A stretch of DNA of 59,191 bases from Clostridia bacterium. GTDB taxonomy: Bacteria; Bacillota_A; Clostridia; Oscillospirales; CAG-272. The notes beneath the pieces are model-generated. The model saw only the letters and a program-made list of their open reading frames with translations. It was not told where the DNA came from and did not search any database. Within the stretch, counting starts at the first letter, position 1; every line of letters starts with the position of its first letter. The position numbers and the translations under genes are program-made. The DNA lies in assembly GCA_017453335.1 (NCBI GenBank), contig JAFTKI010000090.1, positions 1 through 59,191 of the forward strand, in the 5' to 3' direction. Below, one piece after another: positions 1 through 59,191 of the stretch.

Positions 1-261
1 GCAACGGGTAGCCTCTTCCTTGATTGCCTCTGCGGCCTGCTTCTTGGTACCAACGAACAGAACATTACCGTTGTTCTAGGACAGCTAAAGAACGAAGTTG
101 TAAGCTTCCTCAATCTTCTTCACCGGTTTCTGGAGGTCAATGATATAAATACCAGTTCTCTCGGTGAAGATGTACTCCTGCATCTTCGGGTTCCATCTTC
201 TGGTGTGGTGTCCGAAATGAACACCTGCTTCAAGCAGCTGCTTGATAGAAATAACAGACAT
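1..261 (-). CDS. rpsB: 30S ribosomal protein S2, 5' part, with two in-frame TAG codons
   Basis: Small-subunit ribosomal protein S2. The start is ATG at 261 with a good AAGGAGG about 9 nt upstream (270-276). The N-terminus ([20 protein letters not shown], then RRWNPKM and YIIDLQK) is typical S2. The gene runs off the left edge. After AYNFVL the frame meets TAG at 85-87 and again at 76-78, three codons apart, then resumes S2 sequence ([14 protein letters not shown]) in the same frame to the edge, so there is no frameshift. Related proteins usually have Glu or Gln at both positions and Arg/Lys just before them, where this has Leu. Because S2 is essential, an error at the contig end is the simplest reading; nonsense suppression or codon reassignment is the alternative. 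Confidence 0.9.
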
Positions 262-410
262 TTTTATGTCCTCCTTCGGTTTTTCCACCACCGAAACGCC
301 CTGCCAAAAACCGCTTTGCGGCACCGTTGCAACGCTTGTTTCGATGTGTGTGATATTTTATTTTGCGCAATTCAAAGCATTTTTTGCCTCAAACAACGCA
401 ATTACAACAG

Positions 411-439
411 ATTATACCATACCTTTCTTTATTTTACAA
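411..439 (-). promoter_or_regulatory. Sigma-A promoter of rpsB and its leader
   Basis: Read on the minus strand: TTGTAA (434-439), 17-bp spacer, TATAAT (411-416) with an extended TGG before the -10. Transcription would begin near 404, leaving a leader of about 140 nt before the rpsB start. The leader holds a small GCCGCAAAGCGG hairpin followed by five T (about 306-322), which could act in attenuation. That role is a guess. Confidence 0.7.
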
Positions 440-478
440 TAGGCATTTGTATTGTTTACATTTTTTTAACAATTAAAT

Positions 479-775
479 TCAAAATCGAAAGCGTTTGTTC
501 CGCTTGGAGGGTTGGCACTGACAACAGGCAATATCGGTGGAAGAAAGCTTTACCAAAATGGTATCCTCTCCGATACATTCAATAAAGCTCCACGGGATCA
601 CCAGATCATCCTCCCGACCAAAGCCAAACAATCCGCAGCTTCCTCTGATCACAAGGGCCAGAACACGTGCGTCCTCGCAATCAAATTCAAAATCACTTGC
701 ATATCCGAGCCGTGTTCCATCGCATAGATTTACGATCTCCAATCGGCGCAGATCGGCTGTACTGAAGCGTCTCAC
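479..775 (-). CDS. YlmC/YmxH family PRC-barrel sporulation protein
   Basis: Small PRC-barrel protein of the YlmC/YmxH group, widespread in endospore formers and without an established biochemical role. The core shows RLEIVNLCDGTRLGYASDFE followed by REDDLVIPWSFIECIGED, matching the family. I chose the GTG at 773-775 because an AAGGAGA lies about 9 nt upstream; a TTG at 796 would give 7 more residues but would overlap that ribosome site. The C-terminus carries CCQCQ and then a basic tail, unusual for this short family. A weak SigE-like promoter may precede it. Confidence 0.8.
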   Translation of the reverse strand: MRRFSTADLRRLEIVNLCDGTRLGYASDFEFDCEDARVLALVIRGSCGLFGFGREDDLVIPWSFIECIGEDTILVKLSSTDIACCQCQPSKRNKRFRF

Positions 776-811
776 CGTTCGTATTCTCCTTTTCAAACGA
801 TTCTTACCATC

Positions 812-839
812 AGTATATGCCGCGTGAAAATAAATTTTG
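812..839 (-). promoter_or_regulatory. Possible SigE-type promoter of ylmC
   Basis: Minus strand: CAAAATT (833-839), 13-bp gap, CATATACT (812-819). The -10 matches 7 of 8 positions of the mother-cell SigE consensus CATACAnT; the -35 is weaker. It fits a sporulation gene, but short AT-rich matches are easily found by chance. Confidence 0.3.
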
Positions 840-870
840 GCTGTCCATCAAAAGTTTCCAAGCCGTTTTC

Positions 871-916
871 AAAAAAGAACCTGTGCCGCGCCCACCGACA
901 AGGTAAGCACGGCACA
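871..916 (-). terminator. Rho-independent terminator after clpE
   Basis: Minus strand: TGTGCCG pairs with CGGCACA across a loop of about 20 nt, followed by GGTTCTTTTTT. It lies directly downstream of the ClpE-type gene and closes the ruvC-to-clpE run. Confidence 0.75.
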
Positions 917-921
917 AACAA

Positions 922-3264
922 TCAAAGACAACTGATCGTGATCTCTCCTTGATTTACATCCAGCTTGATAAAGGAATAGAATTTACGGTAATCTGCGATC
1001 AGCTTTTCAGCCAGGCGATCCTCCACCTCTTTCTGGATATAGCGGCGCATATTTCTTGCACCGAATTTATAGGAGAACGACTGCTTTGCGATTAAAGCGG
1101 ACACGGCAGGTGTAAAGGATAGCTTGATATTCTTCTCTGCCAACGCCTGCTGCAGCTCTCCAAGCATGATTCCCGCGATCCTTTCGAAATCCGATTCATC
1201 CAAGCGGCGGAAGGTGATGATCTCGTCCACGCGGTTGAGAAACTCGGGGCGCAGGAAACTCTCAAGTGCCTTCTGTGTTTTCAGTTCCCCGCCAATCTGC
1301 GCATCTGCGGAAAATCCTGCGGTAGCGGCGGCTTGATCCGATCCTGCATTGGTGGTCATCACGATCACGGTATTTTCAAAATTGACGGTTTTCCCGCGCG
1401 CATCGGTAATACGTCCGTCATCGAGAATCTGTAAAAGGATATTCAGCACGTCGGGATGTGCCTTTTCGATCTCATCAAACAGCACGATCGAATAAGGTCT
1501 GCGACGGATCTTCTCGGTCAATTGTCCCGCCTCATCGTATCCCACGTATCCGGGAGGCGCTCCGATGATACGAGATACCGAATGCTTTTCCATAAATTCC
1601 GACATATCCAGACGAATCAGTGTTTCGGGAGAATGGAAGAGGTCATTTGCCAGCGTTTTGACAAGCTCGGTCTTTCCAACACCGGTGGGACCTGCAAAGA
1701 TAAAGGATACAGGCTTGCGCTTATAGGAAATTCCTGCACGATTGCGCTTGATGGCACGGGAAACCGCCTCAACAGCCACGTCCTGACCGATGATGCGCTC
1801 CTTCAGACGCGTCTCCAGCTTATCGATCTGCTCAAACTCGTTTTCGGTAATATTGGTAGCGGGAATTCCCGTCCAAAGCTCGATCACGTTTGCGATCTCG
1901 TTTTCTGTCAGCTCGATCTTTTGCGCGATCGGCTCCAGCTCGTTCAAGCGGGCGGAAAGACGCAGCTCCTCCGATCTGATCTTGGTGATCTCCTCGTATC
2001 TTGCCTGCTCAACCGCATCGTTTCCCGCCACCTCATTCTCCAGCTCCTCCCGTTTTGCCTTGAGCAGAAGAAGCTGATCACGGATCGAATAGGATTCATT
2101 CAGCTCTGCGGAGGAAAGAGAGAGATAGGATGCCGCCTCATCGATCAAGTCAATCGCCTTATCGGGAAGATAACGGTCGGTGATATAACGCTCGGAAAGA
2201 ACAACAGCACGGCGCAGCAGCTCGTTGGGAATCAGAACAGAGTGAAATTCCTCGTAATAATGCTTGATGCCGCTCAACATTTCTACGGTCTCCTCAACCG
2301 ACGGCTCGTTGACCGTTACGGGTTGGAAGCGGCGTTCAAGCGCCGTGTCCTTTTCAATATATTTGCGGTATTCGTTCAAGGTCGTAGCACCAATGATCTG
2401 TACCTCGCCGCGAGACAGCGCGGGCTTGAGGATATTCGCTGCATTTACGCTACCCTCTGCCTCTCCCGCACCAACGATATTGTGTACTTCATCGATCACA
2501 AGGATCACGTTGCCAAGCTCACGAACCTCACCCAGCAAGCCTTGAATACGCGACTCAAACTGTCCGCGGAATTGCGTTCCCGCAACCAGCGCCGTCATAT
2601 CCAGGAGATAGATCTCCTTGCCCTGTAGCTTGTAAGGAACATTGCCCTCCACGATGCGCATTGCCAAGCCCTCTGCAATCGCGGTCTTTCCGACACCGGG
2701 TTCACCGATCAGGCAGGGGTTGTTCTTTTGTCTGCGGCAAAGGATCTGGATCACGCGGGAAAGCTCCTTCTCACGGCCAACGATCCGATCCAGCTTTCCT
2801 TCCTTTGCATAGCTTGTCAGATTACGGCCGTAAACAGGCAAAAACTTGAGTTTTTTCGATTCCTTTGCCTTCTTTTTATCGGACTTGCGCTCCTCGGAGT
2901 CGGCTCCCTTTGTTGACTTATCGGGCGTTTGAGAGGATGAGTCGGCAACAAGACCTGCCTCTCGGAAAAGCTTATTCAAATCGATCGCGGGTGCTCCGCC
3001 GTCAATCTTTTCCTCGCCATCCTCCGCGCTAAGAGCACTCTCTTCCTGTTGCTCCAGCATATTGGTGATCTCTTCTTCCATATTTGCCATATCCTCGGGA
3101 GAGATTCCCAACTGATTCATGACATTTCCCATCATATTATCAACGGGAACTCCCATTTCTTTGGCACATTTGAGGCACAGCCCCTTGGTTGCCTTTTGGC
3201 CGTTTTCCATTTTTGTAACAAACATAACAGCCATTCTTTTTTTACATTGAGAACACAGAACCAT
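922..3264 (-). CDS. clpE: ClpE-type Hsp100 AAA+ unfoldase with N-terminal zinc finger
   Basis: ATP-dependent protein unfoldase that feeds substrates to ClpP in the cytosol. The protein has 780 residues. It opens with a four-cysteine zinc finger (C4, C7, C30, C33), then a long acidic and lysine-rich linker to about residue 140, and has no Clp_N repeats; this is the ClpE layout rather than ClpC. The first AAA+ domain has Walker A GEPGVGKT (187-194) and Walker [11 protein letters not shown]; a UVR-like coiled middle domain follows; the second AAA+ domain has GPTGVGKT and [12 protein letters not shown]. No good ribosome site precedes the ATG, but the finger begins at residue 4, so a later start would destroy it. 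No ctsR, mcsA or mcsB lies nearby. Confidence 0.88.
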
Positions 3265-3359
3265 GAGTCTTTGATACCAATCCGCGTACGGATATCGTAT
3301 CCCTTTCGTTAAAATTTCATTGCTTGGATTCGGTTATATCGAACCTATCGGTTTGGCGG

Positions 3360-4055
3360 TCAGCTCGTCCACCACGCCCTTCCGATATCCAGGAAGGACA
3401 GGAAGCGCAGGAGTGAGGAATCTCCGAAAAATTTCACAATCACAGTATTGTTATAGAAATCGGTCGTTCCCCAGAAGAAGCGGATCACAGACGAAACAGC
3501 GAACAAAACAAGGAGTGCCGTCAAAAGTCCCAGCAAAAAGCCCAAAAAGCGGTTCAATTTGCCAAGAAGCTTGATCTTGTCGATCATTTTGGTAAGAATG
3601 ATTGCTGCCAGCCAAAGTCCCACAAGCGACAGCAAAAATGCCAGAACATACCCGAATATATTGGAAACCACCGAAATAATCGGTGCAGACACGGCATCGG
3701 TCATGCTTTGCAGCAAAGCCTCTCCGCTTCCCTGTGCCGTTCCGAGCCCTTCCAGAACGCTGTCGCTCACAAGGAACGAAGGCAGGGCTTCTACCGCACG
3801 TGCGGCATCAAATACCGCCGGGGCCTCCGAATAAACGCTGTAAAGAGAATCGTAAACAAAGCTTTTCACAGGAGACGAAAAAACAAATTCGCCTAAAAGG
3901 TCTGCCAGCAATCCACCAAGAAAATATGCCAGAACAAATGCCAGAATATACTTTAACAAATGGATCACAGACCCTAAAAAGCCGCGTATGACTCCGATTG
4001 CGATGATCGAAATTCCGGCGACTAAGAAGATAATATCCACAACAGTTGAACTCAT
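3360..4055 (-). CDS. CvpA family membrane protein
   Basis: Membrane protein of 231 residues of the CvpA/colicin V production family. It has an N-terminal pair of hydrophobic segments with GFLGSVIHLLKY, a polar middle stretch, and two to three further segments including LAAIILTKMIDKIKLLGKLN and FLGFLLGLLTALLVL. The start has AAGGAGG about 6 nt upstream. It sits 18 bp after the DUF5711 gene in the same run. CvpA proteins are linked to envelope integrity, but the reaction is unknown. Confidence 0.82.
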   Translation of the reverse strand: MSSTVVDIIFLVAGISIIAIGVIRGFLGSVIHLLKYILAFVLAYFLGGLLADLLGEFVFSSPVKSFVYDSLYSVYSEAPAVFDAARAVEALPSFLVSDSVLEGLGTAQGSGEALLQSMTDAVSAPIISVVSNIFGYVLAFLLSLVGLWLAAIILTKMIDKIKLLGKLNRFLGFLLGLLTALLVLFAVSSVIRFFWGTTDFYNNTVIVKFFGDSSLLRFLSFLDIGRAWWTS

Positions 4056-4073
4056 ATTAAAGCCTCCTTATCG

Positions 4074-5279
4074 TTATATTTTAAGAAACACCGCTTTTTG
4101 AGGAGAACAAAGTAACACAGCGTTATCGTTTTGTGCCAAAAGGACACGGTTCTCGGTCGTGCAGACATGCAATGACGATGTACCGTCGGAGAGATCCAAG
4201 CGCGTGATTCCCTCGGTATGCAGTAAAAAGACCGATTCTCCGCTTCTCACCATTTGCTGTGTCAGCACAGGTGCGCTTTCATTATACACCAAAACACCGT
4301 CTTTGTCAAATACAATCAGGTCATTTTTATTGGATACAGCGGTGCTTCTCAAGCAAACAGCAAGCCCGTCGGGACCAAGATCTGCCGAAATAATGCTTCT
4401 TTCATTGAAATCATAGAACGAAGCAGAACGACCGTCCTTTACAAAGGAAAAGCCGTTGCTGCAGAGTACGCTGACTCCACCCGTTTCGGTATAAGCACAT
4501 TGCAATGCAAGCGAATTCCCGATTGAAACCGTGATTCCTTCCCCATCCGTTCCGGGTTGATGCAGGAGCAGATCGGTATGAAACAAGCCCTCCTGCGGAA
4601 TGGAGGTCAATATGGCGATCTCTCCACCGTCCGCATCAATATCAACGTCCATAACGTACCCATTTTTATTATAGCGATTGATCAAGAAAAAATTACTGCT
4701 GTACAGCGAAACAACCGAGGTATATTCTTCCGAGGATGACACGATGGCAAACATTCCGCTGTCGGAAACAGCCGCATCCCGAATCGGGAAATCGCTTGTC
4801 CCCGTATAGAGCTGTGCGTTGGAATTATACAAAGAAAAATTCGTGCCTCCAAGCTCATAAACCAACAGAAATTTTCCCGCGCCCTCGGCAATGGGATTTT
4901 TATAAGAGATCGTTTGACTGAGCGTTTGGCGTCCTGTTTCGGTAAAGACCGTTACGGAGGTATTTCCTGCCACCGCCAATCCGTTGCGATAGACCACAAA
5001 GGATTGTTCATCCGAGGTGGAATAGGAAACGGAATCCTCGCTGTACATACTGATCGACTCAAAGGATGTATTCAGATCCTTGAAAAAATAGTAAAAATTG
5101 CGGTAAGTGATCAGCTCTGTATTGCTGATAAAGGCAAGCACCACAAACGCAAACAAAGAAAGATACAAAAGCACCTGCAAAATGCCAAGCCGCGCGGAAA
5201 TCGCTTCATAATGTTGGTTTTGCGGCATTTCGGGATTGATCGGATCATCCTTTTTACGATGCCAAAAGCCTTTTCGCAT
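4074..5279 (-). CDS. DUF5711 family membrane-anchored propeller-like protein
   Basis: About 401 residues: a basic N-terminus (MRKGFWHRKKDD), one transmembrane segment (LQVLLYLSLFAFVVLAFI), then a long outward-facing domain with repeated beta-strand signatures such as FLLVYELGG, MFAIVSSSEEYTSV and GGEIAILTS. This pattern suggests a beta-propeller and matches what I know of DUF5711. The ATG at 5277-5279 was chosen because GAAAGGAGAG lies just upstream; a longer reading to 5330 would overlap truA. Function is unknown; its place between truA and cvpA hints at an envelope role. Confidence 0.7.
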   Translation of the reverse strand: MRKGFWHRKKDDPINPEMPQNQHYEAISARLGILQVLLYLSLFAFVVLAFISNTELITYRNFYYFFKDLNTSFESISMYSEDSVSYSTSDEQSFVVYRNGLAVAGNTSVTVFTETGRQTLSQTISYKNPIAEGAGKFLLVYELGGTNFSLYNSNAQLYTGTSDFPIRDAAVSDSGMFAIVSSSEEYTSVVSLYSSNFFLINRYNKNGYVMDVDIDADGGEIAILTSIPQEGLFHTDLLLHQPGTDGEGITVSIGNSLALQCAYTETGGVSVLCSNGFSFVKDGRSASFYDFNERSIISADLGPDGLAVCLRSTAVSNKNDLIVFDKDGVLVYNESAPVLTQQMVRSGESVFLLHTEGITRLDLSDGTSSLHVCTTENRVLLAQNDNAVLLCSPQKAVFLKI

Positions 5280-5296
5280 GATGCTCTCCTTTCTGA

Positions 5297-6055
5297 TCAG
5301 TAAATAACGCGATTCAAATAAAGTCCGCATGCGGGCATGGTGGTGCCTGCCTGCGTACGGTCACGCGATTCGGTCACTCGGCAAAATTCTTCCACGCTCA
5401 GTTTCCCCTGACCGACAGCCAGAAGCGTTCCCGCTAAAATTCTGACCATGTTGTAAAGGAACCCGTCTGCGGCAACGCGAAACAGGATCACGTCGCCCTC
5501 CCGTGTGACCTCTGCTCGGGTGATGGTTCTCACCGTGCTTTTGACCGAAGAGCCTTGCGCCATGTAAGCGGCAAAATCATGAGTTCCGCACAGTGTTTTA
5601 GCGGCAAGATCCATACAAAGCAACCCATCGGCAGAGATCGGCTTCGGAATATGCGCCGAGCGATCCTCCTCAAAGGGGTTGCGCACCGCACGGTTGTAGA
5701 AACGATAGAGATATTCCTTTTCCTTCACGTCATAACGCGGATGAAAGGACTCTCCCACCCACTCGGCACAAAAGACCGAGATATCCTGCGGCAGATACGC
5801 AGTAAGCGCAAGCGGAATACGCTCGGTTGGAATCAGTGTTTCCAGCTCCGAACTTCCTTTTTTGGTTACCGTTGCACAAAATTCATTTGCATGGACTCCG
5901 CTGTCGGTACGGCTGCATCCCACGATGTCACAGGGATGCCCAAACACAGCCTGTGCGGCTTCATTCAGCTTTTGCTGAATACTGACGCCGTTTGGCTGTA
6001 CCTGATAGCCGCAATAAGCGGTTCCCACATAAGCAATCTTCAATAACAGTTTCAT
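5297..6055 (-). CDS. truA: tRNA pseudouridine(38-40) synthase TruA
   Basis: Isomerises uridines 38-40 in the tRNA anticodon arm to pseudouridine. The protein has 252 residues, normal for the family. The catalytic aspartate is D51 in CSRTDSGVHANEF. HPRYDVKEKEYLYR and the late FLYNMVRILAGTLL are also typical. It begins 3 bp after ecfT, as in the ecfA1-ecfA2-ecfT-truA order common in Bacillota, although the ribosomal protein genes that often precede that block are absent here. Confidence 0.95.
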   Translation of the reverse strand: MKLLLKIAYVGTAYCGYQVQPNGVSIQQKLNEAAQAVFGHPCDIVGCSRTDSGVHANEFCATVTKKGSSELETLIPTERIPLALTAYLPQDISVFCAEWVGESFHPRYDVKEKEYLYRFYNRAVRNPFEEDRSAHIPKPISADGLLCMDLAAKTLCGTHDFAAYMAQGSSVKSTVRTITRAEVTREGDVILFRVAADGFLYNMVRILAGTLLAVGQGKLSVEEFCRVTESRDRTQAGTTMPACGLYLNRVIY

Positions 6056-6058
6056 AGC

Positions 6059-6886
6059 TTACTTCATAACGTACAAAAACGGTACGCGGTTCAAGAAAAA
6101 CAATCCAACGCCAAAGCCGACAACCAAAAGCAGCATCAGCCAATCAACTGCGCGAAACCGCAGCACCTTCAGGCGCGTGCGTCCTTCGCCGCCGTGATAA
6201 CAACGGCACTCCATTGCCGCCGCCAGCTCAAAGGCACGGTTGAATGCCGAAACAAACAAAGGAACCAAGATCGGTATCAATGCCTTGGCACGGCGAAGCA
6301 GACTTCCGCTTGAGAAATCGGCACCTCTTGCCTTTTGCGCATTCATGATCTTATGCGTTTCCTCGCTGAGCGTGGGAATAAAACGCAGAGCAATGGTCAT
6401 CATCATGGCAAAGTCGTGTACCGGTACTTTGATCTTCTTCAAGGGAGACAGAAGCGACTCCAGAGCATCGGTCAATGCAATCGGTGTGGTGGTATAGGTC
6501 AAAAAGACGCCGGTTCCGAGGATCAGAACGGAGATACGCAATACCATAAATACCGCATTCCAGATTCCCTCGGCATAGATACTGACCACCCAGCTCTCGG
6601 GAGTCAGTAAGGTCTCACCCTTTGTCATAAAAACGTTGATCAGCGAGGTAAAAACTATAATAAACAACAACGGAAGCAAAGAGCGCAGGATCATGCCAAG
6701 CGGGATACGGCTGATCAAAACCAGCACGATCGCCGAAACGACCAGTGCCGCAAAGCCGACGGCACTGCTGCACAGGAAGGTACAAACGATATACAGCACC
6801 GTCATCAGCACCTTCGTGCGCGGATCCAGACGGTGTAACAAAGAATCCGCAGGATAATACTGTCCAAAAGAGATTCCGCTGTTCAT
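6059..6886 (-). CDS. ecfT: ECF transporter transmembrane protein EcfT
   Basis: Scaffold membrane subunit of the energy-coupling factor module that several vitamin and metal S-components share. It has 275 residues with hydrophobic segments at about 25-65, 105-130 and near the C-terminus. The family coupling region is visible as MNAQKARGADF and AAAMECRCYHGGEGRT, each carrying the A-x-x-x-R-G/C-like motif that contacts the ATPases. The start overlaps the ecfA2 stop in ATGA, indicating translational coupling. Confidence 0.93.
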   Translation of the reverse strand: MNSGISFGQYYPADSLLHRLDPRTKVLMTVLYIVCTFLCSSAVGFAALVVSAIVLVLISRIPLGMILRSLLPLLFIIVFTSLINVFMTKGETLLTPESWVVSIYAEGIWNAVFMVLRISVLILGTGVFLTYTTTPIALTDALESLLSPLKKIKVPVHDFAMMMTIALRFIPTLSEETHKIMNAQKARGADFSSGSLLRRAKALIPILVPLFVSAFNRAFELAAAMECRCYHGGEGRTRLKVLRFRAVDWLMLLLVVGFGVGLFFLNRVPFLYVMK

Positions 6887-7851
6887 CCCGCACCTCCGTT
6901 CTTTTTCCGTTTTGCATCATAAAGAGAACGAATCGCTTCAACTGCGGCATCAACCGTGTAGATATTTTCGGGAAGATCCAGACCGCGCTCACGCAACATA
7001 CCAACCAATTGTGTGATCTGCGGAATATCAAGTCCTACGGCGGAAAGACGGTTCACATAAGCAAACACCTCTTCCACACTTCCCTCGATCTGCACCCGTC
7101 CGTCTGCCATAACGATCATGTGGTCACAGTAGCGTGCCATATCCTCCATGCTGTGGCTGACGATCAACACCGTATTTCCCGATGCACGCTGATACTTGCA
7201 GATCCCCTCAAAGATAAAATCTCTGCCGCGCGGATCCAGTCCTGCCGCAGGCTCGTCAAGCACCAACACCTCGGGACGCATCGCAATCACGCCTGCCAAG
7301 GCAACGCGCCGCTTCTGTCCTCCCGACAGGTCAAATGGAGATTTATCAAGCATATCGGGCGTAATTCCCGTAAATTCCGCCGCTTCCATCACACGGGTCT
7401 TGATCTCATCCTCAGCAAGTCCCATGTTAGCGGGACCGTAGGCAATATCCTTGAAAACGGTCTCCTCAAAAAGCTGGTATTCGGGATATTGCATGACAAG
7501 CCCCACACGGAAGCACAGCTTTTTGCGACGCTCAGCAACCTCTTTTCGAATCGCTTTTTTTGCGGCACTTTTCGATAAATTCTGATATTCGGGAAGCTTT
7601 TTCCATTCTTCCGTTACGTCCTCGGGACGGGAATTGATATCGTAACCGTCCAGAAAGACCTTTCCCTTCATGGGAGAATCCAGTCCGTTGAGCAGTTGCA
7701 TCATGGTCGATTTTCCCGAGCCTGTATGTCCGATGATTCCGGTGATACAGCCTGCGGGAATCCCAACCGATACGTCATCCAACGCCGTTTGCTCAAACGG
7801 TGTTCCCTGCCCGTATATATAACTGACGTTCTCCAAATAAATCTTATTCAT
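6883..7851 (-). CDS. ecfA2: ECF transporter ATP-binding subunit EcfA2, with extra charged insert
   Basis: ATPase of the ECF vitamin importer. Walker A is GHTGSGKS (41-48), the Q-loop is VMQYPEYQLFEETV (Q121), the signature is LSGGQKRRVALAG, and Walker B is VLVLDEPAAGLD. At 322 residues it is longer than the usual 280-290. The extra length is mostly a charged, helix-prone insert at about 74-112 (with EEWKKLPEYQ and KKAIRKEVAERRKK) between Walker A and the Q-loop. It follows ecfA1 by 15 bp and overlaps ecfT by 4. Confidence 0.93.
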   Translation of the reverse strand: MNKIYLENVSYIYGQGTPFEQTALDDVSVGIPAGCITGIIGHTGSGKSTMMQLLNGLDSPMKGKVFLDGYDINSRPEDVTEEWKKLPEYQNLSKSAAKKAIRKEVAERRKKLCFRVGLVMQYPEYQLFEETVFKDIAYGPANMGLAEDEIKTRVMEAAEFTGITPDMLDKSPFDLSGGQKRRVALAGVIAMRPEVLVLDEPAAGLDPRGRDFIFEGICKYQRASGNTVLIVSHSMEDMARYCDHMIVMADGRVQIEGSVEEVFAYVNRLSAVGLDIPQITQLVGMLRERGLDLPENIYTVDAAVEAIRSLYDAKRKKNGGAG

Positions 7852-7866
7852 CAGATCGCCTCTTCA

Positions 7867-8742
7867 TTATCCTTCCAATTTTGCAAACGCATCCATCAGG
7901 ATCTCCACGCTTCCCTCCATCGTGGAAAGATGCGTACCGTCAAGGTCAAGTCCCTCTTTTCTGAGTCGGTGGATCAGCTCTGCGCACTGCGGAACATCCA
8001 ACCCTACTTCACACAACCGATCGCGTTGCGCAAAGATCTCGTCGGGGGTGCCATCCATCAAAAGCTTGCCGTCGTTGATCACGATCACGCGGTCAGCCAT
8101 TGCCGCCTCGTTCATATAGTGCGTAATATTCAAAACGGTAATTCCGTATTCGCGGTTCAGCTTTTCGATCGTACGAAGCACCTCTCTGCGACCTCCGGGA
8201 TCCAGCATTGCGGTAGATTCATCAAAAATAATGCACTTGGGCATCATCGCAATCACGCCCGCAATGGCAACGCGTTGCTTTTGCCCACCCGACAAACGAT
8301 GCGGCTCGTGCTTGGCGTACGCCGTCATGCCAACCGTTTCAAGGGCATCGTCCACACGCGCTCTCAGCTCCGGCTGAGGAACGCCCAGATTCTCGGGACC
8401 GAATGCGACGTCCTCCTCCACGATGGTTGCGACCAGTTGGTTATCGGGATTCTGGAATACCATACCAACGGTACGGCGCAGCTGCATCAGCTCCTCGTCG
8501 CTCAGCTCGTGGTCGGTCAGATCAACGCCATCGATCACCAGCTTTCCCACCGTTGGCTCCAGAATCAGATTCAACAGCTTGGCAAAGGTCGATTTACCCG
8601 ATCCGTTATGTCCCAGTACCGCAACGTATTCGCCGCGGCGGATGTCCACCGAAACACCGTCCAGCGCGGGATGCTCGTTCTCACCGTCACTCTCGGAATA
8701 GGTAAAGCCGAGATTTTCGGTGTGGATAAACAATTCAGACAA
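7867..8742 (-). CDS. ecfA1: ECF transporter ATP-binding subunit EcfA1
   Basis: Second ATPase of the ECF module. It has Walker A GHNGSGKS, Q-loop MVFQNPDNQLVATIVEEDVA, signature LSGGQKQRVAIAG and Walker B CIIFDESTAMLDPGG; Ser where most relatives have Pro after the catalytic Glu is usual for EcfA1. I start it at TTG 8740-8742, preceded by GAGAGGAGAG, giving 291 residues starting MSELFIHTENLGF. An upstream reading to 8796 would run into the methyltransferase gene. Confidence 0.93.
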   Translation of the reverse strand: MSELFIHTENLGFTYSESDGENEHPALDGVSVDIRRGEYVAVLGHNGSGKSTFAKLLNLILEPTVGKLVIDGVDLTDHELSDEELMQLRRTVGMVFQNPDNQLVATIVEEDVAFGPENLGVPQPELRARVDDALETVGMTAYAKHEPHRLSGGQKQRVAIAGVIAMMPKCIIFDESTAMLDPGGRREVLRTIEKLNREYGITVLNITHYMNEAAMADRVIVINDGKLLMDGTPDEIFAQRDRLCEVGLDVPQCAELIHRLRKEGLDLDGTHLSTMEGSVEILMDAFAKLEG

Positions 8743-8756
8743 AGCTCTCTCTCCTC

Positions 8757-9626
8757 TCAGTGATTGTCGGAAAACCATCTTGAGCTTGCGCCGCACGGCA
8801 AAAAGGCTCCCGTTTGCGCAACGCGAAGACCAAGCTCTCCCGATTCGATCTGTCCGCCAAAGCGTTTTTTCACCTTCAGATCCAAAAGATAACTCATCGT
8901 AAGGGGCGAAAGTCCCGTGGTGTAGGAATTCACCAAAAAGAACAACGGATCATCCGACAAGAGGCGCGAGGTCAACGTGATCAGCTCATCAATGCTGTCC
9001 TCCAGCTTCCAGACCTCTCCGTTCGGTCCACGACCGTACGAGGGCGGATCCATGATGATCCCGTCGTAGTGATTGCCGCGGCGGATCTCCCGCTCCACGA
9101 ATTTCTTGCAATCATCCACAATATAGCGGATCGGTGCTTCGGAAAGTCCCGAAAGTGCCGCGTTTTCCTTTGCCTGCGCCACGATACCGCGCGATGCGTC
9201 AACGTGAACCACCGAGGCGCCTGCCTGTGCGGCGGCAACCGTTGCGCCTCCCGTATAAGCGAAGAGATTGAGTACCTTGATCGGTCTGCCCGCACGGCGG
9301 ATCAGCGATGAAAACCAATCCCAGTTTGCGGCTTGCTCGGGAAAAAGTCCCGTATGCTTAAAGCCCATCGGACGCAACACAAAACGAAGATCCCCGTAAG
9401 AAATGTTCCATGACTCGGGCAAGCGATTCTTTACCCATCCGCCGCCACCCGAATTGGAACGGCGATAAACCGCGTCCGCGCGCTTCCATGCGGGATGACG
9501 CGCTGCGTTTTTCCATATAATCTGAGGATCGGGACGGATCAGAATAAAATCTCCCCAGCGCTCAAGACGCTCTCCGTCCGATGTATCCAACAGCTCGTAA
9601 TCCTTCCAATTCTCCGAAAACCACAT
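8757..9626 (-). CDS. Class I SAM-dependent methyltransferase, RlmI/COG1092-like
   Basis: Likely RNA (probably rRNA) methyltransferase of 289 residues. The SAM fold is clear: LNLFAYTGGATVAAAQAGA (motif I), VVHVDASRGIV, RYIVDDCKKFV, and the catalytic GIIMDPPSYGRG. The N-terminal part (LERWGDFILIRPDPQIIW) resembles the COG1092 group, but the PUA domain of true RlmI is missing. The exact target cannot be assigned. It lies between ruvC and ecfA1 in the same run. Confidence 0.78.
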   Translation of the reverse strand: MWFSENWKDYELLDTSDGERLERWGDFILIRPDPQIIWKNAARHPAWKRADAVYRRSNSGGGGWVKNRLPESWNISYGDLRFVLRPMGFKHTGLFPEQAANWDWFSSLIRRAGRPIKVLNLFAYTGGATVAAAQAGASVVHVDASRGIVAQAKENAALSGLSEAPIRYIVDDCKKFVEREIRRGNHYDGIIMDPPSYGRGPNGEVWKLEDSIDELITLTSRLLSDDPLFFLVNSYTTGLSPLTMSYLLDLKVKKRFGGQIESGELGLRVAQTGAFLPCGASSRWFSDNH

Positions 9627-9648
9627 ATCCGTACCCTTTCATAGAGTG

Positions 9649-10146
9649 TTATTTGTTATAATAGCTTGCCAGACGGGATGCACCGCTGTGCGCATGGCAG
9701 ATCGCAATCGCCAAAGCGTCGGCGGTATCGTCGGGCTTTGGGGGCTTGGGAAGCCCCAGAAGCATGGTGACCATCGTGATGACCTGCTTTTTCTCGGCTC
9801 GTCCGTATCCCACAACCGCCTGCTTGACCTGAAGCGGTGTGTACTCATAGATCGGGACACCGGCACGCTCTGCGGCAAGCAGGATCACGCCGCGCGCCTC
9901 GGCAACGCGGATACCCGTGGTGATATTGGTGTTGAAGAACAGCTCCTCCACCGCAACCGCATCGGGATGATACTTCTCCAAAAGCTCGTTGATCCCATCA
10001 AAGATCATCTTCAGACGTTCCTCGGTGCGAAGTCCCGCAGGCGTTTGCACCGAACCGTACGCAACGGTGCGAAACCGTGTATTTTTATATTCAACCACAC
10101 CCCAACCAACGATCGCAAGTCCGGGGTCTATCCCAAGAATGATCAT
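9649..10146 (-). CDS. ruvC: Holliday junction resolvase RuvC
   Basis: Endonuclease that cuts Holliday junctions after RuvAB branch migration. It has 165 residues from ATG 10144-10146 with AAAGGAG upstream. The acidic active site is visible as D7 in ILGIDPG, the EE pair in VAVEELFFNTN, and the DDTADALA segment near the end. A longer reading to 10215 lacks a ribosome site and would start near the -10. It is divergent from, and separated from, ruvA and ruvB, which lie 3.4 kb away on the other strand. Confidence 0.96.
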   Translation of the reverse strand: MIILGIDPGLAIVGWGVVEYKNTRFRTVAYGSVQTPAGLRTEERLKMIFDGINELLEKYHPDAVAVEELFFNTNITTGIRVAEARGVILLAAERAGVPIYEYTPLQVKQAVVGYGRAEKKQVITMVTMLLGLPKPPKPDDTADALAIAICHAHSGASRLASYYNK

Positions 10147-10194
10147 CGCTTCGCTCCTTTCCGCGTACCTGTTTGGCATAAACATCCACCTTGT

Positions 10195-10223
10195 ATTATA
10201 CCACCAAAAAATCAATATGTCAA
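10195..10223 (-). promoter_or_regulatory. Consensus sigma-A promoter of the ruvC run
   Basis: Minus strand: TTGACA (10218-10223), 17-bp spacer, TATAAT (10195-10200). Both hexamers match the consensus perfectly. Transcription would start near 10188, about 42 nt before ruvC, and could read through to clpE. Confidence 0.85.
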
Positions 10224-10272
10224 ACGATATTTTATTTTTTGGAAAATTCCGTTTAAAAATACAGAAAATCGG

Positions 10273-10301
10273 TTTACAGAGCGCTTTTTTTATGTTATAA
10301 T
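10273..10301 (+). promoter_or_regulatory. Sigma-A promoter of the DUF951-yfhO-ruvAB run
   Basis: TTTACA (10273-10278), 17-bp spacer, TATAAT (10296-10301), about 35 nt before the DUF951 start. Back-to-back with the ruvC promoter. Confidence 0.75.
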
Positions 10302-10342
10302 ATATATGTTTTATATTTTATATAGCAAAACAGGAGGCCGCC

Positions 10343-10558
10343 ATGCAAATCATTCCGCTTCATACCAACGACCGCATTCAACTGAAGAAAAAGCATCCTT
10401 GCGGCGGCAATATTTTTGTGATCCTTCGCGTGGGCAGTGAGGTCCGCGTAAAATGCGAGACCTGTGCAAGAGACATGACCATCGACCGCGTTAAGCTGGA
10501 AAAAGCGATCCGCACGGTGATCGACAGCACAGCTCCGACATCCGAGAAGGAGCAATAA
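10343..10558 (+). CDS. DUF951 family small zinc-ribbon-like protein
   Basis: 71 residues. It matches DUF951: LKKKHPCGGNIFVILRVGSEVRVKCETCARDM carries three conserved cysteines with CxxC and the HPCG turn. It is a small cytosolic protein common in Bacillota; its function is not established. The ribosome site is GGAGG at about 10331. It ends two bases before yfhO begins, so the two are probably translated together. Confidence 0.85.
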   Translation: MQIIPLHTNDRIQLKKKHPCGGNIFVILRVGSEVRVKCETCARDMTIDRVKLEKAIRTVIDSTAPTSEKEQ

Positions 10559-10560
10559 AA

Positions 10561-13533
10561 ATGAAGCAAGAACAGTCCGTTTTGCAAAACGCTCATCCCC
10601 CGTCTTTGCATACACGCCTGCAAAAAGCCAAGCAGCTGATAGGAATTTTTCTGACAAAATACCGGTATCTGATTCTTTGCGCGCTGCTTCCTGCCGTGCT
10701 GGTTTGGATGCTCTATATTGCAAAAGGCCATCACCCCTTCGGGGACGGTTGCGTTTTGGTGTTGGATCTAAACGGTCAATACGTTTGGTTTTTTGAAGCG
10801 TTGCGCAACTTCGTAAAAGGAGATGCCGATCTGTTGTACTCCTTCAGCCGCGCGTTGGGTGGCGAATTTCTCGGCATTTACGCCTATTACGTAGCCAGTC
10901 CCTTTTCTTTCTTGCTCGCTCTTTTTCCGAAGGAGCGGATGCTGGAAGGACTTTTAGCGCTGTTTCTCTTAAAAACGGCGATGTGCGGTTGGAGCTTCGG
11001 CTACTATATGCATCGCACGATGAAAGAAAAAAATCCGATTGCGATCATCGTCTTCGCTCTCGGATACGCAATGTCCTCGTACGCGCTGATCCAACAGCAT
11101 AATACCATGTGGATCGACGCAATGATGTGGTTACCGCTGATTACACTCGGTATCGAATCACTGATCAAGGAAGGCAGGTTCAGGCTCTACACCATTTTGC
11201 TGGCGATCACCCTGTTCAGCAATTTCTATATCGGATTTATGGTGTGCATTTATTGCGCCATCTACTTTTTCGTATACTATTTCGCACACGCCGAGAACGG
11301 AAGAAACAATCCTTTCGGTGAAACACATCACTTTCTCAAATCCTTTGGGCGGATCGCGCTGTATTCGGTCATCGCCATTGGAATGGCATCGCTCATTCTG
11401 CTATCGGCGTACTACTCGTTAAACTTCGGAAAAACGACCTTCTCCTCCCCCGATTGGTCCTGGTCGCTCAATTTTGATTTTTTGCAGTTATTTTATAAAT
11501 TTCTGCCCGGATCCTACGATACCGTTCGTCCCGAAGGTCTTCCCTTCGTTTATTGCGGCGTTTTAACCCTTCTTTTACTTCCCGTGTTCTTTTTCTCCAA
11601 GCGGTTTTCCGCGCGTGAAAAGCTTGCCGCCGCGATCTTTATCCTTGTTTTGATCTTCAGCTTTGCATTCAGCGTACCCGACTTGATCTGGCACGGATTT
11701 CAAAAGCCGAACTGGCTGAACTACCGCTACAGCTTTATGCTTTGTTTCTTCCTGTGTACGCTTGCCTGCCGTGCGTTCGGAGAGATCAAGACGCTGCCGC
11801 TCAAACCGATTCTCGGCGCCACCGCACTCATCGCCGTTTTGTGCATTGTTTTGCTTTTCACCGAGGAGAAAGACTATTTTTCACCCGATGCGCTGACCTG
11901 TATCCTGTTTACGGTTCTCTTGCTTGCGGCATATCTGACGGTCTTTGGAATTGCGCGAAAATGTACAGCAACGCAGATCATCAGCACGGTGTTGGTATCG
12001 GTCGTTTGTATAGAGGTCTTTTTGAGCGGTCTTTTCAACATGAATGCCTTTGATGCGGACGTAGGCTTCTCCAAATACAGCTATTACAACAATTTTCTTT
12101 CCAAAGCACGCCCGATCGTTCAAGCGGTACAGGAATCGGACACCTCCTTCTACCGAATGGAAAAGACCATTTCCCGAAAGGTCAACGACAATATGGCGCT
12201 CAATATCCGTGGGCTCTCGGGCTCGACCTCTACACTCAATAAAGAGACCGTTCTTTTTCTCAACAAGATGGGATATCATTCCCGAGCACATTCCTCCGCG
12301 TATTTCGGCGGAAATCCTGTGAACGATTCGTTGCTTGGCGTCAAGTATATCCTCTCCGAGGACTCGGTCTATTCCGATTATTATCAGATCTACACACAGG
12401 ATTTTGAAAACCGATATACCGCTTACTACAATCCGTATGCCCTGTCGATCGCTTACGGCGCAGACGATGCGGTTCTGGATTTTCCTTTGGGCTTTACCGA
12501 ATCGGACACAACGCTTCCCACCGAAAATATCGATCAAAGTGCCATGTCCGAGTGGCTCTCGGGTGTAAAGGATACCGTCAACGGCTGGCTGGACATTGAG
12601 GAGACCGATACCAACGCAACTTATGTCGATCCTTATCATTCTCCTTTTGAGCGCCTGAACGCAATGGTCAGCGCGATGCTGGGAGAAGAAGAAACGCTGC
12701 GGCTTTTTGTCCCGATTGAACTGACCGATACCGCGATCTCGGAAAACCTGGATGACCGCATCGACAACGGCTGTTACGCGTATATCAAGGAAAACGCCAA
12801 AAAGGACGCCTACGTTACCTATACGATACAAGTACCGAATGACGGTGAGATATTCTTCTATCTGCCGTCGGACGAGCTGCGTGAGGTCACAATGCTCATG
12901 ACCGTGAGCGGGATAGAAACCAAGCTCGGCTCGTTTGCAGGTAAGGATTCCAACGGGATCGTCGCCTTGGGCAAGCACCAAGCGGGCGACGTGCTGGAGC
13001 TGAAGCTGACACTTGAAACCGAACGGCTGTATGCCGTGATCGGCGAACACTACTTTTACTTTTTGGATATGGACGTATTTAAAAACGCCATGTCCCGTCT
13101 TGCAGAAGATCAACTGCAGATCACGAAATACACCGAGCATTCCTTTGCGGGAACCTTTCAGGCATCCCGACAAAAGGAGCTTGTTCTGACCACCATTCCT
13201 TATGATAAGGGATGGAAGATCACAGTGGACGGTCAAGCGGTTGAGCCGATCAAGGCGCTTGGCTCTGTCATCGCATTTTATATTGACGGCGAGGCGGGAC
13301 AAACACATTCGGTGGAGCTGGTCTATTCCCCGAATACGCTTTGGATCGGCTTGACTGTCTCTTTGATCAGCATCGGACTTTTGACCTCTCTCATTCTCTT
13401 CCGAAAGCATATCATGAAGATCAAAATTCTTCGTGCCGTGGTATCGGTTCCAAAGCAGCACTCCGATGACACCGTAAAAGGTCGGTTTGAAGGCGGAAAA
13501 CGAAAGAAAAAACGAAAAGCAAACTCTGCCTGA
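10561..13533 (+). CDS. YfhO family polytopic membrane protein, likely glycosyltransferase
   Basis: 990 residues. An N-terminal two thirds with many transmembrane segments (for example LILCALLPAVLVWMLYIA, IALYSVIAIGMASLILLSAY) is followed by a large extracellular domain, closed by one last segment (LWIGLTVSLISIGLLTSLILF) and a basic tail (RFEGGKRKKKRKAN). Family landmarks are GDGCVLVLDLNGQYVWFFEA, LGGEFLGIYAYY and YDKGWKITVDGQ. YfhO proteins have a GT-C-like fold, and in Bacillus YfhO decorates lipoteichoic acid. Its partner polymer here is unknown. ruvA starts 17 bp after its stop. Confidence 0.88.
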   Translation: MKQEQSVLQNAHPPSLHTRLQKAKQLIGIFLTKYRYLILCALLPAVLVWMLYIAKGHHPFGDGCVLVLDLNGQYVWFFEALRNFVKGDADLLYSFSRALGGEFLGIYAYYVASPFSFLLALFPKERMLEGLLALFLLKTAMCGWSFGYYMHRTMKEKNPIAIIVFALGYAMSSYALIQQHNTMWIDAMMWLPLITLGIESLIKEGRFRLYTILLAITLFSNFYIGFMVCIYCAIYFFVYYFAHAENGRNNPFGETHHFLKSFGRIALYSVIAIGMASLILLSAYYSLNFGKTTFSSPDWSWSLNFDFLQLFYKFLPGSYDTVRPEGLPFVYCGVLTLLLLPVFFFSKRFSAREKLAAAIFILVLIFSFAFSVPDLIWHGFQKPNWLNYRYSFMLCFFLCTLACRAFGEIKTLPLKPILGATALIAVLCIVLLFTEEKDYFSPDALTCILFTVLLLAAYLTVFGIARKCTATQIISTVLVSVVCIEVFLSGLFNMNAFDADVGFSKYSYYNNFLSKARPIVQAVQESDTSFYRMEKTISRKVNDNMALNIRGLSGSTSTLNKETVLFLNKMGYHSRAHSSAYFGGNPVNDSLLGVKYILSEDSVYSDYYQIYTQDFENRYTAYYNPYALSIAYGADDAVLDFPLGFTESDTTLPTENIDQSAMSEWLSGVKDTVNGWLDIEETDTNATYVDPYHSPFERLNAMVSAMLGEEETLRLFVPIELTDTAISENLDDRIDNGCYAYIKENAKKDAYVTYTIQVPNDGEIFFYLPSDELREVTMLMTVSGIETKLGSFAGKDSNGIVALGKHQAGDVLELKLTLETERLYAVIGEHYFYFLDMDVFKNAMSRLAEDQLQITKYTEHSFAGTFQASRQKELVLTTIPYDKGWKITVDGQAVEPIKALGSVIAFYIDGEAGQTHSVELVYSPNTLWIGLTVSLISIGLLTSLILFRKHIMKIKILRAVVSVPKQHSDDTVKGRFEGGKRKKKRKANSA

Positions 13534-13549
13534 ATGGAAAGGATATACT

Positions 13550-14182
13550 ATGTTTTATTATCTTAGCGGAAAATTAACGCATCTGGAAACCAATCTTGCC
13601 GTGATCGACGTGGGCGGCGTGGGCTACAAGCTCACCGTCAGCGGCACCACATACGACGCAATGCCCCCCAACCGTTCGGTCAGCGAGCCTCCGACGGTTC
13701 GGTTATATACTTATATGGCGGTTCGTGAGGACGGCATCGAGCTGTTCGGATTTGCAAGCGAAACCGAGCTGTCCTCCTTCAAAATGCTGATCTCGGTATC
13801 GGGTGTCGGTCCCAAGGCGGCAATGTCGATCCTCTCTCTCCTCACCCCCGAAAAATTTGCGCTTGCCGTTTGTACCGAGGATAAAAAGACGATCGCAAAA
13901 GCAAGCGGAATCGGTCCCAAAACGGCGGCTCGAGTGATTCTGGAGCTGAAGGACAAGCTGATGAAGGAACACGCGGGCGAAGACTTTTCCTCTGCATCCC
14001 TCAAGGGCGTTGCCCTGCCGCAAGCCAATGCGCGCGGAAAGCTTTCCGAAGCAACAGACGCACTGGTGGTGCTGGGCTATTCCCGTGCCGAAGCTGCAAA
14101 CGTACTCAAGGACATCCCCACCGAAACCCTGGAGCTGGAGGAGATCATCCGTCTCTCTCTGAAAAAACTGGTCAAGTATTGA
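13550..14182 (+). CDS. ruvA: Holliday junction branch migration protein RuvA
   Basis: Junction-binding subunit that recruits the RuvB motor. 210 residues from ATG 13550, with GGAAAGGA upstream; an in-frame extension to 13487 would lie inside yfhO and was dropped. The OB-fold start (MFYYLSGKL, VIDVGGVGYKL), helix-hairpin-helix motifs (ISVSGVGPKAAMSIL and ASGIGPKTAARVILELKDKL) and the C-terminal domain III (ALVVLGYSRAEAANVLK) are all present. Confidence 0.96.
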   Translation: MFYYLSGKLTHLETNLAVIDVGGVGYKLTVSGTTYDAMPPNRSVSEPPTVRLYTYMAVREDGIELFGFASETELSSFKMLISVSGVGPKAAMSILSLLTPEKFALAVCTEDKKTIAKASGIGPKTAARVILELKDKLMKEHAGEDFSSASLKGVALPQANARGKLSEATDALVVLGYSRAEAANVLKDIPTETLELEEIIRLSLKKLVKY

Positions 14183-14218
14183 TACTCCCGAACAATTTGA
14201 ATAAAGGAGACCGATTAT

Positions 14219-15292
14219 ATGGACATGGATACCACCGAATTTGACTTTGAAAACCGTATTATGAATACAAGCTACCACGCCGAGGATTCCGACGTGGACG
14301 TTTCCCTGCGTCCCAAAACACTGGATGAGTACATCGGGCAGGAAAAGGTCAAGGAGAATCTGAAGATCTATATTGAAGCCGCAAAAAAGCGCAACGATCC
14401 ATTGGATCACGTGCTTCTGTACGGCCCTCCCGGCTTGGGTAAAACCACTCTTTCCAACATCATTGCAGCCGAAATGGGTGTCAATATCCGCATCACGTCG
14501 GGGCCTGCCATCGAAAAGCAAGGCGACCTTGCCGCGATCCTTACCAACCTCAACGAGGGCGACGTGTTGTTCATCGATGAGATCCACCGTCTTTCCCGCT
14601 CGGTGGAGGAAATCCTTTACCCCGCTATGGAGGACTACGCGCTGGACATCATCATCGGAAAAGGACCTGCCGCACGCAGTATCCGTATCGATCTCCCCCG
14701 TTTTACCCTGATCGGCGCTACCACAAGAGCCGGTCAGATGACCACACCGCTGCGTGACCGCTTTGGTGTCATTCTGAAGCTGGAGCTTTACACCCCCGAG
14801 GATCTTGCCACCATTGTCCGCCGCAATGCGGGAATTTTGGGCATGGAGATCACCGATGACGGTGCGATCGAGATCGCGGGACGCTCACGCGGAACGCCCC
14901 GTATTGCAAATCGCTTGCTCAAGCGTGTGCGCGACTTTGCACAGGTTAAGGGCGATGGCTCGATCAATGCGGAAATCGCCAATTATGCACTCAACCGTTT
15001 GGAGATCGACCATCTCGGCTTGGATAACGTAGACCGCAGAATGCTTGAGACCATTATCAAATACTATGACGGCGGTCCCGTAGGTCTGGAAACACTTGCC
15101 GCAACGGTTGGCGAGGAGGCGATCACACTGGAGGATATGTACGAGCCTTATCTGATGCAGATCGGATTTTTGAACCGCACACCGCGCGGCAGATGCGTCA
15201 CACGCATGGCATACGAGCATCTGGGAATCCCCTACCGCGCTCCCAAGCCCACCCAAGAAGAGCAACTAAAAATGTTCGATATCGATCAATAA
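14219..15292 (+). CDS. ruvB: Holliday junction DNA helicase motor RuvB
   Basis: AAA+ motor that drives branch migration with RuvA. 357 residues. Walker A is GPPGLGKT, Walker B is [10 protein letters not shown], sensor 1 is [20 protein letters not shown], and the C-terminal winged helix has [28 protein letters not shown] precedes the start. It lies 36 bp after ruvA and is followed by a strong terminator. Confidence 0.97.
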
Positions 15293-15297
15293 ACAGA

Positions 15298-15346
15298 ACA
15301 CGCACAGAATACCAGTCAATGGCAAGGGATTCTGTGCGTGTTTTTT
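15298..15346 (+). terminator. Terminator after ruvB
   Basis: ACACGCACAGAAT (15298-15310) pairs with ATTCTGTGCGTGT (15329-15341), then a T run to 15346. It separates ruvB from the convergent gene ending at 15354. Confidence 0.9.
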
Positions 15347-15353
15347 GTTTGCG

Positions 15354-16157
15354 TTATTCTTGTTCGGATTTTTTTTCGGTGTTGGGATTTAAGATCGAGT
15401 TCTTTGCCTCATCGTATGCGATCTGCATAGCCTTGGCTTTCATATAGAGGTGATTGATCACCAGAATGATCACAAAGAATCCGGCTACAAAGCCAAGAAG
15501 CTCGGAGGCATATCCAAGGATCATCCACAACAGGTCTCCGCCGTCCTGCGGAATGTAACCCTCCCAAATATCATAGATCACACGCGTGATCAGATGGATC
15601 ACAGAAGGAATTGCCGCCAAAAGTGCCGCTGTCATCACAACCGGATTTTGACGGTCCTCCGGCTTCGTAACAGGAAAATACTTGGAGCTTCCGCTCATCT
15701 GTTGGCTTCTGCGGTAGATCAGCAGAAATGCAACGGTGATCTGTGCGGCATCCAGCAGCACGTCAATGGCAAGATAGAGCAGATCCTCGCGCCAAACACT
15801 CCACTTGGTGGGAATTCCGTTGATCAAATAGCCTGCGATCAGGCTGGCAAAATAACGAAAGATAACAGCACCGCCGATCACAATCAGAAACGGTCTGAAA
15901 AGCGTTGTTTTGCCAAGCGTGATCCCTACGTACAGCAAAAAGGCAAAGCTGATCCAATAAAACAAAAAGTTCGTAATATCCATCACGTAGTCCACAACCA
16001 AGGAAGCAACTCCGTCACGGAACAGAATATCCGAATTGGTCACATGATACAGCGGCGTACAGACCACCGCATAAAACGCCCCGATCCCCAAAAGGATCAA
16101 AGCCAGTTTTTTGAGATTTTTCTTCAAAACCGTCAAGTGAATCAATGATAATTTCAC
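15354..16157 (-). CDS. Multi-pass membrane protein of unknown function
   Basis: 267 residues, no family recognised. About six or seven hydrophobic segments are visible: LALILLGIGAFYAVVC, FLFYWISFAFLLYVGI, FLIVIGGAVIFRYFASLIAG, LLDAAQITVAFLLIY, TAALLAAIPSVIHLI and LLGFVAGFFVIILVI. The two ends are charged and probably cytosolic. It starts with GTG behind GAGAGGAAA, and ATTATA at 16188-16193 gives a possible minus-strand -10. It stands alone between ruvB and a divergent peptidase gene, so context gives no clue. Confidence 0.7.
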   Translation of the reverse strand: MKLSLIHLTVLKKNLKKLALILLGIGAFYAVVCTPLYHVTNSDILFRDGVASLVVDYVMDITNFLFYWISFAFLLYVGITLGKTTLFRPFLIVIGGAVIFRYFASLIAGYLINGIPTKWSVWREDLLYLAIDVLLDAAQITVAFLLIYRRSQQMSGSSKYFPVTKPEDRQNPVVMTAALLAAIPSVIHLITRVIYDIWEGYIPQDGGDLLWMILGYASELLGFVAGFFVIILVINHLYMKAKAMQIAYDEAKNSILNPNTEKKSEQE

Positions 16158-16223
16158 GTTTTTTTCCTCTCAAACGATATTTGATTTATTATAGCATAAA
16201 AAGAAGCTCATTTCACCTGTAAA

Positions 16224-16252
16224 TTGTAAATATTTTGATTCGACCGCATAAT
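16224..16252 (+). promoter_or_regulatory. Sigma-A promoter of the M14 peptidase gene
   Basis: TTGTAA (16224-16229), 17-bp spacer, CATAAT (16247-16252), 32 nt before the start codon. Confidence 0.55.
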
Positions 16253-16284
16253 CTGTTAGAAAAGTACCCGAAAAGGAGCTTGTT

Positions 16285-17211
16285 ATGCAATCCGAACAGA
16301 ATCATTTGTTTGATCAGCCGTGTATTCTTGATTACAACGCCCTTATGGCTCGAGTCAATGCCTTGGAAAATCGGTATTCATTTTTGCGTGTCGGGTGCCT
16401 TGGTACCAGTGTGCTTGGGCGATCGATCCCCCTGCTCACACTTGGCAACGGCACGCGTAAAGCGCTGTATGTTGCTACCCATCACGGTATGGAATGGATC
16501 ACCTCAGCGTTGCTTTTGCGCTTTGTCAACGACCTTTGCACCGCGTCAGAGCGGCAAACACAAATCGGCGGAGCCATGCCGCACTGGATGCTGGAATCTC
16601 ACACGCTGTACATCGTTCCCATGCTCAATCCCGACGGAGCAGAATACCAGATCCATGGGCTGGCGCCCGAAAATCCACTCTATGAGCGCGTTTTGAAAAT
16701 GAACGGTAACAGCGAGGATTTTTCGCATTGGCAGGCAAACGCGAGAGGCGTGGATCTGAATCACAATTACGATGCGGGCTTTGCCGAATACAAGCAAATT
16801 GAAATCGAAAACGGAACAGATAGCGGCTCTCCCACAAAATTCAGCGGTGAGTCGCCCGAATCCGAGCCGGAAACTGCGGCACTTGCCAATCTGATTCGCA
16901 CTTGTGAACCAAGCGGTGTGATGACATTGCATACACAGGGCGAGGAGATCTTCTATCAAAGCGGAGATCAAACGCCGCCGCGAGCCGAAAAGATCGCACA
17001 GCAGCTCGCAAGCGTCAGCGGATACCGATTATCGTGCGCCACAGGCACAGCGGCATTCGGTGGACTTACCGATTGGTGTGTACAGTCGCTTGGGATCCCC
17101 TCTTTTACCGTGGAGTGCGGTTTTGGAAAAAATCCGTTGCCGTATACACAGTTCTCAAGCATTTATTGCCGCCTGCGCCGAATGCTGTTTTTATTTCCCA
17201 TGCTTTTGTGA
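16285..17211 (+). CDS. M14 family zinc carboxypeptidase, possibly peptidoglycan-directed
   Basis: Zinc metallopeptidase of 308 residues. Zinc ligands fit HxxE at H67-E70 (ATHHGMEW) and the later His in MTLHTQGEE; the substrate-binding segment is ARGVDLNHNYDAG, and the catalytic glutamate sits in FTVECGFGKN. NPDGAEYQIHG is also typical. The layout resembles bacterial gamma-D-glutamyl-diamino acid endopeptidases, which act on cell-wall peptides. No signal peptide is visible, so it may work in the cytosol on recycled muropeptides or in the mother cell. AAAAGGAG precedes the start. Confidence 0.85.
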   Translation: MQSEQNHLFDQPCILDYNALMARVNALENRYSFLRVGCLGTSVLGRSIPLLTLGNGTRKALYVATHHGMEWITSALLLRFVNDLCTASERQTQIGGAMPHWMLESHTLYIVPMLNPDGAEYQIHGLAPENPLYERVLKMNGNSEDFSHWQANARGVDLNHNYDAGFAEYKQIEIENGTDSGSPTKFSGESPESEPETAALANLIRTCEPSGVMTLHTQGEEIFYQSGDQTPPRAEKIAQQLASVSGYRLSCATGTAAFGGLTDWCVQSLGIPSFTVECGFGKNPLPYTQFSSIYCRLRRMLFLFPMLL

Positions 17212-17224
17212 CGCAAAATCGACA

Positions 17225-17260
17225 AAAGTGCTTGAAACGACATCTCGTTTCAAGCACTTT
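17225..17260. terminator. Bidirectional terminator between M14 peptidase and smpB
   Basis: A perfect 16-bp stem, AAAGTGCTTGAAACGA (17225-17240) with TCGTTTCAAGCACTTT (17245-17260), around a CATC loop. It lies between convergent genes, though T-runs on either side are short. Confidence 0.8.
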
Positions 17261-17266
17261 CTTGCG

Positions 17267-17746
17267 TTATCCTTCGTAAGAACGGTCCTTCATGTGACGG
17301 TCGATATCTCTGCTTGCCTGACGTGCGGCATCGGAATCGCGTTTGTCATACAGCTTTTTACCGCGGCACAAGCCGATCTCCACCTTCACGTGGCTTCCCA
17401 GAAAATACAGCGAAAGCGGCACCAAGGTCAATCCCTTCTGCTGTACCAGCCCCTGCAGCTTCAAAATCTCCCTGCGGTGCATCAACAGCTTACGGTCACG
17501 CAACGGCTCGCGGTTGAAGATATTCCCCTGCTCATAAGGGCTGACGTGCATTCCAACCACGAACATCTCCCCCTTTTCAAAGGAGCAATAGGAATCCTTC
17601 AGATTCACGTTCCCGGCACGAATACTCTTAACCTCGGTTCCGAACAGAGCAATTCCCGCCTCATACCGTTCTTCCACAAAATAATCGTGGAACGCTTTTT
17701 TATTTTGCGCGATCACGCGTTTGCTATCCTTGTTTTTTTCTGCCAT
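17267..17746 (-). CDS. smpB: SsrA-binding protein SmpB
   Basis: Partner of tmRNA in rescuing stalled ribosomes. 159 residues. Typical features: NKKAFHDYFVEERYEAGIAL, LFGTEVKSIRAGNVNLKDSY, and the basic C-terminal tail GLCRGKKLYDKRD that occupies the mRNA channel. It ends the long minus-strand run after divIC. No tmRNA gene was found in the window. Confidence 0.97.
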   Translation of the reverse strand: MAEKNKDSKRVIAQNKKAFHDYFVEERYEAGIALFGTEVKSIRAGNVNLKDSYCSFEKGEMFVVGMHVSPYEQGNIFNREPLRDRKLLMHRREILKLQGLVQQKGLTLVPLSLYFLGSHVKVEIGLCRGKKLYDKRDSDAARQASRDIDRHMKDRSYEG

Positions 17747-17765
17747 ATCCGCTGTCTCTCGTTTC

Positions 17766-18050
17766 TTATTCGGGTATCAATATTTCTTCGTCGGGGAAAT
17801 AGAGTCCCCATTTTTCTTTTGCAATCCTGATGATGTCTTCCTTGGTATAGCCGCGGTCTTTCAGCTCCTGCAACTCTTCCTTTATTTCCTTCAGCTGATA
17901 CAGTTTCTCTTGACTTACCTTTTTTTCTTCCACCAAGGCATTATACTGCATCACACGGTACGCAAACAATCCGATCGAAACCACGATCAGCGTTGCCAGC
18001 AGGATGCGTATGAGCAGAGTAAGACTGAATTGTTTTTTATTGTTTGCCAA
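17766..18050 (-). CDS. divIC: Septum formation initiator DivIC/FtsB-like protein
   Basis: 94 residues: short cytosolic tail, one transmembrane segment (LLATLIVVSIGLFAYRVM), then a coiled coil (LVEEKKVSQEKLYQLKEIKE) and the DivIC end motif YTKEDIIRIAKEKWGLYFPDEE. It stabilises the divisome together with FtsL and DivIB. Its place after yabP-yabQ matches Bacillus. Confidence 0.9.
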   Translation of the reverse strand: MANNKKQFSLTLLIRILLATLIVVSIGLFAYRVMQYNALVEEKKVSQEKLYQLKEIKEELQELKDRGYTKEDIIRIAKEKWGLYFPDEEILIPE

Positions 18051-18060
18051 GCTTTTTACC

Positions 18061-18678
18061 TCATTTTACACGACTCTCTTTGGGCAAAATCTCAGGAATC
18101 AAACCGCAGGCGTTTTGCAAGCCTTGCGTAGATACCCTTTCGGTGTATCGGAGCCTCTCCCGTTTTCTTCTGCTCGCGGCAAGGCGTGCCGCCAGCTTCT
18201 GAACTCCCGTTCTGATCCACTTACAAGCGAATCGTACGGGAAACAGGAGAAAAAAGCACACATAACGAAACGCGGCTCCGATCGCAAACGCAATGACCTC
18301 GGAAAACAGCATCACAAGCTTTCCCAAGGTTCCGCGGTATAAGAGAAAGCCCGCGCCCACGATCGGGATCACGGGATATCGGATCTTTCCGTTGTTGCAT
18401 TCGTAAAAGAGCAGGATCAGCGCGATCCCGCAAAGAATACAAAAAAACAGATCCTCAACAAACACAACAACACCGAGCATACGCCGCTTCCCTTTTTTCA
18501 AGCGTTGCTTTAAGAGCGGCAAGCGTATGCCCTGTATGTATTTTGTTGCCCGACGGCTGTAATGAACCCCCAGAAAAATACGGGAGATACGCAAAGCATC
18601 GTAAACGGCTCCAAGCGCGCATCCTAAGAGCAGTGCACAAAGATAAAGCCACGCCAGTGCGCCCTGTGAGATCTCCAT
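18061..18678 (-). CDS. yabQ: Spore cortex biosynthesis protein YabQ
   Basis: 205 residues. An N-terminal segment (ALAWLYLCALLLGCALGAVYDALR), two to three further membrane segments (VFVEDLFFCILCGIALILLF, AFAIGAAFRYVCFFLLFPVRF), and a basic C-terminal tail. YabQ is a mother-cell membrane protein needed for the spore cortex in Bacillus. It lies 9 bp after yabP. Confidence 0.85.
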   Translation of the reverse strand: MEISQGALAWLYLCALLLGCALGAVYDALRISRIFLGVHYSRRATKYIQGIRLPLLKQRLKKGKRRMLGVVVFVEDLFFCILCGIALILLFYECNNGKIRYPVIPIVGAGFLLYRGTLGKLVMLFSEVIAFAIGAAFRYVCFFLLFPVRFACKWIRTGVQKLAARLAASRRKRERLRYTERVSTQGLQNACGLIPEILPKESRVK

Positions 18679-18687
18679 AGCGATAAT

Positions 18688-18984
18688 TTAACGAAAGAGT
18701 CTGCCGAAAAAGCCGTTTTTGCCGTCTTTTCCGTCGGATTCCTGCTCGTAATAGGATATCGAATCGATCTTTCCGTCCAGCGTCACCACGCCGTCCTCAA
18801 TATTGAGAACGTGGATATGCAAAGCACTCCCCTCGATCTCCATCCCGCCGCACAGTGTGTTCAACACCACCGTTTGTTCATCAAAATTCGCCACGTCCGT
18901 GACACCTCGAACCTCAAGGCTCTCCCTGCCACACAGCGTCAGCTTATGTTCAGCCCGACGGCTTCGTTCTGCCTCCACATTCAT
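18688..18984 (-). CDS. yabP: YabP family sporulation protein
   Basis: 98 residues. The family core is HKLTLCGRESLEVRGVTDV, FDEQTVVLNTLCGGMEIEG and LNIEDGVVTLDGKIDSISYYE. It works with YabQ in the mother cell. Ribosome site GAAGGAGGGG; a likely SigE promoter lies just upstream, so yabP-yabQ can be read separately from the vegetative genes around them. Confidence 0.9.
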   Translation of the reverse strand: MNVEAERSRRAEHKLTLCGRESLEVRGVTDVANFDEQTVVLNTLCGGMEIEGSALHIHVLNIEDGVVTLDGKIDSISYYEQESDGKDGKNGFFGRLFR

Positions 18985-19012
18985 TGATAGCTCCCCTCCT
19001 TCGGTTTGCTAC

Positions 19013-19041
19013 AATTTATGCAGGAAGCCTGCGTTTTATTC
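19013..19041 (-). promoter_or_regulatory. Candidate SigE promoter of yabP-yabQ
   Basis: Minus strand: GAATAAA (19035-19041), 14-bp gap, CATAAATT (19013-19020). The -10 fits 7 of 8 positions of CATACAnT. In Bacillus yabP is transcribed by SigE, which supports the reading. Confidence 0.55.
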
Positions 19042-19056
19042 AGATCCGTGCCTGTC

Positions 19057-19299
19057 TTATTCCAAAACCTCATAGAGACTTGAAGCCTCTGCCTTGGGCG
19101 TGTATTCCTTGACGTTCAAGACACGCACCTTCAGTGTACGCTGTCCGAAGGTCACCTCGATCACATCGCCCTCCTTCACATCGTAGGAAGCCTTTGCACG
19201 CTTTCCGTTTACCGCCACATGCTCTGCATCGCAGGCATCATTGGCAACGGTGCGCCGCTTGATGATACGGGATACCTTCAGGAACTTGTCCAGTCTCAT
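19057..19299 (-). CDS. rqcP: S4-domain RNA-binding protein RqcP (YabO/HslR family)
   Basis: 80 residues, nearly all S4 domain: MRLDKFLKVSRIIKRRTVAN, VAVNGKRAKASYDVKEGDVIEV. In Bacillus this protein (RqcP/YabO) helps RqcH add alanine tails on stalled 50S subunits. Its start overlaps the hup stop by 4 bp (ATGA). Confidence 0.9.
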   Translation of the reverse strand: MRLDKFLKVSRIIKRRTVANDACDAEHVAVNGKRAKASYDVKEGDVIEVTFGQRTLKVRVLNVKEYTPKAEASSLYEVLE

Positions 19300-19571
19300 T
19301 CGTTGATCTTTTCCTTCAAGGTTTTTCCTGCTGCGAAGGTTACACGGCGGGATGCTGCGATCTCAACCGTTTCATTGGTACGGGGATTTCTGCCGGTGTG
19401 TGCGGGTACGTTTTTGATGTTGAAGGTACCGAAGCCCGAGATCTGTACGTTTTCACCGTTTGCCAATGCGTCAACAATTCCGCCTACGCATGCATCAAAT
19501 GCTGCTGCAGCCTGCTTTTTGGTCAATCCCGAAGCCTTTGCGATCTTATCGATCAATTCTGTTTTTTTCAT
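19296..19571 (-). CDS. hup: DNA-binding protein HU
   Basis: 91 residues, the standard HU length. The DNA-binding arm signature GFGTFNIKNVPAHTGRNPRT is intact, with MKKTELIDKIAKASGLTKKQ at the start. AAGGAGA precedes the ATG. It has its own promoter, although it lies inside the mazG-to-divIC run and is coupled to rqcP. Confidence 0.96.
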   Translation of the reverse strand: MKKTELIDKIAKASGLTKKQAAAAFDACVGGIVDALANGENVQISGFGTFNIKNVPAHTGRNPRTNETVEIAASRRVTFAAGKTLKEKINE

Positions 19572-19612
19572 TGTCTAAAATCTCCTTATAATAAATTTGG
19601 GTCCGCTAACTT

Positions 19613-19641
19613 ATTTTATCATATTTTTGCCAAATTAGCAA
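19613..19641 (-). promoter_or_regulatory. Sigma-A promoter of hup
   Basis: Minus strand: TTGCTA (19636-19641), 17-bp spacer, TAAAAT (19613-19618), about 42 nt before the hup start. Confidence 0.6.
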
Positions 19642-19664
19642 TAGGTTTTTCGTCTTTTTTTTGA

Positions 19665-20396
19665 TTATTTTTCATTTAATGGAGCTTCTGCCACGGCATC
19701 GATAAATCGATCGGTCTCCTGCGCCAGGGAAAGCTCGGCATCAACGCCCATTGCGCGTGCAAGATCGACCGTACGCATCAAGAACGCACCGATCTGCTTC
19801 GCAGCGTCAAAGCCCTCTTGTCCGATGCTCTTTTTCATGGATGTAAGCTGTGCCTCCAGGGCGTAGATCAAGCCCTCGGCACCAACGTCGGCACATCTTC
19901 CCGCTTTCTTTCCGATCTTGGAAGCGCGCATCAGGGCAGGTAACATCGGGGGAACGGCACGAAGCTTGTCCGCAAGCGTGTTTCGTTGCTTTTCCTCGGT
20001 TTTGATGATCTCCCAGTTTTTCAGCACATCTGCGCTGGTGTCGGCGCAAACGTTCCCGAACACGTGCGGGTGACGGTGGATCATTTTCTTGCAAACGTCA
20101 TCCACCACCTCCCCGATTCCGAACCGCTCGGCTTCGGTTTCGATCTGCGCGTGAAACAGCACCTGGAACAACGCATCTCCAAGCTCCTCCCGCAAAAGCA
20201 CGGGATCGTCGGTGTCGATCGCCTCCACGACCTCATAAGTCTCCTCTATCATAGATGACCGCACGCTGTGATGATCCTGCTCACGGTCCCAAGGACAGCC
20301 CTCCTCCGAGCGCAAAATCCTTGTTACCGCAACAAGATCATCAAAGGTATAGGTGCTTTTTTGCATCAATTCGGCGATTTCTTCCTGTACAGTCAT
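19665..20396 (-). CDS. mazG: Nucleoside triphosphate pyrophosphohydrolase MazG
   Basis: Hydrolyses NTPs to NMP and pyrophosphate, cleaning the nucleotide pool. 243 residues. The N-terminal MazG domain has CPWDREQDHHS, EETYEVVEAID and LREELGDALFQVLFHAQI with the metal-binding ExxE...ELGD pattern; a second, partial MazG-like half follows. The Bacillus homologue YabN carries an extra N-terminal methylase domain that is absent here. Confidence 0.93.
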   Translation of the reverse strand: MTVQEEIAELMQKSTYTFDDLVAVTRILRSEEGCPWDREQDHHSVRSSMIEETYEVVEAIDTDDPVLLREELGDALFQVLFHAQIETEAERFGIGEVVDDVCKKMIHRHPHVFGNVCADTSADVLKNWEIIKTEEKQRNTLADKLRAVPPMLPALMRASKIGKKAGRCADVGAEGLIYALEAQLTSMKKSIGQEGFDAAKQIGAFLMRTVDLARAMGVDAELSLAQETDRFIDAVAEAPLNEK

Positions 20397-20424
20397 AATT
20401 TATCCTCTTCCTTTTTTTCAAATT

Positions 20425-22083
20425 TCAAAAATTTTGTTCTTCCCGATTGATCCGACGCAAAAGATGCAAGCGTCTCAACACAGAGCAAAGCTTTTCGCCA
20501 AACGGCAAAAGCGCAACATCCTCGGCGCAAAATACGCCAAACAGACAAGACAAAAGCAAATATCCAAGCACCGCCACTGCCATGGCGATCAGGAATGCGG
20601 CCGTTTGCCCCAAGGAGTAACGGCAAAGCGTCCAAAACAGCCAAAGCGATCCTCCGACCGCAAGCGCTGCACAAAGCAAGGGCTTGAGAAAAATGGGGCG
20701 CAGTCCGCGCACCGCGCAAAGCTTGGTTGCAAAATACAGGTTGATCAGAACAACAGCCGCATTGCACAAAAACGTGCTGATAGGTGCGCCCAAAAGAGCA
20801 ATTTGCGGAATTCCGATCAAAAAGTAGGCTCCGACAATTTTAACGCCTGCTCCCGCCAGCATCGAAAGGATCGGTCGGTTGACCTCCTCGTAGGCGTGCA
20901 GAACCGAATTGGTTGCGGTGATCATACAGGAAAGGAAGACCGACACGCCGAGATAAGAAAGCAACGGAGATGCAGCGGCAACCGCTTCGGGATCACTGCC
21001 GAACAGCAGCGTCAGGATCGGGCGCGCAAACGCCGCGACTCCAAGTGCCGCGGGGATCGCAAACAAAGCGGTAAGACGATAGGAGGTGCGGATCATCTGC
21101 TCTTGCCGATTTTGATCCTTTGATGCAATCGCTGCCGATAACATCGGAACCAGCGGCAAAGCCACCGCATTGACGAGTGCCGGTAAAAGCCCGTAGACCG
21201 ATAGTGCCAGCGTAGTGTAGCTTCCATAGGCTTCGTTCGCCCCGATTTCGGTATATCCGATGCTTTGCAGGCGGCGCAGGATCATGGTCATATCGATCAG
21301 CTTGGTAACGCTGACCAAGGATGCACCCAAGGTCATCGGGATCGCTAATTTTGCAAGTTTTTTTAAAACATCACGGTATTTTTCGGGAAAAGTCTCAGAT
21401 TTTGTCGGGATCGGACTATCGCAAGTGCGAGAAAAACGCTTTTTTTCCAGCATCAAGTAAAGCATGGAAACAGCCGTTCCCAACGTCAGTCCAAGTCCCG
21501 CAAATGCCGCAACGGTTGCCGTAGAATAGCCTTGGTGCAGAGCGTATCTTGCCAGAACAAGACCGAATACCAGCTTTCCGACCGATTCTATGATCTGTGA
21601 TATTGCGGTGGGAAGCATTCTTTGGTGCCCTTGAAAATATCCGCGCAGTGCAGACGAGATGCAGACAAAAAAGATCGTGGGAGCGATCGATAAGATACAG
21701 TAAAAGGCGTTTTGGCTTTTGATCAGCTTGCAAAAGGTTCCCGCAAACAGCATCATAACGGCCGTTCCAAGGACACCTAACCACAAAAACACCGTCATCG
21801 CCACGCGATATATCCGCTGAACACGAAAGCTCTCTCCCTTTGCGATCGCTTGGGAGATCAGCACAGAAAGGGCTACGGGAAGCCCGGCCGTTGCGATCAC
21901 GCAGAACAATGCGTATATTTCATAAGCCGAATTGAAATAGCCCATGCCCTCCGACCCAAGGTAGGTGAGCATGGGAATTTTATAGATCAGTCCGATCAGC
22001 TTTACAAGTAAGGTGGAGATTGACAGAAGCAACACACCCGATAAAAAGGTTTTCTTCGTATTCGTTTGTACCGCATCCATCAT
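20425..22083 (-). CDS. spoVB: MOP-family flippase, SpoVB/YabM-like
   Basis: 552 residues, about 14 transmembrane segments, polysaccharide/lipid II flippase fold. The opening (GVLLLSISTLLVKLIGLIYK) and LPVALSVLISQAIAKG, RGYFQGHQRMLPTAISQI and ANEAYGSY are typical of SpoVB and its relatives. It could flip lipid-linked cell-wall precursors in vegetative or sporulating cells. In Bacillus the paralogue yabM occupies this same place before yabN, so the exact paralogue name is uncertain. Confidence 0.85.
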   Translation of the reverse strand: MMDAVQTNTKKTFLSGVLLLSISTLLVKLIGLIYKIPMLTYLGSEGMGYFNSAYEIYALFCVIATAGLPVALSVLISQAIAKGESFRVQRIYRVAMTVFLWLGVLGTAVMMLFAGTFCKLIKSQNAFYCILSIAPTIFFVCISSALRGYFQGHQRMLPTAISQIIESVGKLVFGLVLARYALHQGYSTATVAAFAGLGLTLGTAVSMLYLMLEKKRFSRTCDSPIPTKSETFPEKYRDVLKKLAKLAIPMTLGASLVSVTKLIDMTMILRRLQSIGYTEIGANEAYGSYTTLALSVYGLLPALVNAVALPLVPMLSAAIASKDQNRQEQMIRTSYRLTALFAIPAALGVAAFARPILTLLFGSDPEAVAAASPLLSYLGVSVFLSCMITATNSVLHAYEEVNRPILSMLAGAGVKIVGAYFLIGIPQIALLGAPISTFLCNAAVVLINLYFATKLCAVRGLRPIFLKPLLCAALAVGGSLWLFWTLCRYSLGQTAAFLIAMAVAVLGYLLLSCLFGVFCAEDVALLPFGEKLCSVLRRLHLLRRINREEQNF

Positions 22084-22102
22084 ACACTCACCATCCGCTC
22101 AT

Positions 22103-23392
22103 TCAATCAAAATAATGAGCGAACACCTCACGCGCTTCAAAGCCAAGACGCTCCTCATCAATAGAAGTATACTCACCGTTTCGGTAAAGTATGCGTCCAT
22201 CGACCATTGTCAGAAGGACATCCGAGCGTTCGGCACTGTAGTTCAGCATTGCGTAATCGTCGTAAGACGGAACATTATGGACAGAATTTCGGTTGACCAG
22301 GATCAGGTCGGCACGGTTTCCAACCTTTACCGTACCGCAGTCAAAGCGTCCCTGCGCACGTGCACCGTTGACGGTTGCCAAAGCAATCATCTCACGCGCC
22401 GTAGTAATGGCAGGATCGCGCATCACACCCTTGTGCAAGATCGCCGCAGTTTGCATCTCACGCAAAATGTCCAGGCGATTATTGGAAGCCACACCGTCAG
22501 TACCCAAAGAAACGTTCACTCCTGCATCCAGAAGCTTGCGCAAAGGCATCACACCGCTTCCGAGCTTGAGATTGCTGACGGGATTATGTGCCACACTCAC
22601 ACCCTTTTGCGCCAAAATACGCATATCGTCATCACTCAGCCATACGCAGTGTGCGGCGGTGGTTCTTACGTCCAACACACCAAGATCGGCAAAAAACTCG
22701 GTGGGTGTTTTCCCGTGTCTGGCAATACACTCGGTATGCTCCTTTTCGGTTTCGGACAAATGGATCTGCATACCATATCCGTTCTCCTTGGCATACGCGG
22801 CAAGATCGCGGCAAGCCGCAGGAACGTTGGTATATTCGGCGTGCAAGGAAAGATCCGCAATGATTCTTCCGTCATCGGCATTGTGATATTGACGAATGAG
22901 GGATAACGATTCGGCAAAACGGCTGTCTTTTTTGATATCGACCTCGGGATCAAAGGAGACCATACAGCGTGAAAGGTTGGCTTTGATTCCCGTTTCCAGA
23001 ACCGCCTCTGCCACCGAATCCTCAAACATATACATATCCGAGAAGGATGCAATACCGCCCTTCAGCATTTCCGCAACCGCCCATTTGGTAGCAACGTAAA
23101 CACTACGGTCGGTCAATTTCTCCTCAGCAGGAAAGATTCTCTCCTCCAGCCATCTCTGCAAAGGAAGATCCTCTCCATAGCCGCGAAACAGCGTCATCGC
23201 CGCATGGCAGTGCGTGTTATAAAAGGCAGGCATCAGAAGATTCTGATTTCCGTCGATTACATCAGCACCGCTCATATCGGGCATTTTCTCGGTAATTTCC
23301 GTAATTTTCTTGCCGTCCACCACAACATAGACGGGCTTGCTTCCAAAGCCGTATTCGGGAAGCAGGGTTACGTTTTTAAAAATCGTTTTCAT
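22103..23392 (-). CDS. mtaD: Amidohydrolase, 5'-methylthioadenosine/S-adenosylhomocysteine deaminase-like
   Basis: Metal-dependent deaminase of the adenosine/guanine group. Metal ligands sit in FYNTHCHAAM, QIHLSETEKE, TAAHCVWLSD and SLGTDGVASNNRLDIL. The last of these, with the GxxxLR-like EMQTAA that follows, is typical of MtaD. 429 residues from ATG 23390-23392, with AAGGAA 8 nt upstream. The ATG overlaps the stop of the kinase gene (TGATG). The substrate is inferred from family. Confidence 0.85.
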   Translation of the reverse strand: MKTIFKNVTLLPEYGFGSKPVYVVVDGKKITEITEKMPDMSGADVIDGNQNLLMPAFYNTHCHAAMTLFRGYGEDLPLQRWLEERIFPAEEKLTDRSVYVATKWAVAEMLKGGIASFSDMYMFEDSVAEAVLETGIKANLSRCMVSFDPEVDIKKDSRFAESLSLIRQYHNADDGRIIADLSLHAEYTNVPAACRDLAAYAKENGYGMQIHLSETEKEHTECIARHGKTPTEFFADLGVLDVRTTAAHCVWLSDDDMRILAQKGVSVAHNPVSNLKLGSGVMPLRKLLDAGVNVSLGTDGVASNNRLDILREMQTAAILHKGVMRDPAITTAREMIALATVNGARAQGRFDCGTVKVGNRADLILVNRNSVHNVPSYDDYAMLNYSAERSDVLLTMVDGRILYRNGEYTSIDEERLGFEAREVFAHYFD

Positions 23393-24306
23393 CAAATGAA
23401 TTCCTTATACAAAGAGTTTTCTGCAATATATTGCGACGGAACGGGATCGATCTTCTCCAGCTTTTTCAAAAGCCGCTGTGCCTCGTCCCAATGCTCGTTC
23501 TCACGCGGAAGCGTGGGAAGCATGCCCTCCAGATACGGCTTGAGCATACCGATCTCGTACGGCATCGTGGAATTGATAAAATAGTGGCAGGTATGCGTAT
23601 TGGGGAAAATACTTTTTTCCTCGTTGACGCGAACGCTGTCCCACAAAAAGAAGGTGAATTCGGCGTTGCTGGCACGATAGAGCTGATCTCGCACAAGACG
23701 GCGCATCAAGCGGATCTCGTTCGGCTCGAACACCTCACCCTTGATCTCGATCCCGTATTCGGGAGAGATATAGATGCAACGGTAGGATTCTCCTTGCAGA
23801 ATCTCGTGAACCTTTGGATACAGCACTTGGATCCCTTCAAACAAAAAGACATCTTCGGGACTCGGATCAATGGTAAGACCGTCCTCTCTCTGCCCTGTTC
23901 GGAAATTGAAACGCGGCATTTTTGTGGGAAGACCTTGCAGTAGCCGTTCGGTCTTCTCCGCCAAAAGCGCGGTATCAATGGTATCTTCGGAATCAAAATC
24001 GATCTTTACGTCCGCACCGATCCCCGGGCGGTTACGCAAATATTCAGTATCGTAATAGAAATCATCGATCGAAATCACATGAACGCGGTGACCGTGGGAT
24101 TCCAGACACTGTGTCAATTTTTTTGCCGTAGTGGTCTTTCCCGAGCAGGTAGGTCCGGTCAATCCCAAAAGTCTGAGATCGGGCATGGAGGCAACGCGCT
24201 CCACCACATCATCCATTTCCTCTTCGAAACGGCGGTCACACTCCATTACATAAGCATGAAGAGCCTCCGCGTCGGTCGGCACGGTAACATGATAACATTT
24301 TTTCAT
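23392..24306 (-). CDS. Uridine kinase-like nucleoside kinase
   Basis: P-loop kinase of about 304 residues. Walker A is GPTCSGKTT, the acceptor-site segment is VISIDDFYYD, RFNFRTGQR follows, and Walker B/lid includes VFLFEGIQVLYP. A family-typical extra N-terminal stretch (about 45 residues) precedes the kinase core. ATG 24304-24306 was chosen for the AAAGGGG upstream. It lies in the same run as hemZ and mtaD. Probable substrate uridine/cytidine, but related proteins with this longer form are not well characterised. Confidence 0.78.
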   Translation of the reverse strand: MKKCYHVTVPTDAEALHAYVMECDRRFEEEMDDVVERVASMPDLRLLGLTGPTCSGKTTTAKKLTQCLESHGHRVHVISIDDFYYDTEYLRNRPGIGADVKIDFDSEDTIDTALLAEKTERLLQGLPTKMPRFNFRTGQREDGLTIDPSPEDVFLFEGIQVLYPKVHEILQGESYRCIYISPEYGIEIKGEVFEPNEIRLMRRLVRDQLYRASNAEFTFFLWDSVRVNEEKSIFPNTHTCHYFINSTMPYEIGMLKPYLEGMLPTLPRENEHWDEAQRLLKKLEKIDPVPSQYIAENSLYKEFI

Positions 24307-24347
24307 ACAGATACCCCTTTCGATGGGCAAAGACGCTCAATCTCCGT

Positions 24348-25841
24348 TCAGATGATATGATGCTCGCGGTAAAACGCCTCCATAGCGGCAACCTTTTCTT
24401 CGGTGCTTTCATCCTTCAAATACTCATACGGATATTTGGGATAGAACAATCGCTCAATGATCGGTTTTCCGCCGTTTTCGGGACGGTAATCCACCATTTT
24501 GGAAACGGCTCCCGCTCCAACGGCGAAGATCGAGTGGATCTCTTCCATCATATAAATATTATAAAGCCCTTCTGCACCCTCCAGGGCAAAGCCGACATTT
24601 TCAAAATTGCCGACCGTATTCTTCTGGCGGTACATGTAATAAGGCAGATAACCCTCCTGCTGGGCGCGAAGCTGCGTGTAGTCCACACATTTGCCCGCAT
24701 CGCCTCCGCGCAACGAATAAACGTGACTTCCCTGCCGCAAAATATCTGCCGCCTTTTTGACACAGAAGGTATGTACGGTAATGTTTTCGGGACGCAGGGA
24801 AAGAATCTTATCAAAGGTTTTTGAAAAGCTCTTGAAATTATCTCCCGGCAAACCGACGATCAGATCGGTATTGATATACGGAATTCCCGAATTGCGCGCG
24901 ATTTCATATGCGCGAAGGAAATCCTCTGCCGTATGGGCGCGTCCGATTTCCTGCAGAACATCGTCACACAGAGATTGCGGATTGACGCACACGCGTGTGA
25001 CGCCGAATTCCCGTGCCACGGCGAATTTTTCCGCGGTGATCGTATCGGGTCTGCCCGACTCCAGCGTATATTCCTCAAGCGAGGTCACATCAACAAGCGA
25101 AGCGATCTTTTCGAGCAAAAAGCGTAATTGCTCGGCAGAAAGAATCGTAGGTGTTCCGCCGCCGATATAAACGGTTTTTACATGCAAGCCCAGCTCCTTG
25201 ATCTTGGAGAAGATCTTTTCCAGATCATACGCAAGGTGTAATAGATATTCGGGAATCAAGGACAACAGCTTTTTGGAGGTATAGGAAACAAAGGAGCAAT
25301 ACGAGCAACGGGAAGGACAGAACGGAATCCCCACATAAACGCTGCAGTCCTTGGGATCCCAGGTTCCGATCAGGCGTTGCTCATTCAGAGCCACATCGGT
25401 GGCAAGTGCCGCCTTTTTGGGGATCACGAAATATTCGGAGGTCAGCGTTCTTTTCACGCGTGTTTTGCTCATTCCGCTCTGCAAAAGCTCGGTAGCAACC
25501 TTAGAAGGACGAACGCCTGTCAGCATTCCCCAGGACGGACGGTACCCCATCAGCTCTCCGCAAGCCGCTATCACGGCGGCACCGCAAGCAAGCTTTGCCG
25601 TTTTGTCGTGCTCAACCGTCTCGGTGTACGGATAAAATTTCACCGCCTCGGCTTGTTTTCCGTTGAAAGAGACCTTTACGGCGGCTTCCAATCCCCCATC
25701 CTTTTCGATCAGATCAAGGTGGAGGATCGGCGCGTTTCCATTTTCCGCTTCCCCCGCACCAAACTTTTCACCCGGAAAGAAGATCATACAAAGCGTCTGC
25801 ACGTAGTATATGTTGATGTTTCCGTTTAAAATCAATTTCAT
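24348..25841 (-). CDS. hemZ: HemZ-type radical SAM coproporphyrinogen dehydrogenase-like protein
   Basis: 497 residues. The radical-SAM 4Fe-4S motif is CPSRCSYCSF, with VYIGGGTPTIL and ESGRPDTITAEK as in HemN/HemZ enzymes, and an N-terminal extension of about 150 residues typical of HemZ. It would oxidise coproporphyrinogen III without oxygen, but some HemN/HemZ relatives are haem chaperones or other radical SAM enzymes. It stands directly after dtd, as in many Bacillota. Confidence 0.85.
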   Translation of the reverse strand: MKLILNGNINIYYVQTLCMIFFPGEKFGAGEAENGNAPILHLDLIEKDGGLEAAVKVSFNGKQAEAVKFYPYTETVEHDKTAKLACGAAVIAACGELMGYRPSWGMLTGVRPSKVATELLQSGMSKTRVKRTLTSEYFVIPKKAALATDVALNEQRLIGTWDPKDCSVYVGIPFCPSRCSYCSFVSYTSKKLLSLIPEYLLHLAYDLEKIFSKIKELGLHVKTVYIGGGTPTILSAEQLRFLLEKIASLVDVTSLEEYTLESGRPDTITAEKFAVAREFGVTRVCVNPQSLCDDVLQEIGRAHTAEDFLRAYEIARNSGIPYINTDLIVGLPGDNFKSFSKTFDKILSLRPENITVHTFCVKKAADILRQGSHVYSLRGGDAGKCVDYTQLRAQQEGYLPYYMYRQKNTVGNFENVGFALEGAEGLYNIYMMEEIHSIFAVGAGAVSKMVDYRPENGGKPIIERLFYPKYPYEYLKDESTEEKVAAMEAFYREHHII

Positions 25842-25852
25842 AACAAAATTCC

Positions 25853-26311
25853 TTACTTTTTGGATTTCAGCACTTCGCTGTCCATTACAATGGTCACAGG
25901 TCCGTCGTTGAGAAGTGAGACCTCCATGTGTGCGCCAAAGACACCCGCCTCGACTCGGCGGATCTCCTTTTTTGCAAGCGACATAAAATACTCATACAGT
26001 CGGTTGGCTTCATCTGGCTTTGCCGATGCCAGAAAATCGGGACGGTTGCCGTGGCGGTAATTTGCCATGAGCGTAAACTGAGAAATCACCAGCATCTCGC
26101 CGTCAATATCCTTGATCGACCGATTCATTTTATCGTTTTCGTCGGTAAAGATCCTCAGATTGACGATTTTTCTGCACAACAGCTCGGCATCCTGCTCGGT
26201 GTTGCCTTCGGCAACGCCCAAAAGGATCATATATCCCGCACCGCAAGAACCAACCGTTTGCCCATCCACTACAACAGAGGCATGTGCAACTCTTTGAATA
26301 ACTGCTTTCAT
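25853..26311 (-). CDS. dtd: D-aminoacyl-tRNA deacylase
   Basis: Removes D-amino acids (and glycine) mischarged on tRNA. 152 residues, normal length. The two active-site motifs are present: VISQFTLMANYRHGNRP and the Gly-cisPro in LNDGPVTIVMDS. It follows relA by 23 bp, as in Bacillus. Confidence 0.96.
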   Translation of the reverse strand: MKAVIQRVAHASVVVDGQTVGSCGAGYMILLGVAEGNTEQDAELLCRKIVNLRIFTDENDKMNRSIKDIDGEMLVISQFTLMANYRHGNRPDFLASAKPDEANRLYEYFMSLAKKEIRRVEAGVFGAHMEVSLLNDGPVTIVMDSEVLKSKK

Positions 26312-26334
26312 GTTGTTTTTCTCTCTTTCAAAGC

Positions 26335-28560
26335 TTATGAAAATCCACGCAGGATGTTGTTGACACCGTTGAGCGAGCGCAAACGCGAAACGATCGAATT
26401 GCAGTGATCGATATTTCGGCAGCCAACCATCATATTCACGATAGAGCTTCCGTCGCTCTTGTAGGACACATTGATCTGCAGGATCGAAACACGCATATCG
26501 GCAAGCGCCGTTGAAATATCGGCAAGCATGCCGATACGGTTATCGGCATGGATCTGCAGCAGTGCCTCATACATGCTCTGGCTGTCTCCGTGTGTTTCGG
26601 AAGCCTCCCAATGCGCCTCCTTCCAGCGGTCGGCGTTTTCGGGATTGTTTCTGCTCTGCACCACATTGGGACAGTCAAGCTTATGGATCGAGATTCCGTA
26701 GCCCTTGGTAACGAATCCGATAACCGAATCTCCCGGCAAGGGATTGCAGCACCGCGCAAACTTGACCATGCAGCCTACCTCTCCGTCCACGATAATACCG
26801 CTGTTCGACTTAACGTTTCGCGGCTTGCTGCTTGTTACGATTTTTTGAGGCTCGGGAGCCGCGATCGGCTCAACGACCTCGGGCTTAATGATATCGGCAC
26901 TTTCTTCCTGCAAGCGACGCGTTACCTTTGCCATGCTTACGCCGCCATAACCGATGGCGTTGTAAAGATCCTCCGCGCTGTTAAAGCCCATGCGCGCACC
27001 GACCGCGCTGACCACCTGGTCGCGCTGTGCATCGGTAAAGCTTTTGGAGATCTTTTTAAGCTCAGACTCCACCGTTGCCTTACCGACCTGAATATTGTCG
27101 GTTCGCTTTTCCTTTTTGAACCAAGCACGGATCTTGGAGCGTGCCGCACTGGTCTTTACGATATTCAGCCAATCTCGGCTGGGACCGCGCGAGGCGTTGG
27201 AGGTCAGGATCTCCACGATCTCGCCGTTTTCCAGTGTTCGATCGATCGGAACGATCATGCCGTTGATCTTACCGCCGATCATCTTATCACCCACCGCCGA
27301 ATGGATGGCATACGCGAAATCGATCACGTTTGCACCGTTCGGAAGCGCGATCACATCGCCCTTAGGCGTAAAGACAAAGACCTCATCATGGAAGATATCG
27401 GTCTTGAGCGCGTTCATAAATTCATCGGGATCGCGTTGGTCGTCCTCGGTCTCGATCAGGCGGGCGATCCACTCCAGCTTGCGATCCATTTCTTCCTTGG
27501 AGGAGCTACCCGATTTGTATTTCCAGTGCGCTGCGATACCGTATTCGGCAATATGGTGCATTTCCCGGGTACGGATCTGCACCTCAAACGGAATACCGTC
27601 GCGTCCGATAACCGTTGTGTGCAGAGAGCGGTACATATTGGGCTTTGGCGTGGAAATATAGTCCTTGAATCTGCCGGGGATCGATTTGAACATTTCGTGA
27701 ATCAGTCCCAGTGCCGTATAACATTCCAGCTCGGTATCCACGATGATCCGCATCGCGTAAAAGTCATAGATCTGATCAAAGGACTTGTTCTGCGAATACA
27801 TCTTCTTGTAGATCGAATAAACCGATTTGATGCGTCCCTCCAGCGTGAAATGAATATTGTTCTCACGCATCTTCGCATCAACCAAGGAGCGCACGTTTTC
27901 AATAAATCCAACGTTTTGTCCGTACTTCTCCTCGATGTGGTTGTGAACCTCGTGGTATCCGATCGGATCGAGGAATTGCAAGCCCAGATTCTCCAACTCC
28001 TGCTTGATACGCTGCATACCGAGGCGGTGTGCCAAGGGAGCATAGACCTGCATGGTTTCCAATGCGGTGATACGGCGCTTGTTATCGGGCTTTACCGACA
28101 GGGTTCGCATATTGTGCAATCGGTCGCACAGCTTGATAAAGATCACGCGAACATCGCGCGACATGGCAAGCAGCATTTTGCGCAGGTTCTCGATGTGTGC
28201 CTCTTCTTTATCCTCCACCTTCAGCACGACCATCTTGGTCAGTCCGTCCACCAAAAGCGCCACGGTCGGGCCGAATTTTTTCTCCACCTCGCGCAGATCG
28301 GTTTTTTCGGAGCAATCCTCCACCGTATCATGCAAAAGTGCGGCACAGATCGAATCGGTATCCAATTCGAGTCCTGCTACGATCTCGGCAACTGCAATCG
28401 GATGCGAGATATACGCTTCTCCGCTTACACGGAACTGTCCCTCGTGCAGCTCGCGTGCATATTCGTATGCCGCCGTGATCTTTTCGGTATCGTATTTTTT
28501 TCCTGTTGCCCTCAGAATATCCAGCAACCTTGTAATATCGGTATGTACGTTGTCACTCAT
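26335..28560 (-). CDS. relA: Bifunctional (p)ppGpp synthetase/hydrolase RelA/SpoT
   Basis: Makes and degrades the alarmone (p)ppGpp. About 741 residues. Order: HD hydrolase with ISHPIAVAEI and LLHDTVEDC (intact, so hydrolysis likely); synthetase with DFYAMRIIVDTELECYTALG and PKPNMYRSLHTTVIG; TGS domain (VFVFTPKGDVIALPNGANVIDFAYAIHS); zinc-finger domain (FARCCNPLPGDSVIGFVTKG); C-terminal ACT. The second ATG was taken because AAAGG is 8 nt upstream. The usual apt gene between recJ and relA is absent. Confidence 0.96.
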   Translation of the reverse strand: MSDNVHTDITRLLDILRATGKKYDTEKITAAYEYARELHEGQFRVSGEAYISHPIAVAEIVAGLELDTDSICAALLHDTVEDCSEKTDLREVEKKFGPTVALLVDGLTKMVVLKVEDKEEAHIENLRKMLLAMSRDVRVIFIKLCDRLHNMRTLSVKPDNKRRITALETMQVYAPLAHRLGMQRIKQELENLGLQFLDPIGYHEVHNHIEEKYGQNVGFIENVRSLVDAKMRENNIHFTLEGRIKSVYSIYKKMYSQNKSFDQIYDFYAMRIIVDTELECYTALGLIHEMFKSIPGRFKDYISTPKPNMYRSLHTTVIGRDGIPFEVQIRTREMHHIAEYGIAAHWKYKSGSSSKEEMDRKLEWIARLIETEDDQRDPDEFMNALKTDIFHDEVFVFTPKGDVIALPNGANVIDFAYAIHSAVGDKMIGGKINGMIVPIDRTLENGEIVEILTSNASRGPSRDWLNIVKTSAARSKIRAWFKKEKRTDNIQVGKATVESELKKISKSFTDAQRDQVVSAVGARMGFNSAEDLYNAIGYGGVSMAKVTRRLQEESADIIKPEVVEPIAAPEPQKIVTSSKPRNVKSNSGIIVDGEVGCMVKFARCCNPLPGDSVIGFVTKGYGISIHKLDCPNVVQSRNNPENADRWKEAHWEASETHGDSQSMYEALLQIHADNRIGMLADISTALADMRVSILQINVSYKSDGSSIVNMMVGCRNIDHCNSIVSRLRSLNGVNNILRGFS

Positions 28561-28599
28561 TGTCATTGCCTTTCTGCCGAGCCGATTGGCCCGACCGGT

Positions 28600-30798
28600 T
28601 TATGATTTTCGTAACTGTGTTTTCAATTTTCGTAAAATAGAGGATTTCTCGATGCTTGTCTTCGCGCTCTGATAGCGGAATTCAAACAAATAGGTATCGG
28701 GTACGGGCTCGGTGATCTCGCACAGCTGTAGCTCCTGCATAATGCGGATCATGAATTTCAGCTTGATGTAATTCAGCTCCCCATATCCCAGATTATGCAT
28801 CATCGAAAGAAGTCGACGCATGGAAAACACGGTGTGTCCCGCGCGAAACTCACGCCGCAGTGCCGTGTAGACCGCCGCCATATCATCGCGGCACGGCAGA
28901 ACAGCTTCCTCCTCGGTATACTCCGCTCCTGCGCGGATCTCCTCATATCGTTTTATGTAGGCCGCATATTTGGCTTCATACGACTGTGCGTAATGCACGT
29001 CCTGCACCAGCATCTGCAAGGAAACGATATTCTGATATTCGTTGATATTCAACTGGAAGAGAACATCGATCAGGTCGCCAATCTCAAAGGTCATCTGTGC
29101 GCCTCCAACGCCGAACCAGACAGCACTGATTTCACGTCCGTTTTTCTCCAGGATCAGCTTGGTGTGCTTTCCGCCCCCCAGCGTGACCACACGCACGATC
29201 TTCATGTCTCTCAGGATCAGATTCGGGATCGGATTGGAGATACCAAACGGCTCCATTGCCGTGATCTCCTGCGCCAGATGCATCGTCAGATCCGACATTT
29301 CCACTTCTCGGTCGGCATCCAGACTGACGCAAAGGCGATCCTCGGTCAGATGCTTTGCGGCGTATTCGTTGATCTTTTTGCGAAAAGCGTCAATATTTCC
29401 GCGTACAATGCTCAAGCCTGCCGCCAGCTCGTGTCCGCCAAAGCGCACCAGAAGATCCTCGCAATCGACCAGCGCCTCCACCAGATTCATGCCCTTGATG
29501 CTTCGTCCCGAGCCCTTTCCAATGTCACTTTCCGAGGGCGCACCGTTGATTGCTCCGTCAAAGGAAATTAAGATCGACGGCAAGCCGTATCGTTCGGTAA
29601 TGCGGGACGAAACGATCCCGATAATTCCCTGTTGCCAGGTATCGGCATCAATCACGATCACGCGGTCCCTCTGAGAATCCAGCGTTTGCTCGATCTTTTG
29701 ATAGGCTTCCTCGGCAATGCGGTTTTCCTCGATCTGCCGCTGCAGGTTCAATTCACAAAGCTCGTCTGCCAAGCGCTCCGCAACGTCGGAACGATCTGCC
29801 AACAGCAATTCCACAGCAGTTCCCGCGTTGCTGACTCTGCCTGCCGCGTTCATACGCGGAGCAATGGTAAATCCGATAAAGCCGGAATTGATCTTTCTTT
29901 TTTTCGCACGTTTGCCGGGTTCGCTCGTTTTTGTTCCCGCAGCCGCCTCCATAAGGGCCTTCAAACCGGGACGTTCGGTCTTCTCCAGCATCTGAAGTCC
30001 CAATGTCACGATCAAGCGGTTTTCATCCACCACCGGCATCACGTCCGCAATCGTTCCGATCGCCACAAGATCGGCATATTCCGTGCAAACCTTACGAACA
30101 CCGTTTATTTCGGGGATTCCGTTCTTGCGGCATTCTGCCATTTCATAGGCGCAGATCAGCTTAAATACCACGCCAACACCCGCCAGCTCCTTAAAGGGAT
30201 ATGTATCATCGGCACGGTGCGGATTGATCACCGCTGCCGCCGTTGGTAGAATCTCTCGGCACTCGTGATGGTCGGTAACGATGGTTTCGATTCCTTGCGC
30301 GCTTGCATACTCGATCTCATCAATTGCGGTAATTCCCGTATCGACCGTGATCATCAATGAAACACCGCGCTCCTTCAATCGATCGATCGCCGCGTTGGAA
30401 AGCCCGTACCCCTCGCGCATACGGCTGGGGATATAATAGCCAACATCGCCTCCGTGTGCGGTCAGATACAAATACAGCAAGCTGACCGATGTTACGCCGT
30501 CCACGTCATAATCGCCGTAAATCGCGATCCGCTCGTGACGTTCAAGTGCCAAAGCAAGGCGATCCACCGCCGCCTGCATATCACACATTCCGTACGGATC
30601 GTGCAAGCAAGCGGTGTCCTGACGGAAAAAGGACTCGACCTGTGCCTTTGTGCGATATCCGCGCGTATAAAGCAGACTTGCCATAATTTCCGACAAGCCT
30701 GTCTCCGTCGCCAACGCGCGCACAGCCGCATCTGTCTGTACGTTACCGGGGCAGTATTTTAATGACCATTTTTTTTCTTTTTTGATCTGATTTGTCAT
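28600..30798 (-). CDS. recJ: Single-stranded-DNA-specific exonuclease RecJ
   Basis: 5'-3' ssDNA exonuclease in repair and recombination. About 732 residues. DHH-phosphoesterase motifs: IYGDYDVDGVTSVSLL, ITVDTGITAIDE, IVTDHHEC; DHHA1 segment GIVSSRITERYG and GSGRSIKGMNLVEAL, FGGHELAAGLSI. The C-terminal OB domain and extra tail match Bacillota forms. The start was set at ATG 30796-30798 with GAGG 6 nt upstream. Confidence 0.95.
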   Translation of the reverse strand: MTNQIKKEKKWSLKYCPGNVQTDAAVRALATETGLSEIMASLLYTRGYRTKAQVESFFRQDTACLHDPYGMCDMQAAVDRLALALERHERIAIYGDYDVDGVTSVSLLYLYLTAHGGDVGYYIPSRMREGYGLSNAAIDRLKERGVSLMITVDTGITAIDEIEYASAQGIETIVTDHHECREILPTAAAVINPHRADDTYPFKELAGVGVVFKLICAYEMAECRKNGIPEINGVRKVCTEYADLVAIGTIADVMPVVDENRLIVTLGLQMLEKTERPGLKALMEAAAGTKTSEPGKRAKKRKINSGFIGFTIAPRMNAAGRVSNAGTAVELLLADRSDVAERLADELCELNLQRQIEENRIAEEAYQKIEQTLDSQRDRVIVIDADTWQQGIIGIVSSRITERYGLPSILISFDGAINGAPSESDIGKGSGRSIKGMNLVEALVDCEDLLVRFGGHELAAGLSIVRGNIDAFRKKINEYAAKHLTEDRLCVSLDADREVEMSDLTMHLAQEITAMEPFGISNPIPNLILRDMKIVRVVTLGGGKHTKLILEKNGREISAVWFGVGGAQMTFEIGDLIDVLFQLNINEYQNIVSLQMLVQDVHYAQSYEAKYAAYIKRYEEIRAGAEYTEEEAVLPCRDDMAAVYTALRREFRAGHTVFSMRRLLSMMHNLGYGELNYIKLKFMIRIMQELQLCEITEPVPDTYLFEFRYQSAKTSIEKSSILRKLKTQLRKS

Positions 30799-30898
30799 TT
30801 TCATCCTCAAAACTGCCCATCCAACCTTATGCCTTATGACGCAGCCTTCTATACTCTCTTTTTTCTCTTTTCTTTTTGTTGTAATTACTCGCGCGGTA

Positions 30899-32536
30899 TT
30901 ACTTGACAGTCGGGCAAAACCTTGCCATCACAGCCATTGCCACGCGAACACCGTCCACGGCGGCACTTGTAATCCCGCCTGCATATCCCGCACCTTCTCC
31001 GCACGGATAAATACGGTCATTTCCGATTGCCGTGTAGGTCATCGGTTCTCTCAAAATGCGCAAGGGTGCCGACGTCCGCGTTTCTGCCGCGGTCAGTACC
31101 GTATCGGGTGCATCGTATCCCTTCAGTTTTTTGCCGAACGAAGCAAAGCCGTATCGCAAGGCAGAAAGAACAAAGGGTGGAAAAACCTTGTCAAAATCAG
31201 CCGTTTTCACCATGCCGTCACGATAACTGGGAAGAACACGCGTCGGTTCGCTTCCCCGTTTTCCTTGCAAAAAATCACCCAAGGTCATGATCGGTGCCGA
31301 GAAATCCTTACCGCCCGCCACAAACGCGGCATGCTCCAGATCGCGCTGGAACTGTATCATTCCAAGGATCTTGCTTCCGTTTTTGGGTTCAACGTCCTCA
31401 CAGCCCACCGAAACAGCCACCGCCGCATTGGCGTTTTTCCCGTTTCTTGCGCGATTGCTCATACCGTTGACGACCAATCTTTCTTCCTCCGAAGCCGCTG
31501 CTACGACCTCTCCTCCCGGACACATACAAAATGTATAAACGCCGCGCTCTCGCTTCGTATCCGAAAGCGCGTACTCGGCAGGTCCGAGATTCGGATGCCC
31601 TGCCAGCTTGCCAAACAGTGCCGCATCAATGTCCGCTTGCAGATGCTCGGTTCGAACGCCTACCGAAATAGGCTTGGGCTCCATTGCAAAATTCTTTTTC
31701 AGCAAAGTTTCATAAGTGTCTCTTGCGCTGTGCCCCGGTGCCAGAATAATCGCGCCGCAGTTGATTTCTCCGTTGCTTGTATAAGCCTTTACGGTACCGT
31801 CCGTGCAAGTGCTGAAATCCTCCAGCTTACACCGATAACGGACCTCACCGCCGAGTGTCTCGATCTCCCGCAGCATGGTATCGACCACGGACTGCAAAAG
31901 ATCTGTTCCGATATGCGGCTTGGCATCCACCAGAATATCCTCGGGCGCTCCGAATTCACACAGCGTTTTCAGAACAAAATGGCACCGCGGATCGTTGATC
32001 CGTGTGATCAGCTTTCCGTCCGAAAAGGTTCCCGCACCGCCTGCCCCGAATTGAATGTTACTCTCGGTATTCAGCCGTCCGCTTTCCCGAAAGCTTGCTA
32101 CATCGCGCACACGTTCGCTCACGGGAGCCCCGCGATCGATGATCATGGGAGCATAGCCGTTTCGCGCCAGAAGCAGTGCTGCGAACAGCCCCGCAGGTCC
32201 CATACCAACCACCAACGGTCTTGCCATAAGCGGTTGATCTCCATAGCTCGGTTCAAGCGGTTCCTCGGTAAAAAGCCTTGCATCGTAAAGCTTGAGCTTG
32301 CGCTCGATTGTCGGCGTGAGCGAAAAGCTCCCTTCCGCCAAAACCGTGTAAACCAGGCGAATATCGTCCCGATGGCGCGCATCAATAGACTTTTTATAAA
32401 GCCGAAAATGAAGCGAGGCAGTTGAAAGTCCCGCCCGCTTCATTTTATCGTTTGCTTTTTTCAAGATGTCAGCCTCGGTTGCATCCACTCCCACGCGGAC
32501 GTTCCCGATGAGAAGCTTTTTGATAGAGTGACTCAT
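30899..32536 (-). CDS. COG2509-type FAD-dependent oxidoreductase
   Basis: About 545 residues. The Rossmann FAD motif PLVVGMGPAGLFAALLLARNG lies in the N-terminal half, after an N-terminal domain with IGNVRVGVDATEADIL that is typical of COG2509. GGAGTFSDGKL and IYPCGEGAGYAGGI are other family landmarks. The substrate is unknown. The ATG at 32536 overlaps the stop of the mini-CdaR gene, and a similar gene commonly follows cdaA-cdaR in Clostridia. Confidence 0.85.
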   Translation of the reverse strand: MSHSIKKLLIGNVRVGVDATEADILKKANDKMKRAGLSTASLHFRLYKKSIDARHRDDIRLVYTVLAEGSFSLTPTIERKLKLYDARLFTEEPLEPSYGDQPLMARPLVVGMGPAGLFAALLLARNGYAPMIIDRGAPVSERVRDVASFRESGRLNTESNIQFGAGGAGTFSDGKLITRINDPRCHFVLKTLCEFGAPEDILVDAKPHIGTDLLQSVVDTMLREIETLGGEVRYRCKLEDFSTCTDGTVKAYTSNGEINCGAIILAPGHSARDTYETLLKKNFAMEPKPISVGVRTEHLQADIDAALFGKLAGHPNLGPAEYALSDTKRERGVYTFCMCPGGEVVAAASEEERLVVNGMSNRARNGKNANAAVAVSVGCEDVEPKNGSKILGMIQFQRDLEHAAFVAGGKDFSAPIMTLGDFLQGKRGSEPTRVLPSYRDGMVKTADFDKVFPPFVLSALRYGFASFGKKLKGYDAPDTVLTAAETRTSAPLRILREPMTYTAIGNDRIYPCGEGAGYAGGITSAAVDGVRVAMAVMARFCPTVK

Positions 32537-32685
32537 ACGGAAGCTTTGGTTACCTGAACCACGATCAGCCAAATCACCAACGCCAGCAACAGGCAAATGA
32601 ATCTTGGGAGAATATGCCAACGACGAAACCGGGAACCAACGGTTTCCTTTTGCACATCCATGTGTCCAATCGCATTCTTTTTCAT
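32533..32685 (-). CDS. Truncated CdaR (YbbR)-like membrane protein, anchor only
   Basis: 50 residues from ATG 32683-32685 with AAGGAG upstream. A charged start (MKKNAIGHMDVQKE) leads to one transmembrane segment, FICLLLALVIWLIVVQV, that looks like the anchor of CdaR, and the protein ends eight residues later. The extracellular YbbR repeats are absent and no remnant follows, because the FAD gene begins at the stop. It lies 16 bp after cdaA, where cdaR is normally found. Either a reduced CdaR or an unrelated small membrane protein. Confidence 0.6.
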   Translation of the reverse strand: MKKNAIGHMDVQKETVGSRFRRWHILPRFICLLLALVIWLIVVQVTKASV

Positions 32686-32701
32686 GGCAGTTCTCCTTTC
32701 C

Positions 32702-33832
32702 TTACTTACGGTTCGATTTTTTCTCGGGCTTCTGCTCCAGGTCCGCAAACATATCGAGCGGCTCCTCGCCGGAGTCGGCTCCGTCATCGGTGGAACGGGG
32801 CTCCGTTTTTTTCGGAGTCGGTTTGGTTACGTTTTCGGGCTTTTTTGCAGTTGTTTTGGGGGCAGGCTCCGCATTTTTGGGAGTTGTCTTGGTTGTCGGC
32901 GCCTGCGTCTTTGTATTTTGCGGTTGCTCAATGCGAGCAACATTTTCCAGCACCTCCAGATACTCCTTACGCATGCCCGCGCGCTTTTGGCGCAAATACG
33001 CATTGCCTGCCATATAGGTCATCAGAATATCCTTCAAGGCCTTTCTGTCGATATCGCGGATCAGCTTTCCGTTTTGTGCCACCGAAACCCTTCCCGTTTG
33101 CTCCGATACCACGATTACCAATGCATCGCTGACCTCGGTAACACCGACAGCCGCACGGTGACGGGTTCCCATCAAGCCAAAGTTGATGTTTTTGCGTGTA
33201 GACGAAGGAAGCACACAGTTGGCAGCATAGATGCGCATCTTTCGAATGATCAGCGCACCGTCATGTAAGGGAGATCCGTTGTAAAAGATATTTTGCAGCA
33301 GCTTGGAGCTGACGCGCGCATCCAGAATACACGCCGCATGCGTATAGTCGCCAAGCTGTGTCAATCCCTCAAACACGATGAGCGCACCCGTTCGGTTGCT
33401 TGCCATTGTCATAACCGCATCGGTCGTTTCATCGGCAACCTCGTTTGCAAGCCCCAGCTTCTTTTTGGAAAGCGTGTTGCTCCGCGGGTTGAAGATGGTC
33501 AGATTACCGACATGTTCAAGTGCGTCGCGGAACTCGGGCTGGAAAATAACCACCGCGCAGAAAAACGCCACCGATGCAAACAAATTTACAAGATAAGTCA
33601 GCGTGGGCAGCTTGAAATAGACCACCAGCGCACTTACCACCACGGTAAACGCAAGACCGATCACAACACGTCCTGCGCGGCGCGTATGGAAAAAGCGGTA
33701 CATCTCGAACAGCAAGATCGTAAGGAGCAGGATATCGATAACATCCTTCACGCCGATCCCCATGATCGGTTCAACCACATATTGCATTGTAAAATCACAG
33801 ATTTGATTCCAAGCCTTTGTCAAAAAATCCAT
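32702..33832 (-). CDS. cdaA: Diadenylate cyclase CdaA
   Basis: Makes the second messenger c-di-AMP at the membrane. 376 residues. Three transmembrane helices (about 31-45, 56-72, 79-97), then the DAC domain with SPLHDGALII (DGA 191-193) and GTRHRAAVG (RHR 224-226). From about residue 303 there is a lysine/threonine/proline-rich, apparently disordered tail of more than 70 residues not seen in typical CdaA. The normal partner CdaR is reduced to a membrane anchor next door. Confidence 0.95.
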   Translation of the reverse strand: MDFLTKAWNQICDFTMQYVVEPIMGIGVKDVIDILLLTILLFEMYRFFHTRRAGRVVIGLAFTVVVSALVVYFKLPTLTYLVNLFASVAFFCAVVIFQPEFRDALEHVGNLTIFNPRSNTLSKKKLGLANEVADETTDAVMTMASNRTGALIVFEGLTQLGDYTHAACILDARVSSKLLQNIFYNGSPLHDGALIIRKMRIYAANCVLPSSTRKNINFGLMGTRHRAAVGVTEVSDALVIVVSEQTGRVSVAQNGKLIRDIDRKALKDILMTYMAGNAYLRQKRAGMRKEYLEVLENVARIEQPQNTKTQAPTTKTTPKNAEPAPKTTAKKPENVTKPTPKKTEPRSTDDGADSGEEPLDMFADLEQKPEKKSNRK

Positions 33833-33895
33833 TTGAAATTACAACTCCTTTCCGTTTTGCCGTTTTTACAGCCGTTTATAGAAACACTTTTATAT

Positions 33896-33924
33896 ATTAT
33901 ATCATACTTATAGAAAAAAACCAA
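33896..33924 (-). promoter_or_regulatory. Sigma-A promoter of cdaA
   Basis: Minus strand: TTGGTT (33919-33924), 17-bp spacer, TATAAT (33896-33901), about 55 nt before the start. Confidence 0.55.
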
Positions 33925-33958
33925 TACTTTTTTATAAAAAAATTCAACTTTTTTCAAC

Positions 33959-33992
33959 AAAAAAGAGAGAACGGGAAAAGTTCTCTCTTTTT
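33959..33992 (-). terminator. Terminator after pncB
   Basis: AAAAGAGAGAAC pairs with GTTCTCTCTTTT around a short CTTTTCCC-type loop, followed by T on the minus strand. It lies 28 bp after the pncB stop, between it and the cdaA promoter. Confidence 0.8.
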
Positions 33993-34019
33993 ATGGGTGT
34001 CGGAAGACGTGAGGCTTCT

Positions 34020-35477
34020 TTATTTTTTATAAACTCCGCGGGATTTGAGCATATCGTGCTTGACATCCCACAGCTTTTGCGAAAGGTCAACATAATAGTT
34101 GTGCGGGTTGCTGAAGCGGCGAACCTCATCCCACATTCCCGCGATCTCCGCCTCGCACCGGCGGCGGATATCAGCAAGCGCGGGCAGCTTGTAGACCTGC
34201 TCTCCGTTCTTGAAAATCGGCTGCAAAAGCTCGGTTGCCGTAAAGTTTTCCAGAGTTTTGCGCTTCCATGTATGCTCGGGATCGAAGATCTCCAGGGGCT
34301 TGGTGTCGTCCACGGTCTCATCCCACACGCAGATCAGATCGGCTTCTGCCTTGCCTGTATCACGGCCGCGCAGACGGTAGATCTTTTTGAAGTGCGGTGT
34401 TGTGATCTTTCCAACGTTTTCGCTGATCTTGATCTTGGGTTGAATGCTTCCGTCCTCACGTTCAATCGCGCATAGCTTGTAAACGCCGCCGAACACAGGA
34501 TCACTCTTTGCGGTGATCAAGCGCTCACCCACGCCAAAGGCATCTACCTCTGCACCCTGACGGATCAGCTCACGGATCAGGTATTCATCCAAGGAGTTGG
34601 AGATTACGATCTTACACTCGGTCCAGCCCGCTTCATCCAGCATTTTGCGTGCTTTTTTGGTCAGATAGGTCACGTCACCCGAATCTATACGGATACCGCA
34701 CTTGCGGATCCCCTTGGGTGCCAGCACCTCGTTAAAGGCACGGATCGCATTCGGGATTCCCGATTCCAAGACGTTATATGTATCCACCAGAAGCGTGGCG
34801 TTGTTGGGATAGATCTCGCAATAGGTCTTGAAGGCTTCGTATTCGGTATCGAACATCTGCACCCAGGAGTGTGCCATTGTTCCCGTTGCGGGAACACCGT
34901 AGGCTTGGTCGGTAATCGTACAAGCGGTTGCGTTGCATCCGCCGATATACGCAGCTCGCGCACCCAACATAGCCGCATCCGCTCCTTGCGCACGGCGAGA
35001 GCCGAATTCGCTGATCGCACGTCCCTTTGCGGCACGAGTCAAGCGGGAGGCTTTCGTTGCGATCAGAGATTGGTGGTTCAGCATCATCAGAACGTAGGTT
35101 TCGATAAACTGTGCCTCAATGGCGCGGCCGCGAACGATCATCAAGGGTTCACCGGGAAAAACAACGGTTCCCTCGGGAATCGCCCAGATATCCCCTTGGA
35201 ACTTAAAGTCACGCAAAAATTCCAAGAACTCCTCCGAAAAACAGTTTTTGGAGCGAAGATATGTAATATCGTCTTCATCAAAATGAAGCTGATTGATGTA
35301 TTCCACCACTTGTTCAAGTCCCGCTACAACGGCATAACCGCCGTTATCGGGGTTATTGCGGTAAAACACATCAAAATATACGATACGATCCTTCAAGCCG
35401 CATTGGAAATATCCGTTGCTCATGGTAAGCTCGTAAAAATCGCAAAGCATCGTTAAATTTCTGGATAGATCTTTCAT
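34020..35477 (-). CDS. pncB: Nicotinate phosphoribosyltransferase PncB
   Basis: Converts nicotinate and PRPP to nicotinate mononucleotide for NAD salvage. 485 residues. Landmarks: LCDFYELTMSNGYFQ, FEFGSRRAQ-like ISEFGSRRAQGADA, IGGCNATACT, CGIRIDSGDVTYLTKKARKM and FGVGERLITAKSDPVFGGVYKL. It has its own promoter and terminator. An unusual inverted repeat lies just upstream of its promoter. Confidence 0.95.
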   Translation of the reverse strand: MKDLSRNLTMLCDFYELTMSNGYFQCGLKDRIVYFDVFYRNNPDNGGYAVVAGLEQVVEYINQLHFDEDDITYLRSKNCFSEEFLEFLRDFKFQGDIWAIPEGTVVFPGEPLMIVRGRAIEAQFIETYVLMMLNHQSLIATKASRLTRAAKGRAISEFGSRRAQGADAAMLGARAAYIGGCNATACTITDQAYGVPATGTMAHSWVQMFDTEYEAFKTYCEIYPNNATLLVDTYNVLESGIPNAIRAFNEVLAPKGIRKCGIRIDSGDVTYLTKKARKMLDEAGWTECKIVISNSLDEYLIRELIRQGAEVDAFGVGERLITAKSDPVFGGVYKLCAIEREDGSIQPKIKISENVGKITTPHFKKIYRLRGRDTGKAEADLICVWDETVDDTKPLEIFDPEHTWKRKTLENFTATELLQPIFKNGEQVYKLPALADIRRRCEAEIAGMWDEVRRFSNPHNYYVDLSQKLWDVKHDMLKSRGVYKK

Positions 35478-35521
35478 GGTAAAAATCCTTTCTGAGGGGG
35501 ATTGTCATAACTTTAACATAG

Positions 35522-35550
35522 ATTATAGCACAACTTTTTCCGAAAGTCAA
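35522..35550 (-). promoter_or_regulatory. Sigma-A promoter of pncB
   Basis: Minus strand: TTGACT (35545-35550), 17-bp spacer, TATAAT (35522-35527), about 45 nt before the start. Confidence 0.75.
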
Positions 35551-35553
35551 CAC

Positions 35554-35587
35554 TTTTTGTCAAAAAGCAAACGCTTTTGACAAAAAA
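35554..35587. repeat. Inverted repeat between esterase gene and pncB promoter
   Basis: TTTTTGTCAAAAAGC (35554-35568) faces GCTTTTGACAAAAAA (35573-35587) across AAAC, perfect except one bulged A. It begins 4 bp upstream of the pncB -35. There is no T-run after either arm, which argues against a simple terminator of the upstream esterase gene; an operator is possible. Confidence 0.6.
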
Positions 35588-35597
35588 GCAAAAGAAA

Positions 35598-36422
35598 TTA
35601 TTGAAGTGATCCCTCCAAAAAACGGTATACAAAATCAATCGAAAGCTGCATCCAGCTCTCACAAACCATTCCCTGTCCGTACACAGGCTTCCCTGTCAGA
35701 TAGTTGCCAAGTCCGCATCCGTGCTTGCCCTCGCTGTAGAGGTGGCATTCACACTGCACGCCGTTTCGGTACAAAGCCGTTGCAAAGGCAAGCGATGCCT
35801 CGCAAGGAACTCCCGTATCGTGGAAATTATGCCACAAAAAGGCGGGCGGTGTTTCGGCATCGACCTGTTTTTCAAGGCTGAGCATCTCAAGGCGTTCCTC
35901 TGTCAGCTCCTCCTCGTTTTTCTCAAACAGATTGAGCATGGAGTTGTGATGGAAGCGGTCACCGATTACGGGATAGCACAAGATCAGACCGTCGGGGCGA
36001 TAATGACGGCGGTCGCCCTCCAAAAGGCCGTCCAGGCAGGTGTGATTCCAAAGCGTACCGGTAGAAGCCGCCAAATGGCCTCCCGCCGAAAAGCCGCAAA
36101 CAAAAATCGACTGCGGATGGATGGCGTATTCATCCGCATGATCTCTCACAAACGCGATCGCAGTAAGCGCTTCCAAGAGGGATTGCGGAAAACGCTTGGG
36201 ATAAACGCTGTAATCCAGAACGAAAGCACACGCGCCTGCCGCAACGTATTGCAAAGCGATGACCTCGCCCTCATGCTCGGCAAGACCTCTGTACGCGCCT
36301 CCCGGCAAAACGATCACAGCGGGGCGGATCTGATAGTGTGCGCAAGGCACCAAGTCGGGAAGATATCCCCGCAGGGTAACGCATTCTCCGTTGATTTTGA
36401 TCTCATGGCAAAAGGTTTTCAT
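35598..36422 (-). CDS. Alpha/beta hydrolase, acetyl-esterase-like
   Basis: 274 residues, alpha/beta-hydrolase fold of the BD-FAE/xylan acetylesterase type. Oxyanion strand VIVLPGGAYRGLAEHEG, nucleophile GFSAGGHLA, acid in NFHDTGVPCEAS, and histidine in GKHGCGLG complete the triad. No signal peptide, so it acts in the cytosol, perhaps deacetylating oligosaccharides. It follows the SDR gene in what looks like a pfp-SDR-esterase operon. Confidence 0.82.
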   Translation of the reverse strand: MKTFCHEIKINGECVTLRGYLPDLVPCAHYQIRPAVIVLPGGAYRGLAEHEGEVIALQYVAAGACAFVLDYSVYPKRFPQSLLEALTAIAFVRDHADEYAIHPQSIFVCGFSAGGHLAASTGTLWNHTCLDGLLEGDRRHYRPDGLILCYPVIGDRFHHNSMLNLFEKNEEELTEERLEMLSLEKQVDAETPPAFLWHNFHDTGVPCEASLAFATALYRNGVQCECHLYSEGKHGCGLGNYLTGKPVYGQGMVCESWMQLSIDFVYRFLEGSLQ

Positions 36423-36448
36423 GGTATTTCTCTCCGATCATTCTTTCA

Positions 36449-37207
36449 TTATTTTTTCTGTTGCCGACACCAGGTCTTCATAACAAGCTTATGAGGTAAG
36501 AGCTTGGTAAGCAAGACCTGTGCGCGGATCGAAAAGCCGCATACGGAAACGTCTTTTCCTTTTTTCATATCTCGCAATGCGCGGCTGATCACCTGCTCGG
36601 GAGTGAAAAACTTGTTGTAATAGGTGATGGTATCATCGGTAACCGCATGGTCAAAAAACTCGGTCTTTACCCATCCGGGGCAGACTGCCATCATATGGAT
36701 CCCGCGCGATTTCAATTCAACATTCAAGGCTCGGCTGAAGCTGAGCACAAAGGATTTCGTGGCACCGTATACGCAAATATAGGGTACCGGCTGGAAGGAA
36801 GAGAGCGAATCTAGCTGGTAAACCTCACTTCCCTTCGTCAGATACGGAAGGGTTGCGTGCGTGATTCCAACGTACGCCTTCGCATTGAGATCGATCATGC
36901 AGTACATCGCTTCAAGCTCCATCGTCTCAAAGCTTCCGAAGCGGCCGACACCGCTCGCGTTTACCAGAACGTCCACGACGGGCTTTTCCTGTTCCAGAAG
37001 GGCGCGGTATTCTTCAATGCTTTCCTCGCGCGTCAGGTCAAGCGATATCGGGCGGATCTTTGTATCCACCTCGTCCTGCAAAGCGACCAATCGCTCGGTG
37101 CGGCGGGCAATTACCCAGATCTCGTCAAACGACTTTTGACGAGATAGCTGCAGAACGAACTCCTTCCCCATTCCCGAGGAAGCACCGGTTATCACGGCAA
37201 TTTTCAT
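36449..37207 (-). CDS. Short-chain dehydrogenase/reductase
   Basis: About 252 residues from ATG 37205-37207. NAD(P)-binding motif TGASSGMGKEF, NASG in place of the usual NNAG, catalytic YGATK, and CPGWVKTEFF. The C-terminus has VLLTKLLPHKLVMKT, common in the small group of SDRs annotated as YqjQ/DltE-like. Substrate unknown. It begins 17 bp after pfp. Confidence 0.85.
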   Translation of the reverse strand: MKIAVITGASSGMGKEFVLQLSRQKSFDEIWVIARRTERLVALQDEVDTKIRPISLDLTREESIEEYRALLEQEKPVVDVLVNASGVGRFGSFETMELEAMYCMIDLNAKAYVGITHATLPYLTKGSEVYQLDSLSSFQPVPYICVYGATKSFVLSFSRALNVELKSRGIHMMAVCPGWVKTEFFDHAVTDDTITYYNKFFTPEQVISRALRDMKKGKDVSVCGFSIRAQVLLTKLLPHKLVMKTWCRQQKK

Positions 37208-37224
37208 AAGAGCCTCTTTCCGAA

Positions 37225-38457
37225 TCAAAGAATCAGGTGCTTGGGCAAGCCCGATTCATATACAGGAGCCACCTCTCCTTGGATCAGCGGCAACAGATAG
37301 CGGCAGCAAGCATCGGTCACGTGATTGCCCTGCTCGTTGATAAAGCGGTCATCCACAAAACGGATCTGATTTGCAATTTCGGAAACGGCAGAATGTCCCA
37401 CCTCGATCGAGTATGGCTCGTCCGAAAGTCTTGTCACCGTCATCATTTGCGCGGAAATCCCCTGTTCTGCCGCAAAAACCGCCGCAGAACCGATGCGAAC
37501 CGACTCGTCCAGATCGGTCTTCGATGCAAGGTGTGCCGCACAGCGCTGCGGCAGATTGAGCTCGATCGAGCGAACCTTACAACCGATCTCCGCCTTCACG
37601 GCAAGCTCCAGTGCTTTGCCTGTTCCCGCAAGATATGCGTGACCAAAGGCATCCTTTGCACCCGTTTGCGTCCCCTCTCCGACGTAATGACCGTCGGCAA
37701 AGCGAATCCCCTCGGAAACAGCGATCACCACATTGGGATGCTTCTCCAGCGCCGCGCGAACATCGGCAAAAAAGGCTTGCATATCGAATACGCGCTCTGG
37801 CAGGTAAACGAGATCGGGCTCGATCCCGTTGACAACACGACCGATCGCAGAGGCTGCAGTCAGCCATCCCGCATCTCTGCCCATGATCTCAACGATGGTA
37901 ACGGCGGGGATCGTGTAGACCGCGCAATCGCGGATGATCTCCTGCACGGTCACGGCGATGTACTTTGCCGCCGAACCAAAGCCCGGGGTGTGATCGGTGC
38001 CGACCAGATCGTTGTCGATGGTCTTCGGAACACCCATCACTACCATATCATATCCGCATTTTGCGGTGTACGCCGAAAGCTTTGCAACGGTATCCATCGA
38101 GTCGTTTCCGCCGATATAAAAGAAATAACGGATATCATATTTTTTGAAAACAGAGATCAACTGCTCATAAAGCGCGTCGTTTTCGCCGTCCTTCGGCAGC
38201 TTTTTGCGACAGGATCCCAAAGCCGCGGCAGGCGTGTGTTCAAGAGCAGACAGCTTTTCCTCACTGTCAAAGAATGCCGTCAGATCGATCAGATCCTCAC
38301 GCAACAGTCCCTCTACACCGTGGCGCATACCGTACAGCGTTTGAATAGCGCCCGTTGATTGCTTGACGCCTCGGATCACACCCGATAGGGTTGCATTGAT
38401 CGCCGCCGTGGGACCTCCGCTTTGTCCAACCACCGCATTGCCTTTTAATTGTTTCAT
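37225..38457 (-). CDS. pfp: Diphosphate-type 6-phosphofructokinase
   Basis: Phosphorylates fructose 6-phosphate, probably using pyrophosphate. 410 residues. The active-site signatures are IGGNDSMDT (GGND 116-119) and PKTIDNDL (144-151); the Lys before TIDND marks PPi-dependent enzymes, where ATP-dependent ones have Gly. GFGSAAKY and IVEIMGRDAGW are also typical. The Asn in GGND is a variant of GGDD. It is the first gene of the pfp-SDR-esterase set. Confidence 0.9.
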   Translation of the reverse strand: MKQLKGNAVVGQSGGPTAAINATLSGVIRGVKQSTGAIQTLYGMRHGVEGLLREDLIDLTAFFDSEEKLSALEHTPAAALGSCRKKLPKDGENDALYEQLISVFKKYDIRYFFYIGGNDSMDTVAKLSAYTAKCGYDMVVMGVPKTIDNDLVGTDHTPGFGSAAKYIAVTVQEIIRDCAVYTIPAVTIVEIMGRDAGWLTAASAIGRVVNGIEPDLVYLPERVFDMQAFFADVRAALEKHPNVVIAVSEGIRFADGHYVGEGTQTGAKDAFGHAYLAGTGKALELAVKAEIGCKVRSIELNLPQRCAAHLASKTDLDESVRIGSAAVFAAEQGISAQMMTVTRLSDEPYSIEVGHSAVSEIANQIRFVDDRFINEQGNHVTDACCRYLLPLIQGEVAPVYESGLPKHLIL

Positions 38458-38492
38458 ACCGTTACTCCTTATTATGAAAATGATTCGTCCTC

Positions 38493-38521
38493 AGTATACC
38501 ATATTTTCCTTTGACTGTCAA
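38493..38521 (-). promoter_or_regulatory. Sigma-A promoter of pfp
   Basis: Minus strand: TTGACA (38516-38521), 17-bp spacer, TATACT (38493-38498), about 36 nt before the start. Confidence 0.75.
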
Positions 38522-38621
38522 CAAAAAGCATGAAAATAAAGTCTTTTTGAAAAATTCGTACAGGCAAGAAAATGCGGCACAACTCATATATTTAAGCAAA
38601 CTCAAATCGGAGGTGAAGTAT

Positions 38622-39302
38622 ATGATCACACTGTTTGCACTTCTGACGCGCGTGATGCACCTGATCCTGGGGATCGGAACGCCGCAGAATTTTCCCCCGC
38701 CGCTCTCACAGGAGGAGGAGCAGGAGTGCTTTCGTTTGGCAAAGGCAGGTGATGAGGAGGCGCGGCAAAAGCTGATCCTGCACAATCTGAGATTGGTTTC
38801 TCATATCGTTCGCAAATATTACTCGGGAGCGCCCAACCAGGAGGATCTTGTTTCCATCGGAACGATAGGACTGGTCAAGGCGGTGGATACCTTCCGTACA
38901 TCAAACGGAGCGCGGTTTGCAACCTACGGAGCCAAATGCATTCAAAACGAGATCCTGATGCATTTCCGATCCGAACGAAAGCACGCCTCAGAGGTATCGA
39001 TCAACGAAACCATCGACATTGACCGCGACGGTAATCCCCTGACCTATATGGACGTGGTGTGCAGTGATGAGGATATCGCACACGAGATCGACCGAAAGAT
39101 TTTGACCGAACGGATGCTGCACTATATCGATACCTGCCTCACGCCTCGTGAAAAGCAAATTTTGATGATGCGCTATGGGATCGGTGGGGTGAAAGCAAAA
39201 ACGCAGCGTGAGATCGCCGCCGCTCTGCAGATCTCCCGCTCGTATGTCTCCCGCATCGAAAAAGCCGCGCTGGATAAGCTGCACGACGCGCTCAGACACT
39301 GA
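38622..39302 (+). CDS. sigK: Sporulation sigma factor SigK
   Basis: Late mother-cell sigma factor. 226 residues from ATG 38622, with GGAGGTG upstream. A hydrophobic N-terminus (MITLFALLTRVMHLILGIG) resembles the pro-sequence removed by SpoIVFB, though shorter than in Bacillus. Region 2 has HNLRLVSHIVRKYY, SIGTIGLVKAVDTF and RFATYGAKCIQNEILM; region 4 has LTPREKQILMMRYGIGG and QREIAAALQISRSYVSRIEKAAL. The gene is whole, with no skin element. CATATATT at 38585-38592 resembles a SigE -10. Confidence 0.93.
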   Translation: MITLFALLTRVMHLILGIGTPQNFPPPLSQEEEQECFRLAKAGDEEARQKLILHNLRLVSHIVRKYYSGAPNQEDLVSIGTIGLVKAVDTFRTSNGARFATYGAKCIQNEILMHFRSERKHASEVSINETIDIDRDGNPLTYMDVVCSDEDIAHEIDRKILTERMLHYIDTCLTPREKQILMMRYGIGGVKAKTQREIAAALQISRSYVSRIEKAALDKLHDALRH

Positions 39303-39335
39303 CGCAAAGATTTTTGGTCTTTTATCGGAAACGCC

Positions 39336-39364
39336 TTGCAATATCCGCTGTTTTCTGCTATAAT
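39336..39364 (+). promoter_or_regulatory. Sigma-A promoter of trmB
   Basis: TTGCAA (39336-39341), 17-bp spacer, TATAAT (39359-39364), 35 nt before trmB. Confidence 0.7.
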
Positions 39365-39399
39365 AAGGGACAGAAAAAATCCGAAAGGACCTGATACCT

Positions 39400-40047
39400 A
39401 TGAGAATGAGAAGAAAAAAACACGGTGCCGAGCGTATTGCCGCATGTTCGGAGATCCTGATTGCCGAGCCGCAGATCCCTGCGGTCGATCCCAACACCTA
39501 TTGCTCCTCTCCGCGTCCCATCCATCTGGAGATCGGTTGCGGCAAAGGCGACTTTGCGGTTGGAATGGCTGAAAAATACCCCGAATTCAACTTCATCGCA
39601 ATGGAGCGTGTTCCCGATGTAGCCTGCCTTGCCTTGGAAAAGGCAATGAACGTCAAGGAAACCCGCCCCGACAATCTGCGGTTTCTGATCGGCGATGCAA
39701 AGAACCTGACCGAGTGGTTCCCTACACATTCGGTGGACTGCATCTATCTCAATTTCAGCGATCCGTGGCCGAAGAAGGGCTACGCGAAGCGCCGTTTGAC
39801 GCACGTTGGATTTCTGGAGCTTTACCGCTCTGTTTTGAAGCCGAGCGGACTGTTACGTCTGAAGACCGACAATGAGGGACTGTTCGATTTCAGTCTGGAG
39901 CAATTTGCCGAAGCGGGACTGACCGTGGAATGGCAAACGCGAGACCTGCACGCATCCGAGAAAAATCCCGACAATATCATGACCGAGTACGAGCGCAACT
40001 TTTCCGAAAAGGGACAGGTGATCTATTCGGCATGGGTTCGTTTCTGA
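39400..40047 (+). CDS. trmB: tRNA (guanine-46-N7) methyltransferase TrmB
   Basis: Methylates G46 in the tRNA variable loop. 215 residues. SAM motif HLEIGCGKGDFAVGMA, FIAMERVPDVACLALEKA, and the signature YLNFSDPWPKKGYAKRRLTH. It leads a run with the nitroreductase and truB. Confidence 0.96.
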   Translation: MRMRRKKHGAERIAACSEILIAEPQIPAVDPNTYCSSPRPIHLEIGCGKGDFAVGMAEKYPEFNFIAMERVPDVACLALEKAMNVKETRPDNLRFLIGDAKNLTEWFPTHSVDCIYLNFSDPWPKKGYAKRRLTHVGFLELYRSVLKPSGLLRLKTDNEGLFDFSLEQFAEAGLTVEWQTRDLHASEKNPDNIMTEYERNFSEKGQVIYSAWVRF

Positions 40048-40060
40048 AAGGAAGATAACC

Positions 40061-40636
40061 ATGTTTAAGGATCTGGTAATGGCATCCAGAAGCTATCGGA
40101 GCTTCGATGAATCGGTAAAAATCACGCGCGAGGAGTTGTGTCGGTGGGTGGATCACGCACGGCTTGCTCCCTCCAGCATCAATCTGCAAATGCTCAAATT
40201 CCGCATTGTTTACAAAAGCGAGGAAAGTGCGGCTGTTTTGCCGTTGACACGCTGGGCAGGAAAGCTGAAGGACATCAAGCTGCCGCCCGTGGGACACGCC
40301 CCCACAGCCTACATCGTGATTTGCGCCGACACCAATGTGATCGCATCGGCAGAAAGCTTTGCCAAGGATGTGGGAATCTGTGCGCAAACCATCATGCTTG
40401 CCGCTGCGGAAAGCGGCTTTGGCGGCTGTATGATCGGCAGCTTTTCGCCCGACGCACTGTCAAGCACGCTTGGTCTTTCGCAAAATCTGATCCCCCAACT
40501 TGTGCTGGCACTCGGCAAGCCCGATGAAACGGTGGAGATCACGGATGCCGCCGAGGATGGCTCGGTTACCTATTACCGCGAAAACGGGATTCATTTCGTT
40601 CAAAAACGCGCACTGGAGGATCTGATTGTAGAATGA
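40061..40636 (+). CDS. Nitroreductase family flavoprotein
   Basis: 191 residues, FMN-dependent nitroreductase fold: MASRSYRSFDESVKITREEL at the start (the SR/RS FMN-binding pattern), LAPSSINLQ, and AAAESGFGGCMIGSF. Uses NAD(P)H to reduce unknown acceptors. Its stop overlaps the truB start (ATGA). Confidence 0.88.
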   Translation: MFKDLVMASRSYRSFDESVKITREELCRWVDHARLAPSSINLQMLKFRIVYKSEESAAVLPLTRWAGKLKDIKLPPVGHAPTAYIVICADTNVIASAESFAKDVGICAQTIMLAAAESGFGGCMIGSFSPDALSSTLGLSQNLIPQLVLALGKPDETVEITDAAEDGSVTYYRENGIHFVQKRALEDLIVE

Positions 40637-41568
40637 GTAAAGAAACTGTTATCAACGAACCGTCCGGCGTACTGATTGTAAACAAGCCAAGCGGTGTGAC
40701 GTCTCACGATATCGTAAACAAAATACGCCGTCTTTACGGAACGCGCCGCGTCGGTCATACGGGAACGCTTGATCCGATGGCAACGGGAGTGCTGGTGGTG
40801 CTGATCGGTCGCGCCGCCAAAGCAAGCGAATATCTGGCAAGCGACCAAAAGCACTACCGCGCAACGCTTCGATTGGGACTCACAACCGACACCGAGGACA
40901 CCACGGGAGCCATGCTGACCACCTCTGAAAAGATTCCCACACACGAGGAAATAATAGCGATTTTGCCGCAATTTCGCGGTAAAATCCAACAAATCCCGCC
41001 GATGTACAGTGCCTTGAAGGTAGGCGGCAAGAAGCTTGTAGACCTTGCTCGCCAAGGAGTCACGGTAGAGCGACAACCGCGTGAGATTGAAATTTTTGAT
41101 TTAGAGGCGATTCCAACAGATTCTCCCACGGATTATGTTTTGGAGGTCACCTGCTCGGGCGGCACATACATCCGCACGCTGTGTGCCGATATCGGACAGG
41201 CACTCGGCTGCGGCGGCGCAATGGCATCCTTGGAGCGCACCGAAACGGGCGGATTTTCGCTCTCGATCTCACATACCGTTGAAGAATTGAGCGAAATGGA
41301 TCCCGATACGCGGCTTTCGCTCCTGATCCCAACCGAACAGCTTTTCGCCGCTTATCCGCTCGTCCTTTTGCCTGCCTTTTACGAAAAGCTGTGCAGAAGC
41401 GGCTGTGAGATCTACCAAAAAAAGATCGGCACTTCCCTGCCAACCGACACCAAAGTGAGACTTGCCGATCAAAACGGGCATTTCTTTGCGTTGGGTGAGG
41501 TACGCGACTATGAGAACGGAAGCGCGATCAAGGCGATCAAGACCTTTTCTTTAGATTCTGCCGAATGA
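40633..41568 (+). CDS. truB: tRNA pseudouridine(55) synthase TruB
   Basis: Makes pseudouridine 55 in the T-loop of tRNAs. 311 residues. Catalytic D47 in GHTGTLDPMATGVL, with GVLIVNKPSGVTSHDIV, PPMYSALKVGGKKLVDLARQG and GGTYIRTLCADIGQALG. The C-terminal PUA-like part is present. rbfA and ribF, frequent neighbours, are not here. Confidence 0.96.
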   Translation: MSKETVINEPSGVLIVNKPSGVTSHDIVNKIRRLYGTRRVGHTGTLDPMATGVLVVLIGRAAKASEYLASDQKHYRATLRLGLTTDTEDTTGAMLTTSEKIPTHEEIIAILPQFRGKIQQIPPMYSALKVGGKKLVDLARQGVTVERQPREIEIFDLEAIPTDSPTDYVLEVTCSGGTYIRTLCADIGQALGCGGAMASLERTETGGFSLSISHTVEELSEMDPDTRLSLLIPTEQLFAAYPLVLLPAFYEKLCRSGCEIYQKKIGTSLPTDTKVRLADQNGHFFALGEVRDYENGSAIKAIKTFSLDSAE

Positions 41569-41577
41569 AAGGAATCC

Positions 41578-42216
41578 ATGATGACACAAAAAGAAAAAAT
41601 GAACTTCGGACAGCTTTATATGTCGGGTGATGAAGATATCCTTGCCGAACAGATGATTTGCTTGGAAAAGCTTTATGATTACAACCAAACAAGACCTTCC
41701 CAAGCAAAGCTTCGGGAAGCGCTTCTCCAAGAAATGTTTGCCGAAATCGGCTACGGATGTTATATTGAACCGCCCTTTCGTGCAAATTGGGGCGGTAAGC
41801 ATTGCCACTTTGGAAAGAATGTGTACGCAAACTTTAATTTGACACTGGTTGATGACGGTGATATCTATGTTGGAGATTATACAATGTTCGCACCAAACGT
41901 GACCGTTGCTACCGCAGGACATCCCATTCTTCCCGCCTTGCGAGAAAAAGCATTTCAATACAATATCCCTGTGCATATCGGAAAAAATTGTTGGATCGGT
42001 GCAGGTGCCGTGATCGTTCCCGGTGTGACCATTGGGGACAATACCGTAATCGGTGCCGGAAGTGTAGTAACAAAGGATATTCCTTCCAATGTTGTTGCTG
42101 TCGGTAATCCTTGCCGTGTTTTGCGCGAGATCGGCGATCGTGACTTGGAATTTTACTTCAAGAACCGCAAGATCGATCATTCCGATCCCGATATTATAAG
42201 TGCCTTAAATAGTTAA
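41578..42216 (+). CDS. Sugar O-acetyltransferase, maltose/galactoside type
   Basis: 212 residues, left-handed beta-helix hexapeptide acetyltransferase of the Maa/LacA/NodL group. Order: MNFGQLYMSGDEDIL (Mac domain), IEPPFRANWGGKHCHFGKNVYANFN, FAPNVTVATAGHP with the catalytic His, WIGAGAVIVPGVTIGDNTVI, and VAVGNPCRVLREIG. It acetylates a sugar with acetyl-CoA. Two ATGs in tandem (41578, 41581) are possible starts. Confidence 0.92.
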   Translation: MMTQKEKMNFGQLYMSGDEDILAEQMICLEKLYDYNQTRPSQAKLREALLQEMFAEIGYGCYIEPPFRANWGGKHCHFGKNVYANFNLTLVDDGDIYVGDYTMFAPNVTVATAGHPILPALREKAFQYNIPVHIGKNCWIGAGAVIVPGVTIGDNTVIGAGSVVTKDIPSNVVAVGNPCRVLREIGDRDLEFYFKNRKIDHSDPDIISALNS

Positions 42217-42222
42217 AAATAG

Positions 42223-42258
42223 ACCTCCCGAAGCGATCCTTCAATCACTTCGGGAGGT
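42223..42258. terminator. Bidirectional terminator between acetyltransferase and proC
   Basis: ACCTCCCGAAG (42223-42233) pairs with CTTCGGGAGGT (42248-42258), 11 bp, with A-rich and T-rich flanks. Confidence 0.85.
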
Positions 42259-42265
42259 TTCCTGT

Positions 42266-43072
42266 TTATTTCTTCAATTCCAGAGTTCTCTCATACGCCG
42301 CTGTGACCGCATTCATAGCCGCCGAGCGGAAAGAGCAGTCCTCCAGCGCGTGAACGCCCGCAATGGTGGTTCCGCCGGGACTGCAGACTGCATCCTTAAG
42401 TTCTCCAGGATGCTTGCCCGTCTTCAAAAGCAACTCCGCCGCGCCCTTGAGTGTCTGTGCGGCATACAAGAGTGCTTTGTCACGAGGGAGTCCGCACTCA
42501 ACGCCGCCATCCGCCAATGCCTCGGCAAACAGATACACAAACGCAGGTCCGCATCCCGAAACTGCACTTGCGGCATCGATCTTTTCCTCCGGGATCGCAT
42601 CAAGACACCCTGCCGCCGACAAGGAAGCGGTAAAGGTCTGTAATTCTTCCTCGCTTACCATTTCGTTTGCGCTGTACAGGATCATTCCCTCTCCCACCGC
42701 TACAGGGGTGTTTGGCATGATACGAATGATCGGGCAATCACAGCCCGAAAGCTTTGCAACACGCGCGATCGTCACGCCAGCCGCCATCGAGATCAGCACG
42801 AAACGGTCGGTACGTTTGGAAAGGATCGGAGAAATCTCGGCAAACAAGCTGTCAAAGCCCTGCGGCTTTACTCCAAGGAAGATATAACGGCACTCTGCCG
42901 CAACCGCCTTAGCATCATTGCTTGCCTGTGCATTGTATTTTGATGCCAACGCCTGTGCTTTTTCAAGGCTTGCATCACAGAAAAGCAGATCCTTGCCCGA
43001 TACGGTTTTGGCAACGGCACTTGCCAGCGCGCCTCCCATGTTGCCGCAACCGATAAAACCAAATTTCTTCAT
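42266..43072 (-). CDS. proC: Pyrroline-5-carboxylate reductase ProC
   Basis: Last step of proline synthesis. About 268 residues from ATG 43070-43072 (AAAGGA 7 nt upstream). NAD(P) motif FGFIGCGNMGGALASAV, IIRIMPNTPVAVGEGM, and the C-terminal DAVCSPGGTTIAGVHALE. It closes the proB-proA-proC operon. Confidence 0.95.
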   Translation of the reverse strand: MKKFGFIGCGNMGGALASAVAKTVSGKDLLFCDASLEKAQALASKYNAQASNDAKAVAAECRYIFLGVKPQGFDSLFAEISPILSKRTDRFVLISMAAGVTIARVAKLSGCDCPIIRIMPNTPVAVGEGMILYSANEMVSEEELQTFTASLSAAGCLDAIPEEKIDAASAVSGCGPAFVYLFAEALADGGVECGLPRDKALLYAAQTLKGAAELLLKTGKHPGELKDAVCSPGGTTIAGVHALEDCSFRSAAMNAVTAAYERTLELKK

Positions 43073-43090
43073 ATACATTTCCTTTCCCGA

Positions 43091-44347
43091 TCAACGGATT
43101 TGTCCGTTTCCGTGAATGATATATTTATAAGTGGTCAATTCCCGAAGTCCCATCGGCCCGCGCGCGTGAAGCTTTTGCGTGGAAATACCGATCTCACAGC
43201 CAAGACCGAACTCGCCGCCGTCGGTAAAGCGCGTTGACGCATTTACATAGACCGAAGAGCTGTCGATCGCCGCCGTAAAATATGCGGCAGCCTTGGCATC
43301 TCTTGTGAGGATCGATTCACTGTGATGCGTGGAGTGCTTGGAAATATGCGCAACGGCATCCTCTACGCTGTCTACCACGCCAACTGCAAGAATATAGTTG
43401 AGGAACTCGGTATCAAAATCCTCGGCACCTGCCGCAGTTCCGTCAATGATCTCTGCCGCGGTGGGATCCAAGCGCAGCTCTACAGGCTGTAAGCCACGCG
43501 CGACACGCTCGTCACACAACCGTTTTTTCAGAATGGGCAAAAATTCTTGTGCGATATCGCGGTGGATCAGACAAACCTCCGCCGCATTGCAAACCGACGG
43601 ACGGCTGGTCTTGGCATTTTCCAGAATATCCAACGCCATCGCAAGATCGGCACTCTGATCAACGTAGATGTGGCAGATTCCCGTCCCCGTTTGAATACAA
43701 GGAACCTTTGCGTTTTCCACACAAGCGCGGATCAAGCCCGCACCGCCGCGCGGGATCAGAAGATCCACATAGTCGGTTGCCGTCATCAGTTCATTGGCTC
43801 CGTCACGCGAAACATCGTCCAGAATATTGATAAAATGACGGGAATGGCTAACCCGATCCAAGCCCTTGCGCAAGGCTTCAATAATGGCGTGAGACGATAA
43901 AAACGCCTCTTTTCCGCCACGCAACACGCACACGTTTCCGCTTTTGAGCGCCAACGCCGCGGCATCCGAGGTCACGTTCGGACGGCTTTCGTAAATGATC
44001 GCCACTACGCCCATCGGAACACGCACCTTTTCAATCTTCAAGCCGTTGGGACGCTCTACGGTCTCCTCCACCGTTCCTACGGGATCGGGGAGTGCTACCA
44101 CCTCACGGATTCCTTGTGCCATTGCGTGAATGCGATCTTTTGTCAGGCACAAACGGTCGAGCATGACCGTGTTGATCTTACCGTTCACAGCCTCGATATC
44201 CTTGGCATTTGCCGCCAAAACCGCATCGGCATCTGCCTCCAGCGCATCCGCCATTGCAAGCAAAGCCTCGTTTTTTTGCTCGGCGGTCAGCATGGAAAGC
44301 GAAACGGTCGCCGCCTTTGCCGCCTGTAAAATTTCAAGTGTTGTCAT
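43091..44347 (-). CDS. proA: Glutamate-5-semialdehyde dehydrogenase ProA
   Basis: Reduces gamma-glutamyl phosphate. 418 residues. Signatures: [27 protein letters not shown], catalytic cysteine in [14 protein letters not shown], and [24 protein letters not shown]. Start and proB stop overlap by 4 bp. Confidence 0.97.
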
Positions 44348-45126
44348 TGATCGGTCTCCTTTGAATGTGCCAAAAAACGGGTTCCCACTGCCTTGCCGTC
44401 AAAAAGATCGTACAACAGCTCGGGATTTTCTCCGTTCATGATCACCATCTCGCATCCTGCTTCGGTACAAAGCTCGGCGGCTGTCAGCTTGGTCTTCATG
44501 ACGCCCGTACCAAGGTCACTTCCCTTGTCTCCCGCCAATGCCAGCACGTCGGGTGTCAGCGCTTCAACCGTGTGGATCAGCTTGGCATCGGGATCCTTGT
44601 GCGGATCCGCCGTGTAAAGTCCGTCAATATCGGAAAGAAGAACGAGTCGGTCTGCCTCAATATTAACCGCTACCATTGCGGAGAGCGTATCGTTGTCGCC
44701 CACCTTGATCTCCTCGGTGGCAATGGTATCGTTTTCATTGATGATCGGTAAAACCTCCAGCTCCAGCAAACGGCTCATGGTATTGCGGAAGTTGTTGTAA
44801 CGGTCCTCGTGCCGAAAATCCGAGCCTGTCAAGAGAATTTGTCCCACGGTATGATTGTATTCGGCAAACAGCTTATCGTAGGTATACATCAATTCACACT
44901 GCCCAACCGATGCCGCCGCCTGCTTGGTGGGAATATCGGTGGGACGCTCCTTGAGAGAAAGCTTGCCCACGCCCATACCGATCGCACCCGAGGAAACGAG
45001 GATCACCTCATGCCCTTGGTTCTTCAGATCGGACAGCACGCGGCAAAGATGCTCAACGCGGCGAATATTCAGATGTCCTGTGGCATACGCCAGCGTGGAC
45101 GTCCCTACTTTGATTACAACTCTCAT
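44344..45126 (-). CDS. proB: Glutamate 5-kinase ProB, without PUA domain
   Basis: Phosphorylates glutamate to begin proline synthesis. 260 residues of amino-acid-kinase domain: [69 protein letters not shown], and [16 protein letters not shown]. The C-terminal PUA domain of the longer (about 370-residue) forms is missing, a normal variant in some Clostridia. Confidence 0.95.
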
Positions 45127-45169
45127 GGTATCCTTGTCCTTTCAAGGGAATATACTTTATTATTCTTCT

Positions 45170-45198
45170 ATTATAAACGGAAAACGGTGTTTCGTCAA
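45170..45198 (-). promoter_or_regulatory. Sigma-A promoter of proBAC
   Basis: Minus strand: TTGACG (45193-45198), 17-bp spacer, TATAAT (45170-45175), about 44 nt before proB. Confidence 0.75.
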
Positions 45199-45247
45199 TA
45201 GAAATACCCAAAAAATGCGAAAAAAACAGGAAAAACAGCGATCGGGC

Positions 45248-45276
45248 TTGCAAACAGGAGCAAGATATGGTATAAT
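45248..45276 (+). promoter_or_regulatory. Sigma-A promoter of the ABC-F gene
   Basis: TTGCAA (45248-45253), 17-bp spacer, TATAAT (45271-45276), 34 nt before the start. Divergent from the proB promoter. Confidence 0.7.
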
Positions 45277-45309
45277 ACCAAAGATTGTTTTAGGAAAGGT
45301 TGAACATAC

Positions 45310-46908
45310 ATGATCACGATCTCAAATTTAAGCTTTCATTTTGGCGGTCAGCTCCTTTTTAAGGATGTTGATCTGAAATTTACACCCGGCAACTGTTACG
45401 GCATCATCGGTGCCAACGGTGCTGGAAAATCCACATTCCTGCGGATTCTGTGCGGAGAGCTGGAGCCCTCCACAGGTGAAGTCTCTATCCCCGATACGGT
45501 TCGGATGTCGGTATTACGTCAGGATCACTTTGCATTTGATGCATATACGGTACTTGACACCGTTATGATGGGCAACAAAAAGCTGTACGATATCAAGGTG
45601 GAAAAGGATGCCATCTACGAAAAAGAGGATTTCAGCGAGGAGGACGGTCTGCGCGCATCCGAGCTGGAGGCGGAATTTGCCGAGCTGAACGGCTGGGAAG
45701 CAGAATCCGAAATTTCGCGTCTGATCCAAGGACTTGGCATGAAGGACGAGCAGCTTTGGGACGAAATGTCCTCGCTCAAGGAGAGCGAAAAGGTCAAGGT
45801 CATGCTGGCACAGGCACTTTTCGGAAACCCCGATATCATCATGCTTGACGAGCCGACCAACGGCTTGGATATTGATGCTGTGATGTGGCTGGAGGACTTT
45901 TTGTCGGATTATTTCGGAACCGTTCTGGTGGTCTCGCACGACCGTCATTTTCTCAACGACGTTTGTACCAACATCGTTGATATCGATTACAACGGCATCA
46001 AAATGTACGTTGGTAACTACGAGTTCTGGTATGAATCCAGCCAGCTCATTCAGCGCATGATCAAACAGCAAAACAAAAAAGCCGAAGAAAAGATCCGTGA
46101 ATTGCAGGCATTTATTGCGCGTTTCTCGGCAAATAAATCCAAATCACGTCAGGCGACCTCGCGCCGAAAGCTGCTCGACAAGCTTTCGATCGAAGAGCTT
46201 CCCGCCTCCAGCCGCCGCTATCCGTTCATCGGTTTTGATATGGATCGCGTAGCAGGAAAGGATATTCTGTTTGTAAAGGAATTGACAAAAATGGGAGAGG
46301 ACGGCACACCGCTCTTCCAAAATCTCTCCTTTACCGTCAACAAAGAAGATAAGATCGCACTTCTCGGTAACGAAATGGCACTTACTGCCCTTTTCCGTAT
46401 TCTCATGGAAGAGGACACCCCCGACAGCGGCGATTTCAAATGGGGAGTCAGCATTACCAAATCCTATTTTCCGCATGACAATACGCCCTATTTCAACAAC
46501 TGCGAGCTGAGCATCATCGATTGGCTTGCACAAGATGCAAAAGAGACCACCGAGACCTATCTGCGCGGCTTCCTTGGCAGGATGCTCTTCTCCAACGACA
46601 GCGTTTTCAAGCCCGTCAACGTCCTGTCGGGCGGCGAAAAGGTGCGCTGTATGTTTGCGCGCATGATGCTGTTCGGATCGAATTTTTTGTTGCTTGATCA
46701 GCCCACCGACCACCTTGATCTGGAATCGATCAGTGCCGTCAACCACGGACTTGCAGCCTTCAAGGGCAATCTGATCTTCACCTCGCACGACTACGAGCTG
46801 ATCAACACGGTTGCCAACCGTATCATCGAGATCACGCCCGAGGGGATCACCGATTTTTCGGGAACCTACGAACAGTTTCTGGAACGTAAAAAGGAACAGC
46901 TCGGCTAA
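45310..46908 (+). CDS. ABC-F family ribosome-associated ATPase, YkpA/YbiT-like, one intact site
   Basis: 532 residues with two ATPase domains and no membrane part; ABC-F proteins act on the ribosome. Domain 1 has Walker A GANGAGKS (34-41), Walker B MLDEPTNGLD (catalytic E181) and H-loop SHDRH, but its signature is LKESEK (156-161). Domain 2 has the signature LSGGEK (439-444), but its Walker A is GNEMALT (353-359) with no Lys, and Walker B is LLDQPTDHLD (Q464 for Glu). So only the site formed by Walker A 1 with signature 2 looks able to hydrolyse ATP. The linker at about 245-300 is basic and helical. Confidence 0.92.
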   Translation: MITISNLSFHFGGQLLFKDVDLKFTPGNCYGIIGANGAGKSTFLRILCGELEPSTGEVSIPDTVRMSVLRQDHFAFDAYTVLDTVMMGNKKLYDIKVEKDAIYEKEDFSEEDGLRASELEAEFAELNGWEAESEISRLIQGLGMKDEQLWDEMSSLKESEKVKVMLAQALFGNPDIIMLDEPTNGLDIDAVMWLEDFLSDYFGTVLVVSHDRHFLNDVCTNIVDIDYNGIKMYVGNYEFWYESSQLIQRMIKQQNKKAEEKIRELQAFIARFSANKSKSRQATSRRKLLDKLSIEELPASSRRYPFIGFDMDRVAGKDILFVKELTKMGEDGTPLFQNLSFTVNKEDKIALLGNEMALTALFRILMEEDTPDSGDFKWGVSITKSYFPHDNTPYFNNCELSIIDWLAQDAKETTETYLRGFLGRMLFSNDSVFKPVNVLSGGEKVRCMFARMMLFGSNFLLLDQPTDHLDLESISAVNHGLAAFKGNLIFTSHDYELINTVANRIIEITPEGITDFSGTYEQFLERKKEQLG

Positions 46909-47010
46909 GACTTTTTTTCTTCTGATACTCCCTAAAATGCCCCGAATCAAGCATTCCTCATCTCCCTACGATTCAAAATAGCACAAAAGACGCAAATACA
47001 GGAGGACACC

Positions 47011-47910
47011 ATGAAGCTTGCCTCTTCAACCGGTGATTTTTACGGATACACAGGCTCTGATACAGAATCCTTGCGATTGCTCAAGGAAGCGGGATTTCAC
47101 TATGCCGATTTTAATTTCGGCTGTAGCTACAACCAAAGAACAGGCATTTTTTCCGATGACTTTGAACGGTATTTTGAAAAGGTGGCACTTGCGGCAGAGG
47201 ATATCGGCATCCGCCTGATCCAAGGGCATTCCCCGATGGGAGATCCGATCGCGGAGGACAACGAGCAATTCATCAAGGATACCATCCGTTGTATTGATGC
47301 CTGCGGGGCTTGGAAAATTCCCAATCTCGTGGTACACTCCGGTTATTTGCCGAATCTGTCCGTGAAAGAAACCTTTGCCAAAAACAAAGCGTTTTTCATG
47401 CCTTTACTTGATGCGGCTGAAAAATACGGTGTCAATATTCTTGTTGAAAATTTCAACAAAATGTGCATCCCCAATCTGTACTGGATCGACAATGCCCCCG
47501 ATCTCCTTGCAATGATCGAATACGTCAACCATCCGCTGTTCCACGCCGTTTGGGATACGGGACACGCCAATATGCAGGATATGCCTCAAGATGAGGCTTT
47601 GCGTCTTTTGGGAGGACACGTCCGCGCACTGCACATTCAGGATAATTTGGGCGACAAAGACTCTCACTTGGCCCCGTTCCTCGGAACCTTGAATCTGGAT
47701 TCCGTGATAAACGGTCTTCTCGACATCGGCTACAACGGATATTTCACCTTTGAAGTGGGTAATTTTTTCCTGCCCGCTGACAAGCGCCGCCCCTGTGAGC
47801 GCGGCAAAAAACTTGCCTCCGCTCCGCTTGAGCTTCGTTGTGCCTTCGAGCATTACCTTTATCAGCTTGGTAAATGTGTTCTGGAAGCATATGATTGCTA
47901 CGAAATATAA
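47011..47910 (+). CDS. Sugar phosphate isomerase/epimerase-like TIM barrel protein
   Basis: 299 residues, xylose-isomerase-like TIM barrel (AP endonuclease 2 superfamily). Metal-binding-type segments: LIQGHSP, NLVVHSGYL, VNILVENFNKM, HAVWDTGHANM, VRALHIQDNLGDKDSHLAPFLG, and GYFTFEVGNF. The substrate is unknown. AGGAGG precedes the start; a shared terminator separates it from htrA. Confidence 0.85.
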   Translation: MKLASSTGDFYGYTGSDTESLRLLKEAGFHYADFNFGCSYNQRTGIFSDDFERYFEKVALAAEDIGIRLIQGHSPMGDPIAEDNEQFIKDTIRCIDACGAWKIPNLVVHSGYLPNLSVKETFAKNKAFFMPLLDAAEKYGVNILVENFNKMCIPNLYWIDNAPDLLAMIEYVNHPLFHAVWDTGHANMQDMPQDEALRLLGGHVRALHIQDNLGDKDSHLAPFLGTLNLDSVINGLLDIGYNGYFTFEVGNFFLPADKRRPCERGKKLASAPLELRCAFEHYLYQLGKCVLEAYDCYEI

Positions 47911-47952
47911 CCGTGTATTCGGTCATCAAAAACAAAGCTCCGAATCAACCAG

Positions 47953-47998
47953 AAAAACAGCCTTTTTTACGGTATTTTCCGTAAAAAAGGCTGTTTTT
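47953..47998. terminator. Bidirectional terminator between isomerase-like gene and htrA
   Basis: AAAAACAGCCTTTTTTACGG (47953-47972) pairs perfectly with its complement (47979-47998) around TATTTT. Confidence 0.9.
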
Positions 47999-48005
47999 AT
48001 CTGTT

Positions 48006-49262
48006 TTATTTTCCCTCGTACGGTGCGCCAAGAATCACAGAAACATTTCTTTGTGTTCCATAGCGAATAATCGTAATGGTGACGCGGTCTCCTGCACGGT
48101 ATTGGTACAAAAGCTCCTTCAATTCGTCCATCGAGTTAAACGAGGTCTCATCGATCGCAACCATGATATCACCCGCCTTCAACACTCCGTAAGACGCGCT
48201 GTTGGTCTGTACGGAGGAGATCAGAACGCCGTCTGTCTCTGCGGTATAGGTGCGGTTGTTAACGGTGTAGCACTCTCCTTCAAGGATATCAGAACCCGAA
48301 ATACCGATGTTGGGACGGGTTTTGGAAATCGAAGAAACTACGTTTTTCGCGTGTCCGTCGCTGATGATCGTATCAATGATCTCGATACATCCGTTGATCG
48401 GAAGCGCCAGACTGAGTCCCTCGCTATCGATCATCTTTCGAGACACGATACCAACCACCTCACCTCGCAGATTGCAGATCGGGCCGCCCGAGTTGCCGGG
48501 GTTGAGAGCAGCATCGGTCTGGAACATGGACACTTCATAATGCTCGTAGGTGCCTTGAACCGTGATCTCGCGGTTCAGTGCCGAAACGATTCCCTGCGTG
48601 GTCGTCCAGGGAGCCTCGATTCCCAAGGGATGCCCCACTGCAACCAAGGTTTCTCCCACACGCAGTGCATCGGAATCCCCGATCGAAAGCGTAGGATAGT
48701 TATTGCCCTCGATCTTCAGAACCGCAACGTCATCCGCAACGGTATATCCGATCAGAGTTGCTCCCAAGTTTTCGCCTGAGGTGAGCGTTACCTGAATGTT
48801 GGTCGCCCCCTCAACGACATGATAGTTTGTGGCAATATATCCGTTCGAACGAACGAAGAATCCCGTTCCGTAGCTTCCCGAGCCATTCTCAACCGTTGCC
48901 GTGATAAAGACGGTTCCAGGGATCACCGATTCGGCAACCTCTGCCACGCTCATATCTGTTTCTGCAGGATCGGAAGCGGGCGAATTCTCGTTCCAGATCA
49001 TAACACCGATCAACAGTGCAATGCAAACGGCAAACGCCAATATCATCACAATGGCAAAGGTGATCGGTCCGCGCTTTTTTTCCTTCTGTTTGTTTTTCAG
49101 ATCAAACGCGCTCTGATCGGCATAGCTCCATCGGTAGGTATACGAATTCTCGGTATTTTCCGCATTATTTTGCGGAGGCTGCATAACAGGCTGTGTCAGA
49201 TTTGCATCGACACCGACTTCTCTTTCGAAGCCATCCTGCGGCATCTTATCCTGTTGATCCAT
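48006..49262 (-). CDS. htrA: HtrA/DegP-type membrane-anchored serine protease
   Basis: Envelope quality-control protease. About 418 residues from ATG 49260-49262, which overlaps the kinase stop. A Gln/Asn-rich cytosolic start, one transmembrane helix (about 68-90), then a trypsin-like domain with H148 (TNYHVV), D178 (ADDVAVL) and S258 (NPGNSGGP), and a C-terminal PDZ domain (DGVLISSVQTNSASYGVLKAGD). It follows a response regulator and histidine kinase, which probably control it. Confidence 0.93.
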   Translation of the reverse strand: MDQQDKMPQDGFEREVGVDANLTQPVMQPPQNNAENTENSYTYRWSYADQSAFDLKNKQKEKKRGPITFAIVMILAFAVCIALLIGVMIWNENSPASDPAETDMSVAEVAESVIPGTVFITATVENGSGSYGTGFFVRSNGYIATNYHVVEGATNIQVTLTSGENLGATLIGYTVADDVAVLKIEGNNYPTLSIGDSDALRVGETLVAVGHPLGIEAPWTTTQGIVSALNREITVQGTYEHYEVSMFQTDAALNPGNSGGPICNLRGEVVGIVSRKMIDSEGLSLALPINGCIEIIDTIISDGHAKNVVSSISKTRPNIGISGSDILEGECYTVNNRTYTAETDGVLISSVQTNSASYGVLKAGDIMVAIDETSFNSMDELKELLYQYRAGDRVTITIIRYGTQRNVSVILGAPYEGK

Positions 49263-50773
49263 TATGAATCCTTTCCAGTTCCCTTTTCGATTCGGTGTTG
49301 CTGTTCCCCGGTGTACGGTGCTCGCGGAAGCGTAAAGGAAAACTCGCAGTTCTCCCCGGGGACACTCGACAAACGGATCTGTTCCCCGTGTGCTGTGATG
49401 ATGGTCTTGCAAATAAACAAGCCCAATCCCACTCCCGTTTTGTCCAATCCACGGCTCTTATCGCTCTTATAAAAGCGTTCGAAGATCATAGGCTGATCCT
49501 CATACGGGATTCCCGCTCCGTCGTTATAAATCGAAATACGGATCTTTTTATCTTTTGAGGTCACGATGCGGATACGAAGCACTCCCTCATGCCGTGAAAA
49601 CTTCACCGCATTGTGACAAATATTATAGAAGACTTGATAAATGGCATCGCGGTCGGCAAGAACCGTCAGACGGTCCTCCTCACACTCAAAGCGAACATCC
49701 AGGTGCTTTTCCTCGATCTTTTGCTCAAACGAGATCAGGATCAGTCGCGCCATCTCACATATATCAAACGGAACCATCGTAAATTTACGGTCTCCCGCCT
49801 GAAGCCGTGACAGATCCAACAGCGAGGATACCAATCGGGAGAGCCGATGGACCTCCATCGAAACCACTTCCAGATAATGCGGCTGTTCCTCCGGCGGGAT
49901 CACACCGTCGCGGATGCTGTCGATGAAGCCCGCGATGGTTGTCATGGGAGTTCTCAGATCGTGCGAAACGTTGGCAATGAACGAATTTCGCATGGTTTCC
50001 AGATTTTCAAGCGATTCCGCCATCTGATTGAACGCCTTGGCAAGCTCGGCAACCTCATCCCGGCCGCTCACTCGCACGCGCGTTTCAAATTTACCCGATG
50101 AAAAATCTCTTGCGGCGGTTCTCATTTCACGCATCGGTGCAACCGTTTTCTCGGTGATGAAATATGCGGCGATCATCGATGCCAGAAGAACCAAAATCGC
50201 AGAGGTAATGATGGTTTTGGAAAGCTCCTCCACAGTGTTTCCACGGTGGATATTCGAACCGAAAACCGTCACGATTCCGCAAAGCTCCCCCTTTTCGTTC
50301 AGAACTCCAACCGCGCAAAAGGAAATATCATCTCCTCCGGTCTCGCTGTCAAGATCGGCTGAAAAGGACTCTCCTGCCTGCAAATTCGGCAAATTCTCAC
50401 GAAGCTGATCGTCAAGACTCGGCATTTGCGTGGTCCAATCGCCTCCGAGGATCGTATAAAGCTCCTCACCCGTCGGGCTCATCACCGAAATCGCCAGATC
50501 GTCGTCACGGTCGGCAAACTCGTTCAAGAGATTGCAAACGTGATCCCGACCAACCGATTTCAAAAGCGTGGCTGCCTCGATTGGGTTGGAATCGTATACC
50601 GTAGCCTCCAGAGCAACACGGGTGGCTCCCGCCGCGTTTTCCATCACGTTCCGCTTGGCCGTTGCCGAATAGTTGTTAACGATCGACGTAACGATCAATA
50701 GCAGCAACGCAAAGCCGAGCGTGATGATGACCATAAATACCGTCACGTATTTTGCAAATACACTTTTGAACAT
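49262..50773 (-). CDS. Sensor histidine kinase, partner of the htrA operon
   Basis: 503 residues. One N-terminal transmembrane segment (FMVIITLGFALLLLIVTSIV), an extracellular sensor domain of about 130 residues, a second segment (IITSAILVLLASMIAAYFI), HAMP, then H-box FIANVSHDLRTPMTTIAGFID, N-box YNICHNAVKFSR, and G-boxes NDGAGIP and TGVGLGLFICK. It likely senses an envelope signal. Starts 26 bp after its regulator. Confidence 0.93.
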   Translation of the reverse strand: MFKSVFAKYVTVFMVIITLGFALLLLIVTSIVNNYSATAKRNVMENAAGATRVALEATVYDSNPIEAATLLKSVGRDHVCNLLNEFADRDDDLAISVMSPTGEELYTILGGDWTTQMPSLDDQLRENLPNLQAGESFSADLDSETGGDDISFCAVGVLNEKGELCGIVTVFGSNIHRGNTVEELSKTIITSAILVLLASMIAAYFITEKTVAPMREMRTAARDFSSGKFETRVRVSGRDEVAELAKAFNQMAESLENLETMRNSFIANVSHDLRTPMTTIAGFIDSIRDGVIPPEEQPHYLEVVSMEVHRLSRLVSSLLDLSRLQAGDRKFTMVPFDICEMARLILISFEQKIEEKHLDVRFECEEDRLTVLADRDAIYQVFYNICHNAVKFSRHEGVLRIRIVTSKDKKIRISIYNDGAGIPYEDQPMIFERFYKSDKSRGLDKTGVGLGLFICKTIITAHGEQIRLSSVPGENCEFSFTLPRAPYTGEQQHRIEKGTGKDS

Positions 50774-50799
50774 GATAGTCTCTCAAAGAGGAAAAGAGA

Positions 50800-51492
50800 T
50801 CAATTCAACAGCTCGAATTTGTAGCCTACACCCCAAACCGTTTTCAGGATCCATTTATCGGAAACGCCCTCCAGCTTTTCGCGCAGACGCTTGACATGAA
50901 CGTCAACCGTTCTGGAGTCGCCCAGATAATCAAAGCCCCAAACCTTATCCAAAAGCTGATCTCTGGTAAATACGCGGTTGTAATTGGATGCCAAGAAGTA
51001 CAAAAGCTCCAATTCCTTGGGCGGAATATCCACCGATTTACCGCGAAGCTTCAGCTCATACTTCTGCAGGCTGATCTCGATATTTTCAAATTTGATCACT
51101 TCCTCGTCGTTCTTGTGCGAGTGTGTCTGATAACGGCGAAGAACCGCCTTCACACGCGCGGAAAGCTCCTTCATATCAAAGGGCTTTACAACGAAGTCGT
51201 CCGCTCCCAGCTCCAGTCCGAGAACCTTATCGAACACCTCGCCCTTTGCCGTGATCATGATCACAGGCTTGGAGGACATTTCGCGGATCTCGCGGCAAAC
51301 CTGCCAGCCGTCCTTTTTGGGCAGCATGATATCCAAGAGAACCAGATCCGGCTCAAAGATCTTGAAGAAGCTCAAGCCCTCTGCTCCGTCGGAGGCCGTT
51401 TTTACATCGTATCCTTCTTTTTCGAAATAGACCTTCAATAGGTCGCTGATGTTGGGATCGTCGTCCACAACAAGAATTTTGGTATCCGTCAT
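50800..51492 (-). CDS. OmpR/PhoB family response regulator
   Basis: 230 residues. Receiver with VVDDDPNISDLL, phospho-acceptor in LVLLDIMLPKKDG, Lys in VVKPFDMKEL; C-terminal winged helix with PPKELELLYFLASNYNRVFTR and RTVDVHVKRLREKL. First gene of the regulator-kinase-htrA operon. Confidence 0.95.
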   Translation of the reverse strand: MTDTKILVVDDDPNISDLLKVYFEKEGYDVKTASDGAEGLSFFKIFEPDLVLLDIMLPKKDGWQVCREIREMSSKPVIMITAKGEVFDKVLGLELGADDFVVKPFDMKELSARVKAVLRRYQTHSHKNDEEVIKFENIEISLQKYELKLRGKSVDIPPKELELLYFLASNYNRVFTRDQLLDKVWGFDYLGDSRTVDVHVKRLREKLEGVSDKWILKTVWGVGYKFELLN

Positions 51493-51640
51493 AATCAGTA
51501 TATCCTTTCACCTGTTTTTCCATGATTCATTGTAAAGCACGAATAAGGTCGTCATGTGACGAACGTATGAATTTTTCCTCTGTTCTTGAAAAGATTTCCA
51601 AAAAACGTCAAAAAATCCCCGTAAATACTATATTCAGTTT

Positions 51641-51669
51641 ATTATATCATAAAATTGAATAAATTGCAA
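51641..51669 (-). promoter_or_regulatory. Sigma-A promoter of the htrA-operon regulator
   Basis: Minus strand: TTGCAA (51664-51669), 17-bp spacer, TATAAT (51641-51646). Leader of about 140 nt. Confidence 0.65.
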
Positions 51670-51776
51670 ATGGTTTTAGAACATTTTTTGGATTTTTTAT
51701 AGATTTTTTGCATATAGCTTGTTTCTCACTTTATTTGAGGTCTTTTAAGTCAAAATTGAAAAGTTTTAAGGAACAC

Positions 51777-51809
51777 AAAAAAGAAGGAACCGCGCTTTGC
51801 AATTCCTTC
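51777..51809 (-). terminator. Terminator after the second histidine kinase
   Basis: Minus strand: GAAGGAA pairs with TTCCTTC, followed by TTTTTT. It closes the VTC/DUF4956 module. Confidence 0.8.
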
Positions 51810-51823
51810 GTGAGTATATTATT

Positions 51824-53062
51824 TTACAACACAACCTTAAATCCGATATGCGCGCTGTCCTTTTTGTATGCCGTGATCTCGCCCTTGTGCTTTCCCACGA
51901 TTGCTTTTGCCATAGAAAGTCCAACGCCGTAGCCACCCGTGAATTTTCTTGCCTTATCCGCACGGTAAAAGCGGTCGAACAAACGGTTGAGTTCAAGTTC
52001 GCCAACAGCGGCATAGGTGTTTTCAACGGTTAGAACAATTCGTCTGCCTCGGTGGAGTGTTACGCTGATCTCTCCGTCCTGATCGCAATACTTGATGGCG
52101 TTATCCATCAGAATACCGACAAGTCGGTGCAAAAGTGCTTCGTCCCCAAAATAGGAAATTTCTTTATCAACGCTTGCGGTAAGCAGTTTTCCCCGTTCCC
52201 TTGCAAGCGGCTCAAATTCCGAAACGGTATCGTCAACAAGCTCACCAAAGGCAACCTCGGTAAGGTTAAGAGACTTTCCCTCCTCGTCCATACGGGAAAG
52301 AGCGACGAGTTGATTTACAAGCTCTGCCATACGCTGTCCCTCGGAACGAATATCGTCAAGCCATTCGTTTTTGCCAAGCTCTGCCTCGGCAATATCAAGG
52401 TTTGCAAGAATTAAGGTCAGCGGGGTTTTCAGCTCGTGGTTGGCATCGGTGATAAACTGCTTTTGCTTTTCGTAGCTCTCGGCAATAGGCTTTACAACAC
52501 GTCCCGAAAGCAGAATAATGAGCAGCAGCACAAGTGCGGCGCATCCGAGCAGAACAAAGCCTGCAATCGTCATAGACTGCATCAGAGAGGAGCGATTCAT
52601 ACTGCCGTCAACAAACACAACGCCTTTGCCCATATCGGTGGAAAATATTTTGTAACGATAGCTGGATATCCACCCTCTCTCAGCGTCATCCTTCATTACC
52701 TTCTCGGCGTATTCGATTGCCGTTTCCTCGGTGATCGAATAGATAGCGTCGGTATTGGTTTTCGCCACCTCTCCGTTTTGATCAAAAAACACGGTAAAAT
52801 GGCGCGTTGAAAACGGAGTTTCGGGGGTTATAAATGCAAAGTCCTGTTCATTTCTCTGCGGTTCTTTATCGGGATGCGGCTTTTCCTCCACAGAGCCGGG
52901 AAATCTGCCGCCGCCCTCGGATACTCTGTCTGCGAGAATATCCATATTTCGGTTCATCGAGGATATATTGAGGGCGAGGATAATGCCGAACATCAAAGCA
53001 ATCACGGAAAAAATCGCCACGGTGCTTATCAAAATAAATTTACGCCTGAGTCTATATATCAT
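51824..53062 (-). CDS. Sensor histidine kinase of the VTC/DUF4956 module
   Basis: 412 residues. Two transmembrane segments (LISTVAIFSVIALMFGIILAL and IAGFVLLGCAALVLLLIILL) flank an extracellular domain of about 120 residues with a charged, proline-rich start. H-box DANHELKTPLTLILANL, N-box LMDNAIKYC, G-box GGYGVGLSMAKAIV. It overlaps the regulator stop by 4 bp and is followed by a terminator. Confidence 0.92.
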   Translation of the reverse strand: MIYRLRRKFILISTVAIFSVIALMFGIILALNISSMNRNMDILADRVSEGGGRFPGSVEEKPHPDKEPQRNEQDFAFITPETPFSTRHFTVFFDQNGEVAKTNTDAIYSITEETAIEYAEKVMKDDAERGWISSYRYKIFSTDMGKGVVFVDGSMNRSSLMQSMTIAGFVLLGCAALVLLLIILLSGRVVKPIAESYEKQKQFITDANHELKTPLTLILANLDIAEAELGKNEWLDDIRSEGQRMAELVNQLVALSRMDEEGKSLNLTEVAFGELVDDTVSEFEPLARERGKLLTASVDKEISYFGDEALLHRLVGILMDNAIKYCDQDGEISVTLHRGRRIVLTVENTYAAVGELELNRLFDRFYRADKARKFTGGYGVGLSMAKAIVGKHKGEITAYKKDSAHIGFKVVL

Positions 53063-53733
53063 ACGGTCTCCTCCAGCATATATCCTGCGTTACGCACAAA
53101 TTTGATTGTCACGGGAGCAGAAAGCGCGTCAAGCTTTTTGCGAATATTGGAGATATGCACCCATACCACGCTTGTGTCAACGCTTGTATCCCATCCCCAA
53201 ATATGCGTGATCAGTTGCTCGGCGGTTACAATGCCGCTTGGATTGCGCATCAGCATTTCCATCACTTGAAACTCCTTGCCGCTGAGTGCTTGAGTGCGAC
53301 CGCCATATAAAAGCTCGTAGGTAGAACGATTGAGCGATAGCGCACCAAAGGTTAGCAGATCGGGAGTAAAATTGTCTTTTCTCCGAAGCATCGCGCGGAC
53401 ACGGGCAAGAAGCTCGCCCGTGGAAAAGGGCTTTGGGAGATAATCATCGGCTCCCGCATCAAGCCCTTCAATCCGTTGATCAATCTCGGTTCTTGCCGTC
53501 AAAAAGAGCGCTGGTGTTGTAATGCCGCTTGTACGGAGTTTCTTCAGTAAGGTCACACCATCCATTCCGGGCATCATAATGTCAAGCACAAGTCCGTCGT
53601 ATTCGTCCGAAGAGGCAAAGTCGAAGGCATCTATGCCGTTATCCACGCCGTCCACCGCATAATGATTCAGTTCAAATATATGCACAATGCTTTTGAGCAA
53701 TTTCTGATCGTCCTCGGCAATTAAAATACGCAT
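53059..53733 (-). CDS. OmpR family response regulator of the VTC/DUF4956 module
   Basis: 224 residues. Receiver with IAEDDQKLL, phospho-acceptor in LVLDIMMPGMDG, PKPFSTGELLARV; winged helix with GKEFQVMEMLMRNPSGIVTA and VWVHISNIRKKLDAL. It has its own promoter but sits directly after the lipoprotein gene. It is the best candidate to bind the direct repeats before the VTC gene. Confidence 0.94.
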   Translation of the reverse strand: MRILIAEDDQKLLKSIVHIFELNHYAVDGVDNGIDAFDFASSDEYDGLVLDIMMPGMDGVTLLKKLRTSGITTPALFLTARTEIDQRIEGLDAGADDYLPKPFSTGELLARVRAMLRRKDNFTPDLLTFGALSLNRSTYELLYGGRTQALSGKEFQVMEMLMRNPSGIVTAEQLITHIWGWDTSVDTSVVWVHISNIRKKLDALSAPVTIKFVRNAGYMLEETV

Positions 53734-53767
53734 ATTTACGCCTCCTTTCCATTCTCATAATGTAATT

Positions 53768-53796
53768 ATTATATCACAAATGATCTGTTGTATCAA
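53768..53796 (-). promoter_or_regulatory. Sigma-A promoter of the second regulator-kinase pair
   Basis: Minus strand: TTGATA (53791-53796), 17-bp spacer, TATAAT (53768-53773), 35 nt before the start. Confidence 0.7.
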
Positions 53797-53806
53797 GTTG
53801 ATATTG

Positions 53807-55939
53807 TTAATTCCAAGCTACGCCGTTTTCATCAAGTGTAACGCTTACCGAGGACTCGATACCAATGCTCGGAGAGCTGTCCCCAAGCACGATCACGTAT
53901 GCTGACATCGACATTGGAATTTTAACCGTTGCCGTCTGAGCTCCGATGCCGACAATCAAGTAACCGCCCAAGGATAACGAGGCAGATGTTGATTCGCCTA
54001 TGCTTGTAAAGTTTTTGCAGTTCTTTGCTTCACTCAACATACCGCCTTGCGGCATAATGGCAATCACCGAGCCCCCTTTGTAATCATAGCCTTGCTCGGT
54101 ATCGATTGCGGAGTTTCCTCCCGAAGTGGAAATAACGACCGTGTTACCGCCCGAGAATACAATTCCTTGATAGGACGTACGGCTGTTCGAATCGATGCCG
54201 TCACCGCTGCAATAGATATACAAAGTGCCTCCGCTGACAGCAACTGCCGTTCCCGTTGTAGTGGTTGCGTTTACGCCATCATCCTTGGCATTGACCGAAA
54301 CGTAACCGCCCGAAATATTGACGGTCGTTCCTTCTATGCCCTCATAGGAGTTGGTCACGCTGACCGTACCTGCGGTAACCGAAAGCGTGCCATCTGCGTG
54401 AAGGCCGTCATCGTTTGAGTAAACTGTAACAGTACCGCCGTTTACCGTCACATTTCCAAGCGGTGTTGCACCGGTTTCAAGCACAGTATCGTTGTTTGCG
54501 TGAATAGCGTCATCGTAGGATTTGATATTGACTTTTCCTGCGTTGATCACGATCTCGTTTGCCGCCTTGATGCCTTTGGTGGAATATTCCCCCTTATCGG
54601 TGTTGCCTTCGCCCATACCGCCGGGACCGCCCATACCGCCATCGCCCGGACGGCCTCCACCAAAACCGCCCTCTTGGATATTTGTGGTATAGTTCGTCCA
54701 CTGATAGCTCAGCCCATTGTATGATTGTGTTAACGCAAACGTGTCGTATGCGCTATTCTGAGTCAGATATTCGGAGGAAACAAGGCATTCCTCCTCTTGA
54801 CCGCGCTGTGCCTCGGCTTTGTAAATAAAAAACTGTACCTTTGCATATTCGGGCATTTTGGAATAGGAATAGTAATAATAATTATTTCGGCTGCCGGAAA
54901 CCTTGGAATGATATTCCGCATTCACCCAAACATAATCGGTGTCGGAATTGTAATACTTTACGGAGAAATAATATTGGTTGCTCGTAAAGCGGATATAGTT
55001 AGTGTCCGATGCGGTTGCCGTTACCTCTTTTGAATAGTTGGAGTATTTATCAGTGTAGATATTCAACACGGTACTGCTGTCGTCGATGCTGACATTATAA
55101 GCCGCATCGATTCCGTCGCAAGCGGCGTAAAGTGTATGCGTTCCGCCCGCAATACTGATCGTTCCGCGCTGATTGCCTTTTTCGGATATATCGCTGTTCG
55201 AGGTTTTAATGCAATCCCCTGCCGATGCGATCAAGGTTGTCTTTCCTCCCGTGATCTCGACACTGTCGTTGCCCTTAAGCGCGTTGTCAATGCATACCAC
55301 AAGGAGTGTGAGATTTTTGACTTGTAAATCATCTTTCGAGTGAATCCCGTTGTTATTCTCGGAGATGACGGTAAGCTCGCCCTTGCCGCCGATTTCAAGA
55401 TCGACATCGGAGTGGATCGCGCCCGAATAGAGCGTTTCATCGGTTGAATCGATTGCCGAACGCATATCGTAAATATAATTCTTGGTGTCCTTTTTTACTT
55501 GCACAGCCACCTCGTCACCGCTTTTTACGAGGATGGGATTTGCCGAGTTACACACAAGAGAAAATCCGTGAAGCTCCAAATCGAGCTTGTGTCCTTCTCC
55601 AACGTCAACTACAATATTCCCTCTGAGCTTTCCCGAGATCGAATAGATCGAATCTTCGGCAATTGCCGTAAAAGTCAAAGTAGTTCCCTCAAGCTTGTAT
55701 GCCTTGTCCGTTCCCGAAACACATTCAACCACGATATCTGTGGCTTCACCGTCAAAATATCCCTCGTATGCGCCAAGGCTGTCAAGAGATTCGCCAAAGG
55801 TCTTGCTGTCATCACCGAGGTCGGCAACATCCCCTTTGGTTTCCGGATTGGTGTAGCCTTCGTTTTCTCCCGATTCATCGCCGCAGCCCGTCAGCATCAA
55901 AACGAAACACAATAATATTGCAAAAAATCTGATTTTCAT
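53807..55939 (-). CDS. Cthe_2159-like beta-helix carbohydrate-binding lipoprotein
   Basis: 710 residues. Signal peptide with lipobox LMLTGC (lipid on C19). Two beta-helix blocks of repeated turns: GNDSVEITGGKTTLIASAGD and NNNGIHSKDDLQVKNL in the first half; GTVTVYSNDDGLHADGTLSV, GGYVSVNAKDDGVNA and GGTLYIYCSGDGIDSN in the second. These D/N-D-G turns match the Cthe_2159 family, whose founder binds acidic plant polysaccharide. A glycine-rich stretch (GGGRPGDGGMGGPGGMGEG, about 425-445) separates the blocks. It faces outward; the ligand here is unknown. Confidence 0.85.
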   Translation of the reverse strand: MKIRFFAILLCFVLMLTGCGDESGENEGYTNPETKGDVADLGDDSKTFGESLDSLGAYEGYFDGEATDIVVECVSGTDKAYKLEGTTLTFTAIAEDSIYSISGKLRGNIVVDVGEGHKLDLELHGFSLVCNSANPILVKSGDEVAVQVKKDTKNYIYDMRSAIDSTDETLYSGAIHSDVDLEIGGKGELTVISENNNGIHSKDDLQVKNLTLLVVCIDNALKGNDSVEITGGKTTLIASAGDCIKTSNSDISEKGNQRGTISIAGGTHTLYAACDGIDAAYNVSIDDSSTVLNIYTDKYSNYSKEVTATASDTNYIRFTSNQYYFSVKYYNSDTDYVWVNAEYHSKVSGSRNNYYYYSYSKMPEYAKVQFFIYKAEAQRGQEEECLVSSEYLTQNSAYDTFALTQSYNGLSYQWTNYTTNIQEGGFGGGRPGDGGMGGPGGMGEGNTDKGEYSTKGIKAANEIVINAGKVNIKSYDDAIHANNDTVLETGATPLGNVTVNGGTVTVYSNDDGLHADGTLSVTAGTVSVTNSYEGIEGTTVNISGGYVSVNAKDDGVNATTTTGTAVAVSGGTLYIYCSGDGIDSNSRTSYQGIVFSGGNTVVISTSGGNSAIDTEQGYDYKGGSVIAIMPQGGMLSEAKNCKNFTSIGESTSASLSLGGYLIVGIGAQTATVKIPMSMSAYVIVLGDSSPSIGIESSVSVTLDENGVAWN

Positions 55940-55954
55940 AACATTCTCCCCGTA

Positions 55955-56644
55955 TCAAAGCTCCGCTACGTGCGTTTCTTGCTTTGATACCATAATTTCA
56001 AGATTTCCGTTGCGCTCACGGATGCGGTCGATCATCTGTTTTTCACGAGTTGCATCCTTGAGCGTTACGTTATATGTAAGGCGGAACATACTGCCCATGT
56101 TGGTGGTCTTGACCTTGATCAATTCGCTTTTCTTCGTATACTCGGCAAAAATATCGTCAAAAACACCTGTGTAATCAAGATCCTCCGGAATCGTAATTTT
56201 AATTGTTTTGTTAACTGCCTCACTCTTTGAGTTTCCTGCCAAAGCATTGTAGACAAGGAACATCGCACACATGATCACGGTAAAAAGCACGGCAAAGCCG
56301 AGATATCCCATACCCGCGATCAGTCCCGCACCCATCGCAAGAAAAATGGTGACGATCTCTTTTGCGGAGCCCGGCGCGGAACGAAATCTAACGAGGCTGA
56401 ACGCGCCTGCCACCGCAACACCCGCACCGATGTTGCCATTGACCATCATAATAACAACGCAGACCACGGCAGGCAAAAGTGCCAATGTGACAAGAAAGCT
56501 CTTTGTATGTTCATTTCTGAACATATAAGCCGCCGCCATGATCAATCCAAGAAAGAGTGACACACCAAGGCAGAGCAGAAAATCCTGCACGCTTATGGTT
56601 TGTGTCAGCTCGGCATCGAAAATACCCTTAAATATTGCATCCAT
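55955..56644 (-). CDS. DUF4956 membrane protein
   Basis: 229 residues. Four or so transmembrane segments (FLLCLGVSLFLGLIMAAAYM, FLVTLALLPAVVCVVIMMV, FLAMGAGLIAGMGYLGFAVL) surround the family signature GAFSLVRFRSAPGSAKEI. A cytosolic C-terminal domain of about 90 residues follows (KITIPEDLDYTGVFDDIF, MIDRIRERNGNLEIMV). Its start overlaps the VTC gene by 17 bp, so the two are translationally coupled. Role unproven; a membrane conduit or anchor for the VTC enzyme is likely. Confidence 0.88.
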   Translation of the reverse strand: MDAIFKGIFDAELTQTISVQDFLLCLGVSLFLGLIMAAAYMFRNEHTKSFLVTLALLPAVVCVVIMMVNGNIGAGVAVAGAFSLVRFRSAPGSAKEIVTIFLAMGAGLIAGMGYLGFAVLFTVIMCAMFLVYNALAGNSKSEAVNKTIKITIPEDLDYTGVFDDIFAEYTKKSELIKVKTTNMGSMFRLTYNVTLKDATREKQMIDRIRERNGNLEIMVSKQETHVAEL

Positions 56645-57380
56645 TTGTAATGATCTCCTTATGTTTCATTGAATTTTGGAAATAGATTTCGGGAAATATC
56701 TGCGTGCTGTACGCCGTTCCGTATTTTGAAAACGAGGTCTTATAGATCCGCTCACGGGATAATACCTCCACCATCCAAAGCGGAATACCGCCCGAGCATT
56801 TCAGTTCCATCAGTACCTTGCCTTCGGGAAGGATCGGCTCACCGTAAACAGACGAGCAAAGGTTCACGTCGGTCCCGCGGCAGAGTATGTTATCATCAAA
56901 GGTTACTCGAAAATCACCGCCGCCCTTATCATAATAAGCTTCTCGCTCATAAGAGAGAAACACAGTAGGCTTTAGTTTTCCGTAAAAGTCAATGAAATAA
57001 TCGATCTCACGGGAGATCTGCGTATCAAACGGACATGCTTTCTCTCGGCACACCCACGCCACAGCATCCTGTTCGCACAGCGGAAGTCTGCGCTTGTAAA
57101 CCACTTTATCGTATTTCTTTTTCAGCTCTACGAACACCGTGCTATCGGCGGCCGCTTGCGAATAACTCCGTATTCGCAGCTTTTCTTTGTAGGCAGGCTT
57201 TTCAATTGAACGCCTGATCAGTCTGTAATTGTCGGTATCAAGGTAAATATTCCGTATTGTTGTCCGTCCGTATTTGTCAAGTGCCATATACGGAGACATC
57301 GCGGTCTGTATCTTTTCTTTTTGTTCAAGTGTCAACAGATATTTCAGCTCGTATCGTTTGAACACCGTGACAAACGCCAT
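56628..57380 (-). CDS. VTC domain polyphosphate-polymerase-like protein
   Basis: 250 residues, whole length a triphosphate-tunnel (VTC) domain. Tunnel residues expected to hold phosphate and metal are in RYELKYLL (E11, K13), KEKLRIRSY (R69, R71), VFVELKKKYDK (E85, K87), YKRRLPL, LSYEREAYY, VLMELKCSG (E192, K194) and KTSFSKYGTAY. In yeast Vtc4 this fold makes polyphosphate from ATP. No SPX domain or membrane segment is present; the DUF4956 partner may supply the membrane part. Start has AAAGGAGG upstream. Confidence 0.88.
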   Translation of the reverse strand: MAFVTVFKRYELKYLLTLEQKEKIQTAMSPYMALDKYGRTTIRNIYLDTDNYRLIRRSIEKPAYKEKLRIRSYSQAAADSTVFVELKKKYDKVVYKRRLPLCEQDAVAWVCREKACPFDTQISREIDYFIDFYGKLKPTVFLSYEREAYYDKGGGDFRVTFDDNILCRGTDVNLCSSVYGEPILPEGKVLMELKCSGGIPLWMVEVLSRERIYKTSFSKYGTAYSTQIFPEIYFQNSMKHKEIITNGCNI

Positions 57381-57411
57381 CCGATCCCCTCCTTTCGCAT
57401 TTTACAAGGAG

Positions 57412-57444
57412 ATTGTATCACGGCTCGCTAAAGATAGGCTAAAG
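57412..57444 (-). promoter_or_regulatory. Promoter of the VTC/DUF4956 operon with two 11-bp-spaced direct repeats
   Basis: Minus strand -10 TACAAT (57412-57417). The -35 position (about 57435-57440) is a poor match to TTGACA and is overlaid by two identical plus-strand GCTAAAG copies at 57427-57433 and 57438-57444, start to start exactly 11 bp. OmpR-family activators bind such one-turn-spaced repeats beside a weak -35. A larger inverted repeat (TTCTC, GCAGGC / GCCTGC, GAGAA; 57470-57506) lies further upstream. Confidence 0.6.
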
Positions 57445-57578
57445 AAACCACACTTTATATTTTATTTTGTTCTCAAAGCAGGCAAAATTCCGCCTGCTCG
57501 CGAGAATAAAACGGCTTGTCAAGCACACATAATCCGAGTTTTTTTCTTTAAAAAGGAAGATAAATTAGAGAAGAACTA

Positions 57579-57607
57579 TTGAAAAATCCATACCACTATG
57601 ATATAAT
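57579..57607 (+). promoter_or_regulatory. Sigma-A promoter of ychF
   Basis: TTGAAA (57579-57584), 17-bp spacer, TATAAT (57602-57607), about 62 nt before the start. Confidence 0.7.
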
Positions 57608-57669
57608 AAATCAAGTATGTTAAAAAATATGGAAATAAAAGCCCCAAACATAAAGGAGATCAAAATAAA

Positions 57670-58764
57670 ATGAAACTTGGTATCGTAGGACTTCCCAACG
57701 TTGGAAAAAGCACATTGTTCAACGCGCTCACCAATGCGGGAGCTGAATCGGCAAACTATCCCTTCTGCACCATCGAGCCCAACGTGGGAGTGGTCACCGT
57801 TCCCGACAGCCGTCTGGACTTTCTCGCGGATATGCATCATCCCAACAAATATACCCCTGCCGTGATCGAATTCGTTGACATTGCGGGACTGGTAAAGGGT
57901 GCCTCCAAGGGTGAAGGTCTTGGCAACCAATTTCTCGCAAACATCCGCGAGGTAGACGCGATCCTTCATGTGATCCGTTGCTTTGAAAACGAAAATATCA
58001 TTCACGTTGACGGTGCGATCGATCCGATGCGCGACCTGGAAACCATCAATCTGGAGCTGATCTTTGCCGATATGGAGGTGCTGGAGCGCCGCATGGATCG
58101 TACACGCAAGGCGATGAAGGCAGACAAAAAGTATGCGGCTGAGCTGGCGGTATTTGAAAAGCTGATGGCAGCCCTTGAGGCAGGCAAATGCGCGCGCACG
58201 GTGGAATTGACCGAGGATGAGGAGGCTTGTCTTTACGATACTCCCCTGCTCACTCGCAAGCCTGTGATCTACGTTGCAAATGTGAGCGAGGATGACGCAG
58301 CGAGTGAGCCTGAAAACAATGCCGCATACACCGCACTCAAGGCTTACGCCGAAACCGAGCATTCCGAGGTGATCCCGATCTGCTGTCAGATCGAAGCCGA
58401 GATCGCCGAGCTTTCGGGCGAGGAAAAGGAAATGTTCCTCTCGGATATGGGAATTGAGGAAAGCGGACTTGACCGCCTGATCAAGGCAAGCTATTCCCTT
58501 TTGGGACTGATCAGTTTCCTTACCGCAGGTCCCGATGAGTGCCGCGCATGGACAATCCGCAAGGGGACCAAAGCCCCCAAGGCGGCAGGTAAAATCCACT
58601 CCGATATCGAGCGCGGATTCATCCGTGCCGAGGTAGTTGCTTTTGAAGACCTCAAGAAATACGGCACGATGAACGCCGTAAAGGATGCGGGTGCACTCCG
58701 CAGCGAAGGCAAGGAATACGTGATGCAGGACGGCGATATCGTATTCTTCCGTTTCAACGTATAA
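57670..58764 (+). CDS. ychF: Redox-regulated ATPase YchF
   Basis: OBG-family P-loop protein (prefers ATP) with ribosome-related roles. 364 residues. Walker [10 protein letters not shown], switch [37 protein letters not shown], and the C-terminal TGS-like end [33 protein letters not shown] precedes the start. Confidence 0.97.
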
Positions 58765-58779
58765 TTCAAAAACAATTGT

Positions 58780-58816
58780 GGGAGAAGCATTCCAAAAATG
58801 TCTTCTCCCCTTTTTT
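58780..58816 (+). terminator. Terminator after ychF
   Basis: GGGAGAAG (58780-58787) pairs with CTTCTCCC (58802-58809), then a T run (58811-58816). Confidence 0.88.
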
Positions 58817-58849
58817 CAGTATTTGCGCCACAAAAAATAAAAAAAGGAC

Positions 58850-58878
58850 TTGACTTTTCAGGGTATCTGTGCTATAAT
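58850..58878 (+). promoter_or_regulatory. Sigma-A promoter of tRNA-Val
   Basis: TTGACT (58850-58855), 17-bp spacer, TATAAT (58873-58878), 13 bp before the mature tRNA. Confidence 0.85.
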
Positions 58879-58891
58879 ACTCCATGCTTTC

Positions 58892-58968
<77 letters not shown>

Positions 58969-58969
58969 G

Positions 58970-59001
58970 AAAAAACGACAAGTTTCGGCTTGTCGTTTTT
59001 T
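58970..59001 (+). terminator. Terminator after tRNA-Val
   Basis: AAAAAACGACAAG pairs with CTTGTCGTTTTTT around a TTTCGG loop. Confidence 0.88.
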
Positions 59002-59010
59002 CAGTTAAAT

Positions 59011-59042
59011 CCGCCAAGGCGGAAGAAATCCCGCTTTGCGGG
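59011..59042. repeat. Two small tandem hairpins before the micro-ORF
   Basis: CCGCCAAGGCGG (59011-59022) and CCCGCTTTGCGGG (59030-59042). Possibly a leader structure or part of a genome-wide repeat; one copy only is seen here. Confidence 0.4.
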
Positions 59043-59055
59043 GAGAGGAGAGGCG

Positions 59056-59151
59056 GTGCTGCACTTAGCAGGCGCGATTGGAACCCTGACCATTGAAAAC
59101 GCGGTTGCGATGGACGGCGTACCGCTTGCAGAGGATTACAGAACCGAATAA
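59056..59151 (+). CDS. Possible 31-residue micro-ORF after tRNA-Val
   Basis: GTG start at 59056 with GGAGAGGAGAG just upstream, 31 codons, TAA stop, and a strong terminator 10 bp later. The peptide is small and mixed (LHLAGAIGTLTIENAVAM, then acidic DGVPLAEDYRTE). No family recognised. It could be a real small protein, or the 3' remnant of a lost gene. Confidence 0.35.
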   Translation: MLHLAGAIGTLTIENAVAMDGVPLAEDYRTE

Positions 59152-59160
59152 TCAAATCCA

Positions 59161-59186
59161 AAAAAAGGGGCGTTTGCCCCTTTTTT
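59161..59186 (+). terminator. Terminator at the right end
   Basis: AAAAAAGGGGC pairs with GCCCCTTTTTT around GTTT. Confidence 0.9.
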
Positions 59187-59191
59187 GATGA

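Follow-up and report, generated by a model that had tools for sequence, protein, structure and literature searches.

What does a triphosphate-tunnel enzyme of the VTC type do in a bacterium when its gene stands in a row with those of a membrane protein, a surface lipoprotein and a two-component pair? To our knowledge, no role has been shown for bacterial VTC enzymes, and the source of phosphate for secreted kinase-like proteins such as CotH outside the cell is likewise an open question. In the window (i.e., the whole stretch of 59,191 nucleotides analysed here), the five genes, all on the minus strand, are those of the VTC enzyme (PF09359; 56628..57380, 250 aa, assigned by Pfam profile and, through a relative, by fold), with its ribosome-binding site AGGAGG read from the sequence on the same strand (57388..57393), a DUF4956 membrane protein (55955..56644, 229 aa, Pfam profile), a lipoprotein with the lipobox LTGC, three Cthe_2159 (PF14262) stretches and a Gly/Met-rich insert (53807..55939, 710 aa), an OmpR-type response regulator (53059..53733, 224 aa, profile) and a sensor histidine kinase (51824..53062, 412 aa) that overlaps the regulator by 4 bp. 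The initial annotation had read these genes as one module, and its description is confirmed: all five lie at the claimed places, with a 17-bp overlap between VTC and DUF4956 and a 15-bp gap between DUF4956 and the lipoprotein. The profile search gave no HAMP match in the kinase and no Pfam match in its N-terminal part. A terminator-like hairpin with a T tail, found by sequence scan 3′ of the kinase (51783..51809, minus strand), is weak because seven such sites occur in the region against a shuffle mean of 6.8. One neighbour of the module is YchF; at its opposite flank lie another two-component pair and a trypsin-like protease.

The window enzyme scores 139.9 bits against the VTC profile (curated Pfam cut-off, 23), and at E 0.01 no other Pfam family is found in its 250 aa, SPX and Vtc1-type membrane domains being absent. 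Among 84 VTC sequences (window included), conservation is 97% or higher at R9, E11, K13, R69, R71, E85, K87 and K96, as well as at Y144, R146, R158, E192, K194, S218 and K219. Ten conserved residues align with Vtc4 K200, R264, R266, K281, K294, Y359, R361, R373, E426 and K458, the E426/K458 stretch through a low-score alignment only. Indeed, the catalytic Vtc4 residues R264, R266 and E426 are kept as R69, R71 and E192, together with the basic residues of the tunnel. When a relative was folded, structure comparison placed its tunnel fold nearest to Vtc4, well above the other tunnel enzyme families, and a Foldseek search returned the same VTC entries. The bacterial locus thus shares with the eukaryotic VTC complex (Vtc4/Vtc3/Vtc1; PMC9911596) the tunnel fold, the catalytic residues and a tie to a membrane part in which basic residues are conserved, whereas the bacterial enzyme has no SPX or Vtc1-type part and is accompanied by a separate MgtC-like membrane protein with an ACT-like domain. 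From these residues and this fold, we infer that the VTC product is polyphosphate; our search of the open-licence literature found no assay of any bacterial VTC. As for the other polyphosphate enzyme, PPK1 occurs in 42 of 101 VTC genomes (34.5 expected, p 0.035) and, of seven genomes chosen among the loci, in one (that of L082). VTC as a simple PPK1 replacement was rejected, since the co-occurrence is slightly above expectation, yet 59 of the 101 VTC genomes are without PPK1.

The membrane protein scores 58.5 bits against the DUF4956 Pfam profile (curated cut-off, 30.6) and has four predicted membrane helices (19-41, 48-69, 94-111 and 115-136), a conserved loop carrying R86, F87, R88 and S89 (pattern around RFRSxxG) and a C-terminal ACT/ferredoxin-like domain (~144-222). 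Folded alone, it reached a mean pLDDT of 69, so the R86/R88 loop is poorly modelled, and the VIA-align match covers the C-terminal domain only, i.e., the fold match concerns this domain and not the membrane part. The window protein gave no match to MgtC (PF02308) at E 10, and two DUF4956 relatives score 22.2 and 21.6 bits on the MgtC profile, below its cut-off of 31.4. DUF4956 is nevertheless distantly related to MgtC and has an ACT-like C-terminus, as both common ancestry and layout agree: like the MgtC/SapB family, it combines membrane helices with a C-terminal ACT-like domain, and the similarity, weak as it is, runs over nearly the full length. Unlike that family, it stays below the MgtC cut-off, has its own RFRSxxG-type loop and nearly always adjoins VTC in the class surveyed.

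This last feature was seen in two sets of data, which are not independent of each other. Of 86 loci, the window's included, 84 have a DUF4956 start at most 400 bp from where VTC ends. In the survey of 196 genomes of the same class, VTC occupies 127 places, and DUF4956 follows it at 116; three VTC genomes lack DUF4956, two of which (G125 and G162) say little because their VTC match is weak or partial. Both the intact tunnel pattern with its match to Vtc4 in residues and fold, all ten compared residues being kept, and the conserved neighbourhood have stood up to comparison, these being two of the three points at which the initial annotation could have failed. VTC and DUF4956 may also be in physical contact. 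Of 13 fusion sequences inspected, seven are frameshifted or truncated and six, from some four lineages as judged by eye, look whole; such fusions are weakened as proof of contact because the genes overlap in different frames and an indel can join them. The model of a natural fusion has good domains (mean pLDDT 84.5, pTM 0.54) and no usable interface.

The secreted partner changes from locus to locus. Cthe_2159 binds acidic polysaccharide, and the window lipoprotein scores 215.7 bits against this Pfam profile (curated cut-off, 25.8) and matches PDB 4peu at E 9e-20. Its repeats are of the same family (PF14262) as the Cthe_2159 carbohydrate-binding protein, from which it differs by its 710 aa with three matched stretches, its lipobox and its operon with VTC and DUF4956. 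Cthe_2159 lies within 4 kb of VTC in 74 of the 86 loci (window included). In the 196 genomes, it was found near VTC at 34 or more of the 127 places (picked by eye, thus at least this number), and CotH within 6 kb at 53 or more, a lower bound from 66 CotH matches chosen mostly by contig. The two sets of places do not overlap (14.2 expected), as judged by contig only, and two CotH seeds gave no tblastn match at E 1e-6 in positions 39191-59191 of the window. At the genome level (at E 0.001, CotH in 79 genomes with 78 over the cut-off, Cthe_2159 in 77 with 76, DUF4956 in 100 with 98), CotH or Cthe_2159 is present in all 98 genomes with VTC and DUF4956 versus 12 of 95 without VTC, kinship being ignored, and two generic surface-domain controls showed little bias toward VTC genomes. 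Note that these associations are explained in part by neighbouring genes and that the counts are raw for phylogeny. Bacillus subtilis is the sole control genome with CotH and without VTC, and its CotH works in the mother cell.

Upstream of VTC stands a direct repeat of 11 bp, TCTTTAGC-cta-TCTTTAGC, a box of the OmpR-family type (57427..57445, minus strand; copies 57445..57438 and 57434..57427), which we take to resemble the PmrA box and which is unique in the window at up to three mismatches (shuffle mean 0.04). Nine bp after it lies a −10 element, TACAAT, with a TG dinucleotide one base upstream (57412..57417, minus strand, read from the sequence); no good −35 hexamer stands at the expected place, and the consensus scan lists no promoter there. 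A direct repeat with a spacing of 11 occurs upstream of VTC in 44 of 83 loci (shuffle mean 4.0, maximum 6), and spacings of 9, 10 and 13 in far fewer, namely 10, 13 and 11 loci, slightly more than the shuffle maxima (9, 9 and 10); direct repeats about one helical turn apart are typical of OmpR-family sites. Plain k-mer enrichment in the same upstreams was swamped by A-rich words, where the spacing test worked. Of the 48 loci with flanks of 5 kb or more to either side, 32 have a regulator and a kinase no further than 6 kb from VTC, i.e., the pair is common and not universal, and 48 other loci have, at up to the same distance, a regulator more similar to the window response regulator than to the second one of the window. 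The repeat is somewhat commoner where such a regulator is near (31/49 versus 13/34, p 0.028). Against this stand 39 of the 83 upstreams in which the repeat was not seen and 34 of the 83 in which no such regulator was seen within 6 kb, which short contigs may partly explain. Two-component control, as the initial annotation had it, gains support from this putative site, and the neighbouring regulator would be its binder.

The VTC-DUF4956 pair has known counterparts. CotH, PPP (poly-P polymerase), DUF4956 and DUF4832 form an accessory cassette of Gram-positive pelDEADAFG operons, according to the part of PMC7112168 that describes it. In the passages of PMC12345266 on Streptococcus intermedius, the cassette is SIR_1591-1594, for which deletions exist, and SIR_1592 has four TM segments of MgtC type and an ACT domain. 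The same passages report that aggregation and Pel production persist after VTC deletion, so the VTC product may not matter in that organism. The Pel cassette likewise has adjacent members of the VTC and DUF4956 families, with the layout of SIR_1592 as in the window protein; in contrast, the window has no adjoining CotH or pel genes, carries the Cthe_2159 lipoprotein and the two-component pair there, and is not contiguous with pelDEADAFG as far as its immediate flanks were compared. PMC12345266 reports that the three-gene arrangement was not found outside Pel; here, CotH stands within 6 kb of VTC at no fewer than 53 of 127 places and PelG, by our comparison of coordinates, near VTC at five. PelG passes its cut-off in 10 of the 196 genomes and has no match in 92 of the 101 VTC genomes, for which reason the cassette as a part of Pel was rejected. 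In Clostridium perfringens, NELoc-2 is described in passages of PMC2879425 and PMC11677781 as a cluster of VTC, 'tubulin/FtsZ' and CotH, in which VTC occurs twice, with a membrane-located protein (222-226 aa) behind each copy, and CotH is close to a glycosyltransferase. We take the 'tubulin/FtsZ GTPase' for a probable DUF4956 protein. NELoc-2 differs from the window by its CotH type and duplicated pair, Cthe_2159 not being named in those passages. The claim that no such bacterial system had been described thus fails for CotH, poly-P polymerase and DUF4956, known in Pel operons from the parts of PMC7112168 and PMC12345266 cited above; the version with Cthe_2159 and a two-component pair was not found in our search of the open-licence literature.

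Altogether, we give about even chances to a mechanism in which VTC and DUF4956 are two halves of one membrane-coupled polyphosphate polymerase, with a product serving a secreted partner and a two-component switch. The tunnel domain, at the inner membrane face, would polymerize phosphate from ATP in the manner of Vtc4, and the four-helix, MgtC-like DUF4956 would hold it to the membrane, tune it through ligand binding by the cytosolic ACT-like domain and possibly lead the chain across the membrane through the loop with the conserved arginines. Which secreted partner the product serves would depend on the locus (beta-helix proteins of the Cthe_2159 family here, kinase-like CotH proteins elsewhere), and the window operon would be switched on by the OmpR-type pair through the 11-bp repeat. 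Of this scheme, the gene pairing, the intact catalytic residues, the fold, the MgtC kinship, the promoter repeat and the co-occurrence with CotH or Cthe_2159 were observed; polyphosphate as the product, its export, the contact of the two proteins, the regulator that binds the repeat and the action of the secreted partner, including any binding by the lipoprotein, are proposed.

Export could be dispensed with if DUF4956 were an anchor and regulator only, the polyphosphate a cytosolic phosphate or energy store, the ACT-like domain a metabolite sensor, and the secreted proteins members of the same regulon with no share in the polymer. Passages of PMC12345266 discuss MgtC as a regulator of ATP synthase and PhoR and not as a channel, the ACT-like fold suits ligand sensing, and the 59 VTC genomes without PPK1 could use VTC for storage. 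We consider this somewhat unlikely, as storage has no need of the secreted families that accompany all 98 genomes with both genes and often adjoin the pair. Triphosphatases and adenylate cyclases share the tunnel fold, and VTC lies inside a polysaccharide cluster on a Pseudobutyrivibrio plasmid and, per the relevant part of PMC7112168, in Pel operons; the enzyme might thus act on another phosphorylated substrate (e.g., a nucleotide or lipid-linked precursor) and modify a surface polymer, with Pel or polysaccharide loci as its true context. The structure match to Vtc4 well above other tunnel families, the kept Vtc4 basic residues and the rarity of PelG, which argues against Pel as the general context, make this quite unlikely. 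Finally, the pair may be real and the Cthe_2159 protein and two-component system mere neighbours by lineage, sharing no function. This would fit the CotH found in their stead at many places, the 16 of 48 well-flanked loci missing the regulator pair near VTC and the pair's own promoter-like site in the window (sigma-70-like, TTGATA-17-TATAAT with TG, 53768..53796, minus strand, 5′ of the response regulator; 11/12 matches, by consensus only). It is very unlikely given Cthe_2159 near VTC in 74 of 86 loci, the repeat being somewhat commoner with a regulator near, and a genome-level co-occurrence that the two generic surface domains do not show.

Beyond the membrane-coupled polymerase itself, a wider reading, which we regard as speculative and unlikely, makes VTC-DUF4956 a widespread machine that makes and exports polyphosphate, on which secreted CotH kinase-like and Cthe_2159 proteins depend as an extracellular phosphate donor or anionic ligand where ATP is scarce. 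It would explain the presence of CotH or Cthe_2159 in every VTC-DUF4956 genome of the surveyed class, and would fit B. subtilis, where CotH without VTC acts in the mother cell. The pairing and the 98/98 co-occurrence allow the VTC and CotH questions to be tested as a single system, beyond the context of Pel, and the association of VTC, DUF4956 and a secreted protein hints at phosphate chains for cell-surface use in many gut bacteria. If true, the proposed polymerase would be a second bacterial route to polyphosphate, coupled to the membrane and serving surface clients of its own, in Clostridia that are common in the gut.

All five genes that the initial annotation had placed at 51824..57444 were recovered at those coordinates on the minus strand, and their families were borne out: a VTC enzyme (PF09359), a DUF4956 membrane protein (PF16316), a lipoprotein with three Cthe_2159 (PF14262) stretches, an OmpR-type response regulator (53059..53733) and a histidine kinase (51824..53062). 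The 17-bp VTC/DUF4956 overlap and the 15-bp gap before the lipoprotein were likewise as claimed. The two-component pair may be transcribed separately, since 73 bp lie between lipoprotein and regulator and this gap holds a good promoter-like site. The upstream neighbour is the divergent ychF. Downstream (48006..51492, minus strand) follow another two-component pair, with its regulator at 51492..50800 and a HAMP kinase at 50773..49262, and a trypsin-like protease that has a PDZ domain; they look like an envelope-stress operon, a function that we infer. Elsewhere in the window, a RelA/SpoT-type protein with an ACT domain (26335..28566, minus strand) adjoins a RecJ-like DHH protein (28600..30810), and a 990-aa YfhO-family membrane protein is encoded at 10561..13533 (plus strand).

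A VTC-alignment scan of GTDB genome contigs gave 537 confirmed places; adding the window and five loci from plasmids to the best 80 of these made a set of 86 loci. The distance from the end of VTC to the start of DUF4956 is at most 400 bp in 84 loci and at most 1 kb in the remaining two, and Cthe_2159 lies within 4 kb of VTC in 74; among the 48 loci whose flanks each extend for 5 kb or more, Cthe_2159 was found in 42, a regulator in 32 and a kinase in 32. In a survey of 196 genomes of one class, Clostridia, VTC occurred in 101, DUF4956 in 100 and both in 98. At 116 of 127 VTC places a co-directional DUF4956 gene follows immediately downstream, and at one it lies upstream (the other ten include several partial matches). 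The genome co-occurrence check proposed in the initial annotation thus returned a conserved neighbourhood. Among 14 control genomes, Bacteroides ihuae, Corynebacterium glutamicum and Methanosarcina acetivorans match both families at the level of genome presence, and the two therefore co-occur in other phyla and in an archaeon. For seven of 124 DUF4956 matches, no VTC lies closer than 1.5 kb, and four of the seven score under the family cut-off; one unpaired match (genome and contig G104:C13, 49222-49677) has a Cthe_2159 match ~0.7 kb upstream. A search with both window proteins joined as query listed 120 matches, 24 of them single proteins with both domains; 13 were inspected, of which six look intact and have VTC ahead of DUF4956. 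Such fusions hint at contact between the two proteins, a weak sign because overlapping genes fuse easily by accident.

The survey also tied the pair to secreted partners, with CotH near VTC at no fewer than 53 of the 127 places and Cthe_2159 at no fewer than 34; among the matches listed, no contig had both near the same VTC. Three genomes (G058, G035 and G181) each hold three VTC places, some next to CotH and some next to Cthe_2159. One or other partner was present in 98/101 VTC genomes versus 12/95 without VTC (odds ratio 226, kinship ignored), an association due in part to the adjacency of these genes in one operon. The three VTC genomes lacking a partner (G100, G125 and G162, the VTC matches of the last two being weak or partial) are the same three that lack DUF4956, and therefore all 98 genomes with both families carry a secreted partner. 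Control surface families displayed little bias (Big_2, 70/101 versus 54/95; SLH, 70/101 versus 58/95), and the association persisted within SLH-positive and within SLH-negative genomes; PPK1 was found in 42/101 versus 25/95. In the 14 control genomes, CotH or Cthe_2159 occurred in all three with VTC and, of the other 11, only in Bacillus subtilis.

In the available part of PMC7112168, CotH, poly-phosphate polymerase, DUF4956 and DUF4832 are described as accessory genes of streptococcal and clostridial Pel operons, with a variant set in bifidobacteria; the search reported in the available part of PMC12345266 found no case of the three genes together outside Pel. By coordinate comparison, PelG lies near VTC at five places (genome:contig G026:C15, G056:C80, G122:C10, G128:C3 and G199:C4) versus at least 53 for CotH, and it exceeds the cut-off in 10 of the 196 genomes; the VTC-DUF4956 cassette is therefore general, and Pel is one setting among others. 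Plasmid layouts are regulator-kinase-VTC-DUF4956 (Acetoanaerobium), VTC-DUF4956-regulator-kinase-CotH (Enterococcus faecalis) and, within a polysaccharide cluster, CotH-VTC-DUF4956 (Pseudobutyrivibrio). At three of the compared loci (L089, L090 and L115), the Cthe_2159 gene is upstream, not downstream, of VTC, and gene order is therefore not fixed. We found no description of the form with Cthe_2159 and a two-component pair in a literature search whose scope left most subscription papers and all preprints outside.

In the region ahead of VTC, direct repeats with 7 or more of 8 bases matching were scored at spacings of 8 to 15 bp, and spacing 11 stood out: 44/83 loci had such a repeat, versus a mean of 4.0 and never more than 6 across 20 shuffles. 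Upstream of other genes from these loci it was present in 18/335 cases. The repeat sequence varies among loci and the 11-bp spacing is constant. The window's single copy, TCTTTAGC-cta-TCTTTAGC (57445..57427), stands nine bases ahead of TACAAT with no normal -35 element, a candidate VTC promoter arranged as in activator-dependent promoters. The repeat is somewhat commoner with a regulator near (31/49 versus 13/34 loci, p 0.028).

The streptococcal accessory set has been deleted in S. intermedius; as given in the available part of that study, the strain without SIR_1592 (an MgtC and ACT protein) had more Pel and aggregated less, and a mutant of SIR_1593 (polyP polymerase) retained both aggregation and Pel, with no significant change reported (PMC12345266). 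These phenotypes would fit a DUF4956 protein that disposes of the VTC product or holds it in check, such that nothing would build up when VTC is absent and something would accumulate when DUF4956 is absent; an independent role of DUF4956 agrees with them just as well. Polyphosphate outside the cell, which we infer, would be a step beyond the association. The simplest account of the cassette is a membrane-coupled polyphosphate polymerase serving secreted proteins.
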